A stretch of 64,000 nucleotides of DNA from Bolinopsis microptera (lineage: Eukaryota; Ctenophora; Tentaculata; Lobata; Bolinopsidae), in the NCBI RefSeq assembly GCF_026151205.1, contig NC_087078.1, forward strand, positions 17,873,118 to 17,937,117. The letters run 5' to 3'. The notes under the pieces are model-generated. The model had not been told where the DNA came from. It ran no database searches and saw only the letters and a program-made list of their open reading frames with translations. Each line of letters begins with the position of its first letter. Position 1 is the stretch's first letter. Below, in pieces: positions 1 to 64,000 of this stretch. Made by a program: the position numbers and the translations under genes.

Positions 1-9107
<9,107 letters not shown>

Positions 9108-11054
9108 CCATTATCCATCCGGAGACTATTTATTAACTTTCTGTAGCGCATTACCAAGTCAGCGTTTATTCTGCACAATGGAAGCAACAAGATCTGATCA
9201 TGATTATGGCCATTCCAATGATTTAGATATCATTCTTGATCTTAGTTCCACCAGTATGGTCAATAATAGGGCTGGTCACATGATGTTGTGTGCAGTGCTT
9301 GCATACTGTAAATACGTGAACAATACCATTTAGTGTAAATTTAAATTTTTCTTTCGATGAATATACTTGGTTTTTTGATGAAGCATTGGGGCAGTTTCTT
9401 TTAAGCTTAAAGATTTACAATTTTTCCAATTAAAATTGAATATTATCCTATATTAGTTATGAAAATGAACACAGTCAGTGTAACTATAACTCATATAATT
9501 ATAAGTTATCTGATTTTATTAATACATGTCGAACTGTAGTTGTTGTACTGCCATTGGGTACAAATACACACTAGTACATTTATTTGAGTTTACCTCCAAT
9601 GGGAAAAAGAAGCCGTGTTTGTAAGTTAGATCTTGTTTTTGGTTTCTTTCAAGAATGTTTTTGTGAAATATTGAAATCTTACTCATCGGCCTCAGAAAGA
9701 CTTTTAAGAAAATTGTAAAATTTGAACGATTGGTAAAATTAGAATCATGAATTTATCAAGTGTATTAATAATAACCATCCAATATTCGAAACAAATTGAA
9801 AATTCTTATTAAATTACTGTCAAGAAATGTAATAATAATTAGTTCAGACAATTACATTATTTTACAGTTCAAAAGACGTTACCAGTATCTAAGTCTATTA
9901 TTTCGCTGGGGACTCGCATGAAGGCATCATCACATGCAACGTCCATTTTAGGGTCGATGAGATTTGTTATTTTTTGTCATGTTGCTATATATAAGAAGTG
10001 TTAACTGTATTTGTTGTCATTCAACTTCACTCAACTATTTGTATTATTATATTTGTATTATAGTCAGTTGCATGTCGATGTTGAGATTAATTAATAAAAT
10101 GAAATTTATATCTATAACAGTGCACCAAGTTTAAACTTACAGCACAATACATATTGGCTCCTGTAGTTAGTTTCAAGGTCAAATTAAATGAGATGTTGGA
10201 ACCATGGTGGGAAATTGCAAGCTAAAAAAAATCTAATTTCACACTTTTACACTGGGAGTGGCCAAAAAAGTTCAAACCTCAAAAATTATCATAAAAAGTA
10301 AAACAATACAGTAAAACCCCGATATACCGATTAGTATTACCGCACCTCGACTCTCAGACTCTGCCCCTTTCTCCCAAATGGGACAAAAAGGAGGAACAAA
10401 AAGGACAAGAACACTATAAAATGTGTATTGTATTTGTTGTCATCCAACTTCACTCGGCTATTTGTATTATTTTTCACTCAATTGGTTTCATGTCCAATGT
10501 CCATGTTGAGACTAATTATTATTAATTGAATGCCTACAAATCAGAAATGTTTGACAAATAGGCTTCAAAATAAAATGTATGGATAACAATGCACCAAGTT
10601 AAAACTTAAACCATGGTATTGGCTCCTAATTGGTTAGTTCTTTTTTACCGTCAAAAAAATTCCCGAAACCGTTCAAAATAATATTAGTAAAAAAGTAATC
10701 AGTGCAGGAGAAAATATATCGCTAAAAATCAATTGCCACGGACCACCGTTGAAATAATATAATTGTTATAATAAGTAAGTATACATAATACCACTCTCAA
10801 AGGCCAATTCTTATGTCTTAATTGCTGATCTAAATTTTTGACTGTCATGGTCAAATAATGACTATAAGATGTTAAAAAATTGTAAGCTAAAAAAACCAAA
10901 CTCAAATTTTTACACTTTCAATAACCTTGAGGCTAGGGGTGGCGAAAAATTCCAAACTTCAAAAATCAGTATAATCATAAAAATAATGCCAATAGTTCGT
11001 CCTTATTTTATTTTCTTATTTTGCCATACTCACAGATCCTTTCACTGGTCATGA
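9108..11054. other. YY1 3' flank, no gene seen
   Basis: AT-rich sequence downstream of YY1 locus 1, with stop codons in all frames. It is matched almost base for base by 18073-20015 downstream of locus 2. Two or three copies of a dispersed motif starting GCAAGCTAAAAAAATC occur here (about 10217 and 10880) and again at 3190, 19085, 19820 and 21882, so it is a local interspersed repeat. No coding exon was recognised. Confidence 0.6.
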
Positions 11055-11206
11055 GGGGTCGTTCACATATTACGTAATCACTTTTTTGGTTATTCCCCCC
11101 TCCGGCCTCCGTAATCAGTTTTACACGCCATAGCAATTGTGTTAAGATTACACCAGCACAATCATTTGGAACCCCCTCAGTGATTACGAAATATGTGAAC
11201 GACCCC
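11055..11206. mobile_element. 152-bp inverted-repeat element (MITE)
   Basis: Terminal inverted repeats GGGGTCGTTCACATATTACG and its near-complement at 11186-11206 (GTGAACGACCCC end) bound a 152-bp stretch with no ORF. The arms match over about 27 bp with one or two mismatches. The same element is at the same place in the second block (20016-20165), so it was inserted before the block duplicated. The superfamily is not clear because no target-site duplication is evident. Confidence 0.75.
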
Positions 11207-11245
11207 ATAAAATAATGTTTAGTCGCGTCCTCCTAGCTCTTTAAG

Positions 11246-13365
11246 TTATGCATCTTGGTCGACATAAATATCCTCCTCGTCTACACAGCAAGTTGGTGGT
11301 TTTGGAGGGGGTCCAGTCGGGAGATCTCGATCTTGCAGTCCTCCCATGATCATCCTCCCGGGTTCCTTTGTCTTTCTCCAGGATGTCCGGATCACAATTG
11401 GCATTGCAACGAGGCAAGCCAGAACTGCCACCAGAATCACAATCAGTAGTGCTGTCGTCACGGGATGAGGATTTCCAAGTTTGGTCTTTTTGTCCGGTAT
11501 TTGCGGAGCTGGTGTCTGCTTGTTGTTTTGGGTGATATTATTCTTTGTGGTTGATGGTGGAGCGGTGTTGTTCGATGGCACTGCGGTAGTCATGTTGGTT
11601 GAAGGTTCCTCTGAGTGGTGTTTCTTTGTCTCAGTGCAGTTGTTGCCGGCTGGGTTCCAGAGATAGTTGTCCTGACACTCACAAGCAGAGTGGTCGAGAG
11701 AGGCGGTGCTGTTTTCAGGACAATTTGTACAAGATGTGCTGTTTCGAACACTGAAAGTGTTCCCACCACATTCCCTACACTCTGTACCTTCCTTGTGTAG
11801 CCCTGGAAAGCAGACACAGTTACTTGAACCAGGGGTGGAGGTAGCTCCGTTAGGACACTGGGTGCAGTTCACTGAGTTAGCAGCACTGTACTTGTACGCT
11901 GGACAAGGTATACAGTGACCCCCCGACCAGTACAGGCCAGCTTCGCAGGAACATCTACCCACAGTACCAGTTGCGTTTACACTGTTTGTTGGGCAGGGGA
12001 TGCAGCCGTCAGCTGTTGCATAGAAGTTTCCAGAGCATCCGCAAGAGATCTTGTTGTAATTACTTGTGCTATCACAACCAATAGATGAATTGTAAGTACA
12101 AGTTGGGTTACAGCCCCTCAGTTTGTACATTCCTGAGGAGTAGTGAGTGCGGAACGGATAGAGGCTGCCTGTGCTTACCGAAGAGACAAGTTTGTGGTAT
12201 TTTAGCTTCTTACAGATCTGGAGAGAAGTACCTGGGTCGGGATACCCATAGTAAGTAGAATAGCGTCGACATACGTTTTTACGAGCTGCTCCGTTGATAC
12301 TCACCATCAGTAACCCTTCGTAGGAGCGCTCACTGTCTGTCTTCCATATCGAAAACAGTTCTGCTGCACCTTGGAAAACAGAACTTGCTAATTTTCAAGT
12401 GATATTGTTGCAATTCAGTTTTAAAATCAGAGGGACTCTCTTCTTTATTTTGCAATTTGAAAAGATCGATGATGATACAGAGAAGGAAAACAAACACTTT
12501 CATGTTGAGTAATGTTTACAAATCGGACTGTGCAGTGGTTAATTGATTGAGGGGGGGGGGGGGGGGAGGGGGGGGGGGCTGACCATATTAAAGTATATTA
12601 AAGTATATCCCCGCCCCTAAATCGGGAATAAAACCTATATTTTAATATACTTTAATCTACTTAAATATACCCAAAATTAGTCGAGCTATATTCTTCGTTT
12701 AGATTTGCAAGATAAGCCTGTTTTTTGACTAGTACATGAATTTACATCCAGTTTGGTCAAAAAATGGTGAGTTATGAGCTTTAAACCATACGCCCATATT
12801 TAGGTAACCGCACCAAATTTGAAAGCTTTTGCCCAAAATTCGATCAAATTTCAATATTTTTGAATGAGACTAACTTTATGTGAAAGATATAGCTCAATAT
12901 CTGCTGAATAGTGGATACTTAGTAAAAAGACCTCCATGAACAAAATTGCACTTATAATATCTCGGTTTGGGATACTAGCCAAAATGACTTAATTAAAATT
13001 GAAATAACTCCATCAGTTTTCAATATTTTTGCATGAAATTTTCGGAATCGATTAAGAATTGCATTTCAAGCTTATTGTGGTCAGCGATTTTTGATTTAGG
13101 CCTCCAAAAAGATAGGGATATATTAAAGTATATTAAAGTATATTAAAGTTTATTAAAGTATATTAAAGTATATTAATTCTTAAAGTATATTAAAGTATAT
13201 TAAAATATATTAAAGTATATCCCCGCCCCTAAATCGGGAGAAAAACCTACATTTTAATATACTTTAATATGGTCATCCCACCCCCCCCGCCCCCCCCCCC
13301 CCCAAAAACTTAGTAAACTTACTTGCTATCATGATCATCAAGAGAAGGTATACAAACACATTCAT
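11246..13365 (-). CDS. Cys-rich type I membrane receptor, copy 1
   Basis: Two-exon gene. Exon 1 (13323-13365) encodes the signal peptide MNVFVYLLLMIMIA and has a GTAAG donor; exon 2 (11246-12387) follows an ATTAG acceptor, giving about 394 residues. Order: signal peptide; an SRCR-like region (residues about 20-110, with EGLLMVSINGAARKNVC and a paired Cys); three to four ephrin-receptor/GCC2-GCC3-like Cys modules (for example CEAGLYWSGGHCIPCP); a Thr/Ser/Asn-rich stalk; one transmembrane helix (ALLIVILVAVLACLVAMPIV); and a short basic then proline-rich tail (TGPPPKPP) ending EEDIYVDQDA, a possible tyrosine phosphorylation site. It is probably a cell-surface recognition protein; the ligand is unknown. 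A second, damaged exon-1 copy sits at about 12460-12503 and lacks the donor. The intron holds the 12551-13303 repeat element. It is a paralogue of 20205-21498. Confidence 0.82.
12551..13303. mobile_element. 753-bp repeat element capped by G and C runs
   Basis: The element starts with a run of about 27 G (one A) and ends with about 23 C (one G). Inside both ends lie inverted TGACCATATTAAAGTATATT arms. A module containing CCCCGCCCCTAAATCGGG occurs in direct orientation near both ends (about 12590-12658 and 13199-13270), each flanked by palindromic ATTAAAGTATATT repeats. Next to the right module is a 10-bp microsatellite (TATTAAAGTA, 13121-13215). The centre has no ORF. It is absent from receptor copy 2, so it entered intron 1 of copy 1 after the duplication. 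Superfamily not recognised. Confidence 0.65.
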
Positions 13366-14558
13366 ATTGACTACCGACTACCGAGTTGTTGAAAAGTTGA
13401 CGAATTGAAATAAAGTTGTAACCTCGAATGGATGTCTGTTATATGTGAATGGGAGGAACCCGTTCCTTAGCTGATTTACTTCTCGACCCAAAATATGGTA
13501 TTGAGTAGGTGTTAGTACTAGTAACTTAGTACTACTACTACAGACCATGGCTTGGTATAGTATAGTATGCTATGTTAAACTAAGCATGCTACACTTACAC
13601 GAAATCAGCCAATAGTTCACAGATGGTTCGAAATCAGTACAAACACGGTAGTTAAAATACAGGGAATACATTTACAATAGTATCTAGTACGTCCTCCAAT
13701 TATTCCTGGTCCAAATCTTTTTGTAGATTCCATTCCAACAGTGAGTTGTTGGTGATGGCGGTGTATCCTTTGGTTGGCGGGGTATCGGGAAATAGCTCCT
13801 AAAATCGAGCAAGTGATACCTTGAAGGGTTCTAGAGCAGTAAGGCTGTTTACTTGTCGTGGGAGGAGGTTCCATAGTCTCGCTGCGTTCCAAAGGAGATC
13901 TCGAAATGACTACACGCACACTTTACATTGTATCCTGAGGTTTCGGGAACATTTTATATTCGTCATTCACAGCAATAACCGATCAGCATCCACTATTGAG
14001 CAATCAAACTCCAGAACCACTGTCACGTGTCAAAGAATATGCCTCCCCACCTGATTTGTATCCTTGGACCTTGCTTATTTGAAATGTCCCCATTCATTAT
14101 TAACTAACTTCTCATTAATCCGTTCTCATCGTCGGACTTTATCTCGCTGTAACAGTGTATCTACAAGTTGTTCTACTAAAATTGTAAGAAATTGTAAGAA
14201 TTTCATTAAAGTATCATTTCAATTAGTTCTTATGAACCAGAATGAACTGAACTTACTTTTGCACTATTTTGCATCTGAATTTGGGGAGACATCTGACATT
14301 CCCTTTCTTCTTCCCTTAATTCTTCATTCTTGTCACATCTACGATTCTACTGTATCTACGCACCACTTTGTAACCTAGAGCAGGCGCGAGTGTCTGTAAA
14401 TTGTACAAACCAAAAGTTTCCTTTTGCGCGGCTCAATATAATAACATCAATTACATGATGTTAATTATATTTCATAGCATCGACATGACATATTACAAGT
14501 ATTGAAGACACTTCTGACTTCATCTGTAATATCGGATCCAAATAAAAATGTACCTTAC
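13366..14558. other. Spacer between the duplicated blocks
   Basis: Sequence with no counterpart elsewhere in the window. The only recognisable content is a decayed LINE C-terminus on - (13799-13909). The rest has frequent stops and no exon that could be identified. Homology to the first block resumes at 14559 with GACATATATAAATGGTAC, which looks like a TATA region. Confidence 0.55.
13799..13909 (-). mobile_element. LINE reverse-transcriptase C-terminal relic
   Basis: The minus strand reads FRDLLWNAARLWNLLPRQVN followed by SLTALEPFKVSLARF and a stop. The pattern W-N-x-L-P-x-x-V, then about ten residues, then L-x-x-F-K is the usual end of CR1/L2/Jockey-group non-LTR reverse transcriptases. Sequence on the 5' side (to about 14380) reads as broken frames. 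This is an old, 5'-truncated and mutated copy. Confidence 0.5.
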
Positions 14559-15075
14559 GAGACATATATAAATGGTACCAAAGTCGGCGGTTTTTCGAAA
14601 AAAAATTAGGTCACCATCATTGCATTATTTTCCCCAAATTATTTTTCACGCATTTTCCTTAATTATGAATTTATCGATTTACTATCAACTAATCAATATA
14701 GTAAGTTATTAATATGAATCATAAAACAATTAATGAACACTAGTATTCGATTATGAATCGCTTTAAAAATGATTTTTGACACGTTCCATTATAAATAAGC
14801 AAGCTCTGTCACTACTTTATTGGCCACGGCGGTGAAATTTCGGGAGTAGTGGAAGATAACAAACACTACCGGTGTCCTATACCCTCTGGAGGATTATAAG
14901 TTAAGTTGAGGCTAACTTTCAAAGGCTCCGGAGAAATTTAAAAAAAGATGAAACAGCTGATCAGAGAAGATCTTTGTATTTAATTTTCTCAAATATTGGG
15001 TTGGTTGTATTAGGATGCTGTATTCACAAACTTTTCAGATTAGTTTTTTTGTCTTTAACGAGTTTATAATTTCAG

Positions 15076-18072
<2,997 letters not shown>

Positions 18073-20015
18073 CCATTATCCATCCGGAGACTATTTATCA
18101 ACTTTCTGTAGCGCTGTAGCGCATTACCAAGTCAGCGTTTATTCTGCACAATGGAAGCAACAAGATCTGATCATGATTATGGCCATTCCAATGATTTAGA
18201 TATCATTCTTGATCTTAGTTCCACCAGTATGGTCAATAATAGGGCTGGTCACATGATGTTGTGTGCAGTGCTTGCATACTGTAAATACGTGAACAATACC
18301 ATTTAGTGTAAATTTACATTTTTCTTTCCATGAATATACTTGGTTTTTTGATGAAGCATTGCGGCAGTTTCTTTTAAGCTTAAAGATTTACAATTTTTCC
18401 AATTAAAATTGAATATTATCCTATATTAGTTATGAAAATGAACACAGTTAGGGTAACTATAACTCATATTTATAAGTTATCTGATTTTATGAATACATGT
18501 CGAACTGTAGTATTGTAGGTTGTACTGCCACTGGGTACATATACACACTAGTACATTTATTTGAGTTTACCTCCAATGGGAAAAAGAAGCCGTGTTTGTA
18601 AGTTAGATCTTGTTTTTGGTTTCTTTCAAGAATGTTTTTGTGAAATATTGAAATCTTACTCATCGGCCTCAGAAAGACTTTTAAGAAAATTGTAAAATTT
18701 GAACGATTGGTAAAATTAGGATGAATTTATCAAGTGTATTACTAATAACCATCCAATATTCGAAACAAATTGAAAATTCTTATTAAATTACCGTCAAGAA
18801 ATGTAATAATAATAAGTTCAGACAATTACATTATTTTACAGTTCAAAAGACGTTACCAGTATCTAAGTCTATTATTTCGCTGGGGACTCGCATGAAGGCA
18901 TCATCACATGCAACGTCCATTTTAGGGTCGATGAGATTTGTTGTTTTTTGTCATGTTGCTATATAAGAAGTGTTTACTGTATTTGTTGTCATTCAACTTC
19001 ACTCAACTATTTGTATTATTATAGTCAGTTGCATGTCGATAGATAGTTTCAAGGTCAAATTAAATGAGATGTTGGAAAATTGCAAGCTAAAAAATCTAAT
19101 TTCGCACTTTTACTCTAGGATCAGGAGTGGCCAAAAAAGTTCAAACCTCAAAAATTATCATAAAAACAATACAGTAAAACTAAAACCCCGATACACCGCA
19201 CCCCGACTCTCAGACTCTGCCCCTTTTTTCCAAATGGGACAAAAACGAGGAACAAAAAGGACATGAACACGATAAAGTGTTTATTGTATTTGATGTCATC
19301 CAACTTCACTTAACTATTTGTATCATCTTGCACTCAATTGGTTTCATGTTGAGACTAATTATTATTAATTGAATGCCTACAAATCAGAAATGTTTGACAA
19401 ATAGGCTTCAAAATAAAATGTATGGGTAACAATGCACCAAGTTAAAACTTAAACCATGGTATTGGGCCGCGCTTAGACTGTCATTCCGCCGAATATTTAT
19501 GAACATAATAGCCTGATGTCCCCAGGTAAAAACCATGGTATTGGCTCCTAATTGGTTAGTTCTATTTTACCGTCAAACAAAATTCCCAAAACCGTTCAAA
19601 ATAATATTATTATTAGTAAACCAGTAATCAGTACAGGAGCAAATATATCGCTAAAAATCAATTGCCACGGACCACCGTTGAAATAATATAAATATAATTG
19701 TTATAATAAATATACATAATACCACTCTCAAAGGCCAATTTTTATTGGCCTTTGAGAGTCTTAATTGCTGATATAAATTTTTGACTGTCATGGTCAAATA
19801 ATGAGATGTTGAAAAATCGCAAGCTAAAAAAAATCAAACTCTATTTTTCACACTTTCAATAACCCTGAGGCTAGGATATAGGAGTGGTAAAAAAGTCAAA
19901 AAAGTCATGATAATTATAAAAAGTAAAAAAATGCCAATAGTTCGTCCTTATTTTATGTCACCATTTTCTTATTTTGCCATAGTGCCATACTCACAGATCC
20001 TTTCACTGGGCATGA
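18073..20015. other. YY1 locus 2 3' flank, no gene seen
   Basis: Copy of 9108-11054 with small indels. It includes a gained perfect hairpin at 19725-19758 (15-bp arms CTCTCAAAGGCCAAT, 4-nt loop) formed where the first block has only one arm. It also has an extra 60 bp at about 19465-19528 that matches, in reverse, a repeat at 56965-57025. No exon was recognised. Confidence 0.6.
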
Positions 20016-20165
20016 GGGGTCGTTCACATATTACGTAATCACTTTTTTGGTGATTCCCCCCTCCGTATAGTAATCAGTTTTACACGTTATAGCAATTGTG
20101 TTAAGATTACACCAGCACAATCATTTGGAACCCCCTCAGTGATTACGAAATATGTAAACGACCCC
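20016..20165. mobile_element. 150-bp inverted-repeat element, second copy
   Basis: Orthologous copy of the GGGGTCGTTCACATATTACG element at 11055-11206, in the same position just 3' of the receptor gene. It has a few substitutions and a 2-bp length difference. Confidence 0.75.
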
Positions 20166-20204
20166 ATAAAATAATGTTTAGTCGCGTCCTCCTAGCTCTT
20201 TAAG

Positions 20205-21498
20205 TTATGCATCTTGGTCGACATAAATGCCCTCCTCGTCTACACAGCAAGTTGGTGGTTGTGGAGGCGGTCCAGTCGGGAGATCTCGATCTTGCAGTCC
20301 TCCCATGATCATCCTCCCGGGTTCCTTTGTCTTTCTCCAGGATGTCCGGATCACAATTGCAACGAGGCAAGCCAGAACTGCCACCAGAATCACAATCAGT
20401 AGTGCTGTCGTCACGGGATGAGGATTTCCAAGTTTGGTCTTTTTGTCCAGTATTTGCGGAGCTGCTGTCTGCTTGTTGTTTTGGGTGATATTATTCTTTG
20501 TGGTTAATGGTTGAGCGGCGTTGTTCGATGGCACTCTGGTAGTCATGTTGGTTGAAGGTTCCTCTGAGTGGTGTTTCTCTGTCTCAGTGCAGTTGTTGCC
20601 AGCTGGGTTCCAGAGATAGTTGCCCAGACACTCACAAGCAGAGTGGTCGAGAGAGGCGGTGCTGTTTTCAGGACAATTTGTACAAGATGTGCTGTTCCGA
20701 ACACTGAAAGTGTTCCCACCACATTCCCTACACTCTGTACCTTCCTTGTGTAGCCCTGGAAAGCAGACACAGTTACTTGAACCAGGGGCGGAGGTGGCTC
20801 CGTTAGGACACTGGGTACAGTTCACTGCGTTAGCAGCACTGTACTTGTACGCTGGACAAGGTATACAGTGACCCCCCGACCAGTACAGGCCAGCTTCGCA
20901 GGAACATCTACCCACAGTACCAGTTGCGTTTACACTGTTTGTTGGGCAGGGGGTGCAGCCGTTAGCAGTTGCATAGAAGTTTCCAGAGCATCCGCAAGAG
21001 ATCTTTGTGTAATCAGTGTTCCTATCACAAGCAGTAGATGAACTGTAACTGCAAGTTGGGTTACAGCCCCTCAGGTAGAACATACCTGAGGAGTAGTGAG
21101 TGCGGAACGGATAGAGGCTGCCTGTGCTTACCGAAGAGACAAGTTTGTGGAAGCGTAGCTTTTTGCAGATCTGGAGAGAAGTACCTGTGTCGGGATACCA
21201 ATGGTAAGAAGAATAGTCTCGACATACGTTTTTACGAGCTGCTCCGTTGATACTCACCAGTAGTAACCCTTCGTAGGAGCGCTCACTGTCTGTCTTCCAT
21301 ATCGTAAACTGTTCTGCTGCACCTTGGAAAACAGAACTTGCTAATTTTGAGGTGATATTGTTGCAATTTTAACTTAAAATCAGAGGGACTCTCTTCTTTA
21401 TTTTGCAATTTAAAATTAAAAGGATTAATGGGTTTTAAAAAATAAATAAACTTACTCGCTATCATAATGATGCAGAGGAGGAAAACAAACACTTTCAT
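20205..21498 (-). CDS. Cys-rich type I membrane receptor, copy 2
   Basis: Exon 1 (21456-21498) encodes MKVFVFLLCIIMIA; exon 2 (20205-21340) joins with phase 1 to give about 392 residues. Layout as in copy 1: signal peptide, SRCR-like N-terminal region (to about residue 110), three to four Cys modules of the ephrin-receptor/GCC2-GCC3 kind (about 110-268), Thr/Asn/Pro-rich stalk with many N-x-S/T sites, one transmembrane helix (about 325-345) and a 47-residue tail with TGPPPQPP and EEGIYVDQDA. Differences from copy 1 cluster before residue 150, while the Cys modules and tail are almost the same. The proline motif and tyrosine suggest SH3/SH2 coupling, by inference only. Alternatively it could be a scavenger or adhesion protein. 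Confidence 0.84.
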
Positions 21499-21874
21499 GT
21501 TGAGTTGTTGACAAATCGAACTGTACGATGGTTAAATGACTCAAATCCTTCATATCATATTAATATTTAATATTATAGAGCCAGGGTGTCGATTATATTA
21601 TTTGAGTAGGGGACATTTCACGGATTACTATTTAACTGTCGCTCATTGGCTAGAGGAGGTCATGTGACGCAACAATATCTGTGCAACGTCTCAAGTAACC
21701 CTGGATAGGTAGTACTCCCTATTGTACTTGAGATCACCTTTACATGGTTCGGAATGTCTCAATCTCATTGTCTCCTTCTGTACGGTTCTGAATGAGTAGA
21801 AAACTATTTTATATCCTTACCATAGTGAAGATGTATAAAGGAATGTGGTATTACTATTTGGTCATCGCAATGAC

Positions 21875-22945
21875 TACAATTGCAAGCTAAAAAAAATCAA
21901 ATTTCACACTTTTCACACTTTTACTCAAGTCATGACACTTTTACTCAAGTCAAGCGCTGATAAACGGTTAACGGTGAATTTTCATTATTCACACTTAGAG
22001 GCAACTTTTGGTACCAAATTTATCAAAATCAGAGACAACAAATTCTGTGCCAGCTCATGGCGCTTATTACATAGCAGTGGCGTAGGACTTTCTGAAAAAT
22101 TAGAAATTTTCAGAAAATGTGTTATTGGACTGCCGATCTGGGGAGCAACCTAGGGCCCTCTATATATTCATGCCCATTGTAGGCTGCATCCCCGATCCCC
22201 GAGACTTCGTCTTACTTTCGTCTGGTTTGCACTCTCTCTTCATACCAAGTTACTAGCTAGGTAACAAGGTAATCGAGACAGTTTTCAACGTAACAACGAT
22301 TTCAGCCGGTTCGGACAAATCTTTGTTCTACCAACTGAACAACAAATCAGTGCACTGCCATCTGTACGCGTCCTCACACACTGTTCTTAAACCAGAGTTA
22401 GCTTTATACCAACATAGTTCACGAAATATTTACTTGTATGTACCCCTAATCATCGAATTACCACCCAATTTCACGCTATTACAACTCCCTGCAACTCCCC
22501 TACAACACCGAGCTCTTAATTACACCATATATAGATGTGTAATTAGCTTTGCAAATATCACGTGCTAGATGCAGCTCTTAATTACGCCTTATATGGTGCG
22601 TAATCGGGTCTGCATGATAGCTCAATATCACGCGCTATATATCCAACCAGTAAACGCGCTCAATCGATATCTCGTGACTGTCACGTGACAGCTATCCAAG
22701 GAAATTCTCTATATGGCGCTTCCGGTGGAAACTAGGAAAGAGCTAGTTTGAGCCTTAAATAGGCGGGACACCGCTAACACTTAATCACTTCTACCGTCAC
22801 TCAAGCAGGTGGCGGTCAAGCTGTAAGTCAGCCTGTGTGCGATTGCTAATCCTGCGATATCAGACACGAGCACACTTCACACATTCTGGAGAGCCTCCCT
22901 TTATGGGAGGACTCTTATGGAAATAAAGACCTCAGTAAAGAAGAA
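21875..22945. repeat. Interspersed 1.07-kb repeat splitting a duplicated promoter
   Basis: This copy matches the end and start of the 3.5-kb tandem unit (3180-3528 joined to 1-600) at roughly 95%, starting with GCAAGCTAAAAAAAATC. It lies exactly between two copies of the receptor promoter and signal-peptide exon (21410-21870 and 22950-23402). Its last 200 bp hold a TATA-like CTTAAATAGG and an AATAAA. It is probably a mobile element, but its ends and class could not be settled. Confidence 0.6.
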
Positions 22946-22949
22946 TTGA

Positions 22950-23402
22950 AAAGGATTAATGGATTTAACAAAATAAATTAACTTACTCGCTATCATGATG
23001 ATACAGAGGAGGAAAACAAACACTTTCATGTTGGGTTGTTGACAAATCGAACTGTACTATGGTTAAATGACTCAAATCCTTCATATCATATTAATATTAT
23101 AAAGCCAGGGTGTCGATTATATTATTTGAGTAGGGGAAATTTCACGGATTACTATTTAACTGTCTCTCATTGGCTAGAGGAGGTCATGTGACGCAACAAT
23201 ATCTGTGCAACGTCTCAAGTAACCCTGGATAGGTAGTACTCCCTATTGTACTTGAGATCACCTTTACATGGTTCGGAATGTCTCAATCTCATTGTCTCCT
23301 TCTGTACGGTTCTGAATGAGTAGAAAACTATTTTATATCCTCACCACAGTGAAGATGTATAAAGGAATGTGGTATTACTATTTGGTCATCGCAATGACTA
23401 CA
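22950..23402 (-). pseudogene. Orphan receptor promoter and signal-peptide exon
   Basis: About 450 bp repeats 21410-21870. It includes an intact exon-1 copy at 22987-23029 (MKVFVFLLCIIMIA with a GTAAG donor) but no receptor exon 2 follows on the minus strand before the 1.07-kb repeat and copy 2. If transcribed, this exon could splice into exon 2 of copy 2 (acceptor at 21340) as an alternative first exon; otherwise it is a relic of a third receptor gene. Confidence 0.7.
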
Positions 23403-23459
23403 AAGCCTATTGTATTGCTTTGCTATACATTGCATCCCGAATAAGTAAGATTTGTAATT

Positions 23460-23800
23460 TAACTCGGCCTCAGAAAGGCTTTTATCTTTAAGCAATTGGT
23501 AAAATTAGGATGAATGTATCAAGTGCAAAATTTAGATAACCGCTCAATATTTAAAATCAATTTGAAAATGCTGATTAAATTATTGCCAAAAAAAGTTCAG
23601 ACAATTATAATATTTTACAGTTCAAAATACTGATAGTTAGATACGCCGCCAGTATCTATACTACTATTAGTATTTACTAATATATCTTAAAGTTTATCAT
23701 TCCGCTGTACTGGGAACAAGGGAATAATCACAAGCAACGGCCATATAAGGGTCGTTATAAGGGTCCATATAAGGGTCGTTGAGATTAGTTAATTGAATGC
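23460..23800. pseudogene. Diverged relic of the YY1 3' flank
   Basis: Starting at CTCGGCCTCAGAAAGGCTTT, this stretch aligns with gaps to 9680-9960 and 18660-18950 (downstream of both YY1 loci) but is clearly more diverged than those two are from each other. No zinc-finger exon remains. It suggests an older third copy of the two-gene block next to the orphan receptor exon. Confidence 0.5.
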
Positions 23801-23919
23801 TCACAAATCAGCGGAAGAATTCAGGTGGATGAGATTTCTGTGGTCTTCTGTCCGGATTTCTCATGCAGTAAAATTAAACAGGCAGGTAAACACGCCTGAT
23901 CCAATCAAGTTAAAATCAA

Positions 23920-25621
23920 TCAGCTCGACTTCTTGCTTTCTTCGTTATCTTTGTTTAAAAGCCACAGTTCTAAGTTTAGAGATCCAGCAAACGCTACCCA
24001 GGCTATGTACGGTGCAAGCAGGAACGCTGAAATTACAGAGTTGTTTTTTAAAATTCATTTATTATTCGATTCATAGCCTAAGATTATTTGGACCATATTA
24101 GTAAATTTGGGTAGAATCAAGAATGCAACACAAGATTCTACTAAAAATGTAGATAGAAAATTCAAGTGATTTTCTATGGCGTTAAGCTTTACAATTTAAA
24201 GTAGGTTTTAATTGCTAGGTTATTAAGTGTAACAATGTTACTAGTTACTACAAATGTTACTACTATACCTGCGCTCTTACGGACTCTACCAAAGAGAACA
24301 GCAGTTATTATTATCAGTACCCATAAACAGCACAGCTCTATAAACGCCTGTATTGAGCATGGTTATAAATATAACATGGTACACACTTTATTTTAAAAAT
24401 TGTAGAATTTAAATGTGGCTGTAGTGTCTGACTGTACACTGTAGAGTATAACAGATAAAAACTGTGTAAAATTTAAATTTGAGTAGAAATATATTCAGAG
24501 AATCGATCGGGAAAGTCGGGTAGCATTTATATATCAATGACAATAACACCATGAACATCGCCATCATGATTATTGCAATATTAGACCGATGGATTATGAA
24601 GGAACTGAAAACATGTTTTGATATATATGTTATAAAAACACAACAAATCACTACTAACTGCCAGCAGGTCTCTAGCTTCCAAGTAGATGAAGACCCAGGA
24701 GAAGTTAGCCACCAGCTGTATTGTGTAGAGCGAGAGAGGTAACGCTTGCTTCATGAAACCTCCCCTTCTCCACACCAAGAACGCTGCAATTTTGAATATT
24801 CGGTCACGTGATCAAGTTCATGTTTAAAGTTATGAGTTGAACTTACTCGTGGAACAAACTAAGAACTTTGGCAGTTCATTCAATATGGGCAGAGTGATAA
24901 CGGGAAGAATTTTAGATTATCAATAACAAAACCAATCCTGCAACAAACAAACAACAAACAACAATTAATGTTGTTGTTTGTTTGTTGCAGGGTCCTTTTC
25001 GCAGGGCTTTTTAGATTTGTATTTGCTACTGAACAGCTCCTACAACATCTAATCTACAACACCAGTTAAGGTGCAAACTGGATAACTGCGAAGACAGTAT
25101 TTAATATGCACCACAAGTCACTACCTGCAAAGGACATGAGGAGGTAAAGTGCAGCCCAAACAGGACCAAACACAGAGTTAGGGGGTGTCCAGTCCGGTTT
25201 CTCGAGACCTTCGTACCTGAACGAGGAGACTGATTTAAGGTACTTCATGCAGCTCTGACCTAAGTTTAAGTGAAAATTTATCTATTAGTATTTGCCATGA
25301 TTCAGGATTATATCATGTTGCAAATTTTAACTAGATGTTCAAGCTTAAACGACATTTTGATATGAGGTAAAAGAGCAATTTCTTGATGACATTTGGTTTG
25401 AAACAGTTCAATGAATAGAAAAGAATTTCCGCAAAATCGCAATCGAATAAAAATAACATTTATAATATTCTGTATTCTATCTTCAGTAAGCTTCAGTAAG
25501 CTTACCAGTCGTCCCCATCCTCAGCCATGGTGAGAGCGGAAGTTGCGAAGCCCCCTCCAAACGTAACCCCCACTATAAACAATAACACCACACAACTCTC
25601 CGACACGCTCGGGGCGTGCAT
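23920..25621 (-). CDS. TSPO: Translocator protein (TSPO/peripheral benzodiazepine receptor)
   Basis: Five-helix TspO/MBR protein of the outer mitochondrial membrane that binds cholesterol and porphyrins. Exon 1, 25506-25621 (starts MHAPSVSESC, helix 1); exon 2, 25125-25252 with the family signature EGLEKPDWTPPNSVFGPVWA; exon 3, 24645-24783 (FLVWRRGGFMKQALPLSLY, then QLVANFSWVFIYLEARDL); exon 4, ending near 24480 and starting 24604 (helix 4, IAIIMMAMFMVLLSLIYK); last exon, 23920-24026 (FLLAPYIAWVAFAGSLNLEL, matching the PYLAWLAF motif). The exon 4 donor could not be placed with a standard GT in the right phase, so the join to the last exon is uncertain. Usual family length (about 160-190 residues) fits. 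An intron stem-loop lies at 24937-24991. Confidence 0.87.
24937..24991. repeat. Intronic inverted repeat in TSPO
   Basis: CCTGCAACAAACAAACAAC and its exact complement face each other across a short AT-rich centre, with further partial pairing inside. It lies in the intron between TSPO exons 2 and 3 and can form a hairpin of at least 19 bp in the transcript. Confidence 0.75.
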
Positions 25622-25853
25622 CTTGGGGAAAAGAGGGTTCTGGAATAGCAAAAACTGATTATAATTTAACAAGCGGTGTGATAATTTTAGGTAATAAGAC
25701 TGAGAAATCTAGACAGCTCAATTGAGTGTAGCTGAGAAGAGACAAAGAGAAGAGACAAAGTCTCCTAACAAGAGTATATAATAAGGGTATAAAAACTACA
25801 GCAGAGAGCACTAGTTGGGAGATGGTACGTATTTTCATAAAAGGGTGGAGAGT

Positions 25854-27040
25854 ACCTACTAATTGGTTGCGGGTGAAAAAATAAGTCAAAACTGTAAAAT
25901 TTCGGTCCTGGAAATTTCATCTTCAAAAACTGAAAATGGGACAGAGATTGGGACAACATGATTTTGCAATTTTATTCGGGATTTTGACTCCCAGTACCTC
26001 AATTTGGTTTCATACCATCATCAATTAGCTGACTAATTGGTTTCTGGGCAAAATGTTTATCCAATCTGTCAAATTTGTGTTCAGAAAATTTCACATTTGA
26101 AAATGGGACAGAATTTTGAAAATACAACTTTTCGTTTTGTTAAGCTTTCTGCTGTGGGCTTCCTCCGACCGAAATCAAACTTCCAGCACCTCAATCGTGT
26201 CATAGGCACCTATAGTTGACTTACTAATTGGTTGCAGGTGAAAAAATCAGTAAAAACTGTACAATTTTGGTCATGGAAATTTCATCTTCAAAAACTGAAA
26301 ATGGGACAGAGATTGGGACAATATGATTTTGCAATTTTATTCGGGATTTTGACTCCCAGTACCTCAATTTGGTTTCATACCATCATCAATTTAAATTAGC
26401 TGACTAATTGGTTTCTGGGCAAAAAGTTCATCCAATCTGTCAAATTTGTGTTCAGAAAATTTCACATTTGAAAATGGGACAGAATTTTGAAAATACAACT
26501 TTTCGTTTTGTTAAGCTTTCTGCTGTGGGCTTCCTCCGACCGAAATCAAACTTCCAGCACCTCAATCGTGTCATATGGCACCTATAGTTGACTTACTAAT
26601 TCGTTGCGGGTGAAAAAATCAGTAAAAACTGTAAAATTTCGGTCCTGGAAATTTCATCTTCAAAAACTGAAAATGGGACAGAGATTGGGACAATATGATT
26701 TTGCAGTTTTATTCGGGATTTTGACTCCAAGTACCTCAATTTGGTTTCATACCATCATCAATTAGCTGACTTATTGGTTTCTGGGCAAAAAGTTCATCCA
26801 ATCTGTCAAATTTGTGTTCAGAAAATTTCACATTTGAAAATGGGACAGAATTTTGAAAATACAACTTTTCGTTTTGTTAAGCTTTCTGCTGTGGGCTTCC
26901 TCCGACCGAAATCAAACTTCCAGCACCTCAATCGTGTCATATGGCACCTATAGTTGACTTACTAATTGGTTGCGGGTGAAAAAATCAGTAAAAACTGTAA
27001 AATTTCGGTCCTGGAAATTTCATCTTCAAAAACTGAAAAT
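25854..27040. repeat. 366-bp dimeric satellite, left part
   Basis: About three and a quarter head-to-tail units of a 366-bp repeat. Each unit consists of two related halves of about 183 bp, each starting GAAAATGGGACAGA and containing a CTCAATTTGGTTTCATACC- or CTCAATCGTGTCATATGGC-type segment, followed by a C/G-poor tail. The array is interrupted at 27040 by the LINE and resumes at 33867 in the same phase. Short ORFs (for example VSGQKVHPICQICVQKISHL) recur once per unit only because the unit length is near a multiple of three; they are not genes. Confidence 0.95.
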
Positions 27041-27369
27041 TTTAAACTTTCCACTTATCATTTTAAACTTTCCACTTATCATTTTAAACTTTCACTTATC
27101 ATTTTAAACTTTCATTTCGCCACCTTTTCTTAAGCTCTCTTATCTTTTTTAGATTACACCCTTATTTCAAGTTTTTATAACGGTTTTTTTCAATCATGTA
27201 CTATAATGCTTATCTAAGATAATTTTTATCCGTTAAAGTTGTGACCTTTTACCCGTTTTTCTAGAACCTTCCTAACGTCTATGCTATTCATAGTTTAACA
27301 CGTACATTTTATTTACCACGTGATAAGTTTTTACCGGCTACACTTTAGCTGTGCCCATATTTATCGGTT

Positions 27370-28434
27370 ATGTCGAGTATCTTAGGGTACTTTTCTGGTT
27401 CTCCGCCACAGAATTCGGATAATAAAAGGACTTTATCTGATGTAAGTGCTAGTAGTTCGCCCTCTGACAAGGATGCTCCAAAACGTCCGAACTTAAACAT
27501 CTCAGGCTCTCCTATCAAGACCGAAGAGCAGTCCATAGTTAAGCTAATAGAAACCCTGTTTAATAACTTTTCTAATTCGACTGTTTCCAGACTTGATGCC
27601 ATCTCCGTTAAATTAGAAAGTTTTGATTCTAGATTAGATATTATCTCGTCAAAACTCGATACGTATGATTCCCGAATGTCTAGTATTGAGGAGAGAGCGG
27701 GGTCACAACAGCTCGAACTCACCGATTTATCAGACCGTGTCATTTCCTTGGAAAACCTAAATATTGAGCTTGAGGCGAAACTAGATACACTCTCAGGGTC
27801 AAACTCAGCTAACTTAGAGTCAGGATGGGAGCCAGTAGGTTCTCCTGAGACCAAAATTGCCTTACTTGGTGATTCTAATTCGGGGGGGAAAATTAAATTC
27901 GGACAGGGAAAGGGAACCCTAGGGGCCGCCTTACCGGGATCTGATACCTTTGTAGCTACGGTCGAGAATTTACCAGAGCCAGAAACATATAATGGTATAT
28001 CTGATCTTATTTTAGCAGTAGGCACAAACAACTTAAAGTTAGATTCTTGTGTCCCGGAAGATTTGGCTAAATCTACTTTCTCCTACATAAAGAAAGTCAG
28101 GAAAGCACTTCCTTCATGTCATGTCTTTTGTCCCGGGGTTCTCCCATCTACCTCCCCCACAATCAACACCAGAATCACAAAATATAACTTTTATTTGAAC
28201 GATATGTGCCAAAATTTGCCGAATGCATCATACGTAGATATGAAAACATTCCAAAGCAACAACGGCAAGCTGCTACCGAAATTTTCAGTCGGAAACTCGG
28301 ACTCTTTTCATCTAAACGAAGCCGGTTTGAAGGTTTATTTTAGCCGGTTAAAATTTGCCCTAAGGGCCAGACATGGCCTCCCAAATATCAAACGGGTCCA
28401 ACGTAGGTCAAGTAATTCTCCGACAACCTCTTAA
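27370..28434 (+). CDS. LINE ORF1: coiled coil plus SGNH esterase
   Basis: 354 residues, uninterrupted, ATG start. Residues about 45-150 form heptad-rich coiled coil (for example VSRLDAISVKLESFDSRLD). Residues about 160-345 are an SGNH/GDSL hydrolase: IALLGDSN (nucleophile Ser block), LILAVGTNNL (block III) and DSFHLNEAGL (block V with the Asp-x-x-His pair). All catalytic blocks look intact. No RRM or CCHC knuckle was seen. Esterase ORF1 proteins are known in CR1/L2-group LINEs; they are trans-acting RNA-associated proteins of the retrotransposon particle. Here it precedes an L1/Tx1-type ORF2, which is unusual. Confidence 0.88.
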   Translation: MSSILGYFSGSPPQNSDNKRTLSDVSASSSPSDKDAPKRPNLNISGSPIKTEEQSIVKLIETLFNNFSNSTVSRLDAISVKLESFDSRLDIISSKLDTYDSRMSSIEERAGSQQLELTDLSDRVISLENLNIELEAKLDTLSGSNSANLESGWEPVGSPETKIALLGDSNSGGKIKFGQGKGTLGAALPGSDTFVATVENLPEPETYNGISDLILAVGTNNLKLDSCVPEDLAKSTFSYIKKVRKALPSCHVFCPGVLPSTSPTINTRITKYNFYLNDMCQNLPNASYVDMKTFQSNNGKLLPKFSVGNSDSFHLNEAGLKVYFSRLKFALRARHGLPNIKRVQRRSSNSPTTS

Positions 28435-29574
28435 AACCGGTTGTAACTCTTATATCACCCAGTTATTTACTAATCGTTTAAATTGGTATTTTTTATTTAT
28501 AGGGCGTTTTCTCTGTAATTATCAAGTTATAGCTTACGAAGTTCGAGGGACCCCTTCATTTTAAAACTTTGAACATCTGCTTTACTGCTTAGTAATTGTA
28601 CAGCGTGTGCCTATTCTTCAGGTGGTGGTTCATTGGTTCCGTGGTGTAGGAGCTATTTAGGGCTTATAGTTATTATCACTTTATCATTCGCTATCAAGCG
28701 TGCGTATCTCAAATTATATTATTGTGACCGCCAGCTTTATGTTATTGTATCCGTCAGCTCGATACCATTGACCTTAATAATGCTATATTTGCTCCATTCA
28801 GTCGCTTGTCCAGTTTAGGGAACTTTTAATTCATAATTTAATCCCCTCTCATTATTACACCTGTATATTACCGACTTCGAGAGAACCAGTTCTAAATTCT
28901 GGTTATTGTATGGATGTCTGATCCAATATTAATTTATTGCTGCAGATCCTTCTCCACGTGAGTCACATCTTTATACCACCTTTACCTTGTTAAATATGGT
29001 TATATGTACTATTACCAGGGTCCTTTTGGCTCGTCCTGATTTTTAGTACAGTAAAGTTATTCATTAAATTAAAGTTTTAAAAAAATTATATACAGGCTAT
29101 GCCAACTAAAAACCACAAAAAAAATTCTGTTCGGTGTATAGCTTTAACCTCTCCACAATATATTGAGGCCATTTTTATTTTGTTCTAGATTTTCTGATCT
29201 TCTACCTGTTACATTTTCGGGTACACTGTCACAACTTCTCCTTGCGACGCGTTCACTCATGTTTCCTAGGTACAGTGTGTTTTACACCTTGCTACCTCGT
29301 CACCTCAATAATTGGTATTACTATTATTCCGATAATAACTGTTATAATAAGGGCGGGGCTAGTGTAGGTTGTAGTACAAACATGCCGTATCACTGTAGAG
29401 TCTATTTCTCTACGATCGTTTTCTGTGTTTCTATGTTGTGTGTGCATGTTTTTTGTGTTATTGACATTGTATATTCTCACGTTTTCACAACACCATCACC
29501 TTCATTTCTGGGGTTTAATTTAGGGGGTGTTAAGAACTACACCAAGGAAGGATGGGGCATTTTTCAGATTAACA
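28435..29574 (+). other. Long LINE inter-ORF spacer
   Basis: About 1.1 kb between ORF1 stop and ORF2 start, much longer than is usual in L1 elements. Only short ORFs are present (61-142 codons); none shows a recognisable domain. It may hold an internal promoter or translation-initiation element for ORF2, but no specific motif supports this. Confidence 0.6.
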
Positions 29575-32500
29575 ATGACTCCGCAAAATAACAGCAATAG
29601 TGGGTTGGCATGCCCAAAAATCGGTTCTTTCAACTGCAATGGTATGGGAAACCCGATTAAACGTAATCTTGTCTTAAACTGGTTAAAAAATAAACCTGAG
29701 AAAATTATTTGTCTTCAAGAAACACACTCAACTCCTCAAGTTGAGAGAGAGTGGAAACATTCTTGGGACGGGGAGATAATCTTTAACCATGGTACTTCAA
29801 ACTCAACCGGTATCGCCCTACTTGTTAAACCTGATGCTTCGAATCTCACTATTATTAACCATCGTAGCATCAGCCAAGGTCGCGCGACCCTTGTAGAAAT
29901 AGAGTACGACTCTCTCAAATTGTGTTTGGTGAATGTATACTGCCCAAATAATGACGATGTGTCATTTCTTGAAAACATATTTTTAGAAACTCTCAGTCGT
30001 TCACGAGATGATCAAATAATTTTTGTTGGAGACTGGAATACAGTTCTGAACAACATGTTGGATAAGCAGGGGGGGGTCCGCCACCCATGCAAATAGTCGC
30101 TGCCAGAAATTCATTAATGATTGCATTAGCGACTATGGGTTTAGTGATATTTTCCGTCTTAACAGAGGTGCTGAGGCACGGGTTTTTACTCACTTTAACA
30201 AAAAGTACAAAACTCAGTCTAGATTAGATTTTTTCTTGATCCAAGATAGCCTAGTCAATCTACCTGTATGTGATACAGAAATAAGTCATGGCTATAAATC
30301 TGATCACAGCTACATCTCGCTATCCCTCCAGGGCTCTACTATTGCACACGGAAAAGGATATTGGAAAATTAACAACTCTCATCTCCTGGATCAAAATTTT
30401 ATTAACGAAATAAAGAAAATCATTGACAATACTAAAGAGGATAGCTTCGATTCTTACGGGGGTCTTTGGGACGTTATAAAAATCAAAATAAAACAGTTCG
30501 CAATGACTTTTGGTAAAAAGAAAAAAAAAGAAATCACAGTAAAAAAAGAAAAGTTAAAAAAAGATATTGAAGATTGTAAAAAAGATTCGAACCTAACAAA
30601 CTGTACAATACTACAGAAGAAATTATTTGAAGCAGAATTAGATTTAAATCATATTATAGATCAGGAGGTGAGAGGTGCAATTACTAGATCACGTGTGCAG
30701 TGGACAGAGGAGGGGGAGCGCTCGACTAAATACTTTTTTGGACTGGAAAAATCAAACGGCAAGAAAAAAAGTATTAGTAAACTGATAGACATCGAAGGCA
30801 ATGACCTCACAGACCAGGATAACATCTCTAGTCACGTGGTTAACTTTTATCAGAACCTGTATAACTCAACTAACCCATCTCCCACTGAGATAGATAATTA
30901 TTTAACCAGTAGCGATTTAAAGCAAATCCCACAAGAAATTACGGAAACTCTGGAGGGGCCTATCACGTTGCACGAAATGGATGCTATTGTCAATAAGTTA
31001 ACCAACAATAAATCTCCAGGTTGGGACGGGCTTTCTGCTGAATTTTACAAAACTTTTTGGATGGATATCAGGCAGATCATGTATAACTCCTATTTAGAAT
31101 CTATTAACAGGGGATGCTTGTCGCCCTCGCAGAGAATAGGTATTCTTACTCTTATTCCCAAGCCAAAAAGCCCAGTGGAACTTAATTACATAAAGAATTG
31201 GAGACCTATTACTCTGCTAAACATTGACTATAAAATCTTCACACATATAGCTAAAAATAGGATTATGAAGGCTATCCCTAGCATAATCAGCAAAACCCAG
31301 TCAGGCTTTCAAGCGGGCAGGAGTACAGCAGATAATCTTATTCTCATGTCAATGGTTCTGGAATCATTTAACAACGACACGGAACAAGAGGGCCTCCTTT
31401 TACAGATTGATTTTGAAAAGTGTTTTGATTCGGTAGAACATAACTTTGTCTTCAGTACTCTTGAAAAATTGGGTTTCAGCGAATACATTATTAAACTGAT
31501 TAAAGTGGCTTTTCAAGCATGCTTTAGCTACGCCAATATTAATGGGTTTTTAAGCTCGCCTATTTATATTCTAAGAGGTCTTCACCAGGGTAGTCCACTG
31601 TCTCCTATTCTCTTTCTGATTGTGGCCCAAACTTTCTCGAATAAAATCCAGATTAATCCTAATATCAGGGGTCTTAACATATCAGGTGTGGAAATCTTAC
31701 AGAGTCTATTTGCAGACGACACTGATCTGTTTCTGAAAGCTTCAATTGAAAGTGTAGAGGCGGTTATGACAGAACTCAGAACTTTTGCTCAGTGCTCGGG
31801 GTGTAAAGCTAACATCGACAAAACTAGATGTATTCCTTTAGGTCGAGCTCGTCTTAATACAACTCTACTAGAATCCCTTCAAAGTTTATACGGCTATGAT
31901 TTTATAACAAATAACTTCACCGCTTTGGGTATAGTTTATATGAACGATGGCTCACTGATGGATATTGTCAACAGTAATTATAATGATAAATTGATTAAGG
32001 TTCAGTCTTGGATAAACCGATGGAGCAAGAGGGATTTGACGCTGATGGGTAAATGCACAGTCATTAAAACCCTTCTCTTTTCCCAAATAACATATCTTGT
32101 TTCTCCTCTCCCTCGACCGGATGCTTCCTTTATCAAAATCTTTGACACGGCTATTTTCCATTTTCTTTGGGGTTGCAAACGCGATAAAGTAAAACGTGAG
32201 ATTATTACCCGAAATAAGGAACATGGAGGCCTGGGACTTTTTTATTTATCTGATTTTATTATAGGTCTCAAAACCAGCCTCATATCCAAGCTACTAAATA
32301 ATTCCTTTCACCACACTTGGAAAGATATTATGATTATGCAGCTGAAATTTCCTGACCATATCACCATCTCCGTAGAAAACGGTCTCGCTAAAACCAACTG
32401 CCATTTTACTCAAGACGTCCTTAATTGTTACACTGAGTGGAAGATAAGTTCGGTAAATGCAGCCTTGGGTTCTATTGATCACTGCGTGTGGTACAACCAA

Positions 32501-33355
32501 GCAATAACCGACATCGGGGCCAAACTTTGGAACAATCATCTGATTGATAAGGGAATATTTTACATCTCAGATTTCCTTTCTATAGACCAAAGTACAATCC
32601 TTAACTACGATATGTTCATTAACAAGTGGGAGCTGTCTCCAAATACTATTTCCAAAACTGAGTACTGTAACATTATCATGGGGATACGGAGATATAACTG
32701 CCCCACTATTAACTCAAGGAATATTGAGTTTGTTGACTCAAATATAAAACTTAAATTTTTACATTCTGTAACTGGACAGGTGAAGGGAAGTAAAATTCGG
32801 GATAAAATGTACGACTCTATCTGCCCAAACGAGCTGTCCCCATTACGTCAATGGGTTATTGACCTAAATAATCAACCAATAGATTGGGCGGTCGTTCTTA
32901 GCAACCTATTTTTCTTAGTATCTAAAAATTTTAAGTTGATTCAATTTCAGTACAAGCTTTTAATGAGGATCACGACGTGTAGATACATGAGACACAAAAT
33001 GAAAATTGTTACAGATACTCCCATGTGTAGCCTGTGTAACACATACTTAGAAACAATTCCTCATATCTATCTCCATTGTATCCACACAAATAGCTTCGTC
33101 ACAATACTTGAAGACTTTATAAAAAGGAAAATCGATAGAAATTACAAAGACCCCAATAAAATTAATTTTATAGTTTGTAATCACACTTCACAAATTATAA
33201 ATTATTTTAATATTGTTGCCAAATGGTACATTAGCAAAAGATTTCAGGCAGGGGACATGCCGATCTGGCAGGGATATATCAAACTTCTTAAACTTTCACT
33301 TACTGGAGACAAAATAGGCCACAAAAGTTCTATTGTGTCGATCTTGGCCGATTAG
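29575..33355 (+). CDS. LINE ORF2: APE endonuclease-reverse transcriptase
   Basis: About 1,260 codons. The APE-type endonuclease shows GSFNCNGM, CLQETHS, VNVYCPNNDD, GDWNTVLN and SDHSYIS. The reverse transcriptase shows RSRVQWTEEGERSTKYFFGL and SPGWDGLSAEFYKTFW, which are diagnostic of the L1/Tx1 group, then LIPKPKS, WRPITLLN, LHQGSPLSPILF and the catalytic FADDTDLF. The C-terminus has the L1-type zinc knuckle CSLCNTYLETIPHIYLHC. The frame shifts once at an 8-G run (30069-30076): endonuclease codons before it and the rest after it are in different frames. This could be a real mutation or a homopolymer sequencing error. ATG at 29575 was chosen; an upstream in-frame GTG at 29527 is less likely. 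Confidence 0.93.
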
Positions 33356-33823
33356 GGCAAATTGTCCACCCCATTTATATTGCTGTCTTTGTTATTTTAC
33401 TAGCAATGGTTATTGTTACTATCTTACAGTACTACTAACTGTTTTTTGTAGTACATGCCCTGCTTCCTTCCATTCCTAAACTACCTTACAAGCTCTTCCT
33501 CTTTTACACCCTTTTCAATCACTTCATTTCACTCATTCACTTCATATCTTATTACCACAGTATCTGCCAAAACTAACATGGCCCATGTGGAAGGGGGCCT
33601 TGACGTTGTTGACCACTTGGCCCTGCATCCCAAGCTGACGGTCGGCCTCCACTCTCTAAAAACATACCTTCAGTGAAGGCAGATGGTCAGCAAATAGCGA
33701 TGCTAGGGCTTGGTGTGAACAAATCTTGACCAACTTTCACACCTTTGGGACGACTCTCGCAAATGCGAGAGTAATGACCCCGGGGAGGGCCCCATTGGTT
33801 TTAGTAGGTTGCATATTTAAAAG

Positions 33824-33866
<43 letters not shown>

Positions 33867-33873
<7 letters not shown>

Positions 33874-36800
33874 GAAAATGGGACAGAGATTGGGACAATA
33901 TGATTTTGCAGTTTTATTCGGGATTTTGACTCCAAGTACCTCAATTTGGTTTCATACCATCATCAATTAGCTGACTAATTGGTTTCTGGGCAAAAAGTTC
34001 ATCCAATCTGTCAAATTTGTGTTCAGAAAATTTCACATTTGAAAATGGGACAGAATTTTGAAAATACAGCTTTTCGTTTTGTTAAGCTTTCTGCTGTGGG
34101 CTTCCTCCGACCGAAATCAAACTTCCAGCACCTCAATCGTGTCATATGGCACCTATAGTTGACTTACTTATTGGTTGCGGGTGAAATAATCAGTAAAAAC
34201 TGTAAAATTTCGGTCCTGGAAATTTCATCTTCAAAAACTGAAAATGGGACAGAGATTGGGACAATATGATTTTGCAGTTTTATTCGGGATTTTGACTCCC
34301 AGTACCTCAATTTGGTTTCATACCATCATCAATTAGCTGACTTATTGGTTTCTGGGCAAAAAGTTCATCCAATCTGTCAAATTTGTGTTCAGAAAATTTC
34401 ACATTTGAAAATGGGACAGAATTTTGAAAATACAGCTTTTCGTTTTGTTAAGCTTTCTGCTGTGGGCTTCCTCCGACCGAAATCAAACTTCCAGCACCTC
34501 AATCGTGTCATATGGCACCTATAGTTGACTTACTAATTGGTTGCGGGTGAAAAAATCAGTAAAAACTGTAAAATTTCGGTCCTGGAAATTTCATCTTCAA
34601 AAACTGAAAATGGGACAGAGATTGGGACAATATGATTTTGCAATTTTATTCGGGATTTTGACTCCCAGTACCTCAATTTGGTTTCATACCATCATCAATT
34701 AGCTGACTAATTGGTTTCTGGGCAAAAAGTTCATCCAATCTGTCAAATTTGTGTTCAGAAAATTTCACATTTGAAAATGGGACAGAATTTTGAAAATACA
34801 GCTTTTCGTTTTGTTAAGCTTTCTGCTGTGGGCTTCCTCCGACCGAAATCAAACTTCCAGCACCTCAATCGTGTCATATGGCACCTATAGTTGACTTACT
34901 AATTGGTTGCGGGTGAAAAAATCAGTAAAAACTGTAAAATTTCGGTCCTGGAAATTTCATCTTCAAAAACTGAAAATGGGACAGAGATTGGGACAATATG
35001 ATTTTGCAGTTTTATTCGGGATTTTGACTCCCAGTACCTCAATTTGGTTTCATACCATCATCAATTAGCTGCTAATTGGTTTCTGGGCAAAAAGTTCATC
35101 CAATCTGTCAAATTTGTGTTCAGAAAATTTCACATTTGAAAATGGGACAGAATTTTGAAAATACAGCTTTTCGTTTTGTTAAGCTTTCTGCTGTGGGCTT
35201 CCTCCGACCGAAATCAAACTTCCAGCACCTCAATCGTGTCATATGGCACCTATAGTTGACTTACTTATTGGTTGCGGGTGAAAAAATCAGTAAAAACTGT
35301 AAAATTTCGGTCCTGGAAATTTCATCTTCAAAAACTGAAAATGGGACAGAGATTGGGACAATATGATTTTGCAGTTTTATTCGGGATTTTGACTCCCAGT
35401 ACCTCAATTTGGTTTCATACCATCATCAATTAGCTGCTAATTGGTTTCTGGGCAAAAAGTTCATCCAATCTGTCAAATTTGTGTTCAGAAAATTTCACAT
35501 TTGAAAATGGGACAGAATTTTGAAAATACAGCTTTTCGTTTTGTTAAGCTTTCTGCTGTGGGCTTCCTCCGACCGAAATCAAACTTCCAGCACCTCAATC
35601 GTGTCATATGGCAACTATAGTTGACTTACTAATCGGTTGCGGGTGAAAAAATCAGTAAAAACTGTAAAATTTCGGTCCTGGAAATTTCATCTTCAAAAAC
35701 TGAAAATGGGACAGAGATTGGGACAATATGATTTTGCAATTTTATTCGGGATTTTGACTCCCAGTACCTCAATTTGGTTTCATACCATCATCAATTAGCT
35801 GCTAATTGGTTTCTGGGCAAAAAGTTCATCCAATCTGTCAAATTTGTGTTCAGAAAATTTCACATTTGAAAATGGGACAGAATTTTGAAAATACAGCTTT
35901 TCGTTTTGTTAAGCTTTCTGCTGTGGGCTTCCTCCGACCGAAATCAAACTTCCAGCACCTCAATCGTGTCATATGGCACCTATAGTTGACTTACTTATTG
36001 GTTGCGGGTGAAAAAATCAGTAAAAACTGTAAAATTTCGGTCCTGGAAATTTCATCTTCAAAAACTGAAAATGGGACAGAGATTGGGACAATATGATTTT
36101 GCAGTTTTATTCGGGATTTTGACTCCCAGTACCTCAATTTGGTTTCATACCATGATCAATTAGCTGCTAATTTGTTTCTGGGCAAAAAGTTCATCCAATC
36201 TGTCAAATTTGTGTTCAGAAAATTTCACATTTGAAAATGGGACAGAATTTTGAAAATACAACTTTTCGTTTTGTTAAGCTTTCTGCTGTGGGCTTCCTCC
36301 GACCGAAATCAAACTTCCAGCACCTCAATCGTGTCATTTGGCAGCTATAGTTGACTTACTAATTGGTTGCGGGTGAAAAAATCAGTAAAAACTGTAAAAT
36401 TTCGGTCCTGGAAATTTCATCTTCAAAAACTGAAAATGGGACAGAGATTGGGACAATATGATTTTGCAATTTTATTCGGGATTTTGACTCCCAGTACCTC
36501 AATTTGGTTTCATACCATCATCAATTAGCTGCTAATTGGTTTCTGGGCAAAAAGTTCATCCAATCTGTCAAATTTGTGTTCAGAAAATTTCACATTTGAA
36601 AATGGGACAGAATTTTGAAAATACAACTTTTCGTTTTGTTAAGCTTTCTGCTGTGGGCTTCCTCCGACCGAAATCAAACTTCCAGCACCTCAATCGTGGC
36701 ATATGGCAACTTACTAACTATAGTTGACTTACTAATCGGTTGCGGGTGAAAAAATCAGTAAAAACTGTAAAATTTCGGTCCTGGAAATTTCATCTTCAAA

Positions 36801-38746
36801 AACTGAAAATGGGACAGAGATTGGGACAATATGATTTTGCAGTTTTATTCGGGATTTTGACTCCCAGTACCTCAATTTGGTTTCATACCATCATCAATTA
36901 GCTGCTAATTGGTTTCTGGGCAAAAAGTTCATCCAATCTGTCAAATTTGTGTTCAGAAAATTTCACATTTGAAAATGGGACAGAATTTTGAAAATACAAC
37001 TTTTCGTTTTGTTAAGCTTTCTGCTGTGGGCTTCCTCCGACCGAAATCAAACTTCCAGCACCTCAATCGTGTCATATGGCACCTATAGTTGACTTACTAA
37101 TTGGTTGCGGGTGAAAAAATCAGTAAAAACTGTAAAATTTCGGTCCTGGAAATTTCATCTTCAAAAACTGAAAATGGGACAGAGATTGGGACAATATGAT
37201 TTTGCAGTTTTATTCGGGATTTTGACTCCCAGTACCTCAATTTGGTTTCATACCATCATCAATTAGCTGCTAATTGGTTTCTGGGCAAAAAGTTCATCCA
37301 ATCTGTCAAATTTGTGTTCAGAAAATTTCACATTTGAAAATGGGACAGAATTTTGAAAATACAACTTTTCGTTTTGTTAAGCTTTCTGCTGTGGGCTTCC
37401 TCCGACCGAAATCAAACTTCCAGCACCTCAATCGTGTCATATGGCACCTATAGTTGACTTACTTATTGGTTGCGGGTGAAATAATCAGTAAAAACTGTAA
37501 AATTTTGGTCCTGGAAATTTCATCTTCAAAAACTGAAAATGGGACAGAGATTGGGACAATATGATTTTGCAATTTTATTCGGGATTTTGACTCCCAGTAC
37601 CTCAATTTGGTTTCATACCATCATCAATTAGCTGCTAATTGGTTTCTGGGCAAAAAGTTCATCCAATCTGTCAAATTTGTGTTCAGAAAATTTCACATTT
37701 GAAAATGGGACAGAATTTTGAAAATACAACTTTTCGTTTTGTTAAGCTTTCTGCTGTGGGCTTCCTCCGACCGAAATCAAACTTCCAGCACCTCAATCGT
37801 GTCATATGGCACCTATAGTTGACTTACTAATTGGTTGCGGGTGAAAAAATCAGTAAAAACTGTAAAATTTCGGTCCTGGAAATTTCATCTTCAAAAACTG
37901 AAAATGGGACAGAGATTGGGACAATATGATTTTGCAGTTTTATTCGGGATTTTGACTCCCAGTACCTCAATTTGGTTTCATACCATGATCAATTAGCTGC
38001 TAATTGGTTTCTGGGCAAAAAGTTCATCCAATCTGTCAAATTTGTGTTCAGAAAATTTCACATTTGAAAATGGGACAGAATTTTGAAAATACAGCTTTTC
38101 GTTTTGTTAAGCTTTCTGCTGTGGGCTTCCTCCGACCGAAATCAAACTTCCAGCACCTCAATCGTGTCATATGGCACCTATAGTTGACTTACTAATTGGT
38201 TGCGGGTGAAAAAATCAGTAAAAACTGTAAAATTTCGGTCCTGGAAATTTCATCTTCAAAAACTGAAAATGGGACAGAGATTGGGACAATATGATTTTGC
38301 AATTTTATTCGGGATTTTGACTCCCAGTACCTCAATTTGGTTTCATACCATCATCAATTAGCTGACTAATTGGTTTCTGGGCAAAAAGTTCATCCAATCT
38401 GTCAAATTTGTGTTCAGAAAATTTCACATTTGAAAATGGGACAGAATTTTGAAAATACAACTTTTCGTTTTGTTAAGCTTTCTGCTGTGGGCTTCCTCCG
38501 ACCGAAATCAAACTTCCAGCACCTCAGTTGTGTCAAATGCCATCTATTGTTCACTGCTTAATTGGTCACTGGAAAAACATTTAGTCAAAACTGTGAAATT
38601 TTGGTCAAGGTACAATTGAGGTACTTTCTAGAGACTTTATTACAGAACGGAAAGTGGTATTATCCCATTTCTGTTTCATTTTCAAACATGATATTTGACA
38701 GAATTTTAGGCCAACGTATTCAGGGTTTTCGTTTTTAGTGCCCGAA
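33867..38746. repeat. 366-bp dimeric satellite, right part
   Basis: About thirteen further units of the same 366-bp satellite, with high identity and subfamily markers (AGCTGACTAATTGG or AGCTGCTAATTGG; AATACAACTTTT or AATACAGCTTTT). Units become clearly diverged from about 38520 to 38746, as expected at an array edge. A fragment of the first half-unit also occurs in each 829-bp repeat to the right, and the satellite recurs in reverse inside the hAT-like element at 59416-60623. Confidence 0.95.
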
Positions 38747-39073
38747 GTCAGGTACAAATTTAATAAAATTACTGAATACAGTTAGATAATTCATAATGCA
38801 TTTTCCCAGTAAATAAACTGATTGGACTCAGTAATTGAATTTTCAAACCTTAAATATAATAAAATATCACAAAATATTCAAAGGTCACGGGTCCTCAGCA
38901 ACAACTTAGTTATCATCAAGTTTGGTTCGATCAACAGTTGACAGTGTCAGCTCTACAATATAATAGTCCCTGTAGGCTGTATCCGCCAATTATTTGAGTA
39001 AAGAGAGTGTTTTCTAGAATAGTAAATCACTCTGTGTAGTGTAATGTGAGGTACCACGTGGTGCCTCTGTGTC

Positions 39074-39209
39074 TCATTCAGAGTCTGAGCTTGATTCGTA
39101 ATCTTTGCTGGCTTGTATGAGCAAGAGTTTCCTTTTCAAACCATAGAACATTTGTGGTTGAGTGGTCACATCAAATGCAGCAAATTTCCAGCCTAGATCT
39201 CTCAAACAC
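39074..39209 (-). pseudogene. Extra copy 3 of the cereblon-B last exon
   Basis: Same acceptor (TTTGCAG) and 44-codon exon, CLRDLGWKFAAFDVTTQPQM onward to ESSSDSE and stop, as the native exon at 41561-41696. It is intact, so it could act as an alternative terminal exon, but no partner exons lie between the copies. Confidence 0.85.
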
Positions 39210-39902
39210 CTGCAAAATAAAACAATCGTAAGTTAAGGGCTAGAATTCGCTGTATTTTGCCGTTAAAACACAACTTGTACTGTTTAACTTCATGATTGGG
39301 CCGTAATTCAAAAGCAAATTGGCAAGAAGTGGTGCTCACGGTCTCACTTAACGTCACTTAAGCGACAGACAGCCTGCAGGCATATGATCCGAATACGAAA
39401 TATCCTTGTGTTCGGCATTTAATAGCCCTAATTGGTTACTTCGTATACTAAACCCTAGATTTCGCGACAATTGACCCCAGTGTAATAACATAGGGGTCAA
39501 TTGCAGTTTTATTCGGGATTTTGACTCCCAGTACCTCAATTTGGTTTCATACCATCATCAATTAGCTGCTAACTAGTCAGGTACAAATTTAATAAAATTA
39601 CTGAATACAGTTAGATAATTCATAATGCATTTTCCCAGTAAATAAACTGATTGGACTCAGTAATTGAATTTTCAAACCTTAAATATAATAAAATATCACA
39701 AAATATTCAAAGGTCACGGGTCCTCAGCAACAACTTAGTTATCATCAAGTTTGGTTCGATCAACAGTTGACAGTGTCAGCTCTACAATATAATAGTCCCT
39801 GTAGGCTGTATCCGCCAAATATTTGAGTAAAGAGAGTGTTTTCTAGAATAGTAAATCACTCTGTGTAGTGTAATGTGAGGTACCACGTGGTGCCTCTGTG
39901 TC

Positions 39903-40038
39903 TCATTCAGAGTCTGAGCTTGATTCGTAATCTTTGCTGGCTTGTATGAGCAAGAGTTTCCTTTTCAAACCATAGAACATTTGTGGTTGAGTGGTCACAT
40001 CAAATGCAGCAAATTTCCAGCCTAGATCTCTCAAACAC
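39903..40038 (-). pseudogene. Extra copy 2 of the cereblon-B last exon
   Basis: Intact duplicate of the terminal exon with acceptor and stop, one 829-bp unit further from the gene body than the copy at 40732-40867. Confidence 0.85.
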
Positions 40039-40731
40039 CTGCAAAATAAAACAATCGTAAGTTAAGGGCTAGAATTCGCTGTATTTTGCCGTTAAAACAC
40101 AACTTGTACTGTTTAACTTCATGATTGGGCCGTAATTCAAAAGCAAATTGGCAAGAAGTGGTGCTCACGGTCTCACTTAACGTCACTTAAGCGACAGACA
40201 GCCTGCAGGCATATGATCCGAATACGAAATATCCTTGTGTTCGGCATTTAATAGCCCTAATTGGTTACTTCGTATACTAAACCCTAGATTTCGCGACAAT
40301 TGACCCCAGTGTAATAACATAGGGGTCAATTGCAGTTTTATTCGGGATTTTGACTCCCAGTACCTCAATTTGGTTTCATACCATCATCAATTAGCTGCTA
40401 ACTAGTCAGGTACAAATTTAATAAAATTACTGAATACAGTTAGATAATTCATAATGCATTTTCCCAGTAAATAAACTGATCGGACTCAGTAATTGAATTT
40501 TCAAACCTTAAATATAATAAAATATCACAAAATATTCAAAGGTCACGGGTCCTCAGCAACAACTTAGTTATCATCAAGTTTGGTTCGATCAACAGTTGAC
40601 AGTGTCAGCTCTACAATATAATAGTCCCTGTAGGCTGTATCCGCCAATTATTTGAGTAAAGAGAGTGTTTTCTAGAATAGTAAATCACTCTGTGTAGTGT
40701 AATGTGAGGTACCACGTGGTGCCTCTGTGTC

Positions 40732-40867
40732 TCATTCAGAGTCTGAGCTTGATTCGTAATCTTTGCTGGCTTGTATGAGCAAGAGTTTCCTTTTCAAACC
40801 ATAGAACATTTGTGGTTGAGTGGTCACATCAAATGCAGCAAATTTCCAGCCTAGATCTCTCAAACAC
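40732..40867 (-). pseudogene. Extra copy 1 of the cereblon-B last exon
   Basis: Intact duplicate of the terminal exon, the nearest one downstream of the native last exon. The reading frame and TTTGCAG acceptor are unchanged. Confidence 0.85.
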
Positions 40868-41560
40868 CTGCAAAATAAAACAATCGTAAGTTAAGGGCTA
40901 GAATTCGCTGTATTTTGCCGTTAAAACACAACTTGTACTGTTTAACTTCATGATTGGGCCGTAATTCAAAAGCAAATTGGCAAGAAGTGGTGCTCACGGT
41001 CTCACTTAACGTCACTTAAGCGACAGACAGCCTGCAGGCATATGATCCGAATACGAAATATCCTTGTGTTCGGCATTTAATAGCCCTAATTGGTTACTTC
41101 GTATACTAAACCCTAGATTTCGCGACAATTGACCCCAGTGTAATAACATAGGGGTCAATTGCAGTTTTATTCGGGATTTTGACTCCCAGTACCTCAATTT
41201 GGTTTCATACCATCATCAATTAGCTGCTAACTAGTCAGGTACAAATTTAATAAAATTACTGAATACAGTTAGATAATTCATAATGCATTTTCCCAGTAAA
41301 TAAACTGATTGGACTCAGTAATTGAATTTTCAAACCTTAAATATAATAAAATATCACAAAATATTCAAAGGTCACGGGTCCTCAGCAACAACTTAGTTAT
41401 CATCAAGTTTGGTTCGATCAACAGTTGACAGTGTCAGCTCTACAATATAATAGTCCCTGTAGGCTGTATCCGCCAAATATTTGAGTAAAGAGAGTGTTTT
41501 CTAGAATAGTAAATCACTCTGTGTAGTGTAATGTGAGGTACCACGTGGTGCCTCTGTGTC

Positions 41561-44500
41561 TCATTCAGAGTCTGAGCTTGATTCGTAATCTTTGCTGGCT
41601 TGTATGAGCAAGAGTTTCCTTTTCAAACCATAGAACATTTGTGGTTGAGTGGTCACATCAAATGCAGCAAATTTCCAGCCTAGATCTCTCAAACACCTGC
41701 AAAATAAAACAATTGTAGCGATATTAAAATTGAGTTAAATTGTTATGCAAGATAAAATATCCGATCACATCAAAGGTAAGTTTACCCATGTTACTCAGGT
41801 TACCAGGTTACTCAGGTTACCCAGGTTACTCAGGTTATCCAGGTTACCAGGTTACCCAGGTTACCAGGATACCCCGGGTTACCCAGGTTACCAGGTTACC
41901 AGCTTATCCAGGTTACCCAAGTTACCCAGGTTACCAAGGTTATCAAGGTTACCTACGTTTTACAGCCGAGCAGTGTTCTACCATATCCAGTAAGGTCACT
42001 CTTCCTGGTAGCGGTACCGTACCAGTACACATGATCAGTGTTAACGTTAGTGGTCAGTACTGTCTCGTCGAACATTCCTGGAGGTAGTGGGTGTGAAATC
42101 GGGAGCTATCTAAAAGTTGAAATATACATATATATATTATATATATGTATTTGAGTTGTTCTATCCTCCTGATATTTATAAATTAATATTGTTAATTTGC
42201 TAATAATTGAAGGACTGTAAATAAAAAATCTAAATTTATATGCGTTAATTATACTGCAATGGTTAAGATGTGACACACTGTAGCAAGAATTTCGCCGCGG
42301 TTAAACCACGCACGATCAATTTTCCCTACCAATTACCATGTACTTGTACCATTAATATTATGGCATTAATTCTTTTGAGTGAAAAGTGTGACTGGAAAAA
42401 AGTGCACCATATTTACATACTATGTTTTTTATGAATGAGTGGGATTCGTGCATGGTAAAAATTGACGATTTATTTGACCAATGCAGCGCCGCGCATCAAC
42501 AATAAATGAATCCAGAAAATTGCGGAAAATAACTTTGCGAAGGAGGAATTTCACTGTAATTAATTAACACATGGCTAGCGTCGCGCGCAGCATAACAGAC
42601 GCTTCCTATACACTTAATTATAGGGGAGTGGTCTATATTGCGAAGGAGCAGACTTTTGTCGTCACCGCAGGTCCATCGGGCTACCTCATATATCTAAACC
42701 CGATTACTTATTCCCTACGATCTTTTTGCCTTCGGCAAGAGTAGGGAAAAAAATCTAAATTTATATGCGTTAATTATACTGCAATGGTTAAGATGTGACA
42801 CACTGTAACAGAAATATTTAAAGGAAACTCAAGTTAACAACTAATCTCCTAAAAGTAACATAATAACTAACTAATCTTAACATAACTTAATAACTAACTA
42901 ATCTCAACATAACTTAATTAAATGGTTGTTATCAGAACGACGTACCCTCCGGTTTGAGATGATAAAAAGGACCTTCAGACTTCATGGACATAAGATCAGA
43001 GCAGCTGACAACTGGATGGTTAGGTCCACACTCGAGACAACAGTAATCAAAGTGGTTGAGAAGTCGCAGGTAGTTCAGTTGAGATCGGAGTCTCACGATC
43101 AGGTTATCCTCTCTCAGCATCTTGTTTCTGTGTAGATGGTAATTGTTAGTTTCGCGGGAATTTATGATTTATACCAGTGCTACATTCTCATTTACTGACT
43201 ATCATAACTCTATTTAAGGGCCTAACAGCCTATGATAAAGATAAGAGATAACATCTTCTCTTGAATGGGTTGACTATAGACTCTTGAAGTCCTATTACCG
43301 GTGAATGTTCTTCAATTCAACATTCGTCATTATAATTAACAATATCTAACCTTTGTTTGAACTTGAAGGGCATAGTACTGATGATCCAATAAGAGAACAT
43401 GATGGGCTCAGTCGGGGCAGAGTCCGCATTAATACCAGGGCAACTCGTTGTTATCTCGTTCTTAATCAGTTTCTCCAGAGTGAAGACGTCCCTGAGTCGG
43501 TGCTGCCACACTGGGAGGGGTCCTCGCAGGAACGTATCCTTTACTTTGCCAGCTGTGGGACGTGGTGTAATAAACCGGACATTTGTTTGTGTCTTGTGAG
43601 AGATCAAGTTCTAAGAGATTTCTGAGAGTTTGTATTTAATAAATAAATGCTCTTAATAAAGATAAGTTTAAAAGTGTTTAGGGTTTATGTTTAATCGGAA
43701 TAAAATAACGGAGAGATAACCCTCCTCGATTTCTCAAACTGCGCAGTCTATTAGTCTATATATTAGTCTATATATTAGTCTATACCAGGATCAAGAAGGC
43801 GAGGTTGTTTCTGGTCCTCGTGTATCTCAACTGTAGCTCTCATATGTCTTGAAGTTAACTCTTCTGATATCACCTCATATCTCTGTCTACCTATAGATAT
43901 ATATTATAGTATAGTATATATAAATATATATTAAATTTTTAAATGTTTCATGATCGATAAAAATTATTTTATAAAGGAGCAACATGTCATAGCGCTACAA
44001 TTCATTATTCTATTTGGCACTGATGATTGGTATTGTTTTTTATACATATCATGAAACGGATCGTTTGCCCGCCAATTTGATTTGTTTCAATTGTTCGAAT
44101 TATATAAATATATATATATACTAGATTTATTATAAGTGTATCTGTGTGAAAAAACAAAATGGAAGTTTCCAAATTCTCTATTATTCAGGCCAAGAGAGGC
44201 TATAATTATCATTTGATGTTTGATAAGGCACTAAAGATATATATAATCCATGTTTACGTGTAAAGTGTAAACAGTGCGTGAAGATAATTAGATAATTAAT
44301 TATATATTAATGAGGTATTATAGTAGTACCCATGCACTTTAGTTCCAGTTTGCTCTGATTCTCTTCTGTTACCTCAAGTATCTGAACTGTAACACCGCAG
44401 TCGCACCAGGTATCCTCTAATCTTTCACTGCACAAAATTGGTTAGTTAGCTTGGAGTTAATTATTAAGTGAATGATCAGGATCAAGTCTGCTGATTAGTA

Positions 44501-45478
44501 CACGGCCGACTCTGACAGAAAGTATCGGTCCGGGAAAGCTCGCTTGATTATGAGCGGACTGTCAACCAATGTTACCTTAAACAGACTTTAAGAAGAAGAA
44601 TTAAGCTTGCGACGATATTCCGCAGCCTATTCTAAAACAGCATTATTTTTTCATTTTTATGACTCACTCTTCGTTAGGCACGTGCACGGCCCCAAACACA
44701 TTAGGATCGTCACTATCAAGTAGGTTTTTGAGCAGAGCGAACTGTAGTCCTGTGTGTTGGTCGTCTCTAAACCTCAGCGGGAACATTAATCCTGCGATAA
44801 ATCTCGTGTAAGTTTAGAAGGCGCTGGTTTGTTTGAAGAATGTTTCGCTTGATGCGAATTATTGTTTTAGCGAAGAGATCAGCTTTTACTTCGAGTATTA
44901 TCACCCCGATTCAAATTTCCCCTCAAAATTGAATTGTTCAGCAAGAATTAATTGGAGTTGCTATTAAAATTCTAATTAATGATATAATTGGAAGTGTGTT
45001 ACCTGGAATAACGATGATGTTAGTAGGAATGAGCAGTAGACTCACTCTATCTCCTTCATTATAATTAGTGTATACGCTGTTCGGAGTCGGAATATCTGAG
45101 GAGAACAACCATGAACACATCTTGTTATTTCTTTAAATACCATTTTACTGTTATTTATTTTACCTAGTCCATTGCTCAACTGTCTCACGGAAAGACAATC
45201 GTGCAAGAAGCTTTAAAAGAGCGCCGCGCAAAGGGATCAGTGGCGTACCAGGTACTTACTTACTGGGCATAATAATCTTCTAGAATAAACAACAATAATA
45301 CAATCACAACCAAATCCTAACACTTACTTGGGATCTGTGAGTACCGTCGAGCTAGTCCCATCTGCATCAAATCGGCTCCGCCCCTTCCGCGGGGCCTGTT
45401 GTAATTCTGCACCAGTTCCCCAAACGCGTCTTCTTCTCCTTCTAGTTCATGTTCAGGTCTTGACTCGTCCTCAGACAT
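41561..45478 (-). CDS. CRBN-like: Cereblon paralogue B (CULT pocket altered)
   Basis: Divergent homologue of cereblon, the substrate receptor of the CUL4-DDB1 ubiquitin ligase. Exons: 45328-45478 (start MSEDESRPEH), 45003-45095 (LLLIPTNIIVIPG), 44668-44791, 44330-44427, 43786-43890 (GRQRYEVISEE), 43351-43610 (VWQHRLRDVFTLEKLIKNE; PTEPIMFSYWIISTMPFKF), 42946-43127 (FDYCCLECG), 41957-42077, 41561-41696; about 415 residues. Exon 6 is open in two frames; a 22-nt GT...AG stretch (near 43526-43547) would reconcile them but is too short for an ordinary intron. The LON-like half and both zinc pairs (CLEC, CKTC) are kept, but the pocket segment SWFPGYAW is replaced by SDLTGYGR, so two of three cage tryptophans are gone; LGWKF keeps the third. 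It sits 1.3 kb downstream of paralogue A. Confidence 0.88.
41790..41955. repeat. GTTACC minisatellite in cereblon-B last intron
   Basis: About twenty imperfect copies of an 8-bp unit (CAGGTTAC on +) directly abut the donor of the exon ending at 41957. On the gene strand the repeat reads GTAACCTGG..., so each unit contains a GTAAC that resembles a 5' splice site. Plus-strand ORFs reading PGYQGYPGY-like repeats are by-products. Confidence 0.9.
42224..42807. repeat. 59-bp direct repeat bounding a 466-bp insert
   Basis: AAAAATCTAAATTTATATGC and the next 39 bases occur at 42224-42282 and 42749-42807 with identical sequence. The stretch between has no ORF; TTTTCCCTAC near its left end and GTAGGGAAAA at its right end form a short inverted repeat. 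Located in the intron between cereblon-B exons 7 and 8. It could be a local duplication with an insertion. Nearby at 42120-42150 is an AT palindrome. Confidence 0.75.
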
Positions 45479-46817
45479 GGTTTCCGGGTGGAGAGATGTT
45501 CAAAACTGGGGGATATAATCTTAGCGATGAAAAGATTTTGTAGATTTTTGTTTGTCGAAGATGGTTTTCTACATTCTAGGCGAAATGAAAAATACTTGAT
45601 GGAATTCATTTAAAATGCGGAATTTGCGGGTTAAGCGTTGAAATAAAACATTTGGTTAAAGGCCCCATTGCCTCCAGCTAAAAATAGCGTCCAACTAAAA
45701 TCTCTACCGTAAAAATATATCATCATACGGATACTTTCGTCTTATCTGTGATCATTTCCCTCAGTTTGATACTTTTTATCACGATTTGAGCGTACAATGG
45801 TTGCTGCTGCGTTTCAATTTTATTGAAATTTTGGTAATCTAGTCAGCCCCTGTCTGTGCAGGGAATAATCTTGCCGACACATAAACATATAGTTTTATCT
45901 GGATGCTATGGGGTCTTTAACAAAAAACACGCATTCATAATTAAACAGTTAACTTTGAACGATCACGAGAAAACTTTACAATAATGTTTACAATTCGTAC
46001 ATCTTCAAATTATCTAAACCTATGTTAGATGAAGTGTTAAAACAATCGAACGTTTTAATTTCCTTAGAAACGAAAAGCACCCATATAGAAGAAAAACAAA
46101 TATCTCGACAGTATGCACGATCTCACAAACGATAATGAAGGAGCTTTAATTGATTGCAAGTAACATCAATGAGATAAAGAACCTTTAATTTGCATTACCA
46201 AAATGCTGACTAACTTGATTATCGTGATAAAATATCACCCAATAAGAGAGCAATATCATGAGACATGCTGTACAAAAAGTTATGATATTTAATGATATTG
46301 ATCGAAGAAGAGTTTGATGTTGCGATTTATAAATTTGTATAAGATTATTAGGATTAATTGAGTACGTGACTCGATCAAATTACCTTCTTGTTATTTTAAA
46401 ATTGATCAAAGTCCAAGATATCGAAGGTATAAGCAACATATCTGCGCATATAACTTTAGTTGACAAAATAAAAGTGTTTAAAATATTAAATAAAATAAAT
46501 AACCTGCCATTTGCAAATCGTATAAAATAAAACTGAAATGCTGTTAATTTAGACTTGAATCTCGATCCCTGAACAAGTTTAAATGTAAATTGAATGTAAA
46601 GTTTGATTCTTATTGATTCATCGTCCTGCTGAGAATTGTTTCTGCATGTTTTTTGTTGGTAAAACTTAGAGACAAACCAAATGTCTGTTCTCACTTCTCG
46701 GTGATAAAATCTCCCCTGATTGGTAAACCCAGATAATAATTATTTGATATATTCGTCTCACCAGGAGAGAGTAATATTCAGATGATGATGAAAAGTATTT
46801 GAGAGTTATCAGATGAT
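45479..46817. other. Spacer between the cereblon paralogues
   Basis: AT-rich DNA without recognisable exons on either strand. It should contain the promoter of paralogue B and the 3' UTR end of paralogue A. No clear TATA box or poly(A) cluster could be assigned. Confidence 0.5.
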
Positions 46818-49800
46818 TTATATGTATCTGGGGTAGATTCCGTCCGCTTCATAAATTATTCGATCTCTGCCGAAATTAATGTCAGTAATATCTTCTTCTG
46901 GTTCAGGTTCGACTTCGCTGCAATATTGACGGAGTTTTTATATTTTTACTAGCAAAAAAATCCTGCTTTTTTAGTAGACCTTACAACTTTTTACTGCATT
47001 TAAAATTTATAAATATCTGTCAATTATGAATGTATTAGTTTAAATATTTAATTTTAAACATAATTTGTATTTTAATTATTTAATATGTAATTTTCTTAAG
47101 GCCAACAATAAATCTAACCTATGTCTGAGCACCCTGACAACTTTCCGTTGAATTCCGTAAAAGATTCGTGGCTGGGTCTCCTCAACAACTGCAGTGAACT
47201 TCCAACCCAGAAAACTATCACACCTGCAGACAAATTTATGTTTTTTTGAGTGGATCGATCATATAAATGATGTTTTGGGACAAAGTGAGAGTCTCCACTC
47301 AGTTTTTCAAACAAATAGAATATAATAGTTGTCGACGTTTCGGCCCACGCCTTTGTCATGGACGAGACGTTACAATTACGTTACATAGCTCAATAAAAAC
47401 GTTGAACAACTGAGTGGAGACTCTCGTACTTTGTTCCAAAACATCAATTATATGGTTCTATGTAGATGTGTTTGTGGACACCTGATCTGTACCACTAGAC
47501 TAACCTTAGACACTTGAGGTAACTCCAGGCGTACCAAGGTAACCAGGTAACCAGGTAACCAGGTAACCAGGTAACCAGGTAACCAGGTAACCAGGTAACC
47601 AGGTAACCGGGTAACCAATCCAGGTAACCAGGTAACCAAACTTACCTAAGACACTTGAGGTAACTCCAGGCGTACCCAGGTAACCAGGTAACCAGGTAAC
47701 CAGGTAACCAGGTAACCAGGTAACCAGACTTACCTAAGACACTTGAGGTAACTCCAGGCGTATCCAGGAAACCATGAGTCTTGTGTGGTGGGTACCCCGT
47801 CTGCTATGGCGTGTTGTACACTGTATGCTGTGATCAGCTCAAAAGCGAAACCTGGCAAGAAACTTCGCTGTAAAGAGGGACAAATCGGAAATATTTCTCG
47901 TGCATGAATGTGGTAATTATGCTTCTCAAAATCAACGTTTAATTTTTGCCATCAGTTGAGAAATCCAACAGTAAAACACGAAACCGATTAATCACCGATA
48001 AATGTCGACTAAAGTTAAACTGATCTAGAACACGATTTTTTGCATAAAAACATAATCTCCAATCATATCTGGATACCAGATGGTAGAAATAAAGACCGAC
48101 TATTCCACTAACCTTGGGGATTAACAAAGAAGGAACCGTCTGCTGACATGGAGACAAGCCGGCTAGAATTAATAATATCTTTACCACAAAGCTGGCAACA
48201 ATAGTCGAACTGGTTTAGTTCCTTGATGTGGTCCAGCTGGGATTTCAGACGCACTACCAGGTTGTTCTCTCGTAACATCTCCGCTCTATTGGGAGAAAAC
48301 TAATTTAAATCAATATATAATTAGGGGCTAGGAGCCCTCAACGCACTTAGCAGGACGATATCCGTCACCCTCCACTGGGTACCGGCGCATAGTGGAATAA
48401 AAGGCAATGATCTCGCAGATTCTCTGGCAAACAAAGGATCCGACACTCCTCCCATTGGACCGCCTCCTTTTGCCCCTTACACTCACTCCTCTCTCTCTAA
48501 TATTTTAGACAGTTACTTTTCTCGACTTCACTATAATCGTTTATTACTCTTCAGATCCTCCACTGATTTTCACCAATCCAACATTATTAGTTTCTTTGAC
48601 AGACACCTTGACGTTAAACGACATAATAGAGACAATACCAGAATTCTTACCCATCTATTCACAGGATGCAGTTATCTCAGATATTTCCAAAACAAGATTG
48701 GCAACGAACCCAACAGCATATGCAAAAAGTGTGATGAAGACAAGGAAACTACAGCACACTACCTCACAAGCTGTCCAGCATTCTCCATACACAGGAAATA
48801 CTACCTTGGTAACTATACCATCAGAGAGGACACCTTCCATCAAACCTTCTCTATCAGTAACATAGTGGGGTTCGCTAGAGCTACCAAGTATCTAGATTTC
48901 TATGAACCCCCTTAGTCTCTTTCTCTTAGCCTTAGCTGACGTAATTGTCCCTCTACCACAATCACCCTCCCCTCCCCAGATCGTGTTCAGACTTGCAGCA
49001 GGTCCTGCTACCCAGCCAGTTCTAAGGGCTCAATAGTCCACTGGACGGCTCTCGTAGCTTGACTTAATGCTTGTCTCTCTCTCTCCCCCTCACCCCTCTT
49101 TTTCATCATTGCTGATTGTGGAAGGGACAACCACGTTACCTACTCAGTTTCCTTTTATTTCTCATTGACATGATTCAGTGACTTCCCCAGCCCTCTATAT
49201 CTTTAACATGATACCTCCCAGGACCATAGTATTCCATACCAGACATTTCTTTAACTCCTCGTTACAGCAAGACTAATACAACACGGAGAAGAAAAGAAAT
49301 AGAGACAAGAATACGACAGCCATGGACTCTTACAAAAGACTAACAGAAGGAACATCCCGGTTTGATCCTTCTGAACTATGCATCTTATATCGGTATAGTA
49401 TTGGTATCTATTTTTTACCTATTGTTATTTTTTATCTTTGCTAGTTAATCATGTTTTTGGGTACCGGGCCATCCTGGTTACCCTGCTATGGGCTGTTCCC
49501 CTGGCTTATGCAGGTCTCGTTTACCCATATATATATAACTTATATCATTGCTCATCATGGAAGAAAACGCGAAACACTCGTAATCTCGTATATATAAACT
49601 TTAAGTTAATGAAGTATTTACTAATACAGCTATTAATTGATCAACAGACCTCTGGTTGAATTTGAAGGGCATTGCACTGATGAGCCAGTAGGAAAACATG
49701 TCTGGCTGCACCGGGGCAACGTTTACTTTGATCAAGGGACTGTAGCGTGCAATCTGAACAAAATATCCACTGTTAGCACATATCAATCATGTAACGTTAA

Positions 49801-52800
49801 TATTTTCAATATACAACTCATTTTAGACATTTTATATAATCTATGAGAATGCTTTAACTTTTCTGATAGTATAGTGGTTAAAAGTGAGAAAAATAGTCAT
49901 TCAATACTGAATACAGTTTTATTAGTATTTTATAGAGCTAAGGGAGGAATTTATTATTGATAATTGTTTTCATCATGCACATCGTCATATACATCGATGA
50001 TCGATCATATGATCCGGCCAGCCATGCACACATGACGTACGTACGTTACAAACGAACGCACGTTATGCGCTGTCATTATCAAAATATAACAGTCGCGCGC
50101 TCCGTCAATTGCACAAAACTGCATATTTTGTCCCAAACTCAGAGGATGTTTTCTAAGGAGTTGTAACGCTGCCCCCATCCTTAAATCTGCATTCATATAT
50201 AATATACAACATGAAACAATTAGTTCATGCTCTTATCCAAAACACTACCACAGCTTCACACCCTAATTTAATTAATGCACGATGAGATGTGAGTTTGTTC
50301 AGAGTATTGAAGTAATAAAAGTATAGTGGATTAAGTTTCTCAGAGTATTGATTGACAAAGGATACCGCTGTAATATAATGTAAGGTGGTTTCAGGTGGTG
50401 TAATAATTGTTAGTGGTTACTGGAGCGAGTGGTGCAATATAGACCGTAAAATAAACCATCAAGAAGCCATTTTAAGATTAATTTCATCAAACGTAACACA
50501 TTACAAAATCACACAGGCAAACTTAATTAGATTGGCTCAGCCATATTGCGATGGGGGCAGACCTTTACAAATGGGGGCCAATTTGTAACAATTTAATCTG
50601 TAATCGAAAACATCGCCTCCCCAAACTCACCTCTTCCTTTATAACGCCCACAATGGTGTACACATCGTGACTCTTATACAGCCATGTGGGATGCGAGCTT
50701 AACTTGAAGGAATCACGTAACTTCCCCAGTGGATCGTATAATCTGTCCGGAATGTGGTCCGCTAGGATCTTGACTTTGGCGTGGAGGATGGGCGTCCTCC
50801 GTTGTGTGGAAATCGTCTTGAACCTCTGTCTACCTGTTGTTTTGAGTATAGATTAATGTTTTATGCATGTCTATTTTACCCAACTTATCAGTATCATAAA
50901 TAATGAAATTCCAGCTTTAGAATGTAAATATAGGTGAATGTAGAGTGTAAATGTAGGTATCCAAATTCTAACTACATATCGCTGGACTATTGCTTATTAC
51001 TGGACAGTGGACAGTGCTACATAATAACCAAAAACGAAAAACATGCAAATTCACATATCTTAGGGATGTAAAAAATCGCCGTTAATATTAGTTCAAGGAA
51101 ATTCGGGATTAACTGGATTACCTTTGCACTTGAGCACAATTTCATTGGGTGTCTCATCTGAAACCTCCACAATTTGAACTGTTACACCGATTTGTGACCA
51201 ACTGCGATCGAGCACCAAAGTCTCCCTAGATAATTAAATAATATTAATGATATTGGTATATTAACATATGTAAGTAACGTTGAAATTCATCTTTTATTGT
51301 CGAATAAAGTACATTGGTTCTTAAATTTTTATGAGATCCCAGTTTATATATTTAAAAAAAACCTTCTGCTCTGAGGAGGAGAGAAAGTTTTTGTGGAGAG
51401 CCGCTCAGACATGGGCACCGTATTGTGTAAATTATTTAGGTATATTTTATGCAATATCTTTGTCGCATACGAGCGGGGTAGTAAATATTGTGTTTCGTTT
51501 CGTTTCGTTTCGTTTCGTACATTATACGCATCAGCTTATCAAGTTAGAATTTAAGGTATTATTAATAAGTGCAAGCTGGCTGTTGACTTAACAGATTCTA
51601 TGCTAACAACAGAACAGCAATGAGATCTATATGTTTTTATAGAGGAAGTAAAAAGAACAAATAGTTATTTAACTGTTATTTAATTAGATTTATTTAATTA
51701 AATAGTTATTTAACTGACCGTTCTGCGGGAAGGTAAACAGCGCCAAATGTCTTCTGATTGGTGTCAAGAAGAGCTCGGACCATGGCAAACTGCAGGGTGC
51801 TCTGTCTTATTCTGAGAGGAAGACTTTGTCCTGACAAAGAGTACTTTAGTTAGTTTTGTTATAACTTAAATAACTTAATTAATTAATCTAGCATACCAAA
51901 TTCACTTTTTCTAGCGATAGAAATAAAATAAAACTGAATCAAAAGAACCCCGATTTTACACATTTATCTAGTAATCATGACGAATCAGCCTGAAAACCTG
52001 CTAACCTGGTATTACAATAACGTCAAGTGGTATTATGTACAAGTTCACGTGATGACCTTCCAACCAATAGTTGTAACCTTCAACTCGTGTCAAAGCCATA
52101 TCTGAAGTTAGCCTAGTTATGACTAAGTTGTTAGGTAACCTTTATAATAATTCGTAATATCAAGTTTTTCAGTTTTGCGAGATGTAGCAAGGTCCGTACA
52201 TGAATTGATAGTTCCTAAATTGAAGGAAAGTAATGATAGTTACATCACGCACTACAATCAGAAACTATGTAAATACATGCAAACGTATCCATGTAAACGT
52301 ATGTAAACGTATGTAAATAACAATGTATCTGACCAAGGTAGGAATGCTGGGAAGGTATAGCAATATCGTAATCCACACGATCCAGCTCCTGGGCCTGTTC
52401 AGCATTTGCGATCCTCTGCTGGGTGCGTTCTGCTGCAGCATCTACCTGTCTCTCGATCCATGCTTCCTCAGCAGCTTCAGCTTCTGCCATTCGTTCAATC
52501 TCACGTTCTTGTTCTGCATACTCTTCTGCTACGCGTTCAATCTCACGTTCTTGTTCTGCCTGCTCTGCTATTATGTCTAGTGAGTCGTTATCTTCGTCCA
52601 TCTCCATCTGTTCCTTTTCTTCTAAGTTCTCTGCTGCATCTTCTGAAATTGTTTGTATCAAACAATTTGGAGTAGATCTATCAAAAATGAAATCATTAAT
52701 ATATTGTCATAAAATATCCTGATAAAAATAAATAAGAAATAAAATGAATAGTGAATTTACCCATTTTTATTTTTATTTATTGAACGACTGGTTAGATCGG

Positions 52801-52925
52801 ATTCAAAAATCATGATAATGTAAAAAATTAATTTTCAAACCGTAATCAGATTGCTCCCCGTTGTCATTATCCTGCTGAGCACTACTTTCACCACCTTCAC
52901 TGTTCGATCTTACTTCCTCTTCCAT
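46818..52925 (-). CDS. CRBN: Cereblon paralogue A (complete CULT domain)
   Basis: Cereblon homologue, CUL4-DDB1 E3 ligase substrate receptor. Eleven exons splice in frame: 52841-52925, 52334-52642, 52006-52101, 51719-51830, 51122-51225, 50631-50833, 49650-49753, 48113-48285, 47734-47851, 47119-47223, 46818-46917; 502 residues (human CRBN is 442). Exon 2 adds a Glu/Ala-rich predicted helix with repeated EQEREIER before IPSQHSYLG, which matches the TSHTYLG motif. The LON-like domain has VIVIPG, GQSLPLRIRQ and GRQRFK; the segment PDMFSYWLISAMPFKF follows. The CULT domain has zinc pairs CQLC and CLRC and the pocket DSWFPGYAWSYLKC plus LGWKFTAV, so all three cage tryptophans are present. The C-terminus is acidic, ending GIYPRYI. 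Introns contain a LINE fragment, a minisatellite and an inverted-repeat element. Confidence 0.94.
47261..47453. mobile_element. 193-bp inverted-repeat element in cereblon-A intron
   Basis: Arms of about 50 bp (ATGTTTTGGGACAAAGT, then GAGAGTCTCCACTCAGTT) face each other at 47261-47311 and 47400-47453 with a few mismatches. The core, on -, reads GGGCCGAAACGTCGACAA, a phrase common in Penelope-like element termini. It lies between cereblon-A exons 9 and 10. No ORF. Confidence 0.65.
47512..47770. repeat. Minisatellite copying a cereblon splice donor
   Basis: Runs of the 8-bp unit GGTAACCA alternate with three copies of a 35-bp piece, AGACACTTGAGGTAACTCCA and onward, at about 47508, 47644 and 47735. 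The last of these is the real end of cereblon-A exon 9 with its donor. Thus the coding end and 5' splice site of exon 9 have been duplicated twice into the following intron. Confidence 0.88.
48328..49450 (+). mobile_element. 5'-truncated LINE with RNase H end
   Basis: An open frame from about 48331 to 48915 reads VTLHWVPAHSGIKGNDLADS (RNase H C-terminal block with His and Asp), then a linker and CKKCDEDKETTAHYLTSC, the Cys-His knuckle found after RNase H in I/R1/Jockey-group LINEs, then a stop after LDFYEPP. A 3' UTR of some 500 bp seems to follow; its exact end is unclear. The fragment is open throughout, so it is fairly young. It lies in the intron between cereblon-A exons 7 and 8, opposite to the gene. 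Confidence 0.82.
51492..51518. repeat. GTTTC microsatellite
   Basis: Five consecutive 5-bp TTTCG units inside the intron between cereblon-A exons 4 and 5. Confidence 0.85.
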
Positions 52926-53330
52926 TTCCTTCAAGATATTTATTGTGTATCCAATAAATTGTCTAATAAATTCTCTTTCAAAAGCTTTGATTGTGCACTG
53001 ATGAAATGAAGATTGAGAGCAAAAGCCATGCTCTTAAAATGAGACTCCACGAATTATTTAGTTGCTTAAAATGTTTAGGACAAGAGTAAGCAGTGATTGA
53101 CAATCTATACTGATATTAATAGTAATAATATTTCAATAAAATTACAAACTTTATTCCGACTGTACCTTAAAATGTAAACATTATAATCATATGTAGCAAA
53201 CAATAACATTGATTACCAATGTAAATACAGTTATATAGATCACAGTTCGGCTCATTCATTCTTTCATTTTATGGATGATACTTTCCAAGTCAGAGGGTAT
53301 GCTTTAATGTATGTAGTTGAAACACAGATT

Positions 53331-55693
53331 TTACTCATATTCGTTCATCGATCGTCTTAAATCTATTTCCCACCGCCTTGATTTTTCCTGATCCTTTTTT
53401 CTCTTTCGCTTACTTTCTGTCGTGAGTTTGATCTTTCGTTTGTGTAACAGGTTGTCTTTCAAACTGTTTACATCATGGGGTTCAAAGTGGGATACTTTTG
53501 GTTTGTTCTTCTCAGGAATTCCAAGTCCTCTTCTGTCAGTTTTTAGTTGTGTTTTTATGAGGTATTTTCGTCCAGCTTCTGATGGCCCTGTAAATATCAT
53601 TAAAATGTTTTAAATGGAAAATAGTTTTTTTGCCTGGATAAACAATGACGATTACGTGCAATTTATACAAACAATTTTCTGTTATGCCCAATTCCTATGA
53701 AAATACAGCTTTCTATAAACGTGATGATTTTGAAGTTCAATACATCATCTGACCGTGACCATGTATCTGTATTATATCTATAACTATTATCTATATCTAC
53801 GGGTATATGCCTCACAGAATGGCTAGCCTCACAGAATGGCCAAATTTGTAAATGTTTTTGTAACTAATTTTTTATATAAGACTGGTAGGTTTTGTGGATA
53901 CCATATGAAACAAAAGTCTTCTGGCAACACTTCCTGTGGTGAAATCATTAACTAGGACCACATTTTCTGGCATAAATATGACTGTTTAAATGTAGAAATT
54001 TTTCAAATTTTGGAACTAAGTTTACATTTTGGTGAGAACTTCTGGCACCAGTAGGACAGAAGATGTTTAAAGAATAGTATTCATCAAACAAAACGAACAT
54101 TGTTAAATATAGGAAGAAAAAAATGCTAAAATGGCTAAACGCCTCACAAAATGGCCAAAATATGCCTCACAAAATGGCCAAAATTTAAAGCTCCTTTTAT
54201 TCAATGAAACAATAAGTCTAAAGTATTCACAAGCTATTTATCATACAATAACACCACAGATGGAGTGTTTTTACAGCCGAATGAAGGTTATAAATCATGA
54301 AATCAGGGAATATGAACAACGCCACACAAAATGGCCATTTTTGGTGTAGGAAATTATGCCCTTTTTATTCAGTTCTAAGAAATTTCACCTATATGGGGGT
54401 GTTAACAAGGCATATTTATACCAGCAGCATGCCTGAAACAAGAGCCAAAGGTTTTAGAAAAATAAAATTTTCTCGTTTTCATTTTTTTGGGGCCATTTTG
54501 TGAGGCATTTTTTCTTTTTTGTGAAATAATTTTTCACAGCTCAGTTTTTTCGTGAGTCTAAGGTTATTACCCCATTCCTTAATAGGTTTTCTAACAACGT
54601 GTGGTGATAGAAATTTAAAAAGTATCTCCATCAAAAAATTATAGAAATCCAGATTTGGCCATTCTGTGAGGCATGTTTTTTTGGAGGAAGATTTTCCGGC
54701 CAATTTTTCTCAAAGAAAAAATGGTTATGAGATTAAATCAACCCCCGGGAAGAAAAATATGAGTGTCAACTTAACTTCTTATGAGATAAAAACTGGAATA
54801 AAGTGTGTTTTGTGATTTTGAGAGACCTTCCTTTTTTTTGGCCATTCTGTGAGGCATATACCCGTACCTATTATATGTAGGTTCATAGGTTTTAACTTCT
54901 AAACAAGCTTACCTAAACCCTTGTTTTCGGACCACCCAAACTTGGACATCATTTTATAGCCAGCATTATTTGGATCCAAGTGGGGATTAATCTCAGGAAC
55001 ATCACGATTTTCTGCATGAAGGTGAGAAATCGATGATTCATGATTTGGATCACAGTGAAGCAGATTGCACTGCTTGCAATATTCTTCAGATTTCTGTTTA
55101 GCGCTTTCCAGCTTAACAGCAGTTGTTCTTAATTTCATGCTGTACTTCGACAAAATTCGATTGAGATTTTCATCTTTGACATTCCATACAACATCACTGA
55201 ATGTGTTCCCAAAGTTGTCTTTTCCGTCCATTAGCGATGGGAAAAAATTCAATAAAAATTTAAAAGATTCATAGCTCTTATGAACGGCAGCTGTCATGGC
55301 TATATTGCAGCCTGATTCATCACACAGACTCTTCACAGCAGTCTGTAATGAGCCAAGATGATCATTTCTGAGTTTTTCAGGGAAATACAGAGTAAACCAA
55401 TCTTTTACTGACACAATATCATCATTACAAACTTTGTTATACAAATTCTTGTAAGAACTTGGGGTAATTTCTTTACGTCTTTTATTTTTCTGTAATCTGG
55501 CAGGTGTATGTGATGATCCAGAAGAAGATTCACTGATGACTAAACTATAAAATTCAGCTGAACTGCTGCCAGGATATGCTTCAGGATACCTAGCACGATA
55601 ACTGTCAGAGTTTGAAGGATTGCAAGAATTATCTACAATAGAATCTTGGATATCTTTACTTCTAACGAACGGGATAACAGTAAAGGGTAGCAT
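53331..55693 (-). CDS. GPANK1: G-patch and ankyrin-repeat protein
   Basis: Two exons, 54913-55693 and 53331-53587, join in phase to give 345 residues (human GPANK1 has 356). Residues about 75-185 hold degenerate ankyrin repeats (GCNIAMTAAVHKSYESFKFL). A zinc-like EEYCKQCNLLHCDPNHESS matches the QYCENCDTHFQDSNH segment of the human protein. The G-patch is GYKMMSKFGWSENKGLG, split exactly by the intron, continuing PSEAGRKYLIKTQLKTDRRG. The C-terminus SRRWEIDLRRSMNEYE matches the RAWERDLRTYMNLEF end of GPANK1. The G-patch suggests partnership with a DEAH helicase in RNA processing. ATG at 55693 is the only one near the expected N-terminus. The intron carries a 1.07-kb transposon. Cereblon A starts 0.4 kb downstream on the same strand. 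Confidence 0.93.
53800..54864. mobile_element. 1.07-kb TIR element with TA target duplication
   Basis: Perfect 24-bp terminal inverted repeats beginning CGGGTATATGCCTCACAGAA, flanked by TA on both sides (53798-53799 and 54865-54866). The motif CCTCACARAATGGCC or a close variant occurs five times in the left part (about 53810, 53827, 54140, 54164, 54321) and three times inverted in the right part (54490, 54656, 54841). Such arrays of subterminal sites are typical of transposase-binding sites. Only short ORFs are present, so it is non-autonomous. TA duplication is compatible with Tc1/mariner-like transposases. Confidence 0.82.
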
Positions 55694-55955
55694 AGCAGAT
55701 GCCTTCTGGAGTGCTACAATTGCTGAAGTAATTTTTATTTTAAAACAATATCATTGCTTGATGGGTATGATGCCACTAATGTCAAGATGGACAAAGATTG
55801 ATCAGTCCGATCGTTGATTCGTTTTCAGCTCCCGCTTGTGACAAGGTTGGTGGTTGTTCTCTTTTCTTTAATGAGCTAGTACAGACATCAGCACTGTTTG
55901 GTTTTAGATTAGCTCAAATGTAATAATCCAAAATAAAAATTGTATTAGATGATAG

Positions 55956-56244
55956 CGGTGGCGTAACGTTGCCTGTTGGCGCCCCCCGCTGAAAAAGCGC
56001 CCCCCCCCCCCCCCTGTTGGCGCCCTCTCCCCTTTTGGTGCCCCTCCCTAAAATTGAACAAATTAGGTGATTTTAGAGGATACACCGGTAAAATCTCTAA
56101 AAAGTGTGTATCTAGAGCAAATTGTTAGTACTTTAGTTAAGTTTTCGAAATTGTCCCACATTCAAACGACGATTTGGCGCCCCCCCTAAGACGGCACCCC
56201 TCCCCCCGATAGCGGGGTCAGCAGGGCCGTTGGTTACGCCACTG
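55956..56244. mobile_element. 289-bp hAT-like MITE
   Basis: Bounded by an exact 8-bp duplication GATGATAG (55948-55955 and 56245-56252). Ends are CGGTGGCGTAAC and, on the other strand, CAGTGGCGTAAC. The interior is rich in C runs and repeats GGCGCCCCCC and its variants on both sides. No ORF. Length of duplication and the CAGTGGCG end fit the hAT superfamily. Confidence 0.85.
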
Positions 56245-58450
56245 GATGATAGTAAAAATAAATCTTAAATCACTTAGTAAGTAAAAAGTACATCAATGCA
56301 ACTGGATGAAGGAGACGTTAGTGAGTCTGGGTGCTGGGAGAATGCGCATTACACCACGTGAGATTGTTACTAGATTATTATTATTATTAAATCTAAAATA
56401 GCTAATAATTTAATTAATTATTAACAGGCCCCTTAACGTGGGCAATAACATACGCTTTGTTACTAGAACTTTTTACTAGAACTAGATTGTTACTAGGCCA
56501 TTTACCTATTACTGATGCAGTCTCCATGTTTAATCTTATTATAATTACTGTATTCAGTATTGTAAATATAATGCAGTAGAACATGCATATTCTATGTTTC
56601 AGGGAGGAAAAGAAAATTTCGCAGCACAGAATAATTAAGAGAATATAGACACTAAAAATGTCCACATGACCCAAACTCCCAGTGTCCTTAACTAAACCTT
56701 TTAAATAACCTGTCAAGTGCAAGTGTCTCAAATATTTCCATGTTGGGTCAAGAAGTTAATCAACTGTCCAAATAATCACCTGCCATGCTACATACTAATT
56801 ACTAAGAACTTATTAAAATTATTTGTGCGGTTTAAGATTGTGATAGCGCTCGATTTTCAACTTGAATCAAAACCAAAAAGTGTAGATGTCAAAATAATGA
56901 ATAAAGTATGCGCGGCGCGACCAGAATTATAATCAAACTTTTAAGTAGAATATCAATTGTAGTGCGATTTACCAGGCTATTATGTTCATAAAGATAAAGA
57001 TTTGGCGGAATGACAGGCTGAGCGCCGCCCAGTAAAGTGCGATGCGTTATTGGGCCGCGCCGCGCACTCAATTATGCTTCTCGCAACCACACCGATCTCG
57101 CTACATCGGCAAAATGCGCTACTGGATCCCACTGAACTGTGAAGTATTGACATCGTCAATTAACATATATTATCAATGACCAACAAATCATTATTGAATT
57201 AATTACTATAGCAATTTAGGAATATCATAATTTATATTCATAAAATTATTTGCTACACGTTGTATACCTCTCGTGCGGCCGCGCGCGATCAAAAGGGGTT
57301 GCAGCGTGTGTCAAAAAATTATCAATTAATATACATTAAAAATATGTATATATTTACAATTCAAATGCAAAAATTTACAAACTTTAGCTTCGATGTTTCC
57401 ATGTAAAATATTAAACAAAATTAAAAAGTGTTTTGATTTGATATTACCATACACATAGCCATGTGTATACGCGCGCGCTTGTTTCACAAGTAAAATATAC
57501 TTTGGCGGTCGCGCGCTACTGCAAGCGAGAGGGCTCTGGTTAGAGCAAATATTACCATTAAAGTTGTATGACCGTACCCACCGTGCACTCTTCCGCGGCT
57601 CCCTTAACGGGTGATACTCGTAAAATGTTTGTTCCATATATACTTGTAGGTTTATAACCTACCAGGACGCGCGCGCGTCCTGGTAGGTTATAAACCTACA
57701 ACGGCTCCCCTGTATTGTAAAAACTTTACTATAGTGAAACGAGAATGGGGGTCACGGTGTGATGCAAATTTGATATCAAATATTATATTAATATATTAAA
57801 TATTAATTATATGCATTACGAAATGAAATTGACAAGTTATGCAAATTATTCGGTGGGAAAATATAAATAACATTTTTTGCACTAAGATTGAATCGAGCGC
57901 TTCAAAAAGTTTAGCTTTCTTAATTTTCTTTGTTTGTGTATTCGATAGTTTGCATGAAGTTTTGATTCATGTACAGACTAGTATAGCTGGACGGGTATAT
58001 ATCCTATTACAAATTGTAGACTCGGATTTAAGTGTGTTGAACTAATAATAATATGCTACTTCGCAATTGTCAATTGATGTGTCATATAGAACTTCAATAA
58101 TGATAGGTCAGTCCTACGGCATTATCACATCACAGGCCGTTTCTCTCGCCAACGAATCGAGTTCGTTTCGCGCTTCAATTTTATTTTGAGGTCCTACAGC
58201 ATTATGCCAGTATGCAGTATTTGAGTGGAACTCCGGGCTCTTTAAATAGGCTGTATATTGTTTGTTCACAATTGGCAATTTTTCCTTCATATTATGACTG
58301 AATTTGGTGGATTGGTTCCTATAATAGACTAATTCAATTCTATTTCACGATTTAACGCCAATGTGGTGTGTTTTTATTAAATTTCTGATTGAACTTTTTA
58401 ATTCATGATGGAAATTAAATCCTAATCTTGTTGTTATTCTAGTGCATAGG
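56245..58450. other. Gene-free stretch with palindrome and repeat fragment
   Basis: No exon was recognised. The region contains a fragment at about 56965-57025 (GGCTATTATGTTCATAAA and a GGCGGAATGACAG segment) that matches 19465-19528 in reverse, several GC-rich islands with GCGCGC runs (57050, 57290, 57470, 57500) in otherwise AT-rich DNA, and the perfect palindrome at 57644-57701. A TATA-like TTTAAATAGG at 58240 may serve the small gene at 58451. Confidence 0.5.
57644..57701. repeat. 58-bp perfect palindrome
   Basis: Each 29-bp arm starts TTGTAGGTTTATAACCTACC and the centre is an uninterrupted GCGCGCGC with no spacer. No mismatch was found. Within each arm TAGGTTTATAACCTA is itself almost palindromic. 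No duplication flanks it. Confidence 0.95.
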
Positions 58451-58699
58451 ATGTCAAATATTGCTACAAAGGACGATTATCACAGAGCATTTGTGACCAT
58501 CGATGGCAAAAATTACAAATGTCTGGGACTTGTTGAATCTTTGCCAGATACTGGTCAGTTTAAATTTGTTGGAAAATCCACATATTCGATGGGCTATATA
58601 GAAAGAGTGAGTAGCACTAACTGGGATGAAACAGAGGAACTCCCGAAAGATTTAGTTTGCCGAAATTGGGTACAAACAACACATTTTGATAACGAGTAA
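58451..58699 (+). CDS. Unrecognised 82-residue protein
   Basis: ORF from ATG at 58451 (MSNIATKDDYHRAFVTIDGK) to a stop at 58697-58699. A good acceptor (TTGTTGTTATTCTAG) lies 8 bp before the ATG, so this is probably the coding exon behind a non-coding first exon, with a TATA-like element about 200 bp upstream. The protein is soluble, mildly acidic, with no signal peptide, membrane segment or known motif seen (GLVESLPDTGQFKFVGKSTY in the middle looks like a beta-rich fold). It stands alone, away from other genes. Function unknown; a chance ORF is possible but the codon pattern and splice context argue for a gene. Confidence 0.5.
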   Translation: MSNIATKDDYHRAFVTIDGKNYKCLGLVESLPDTGQFKFVGKSTYSMGYIERVSSTNWDETEELPKDLVCRNWVQTTHFDNE

Positions 58700-59407
58700 A
58701 AGATTGGAATACAATGCAGGGCGTACTTGATGTACACATCATGTGTGTACGCAAATAGCAGACATAACTTGAGTGTAAATATTCAGTCCAGTTAACCTTA
58801 CATTCAATGTAAGTTACATTGGTGTGAAATTCATTTATTTTTGGTTAACAATGTTTGGGAAATTTAAATTAGAGCAGAATTTTTTGTCAATAATTTGAAA
58901 TTGCTTGTTTTATGCCATAATTTTTAGAAGAGCAGCAATATCTGAGAGATTTTCATTAAGCTTTTTATATTATTGATTTTGTAGTTTTCGACTGACTTGA
59001 ATGTCCTGCACAGCAGATTGAAGCTTCTTAAATAATTTTTATTCTATTGTACTGCTGTGTAAATTTGATTATAATTCTAATTCTAATTCTAGTACAGACC
59101 TAAGTTTACAAGCTATTGATAATACAAATGTAAAGCTGTATAAAGTGTATACATCTGTATGTATACAATTGTTGTTTTCTTTTCTTGTGTAATGTGTATA
59201 ATGTATATACATAAACGAATGTAATTTGCTTCCTTCTGTTAATATATTGTAGTGCATTAAGTAATTTTAGTTTGTATGGATTTGTTATTTTTGTAACTTC
59301 ATATTATTTTCAAATCAAATTGTAAATTTAATTACAATACCATACCATATCATACTACAAATTGAATTAGGATTCCTTTAAATATCAAATTGATTTATTG
59401 ATTATTA
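58700..59407. other. AT-rich 3' flank, no gene seen
   Basis: Very AT-rich sequence after the 82-residue ORF with stops in all frames. Likely its 3' UTR and intergenic DNA. Short CATACCATATCATACTAC-like repeats only. Confidence 0.5.
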
Positions 59408-59415
59408 TTTTTTAC

Positions 59416-60623
59416 CTTAGTTGTAGTGAACGCTGAATTTAGTCGTACTGAACGTACGTTCCAATCATTTTGTAGTGAACGTTTGTGAACGTTAGTGAAC
59501 GTTAGTCAATATTTTGATAATTTTTCCGATAGTTTTTAACTTTAAAATATGAAATTTTCTGAACACAAATTTGACAGATTAGATGACATTTTTGCCCACA
59601 AACCAATTAGTCAGTTAATTGATGATGGTATGAAACCAAATTGGGGTACTGGAAGTCAAAATCCCGAATAAAATTGTAAAATCATATATTCCAAATCTCT
59701 GTCCCATTTTCAGTTTTTGAAAATGAAATTTCCAGGACCGAAATTATACAGTTTTTACTGAATTTCTCACCTGCAACCAATTAATAAGTCAACTATAGAT
59801 GGCATATGACACGATTGAGGTGCTGGAAGTTTGATATCGGTCGGAGGAAGCCCACAGCAGAAAGCTTAAGAAAACGAAAAGTTGTATTTTCAAAAGTCTG
59901 TCCCATTTTCGAATATGAAATTTTCTGAACACAAATTTGACAGATTAGATGACATTTTTGCCCACAAACCAATTAGTCAGTTAATTGATGATGGTATGAA
60001 ACCAAATTGGGGTACTGGAAGTCAAAATCCCGAATAAAATTGTAAAATCATATATTCCAAATCTCTGTCCCATTTTCAGTTTTTGAAAATGAAATTTCCA
60101 GGACCGAAATTATACAGTTTTTACTGAATTTATCACCTGCAACCAATTAATAAGTCAACTATAGATGGCATATGACACGATTGAGGTGCTGGAAGTTTGA
60201 TATCGGTCGGAGGAAGCCCACAGCAGAAAGCTTAAGAAAACGAAAAGTTGTATTTTCAAAAGTCTGTCCCATTTTCAAATATGAAATTTCTGAACACAAA
60301 TTTGACAGATTAGATGACATTTTTGCCCACAAACCAATTAGTCAGTTAATTTTCGCTTTTTAAGCTTTCTGCCGCAGTGGGCTTCCTCCGACCGATAACA
60401 AACTTCCAACACCTCAATTGTGTCATATGCCATCTATGACTATAGTTGACTTACTAATTGGTTGCGGGTGTGAAATTCAGTAAAAACTGTAAAATTTCGG
60501 TCCTGGAAATGTTAATTTCATAATAGCAATTAGCGTTCCTTATGTTCCGAACGTTAAAATCTTTTAGCGAACGCGTTCACAAACTATTTTTAGTGAACGT
60601 TCCGTACGTTCACTACAACTAAG
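59416..60623. mobile_element. hAT-like element filled with the satellite repeat
   Basis: 17-bp terminal inverted repeats CTTAGTTGTAGTGAACG, flanked by an exact 8-bp duplication TTTTTTAC (59408-59415 and 60624-60631), as in hAT transposons. Subterminal regions carry several TGAACGTT-type motifs in both orientations. The interior (about 59546-60515) is almost three tandem units of the 366-bp satellite found at 25.9-38.7 kb, in opposite orientation and diverged by perhaps 10%. No transposase is present. Confidence 0.88.
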
Positions 60624-60834
60624 TTTTTTACTCTGTACAAAATGGTATAAAATTGAAATTTTTGTTTAACTGAAATTTTTGTTTAACTGAATTCTCGAAA
60701 ATATAAGATCCAACTTCAATACATTTAACATAAATAGCAATATAATGCTTGAATTTTAATTCTTTCTAATTCTCATTAGGAATATCTTATATTGGCCTTT
60801 GATAAGCACATTCGTCATAGGGGACTCAGGGGAG

Positions 60835-60983
60835 CAGGGACAAAAGGAAATCGCGGCATGTACGGAATCGCGATTTTTCCCATTATTTGCGACAAATTTT
60901 ATGTATAGTTTAATGTATAGTCTGTTAAAAATCGCGGTATCGCGAATTTTGGCCAGAATAATCGCGAAATCCTTTTGTCCCTG
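60835..60983. mobile_element. 149-bp hAT-like MITE
   Basis: Ends CAGGGACAAAAGGA on both strands; flanks CAGGGGAG (60827-60834) and CAGGGGAC (60984-60991) agree at 7 of 8 positions. The interior is a long imperfect hairpin with repeated ATCGCG. An 8-bp duplication and a CAGGG start fit hAT. No coding capacity. Confidence 0.78.
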
Positions 60984-61369
60984 CAGGGGACTGGGGAGGG
61001 GGTATAAAATATCCGTAAAATGGTCTGTACTTAATCCTCCTCAGTCCTCACCCTGACATTGTTGGACAGTTGAGTATGATTTTTTATCAACCATAAAAAT
61101 GAGACGGTTGTTTATCTAAGTGTACCACGTTACCAGTAGCTTCTACCTCATTGGCTGTATATTGATCCTCATATATAACATAGTTTCAGCAATATTGTGA
61201 TTTCGGACATTGATGTAAGCTTTTTCAAGAAATTACAGCAATTAAAAAACTAGCAATTAAAAAGCAGTTAAATGACCTTCTAATGTGAAATTCCAAAACT
61301 TCAGTTCGCGGTGATCCTCGGATTATCATCATTCTCCAATGTGTTGCTGGATCTGGCCCTTTATCTTAG

Positions 61370-61438
61370 ATGATGAGAGTACGTTTTGTACGTGTTACAC
61401 TGCTGTTATCTTTTTTCTACCTCATTACCATCCTATTA
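61370..61438 (+). CDS. Possible first exon of a membrane or secreted protein
   Basis: ATG at 61370 opens MMRVRFVRVTLLLSFFYLIT and three more hydrophobic residues, then a consensus donor GTAAGT at 61439. A short basic N-terminus followed by about 14 hydrophobic residues is a signal peptide or signal anchor, as in Golgi glycosyltransferases. No following exon could be recognised before the window ends, so the rest may lie beyond it. Could also be chance. Confidence 0.35.
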
Positions 61439-63504
61439 GTAAGTATCAATTCCCTCATTAAAACAATTAGCGTGTAATTTGTAGAGAATATTTTCTTACA
61501 ACGTATATCAGCTGGTGATAATGTCATTTGATGTAGGTCAGTGTTTTATGACCAAAATAAGAGCACAATTTGTAGCATATTTCGGGATATGTGGTATTGT
61601 GTTCCGTTTGTTAAGTGTTCTAAGTGTACAATGTAACGTGGTTAGGACAGTAGAGTGTTTCTTAAAACTCTTCTCTATCAAGATAATGTTATATGTTAAG
61701 TAGTTTATGTACTATGTCTGTAGTAGTTTAATGTACAATGTTAAGTAGTTTAATGTACAATGTTAAGTAGTTTAATGTACTATGTTGTAGTAGTTTAATG
61801 TATAATGTTAAGTAGTTTAAAATTTTTGGTTTTTTGTTTTTCCTATGTTAAGTAGTTTATGTACTAGTAGTAGGTTATGTCTTGGTATGTCCACGTCTGG
61901 TATGTGAAGATCGTCCCAGGGACTGGTTAAATTAGAGGGTTACATTTAAACTGTCTGTTACTGTGGCTACTAAGATGTTATTAAGGGTAAACCTGGTGAA
62001 CAGTCCCCTTTCTGTCGGGAAACCTCTGTGTGTTTTAACTGTTAGTTTCAGCGGCTGTGGTCTAAAACAACAATAACTATCTCACAAAAAATACAGATAC
62101 ATTTATGTGTGTGACGGTTTGTTAGCACAGTTGGCTTTTTATATTGTATAAAGACAATGAATGATAAGGAGCTCTAGAGATTTAAAGTAAGATCGGGGAT
62201 AAAACTTTATTCCGTAAATCTCAGTTACAGGCTTGGACATTCAAAGTTTAAAACTCAACCTGGCAATGTTTGACTGTAAACCATGGTTCCTCATTTAGAA
62301 TCATCTCAAACTCTGTAGTGGGTTATTGATATCAGTTCAGTGACATTAGATGTAACATGATGTCATTTATTACCTTATATGGTAGTACCTGTGGCCTGTG
62401 CCACCCGAAAATTCAATATTTTCAATCCCTATCGAGACTCATTTACAACTCGGATCAAACGTCAAAATCATTGTTATCAGATTACAGGGGATCGGAAGGG
62501 AATGTGACTAGTTTAATCCTCTAGCCGCCTGGGCTGTTTATTTACTTTATATAATAACAATGTTATTATATGATATTAAAGTAAGGACTAATAACTGATG
62601 TTGTTACACATAACACACATACCTGCTGCTACCTGGAAAACGAAATCCTCAATCTCCGAGTCAGCTGTAATTACATCAACATTACGTAATGCTTTTCAGT
62701 TGGTTGTAGTTGTTGTGTAGCTCTTAACACTTCAGGTAATCATTAATTGAGCGTTTAATTACTTAAATTACATTGTGCACTTGTGAACTCTCTTTTCTCT
62801 GTTTAGGATAAGTGTAGTGTAGAGTGAAAGGTATTTTAATGTAATAAATGTGGTAATGTTGGTGATTTCGTTGTGTAATCTCTTAAGAACTGTGTAACAA
62901 TAGTGTGTACTGTTCGGAGTGTTTTGTGGGAAAATAGCCGGAATAGTTGTGTGATAAGCTGAATAGAGCTGAAGATAATATTAATTAAACTAATTGATGA
63001 ATTAATTACATTGGGGGGGGGTCACAATTTAGAGTGAGAATTCCTGTCTCACTAATATTACTCTGAACTGGTATATTGAGACAATGTTACCAGTGTGAAG
63101 GAATTAGTACCATTTTTGTGGACATATTTATAAATGTAAAATTGTAAGAAAAACGCAATAAGTGGTACGTGTTAAGAATTAGTTTGTGCGGGAAAATGCG
63201 GAAAATAACTTGTGTTTACAAACAAAATGTTTTCCCGCCGCATTTAATTAGAATTTTTCAATATCTATCCAAATCTTCACTAATAACATCCCAAGGGTTG
63301 TAAAAAATCTAAAAAAATCGCTTGATATTTAATAACCTATACTTCTTGAATTGATCTTTCTTTCCCTAATCGCTGACTTTTAATCTAAAAAGAGGCTGGT
63401 TTCCAAACTCTAACTCCTTACAAGCTTTTTAAGAGGGATTTAGCATCATAACATGTACCAGACAGATGACTTAACTTCAAGAAACGTGAACACTGGAACA
63501 CTTA
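61439..63504. other. Gene-poor stretch with a 22-bp minisatellite
   Basis: About seven imperfect copies of a unit like AAGTAGTTTAATGTACAATG lie at 61695-61870, some broken by substitutions. Elsewhere the sequence is AT-rich with frequent stops; acceptor-like TTAGTTTCAG at 62043-62052 is not followed by a convincing frame. No RNA gene seen. Confidence 0.55.
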
Positions 63505-63870
63505 CTAACCTTACCGTACACTTACGTAAACACTTTACGTAACACTTACGTACCACTTACGTAACACTCACGTAACACTTAACGTAAACATACGTAACAC
63601 TTACGTAAACACTTATACGAAACACTTACGTAAACACTTAGTATCACGTACGTAACACTTACGTAACACTTACGAACACTTACGTAACCTTACGTAACAC
63701 TTACGTAACACTTACGTACACTTACGTAACACTTACGTAACACTCACGTATAACACTTACGTAACACTTACGAAAACACTTACGTAACACTCACGTAACC
63801 ACTTACGTATCACTTACGGTAACACTTACGTAACACTTTACGTAACATTACGTAACACTTACATAAAACA
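63505..63870. repeat. TTACGTAACAC minisatellite
   Basis: About thirty copies of an 11-12-bp unit (ACTTACGTAAC) with frequent one-base indels. Every unit contains the palindrome TACGTA. Repeats are contiguous, without unique spacers. Confidence 0.93.
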
Positions 63871-64000
63871 CTGCCACATCTGTTGCAAACATATTACCAA
63901 AAACCCGGACTAGCCAAGCCAACAACAGGTTAAACAAGATACGAGATTAAACACAAACAGGACATTGACGACTACGAGTAGCAGTTCACAGACGAAATAC

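Follow-up and report, generated by a model that had tools for sequence, protein, structure and literature searches.

A tandem cereblon pair in Bolinopsis microptera in which one copy has probably lost the ligand-gated switch and kept the scaffold

The pocket-dependent and the pocket-free work of cereblon are hard to tell apart, and a locus within a 64,000-nucleotide stretch of the Bolinopsis microptera genome (the window) raises the question of what a cereblon becomes once its tri-tryptophan cage, the pocket that recognises thalidomide-type drugs and similar natural ligands, is gone. The minus strand of this window carries two cereblon-type genes in head-to-tail order, copies A and B, for which we built spliced models with exon boundaries picked from homology, open frame and GT-AG sites (Table 1). 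Copy A comprises 11 exons encoding 502 aa (52925-46818, the first position being that of its ATG), and copy B nine exons encoding 403 aa (45478-41561, the last position being the end of its stop codon). As the donor of A exon 1 (GTTTGA) is weak, few boundaries in the models are less secure. The best solved-structure match was cereblon for both A (E=2.6e-43) and B (E=1.5e-25), which, together with the spliced models, bore out the tandem pair proposed in an initial annotation of the window. Cereblon is reported in PMC4287342 to be single-copy per genome, whereas two neighbouring copies are found here.

Table 1. Exons of the two cereblon-type genes, in order of transcription.
Feature	Position	Strand	Basis
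A exon 1, start codon at 52925, acidic N-terminus	52841..52925	-	model
A exon 2, ends in belt motif YDIAIPSQHSYL	52334..52642	-	model + motif comparison
A exon 3, LON-N start	52006..52101	-	model
A exon 4, LON-N	51719..51830	-	model
A exon 5, LON-N	51122..51225	-	model
A exon 6, LON-N end, short connector, HPTWLYKSHD motif	50631..50833	-	model + motif comparison
A exon 7, LON-C	49650..49753	-	model
A exon 8, LON-C end, first zinc pair CQLC, VNPQG	48113..48285	-	model + alignment
A exon 9, cage exon, SWFPGYAW = W380 + W386	47734..47851	-	model + alignment
A exon 10, completes second zinc pair; GWKF = W400	47119..47223	-	model + alignment
A exon 11, C-terminal tail and stop	46818..46917	-	model
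B exon 1, start codon at 45478, without belt motif	45328..45478	-	model + motif comparison
B exon 2, LON-N start	45003..45095	-	model
B exon 3, LON-N	44668..44791	-	model
B exon 4, LON-N	44330..44427	-	model
B exon 5, LON-N end; downstream intron without counterpart in A	43786..43890	-	model + intron comparison
B exon 6, connector, LPVWQHRLRD, LON-C	43351..43552	-	model + motif comparison
B exon 7, LON-C end, first zinc pair CLEC, LKPEG = N351K	42946..43127	-	model + alignment
B exon 8, former cage exon, SDLTGYGR = W380D, W386R	41957..42077	-	model + alignment
B exon 9, completes second zinc pair; GWKF = W400; stop	41561..41696	-	model + alignment

Seven of the eight B introns are phase-matched to an A intron, six in the same alignment column and one off by one. 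The exon order, previously described as shared, is thus largely common to both genes but not identical, with one unmatched intron in B and three in A. The introns common to A rule out B as a processed retrocopy, and a protein identity of 44.9% rules out allelic copies or an assembly duplication. An 829-bp tandem array involves the last exon of B. Scanning the window with Rfam (gathering threshold) and for tRNAs gave no hits.

Both copies resemble CRBN, the CUL4-DDB1 substrate receptor, in the order of LON-N, LON-C and CULT and in their two CxxC pairs. As the initial annotation had stated, the LON domain was retained in both (Pfam LON, 64.0 bits in A and 64.3 bits in B; cut-off 28.7), as were all four zinc-pair cysteines (human 323/326 and 391/394). 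Pfam Yippee-Mis18 scored above its cut-off of 26.6 in A (34.4) and below it in B (18.4), and NCBIfam gave nothing useful for the CULT domain of either copy; the CULT domain of B was matched by seven short CRBN chains (108-114 residues; E=1.1e-9 to 3.5e-9). The cage segments read DSWFPGYAWSYLKCLRC...GWKF in A and KSDLTGYGRTLLGCKTC...GWKF in B. Two alignments agree that, at human positions 380/386/400, A has W/W/W and B has D/R/W, confirming that the cage is complete in A and reduced to W400 in B. The sensor-loop asparagine, N351, is kept in A and replaced by lysine in B, which also retains Y384 and F402. Judged from its sequence, B is a cereblon by descent, without being a thalidomide-binding cereblon.

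Since the B model was derived from sequence alone, its cage could in principle be supplied by another exon. A six-frame search of the window with six WFPGYAW/GWKF-type patterns, however, found no spare cage exon for B, FPGY-type patterns occurring only at A exon 9 and in the minisatellite behind it. Moreover, exon B8 is rightly placed, has the phases of A exon 9 (1 in, 2 out) and a similar length (121 bp vs 118 bp), and restores the CxxC; the score of its peptide was reached by 31 of 2000 shuffles against human and by 69 of 2000 against A. We therefore regard an error of this kind in the gene model as very unlikely. The cage might instead be altered rather than lost: when B was aligned together with 54 bacterial CULT domains, a tryptophan lying farther upstream in exon B8, that of VYWYG, fell at W380 and could stand in for it. 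That placement requires a nine-residue insertion and a compensating upstream loss, and was judged less parsimonious because the B segment exceeds that of human by just one residue. The two other alignments give D at 380, and W386 and N351 would still be Arg and Lys in B, making a rebuilt cage improbable.

B was compared with bacterial CULT domains, which belong, as do those of secreted animal proteins, to the same domain family as A and B; the bacterial and secreted proteins differ in being described as consisting of the CULT domain (PMC4287342). In a profile search in which at most 12 candidates were scored per genome, W380, F381 and W386 were each present in 40/40 bacterial matches, three of which duplicate loci of an earlier pattern scan; as eight of the nine profile rows carried the cage, cage-less domains may score under the cut-off. 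N351 and W400 were each found in 39/40, with one cut fragment each, whereas P382 (17/40), Y384 (27/40) and A385 (11/40) were variable and the exact WFPGYAW occurred in only five of the 40. Fourteen columns are near-invariant in bacteria and common to human and A; B keeps ten of these and has lost N351, W380, F381 and W386. The two tryptophans that B lacks at 380 and 386 are thus kept in all 40 bacterial matches. The earlier scan of bacterial genomes yielded 54 loci, all of which have W380 and W386, a count that was not relied on, as WFPGYAW, carried by 53 of the 54, was one of its two patterns. Relatives were also sought in viral contigs, where 48 pattern matches obtained with the A+B alignment and 23 obtained with copy A and the human CULT domain included none that were confirmed.

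Among described proteins, the CRBN Y384A/W386A mutant, a non-binding control reported not to bind thalidomide or its derivatives (PMC9217950), resembles B in that its cage is broken at W386; B differs in being natural and in keeping Y384, with W380, N351 and the belt lost as well. A Trypanosoma protein (PMC11032742) likewise has a natural CULT domain with an altered tri-tryptophan cage, but is described as keeping two tryptophans with an aromatic residue, Phe, as the third, while in B two tryptophans have become Asp and Arg. The thalidomide-deaf cereblon forms described in the literature excerpts consulted are laboratory mutants and one disease-linked truncation, and no cage-less cereblon paralogue was found in the titles and abstract openings of the matches listed.

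The losses in B extend beyond the cage. The N-terminal belt motif FDxxLPxxHxYLG, which helps clamp cereblon shut, is present in A as YDIAIPSQHSYLD (F to Y, L to I and final G to D, with a weak donor at the last-residue junction). It is absent from B, where the aligned residues are MQMGLARRYSQIP and nothing belt-like was found within the B span; upstream of the LON domain, the alignment of B hangs mainly on a shared intron position. At the eight closure-network positions named in PMC12767645, A reads Y59, L60, R100, gap, V350, N351, D378 and W380, departing from the canonical residues by Q100R, H378D and a gap at K156, and B reads Q, I, R, gap, L, K, K and D. B thus differs from CRBN in lacking W380, W386, N351 and the belt motif. 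The earlier proposal that B has a new ligand or none fits the loss of the cage, but this loss is wider than had been noted, with N351 and the belt also gone. The accompanying suggestion that B can still join DDB1 is, by contrast, unsupported by the predicted protein. The conserved motif WPxWxYxxYD of the DDB1-binding region, HPTWLYKSHD in A, is eroded in B to LPVWQHRLRD, with P, W and D kept and both tyrosines lost (Y245H, Y248R), and approximately 31 residues of the human connector are missing from both copies. Because of this erosion, an adaptor function of B is uncertain.

B could also be a pseudogene of recent origin or a gene under waning constraint, and the tandem array at its last exon is consistent with this. 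However, all nine B exons are open, with no stop in 403 codons, whereas in 1000 runs of simulated neutral drift the frame stayed stop-free in 11% at 0.05 and 1.2% at 0.1 substitutions/site. B exons are richer in GC than its introns (46.2% vs 33.9%), and GC3, at 48.0%, has not decayed toward intron GC. A and B differ at 43/32/66% of codon positions 1/2/3 (326 codons). With human as reference, exons 2-9 (336 residues) carry 37 B-only and 28 A-only changes (p=0.32); exon 1 adds eight in B and two in A, bringing the counts to 45 and 30 (p=0.11). B thus looks like a real gene, with an open frame, GC-rich exons and change not significantly faster than in A. These results support long-term coding constraint on B, and we consider decay unlikely. 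As silent A-B sites are saturated (NG86 returned no dS; LWL85 gave dN 0.51 and dS 2.14), neither a formal dN/dS nor positive selection is claimed from these two sequences. The A and B lineages are pooled in these tests, and GT-AG was a criterion for picking splice sites; a loss of function in the very recent past would therefore be compatible with them.

Within this constrained gene, exon B8 exhibited the highest divergence from A at codon position 2 among the regions compared (20/39 codons vs 85/287 elsewhere, p=0.0099), with differences at position 3 still exceeding those at position 2 (p=0.0096). Such a pattern would fit a neofunctionalised pocket, in which K351, E353, K378, D380 and R386, with the kept W400 and F402, would form a new polar or charged ligand or degron site. 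In a bacterial CULT protein, the NPxG-hairpin region hydrogen-bonds the first cage tryptophan (PMC4449219); N351K and W380D co-occur in B, and a K351-D380 salt bridge could replace the lost hydrogen bond. The faster change may, however, reflect relaxed selection on an unused pocket, and the excess of B-side over A-side changes in exon 8 is not significant (6 vs 2 with human as reference, p=0.29). A new, charged ligand site is fairly unlikely, yet it is the main rival of the reading given next.

Taken together, the data favor, with moderate confidence, the reading that B is an intact coding cereblon paralogue whose ligand-gated switch has been taken apart and whose scaffold is kept, most likely a ligand-independent pseudo-receptor. 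Against it weighs that, across four residue sets, B losses were at most weakly concentrated in the pocket (p=0.041 for one hand-chosen set; p=0.23, 0.09 and 0.27 for the others). Neither thalidomide-type drugs nor C-terminal cyclic imides would bind to B, nor could such ligands drive it from open to closed; its LON surface and zinc fold would hold its partners; canonical imide recognition would fall to A. B may then act as a non-switching CUL4-DDB1 adaptor, or may serve the ubiquitin-independent chaperone role reported for cereblon (PMC8623651). As IMiDs are reported to inhibit this role (PMC8623651), it may also involve the pocket. More tentatively, the switch may have been rewired, with the charged K351-D380 pair, R386, and K378 facing R100 replacing cage and latch, so that B either reads a charged degron or stays open; if so, evolution would have separated the ligase function of cereblon from imide sensing.

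What B has lost jointly, namely cage, sensor loop and belt, A largely retains as a set apart from H378D and Q100R; this would support the view that the three form one switch. A natural copy that lacks the cage, the sensor-loop asparagine and the belt, and that changes at about the pace of A, would show that pocket-free cereblon has a selected job of its own.

The claim of a tandem cereblon pair made in the initial annotation was borne out by gene modeling, which yielded two cereblon-type genes (copy A and copy B) arranged head-to-tail on the minus strand and separated by ~1.3 kb. The presence of spliced genes and LINE-type elements marks the window as eukaryotic, and its gene content suggests an animal. 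Seven of the eight copy B introns share their phase with an intron of copy A, six of them falling in the same column of the alignment and the seventh shifted by one column; copy B has one private intron and copy A three. Exon boundaries were chosen by homology, reading frame and GT/AG signals, with all modeled introns of both copies having GT...AG ends; the weakest points of the models are the donor of exon A1 and the A2-A3 junction. Over human positions 80-426, the two copies are 44.9% identical to each other (141/314 aligned), while copies A and B show 32.6% (100/307) and 29.2% (90/308) identity, respectively, to human CRBN, whose sequence as used here was confirmed over 36-188 and 236-435 by a solved-structure entry. 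With human as the sole other animal compared, the simplest reading of these sequences is a duplication within the pair's own lineage. Cereblon genes have been described as single-copy per genome (PMC4287342).

The initial annotation had also proposed that only one copy retains the tri-tryptophan cage, and this was upheld. On alignment to human CRBN, the cage residues W380, W386 and W400 correspond to W/W/W in copy A and D/R/W in copy B, i.e., copy B keeps W400 only. The same placement was obtained with six bacterial domains, whereas an alignment with 54 bacterial domains set the tryptophan of the copy B VYWYG motif on W380, an alternative that requires a 9-residue gap. In order to gauge how unusual the cage change is, we searched 395 genomes of one bacterial phylum with a nine-row profile that did not require the WFPGYAW motif, but which leans towards cage-bearing domains because the cage is present in eight rows. 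Forty matches at E<=1e-6 were found in 39 genomes. All 40 matches kept W380, F381 and W386. N351, W400 and the four zinc cysteines were each present in 39/40, the exception each time being one cut fragment; N351 and all three cage tryptophans occurred together in 38/40. P382 (17/40), Y384 (27/40) and A385 (11/40) were variable, with the exact WFPGYAW motif in only five matches. Human CRBN and copy A conform to the bacterial invariants. Amongst the 14 near-invariant columns common to both, copy B keeps ten and loses N351, W380, F381 and W386.

The elements that surround the cage are also altered. The cereblon belt motif, FDxxLPxxHxYLG, runs alongside the thalidomide site (Lupas et al., PMC4287342). 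Copy A carries YDIAIPSQHSYL, and nothing similar was found at the aligned place in copy B; a search of the minus strand at 41000-54500 for belt-like patterns gave matches only in exon A2, plus a chance-like one at 47278 in copy A intron 9. The network of closed cereblon, as described in a 2025 preprint (PMC12767645), comprises Y59 and L60 (belt), Q100 and K156 (LON), V350 and N351 (sensor loop), H378 and W380. At these positions copy A has Y, L, R, gap, V, N, D and W, and copy B has Q, I, R, gap, L, K, K and D, of which L60I and V350L are conservative. Judged from the alignment, R100 and D378 of copy A could form a salt bridge in place of the Q100-H378 hydrogen bond of the closed human form; R100 and K378 of copy B would be expected to repel each other. 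In a bacterial protein, the NPxG-hairpin region hydrogen-bonds the first cage tryptophan through a residue not named in the source (PMC4449219), and copy B alters both the NPxG asparagine (to lysine) and that tryptophan (to aspartate).

GC content was 46.2% in exons vs 33.9% in introns for copy B (GC3 48.0%), and 46.7% vs 35.5% for copy A (GC3 47.3%). Across 326 codons, the copies differ at 43, 32 and 66% of first, second and third positions and at 38 of 59 comparable fourfold sites, indicating that silent sites are near saturation. Divergence at position 3 exceeded that at position 2 both in exon 8, the former cage exon of copy B, taken by itself (p = 0.0096) and in exons 8 and 9 combined (p = 0.0004), although such comparisons pool both lineages and are compatible with a very recent loss of function in copy B. 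Of 1000 simulations of neutral substitution, 11% kept an open frame when 0.05 changes per site were introduced, as did 1.2% when the level was 0.1. Copy B did not evolve significantly faster than copy A, with 37 (copy B) vs 28 (copy A) residues of 336 in exons 2-9 changed from human in that copy only (p = 0.32), and 45 vs 30 over all exons (p = 0.11); the belt-bearing exon 1 contributed 8 vs 2. Exon 8 differed between copies at 20/39 second positions vs 85/287 elsewhere (p = 0.0099), its one-sided changes being 6 in copy B vs 2 in copy A (p = 0.29).

Repeats and neighboring features are listed in the table. Copy B might use any of its four identical terminal exons. By eye, part of the 365-bp satellite is likewise included in the 829-bp unit. 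The 88-bp repeat of copy A sits amid an 8-bp minisatellite, and the matching copy B intron contains a 9-bp minisatellite (41782-41953) with its unit in the opposite orientation. The 3528-bp repeat arose by recent duplication, or else is an artefact of the assembly. The G-patch gene presumably resembles GPANK1.

Features of the cereblon-type gene pair and its surroundings
Feature	Position	Strand	Details
Copy A	52925-46818	minus	11 exons, 502 aa, open frame
Copy B	45478-41561	minus	9 exons, 403 aa, open frame
Copy B last exon with acceptor	38953-41730	minus	four identical copies, 829-bp spacing; exon starts 39209, 40038, 40867, 41696
3' end of copy A cage exon with splice donor	47537-47774		apparent duplicate in 88-bp repeat of next intron
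~365-bp satellite	25857-27040, 33867-38606, 59541-60351		three arrays; 3.2, 13.0, 2.2 copies
LINE-type element	27349-33355		endonuclease ORF, 1101-codon reverse transcriptase ORF, ORF with weak GDSL-like match (below Pfam cut-off)
Other LINE-type element fragment	48325-48912	opposite to copy A	in intron A7-A8; RNase H 27.3 bits, cut-off 25.8
Two similar ORFs, apparent duplicates	11246-12394, 20205-21368	minus	cysteine-rich NCD3G/ephrin-receptor-like stretches, Pfam matches below cut-off
Tandem repeat, 3528-bp spacing	1-7356 at least		three compared 300-bp stretches identical
G-patch-domain gene	54899-55750		adjoins copy A; 28.4 bits, cut-off 22

Judged from its sequence, copy B is a cereblon whose scaffold is kept and most of whose ligand cage and latch is lost. 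One list of pocket residues used in the comparison is our assumption. Its product would be expected to sense neither cyclic imides nor thalidomide-type drugs, and would not close on either. Copy B is most likely a ligand-independent pseudo-receptor next to a normal copy A, the main rival being that it has a new charged pocket. Two points count against a pseudo-receptor. The DDB1-binding-region motif of copy B is eroded (LPVWQHRLRD), which gives no support to the ability to join DDB1 that the initial annotation proposed, and a ubiquitin-independent chaperone role described for cereblon is inhibited by IMiDs (PMC8623651), so that the pocket may take part in that role. CRBN Y384A/W386A is in use as a non-binding control (PMC9217950). 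The nearest natural case that we met is a trypanosome CULT protein, which keeps two cage tryptophans and has phenylalanine as the third (PMC11032742); amongst the matches listed from the open-licence literature, none showed, in its title or abstract opening, a cereblon paralogue that had lost its cage. By descent, the predicted copy B is a cereblon gene, but by the tri-tryptophan cage it is not a thalidomide-binding cereblon.
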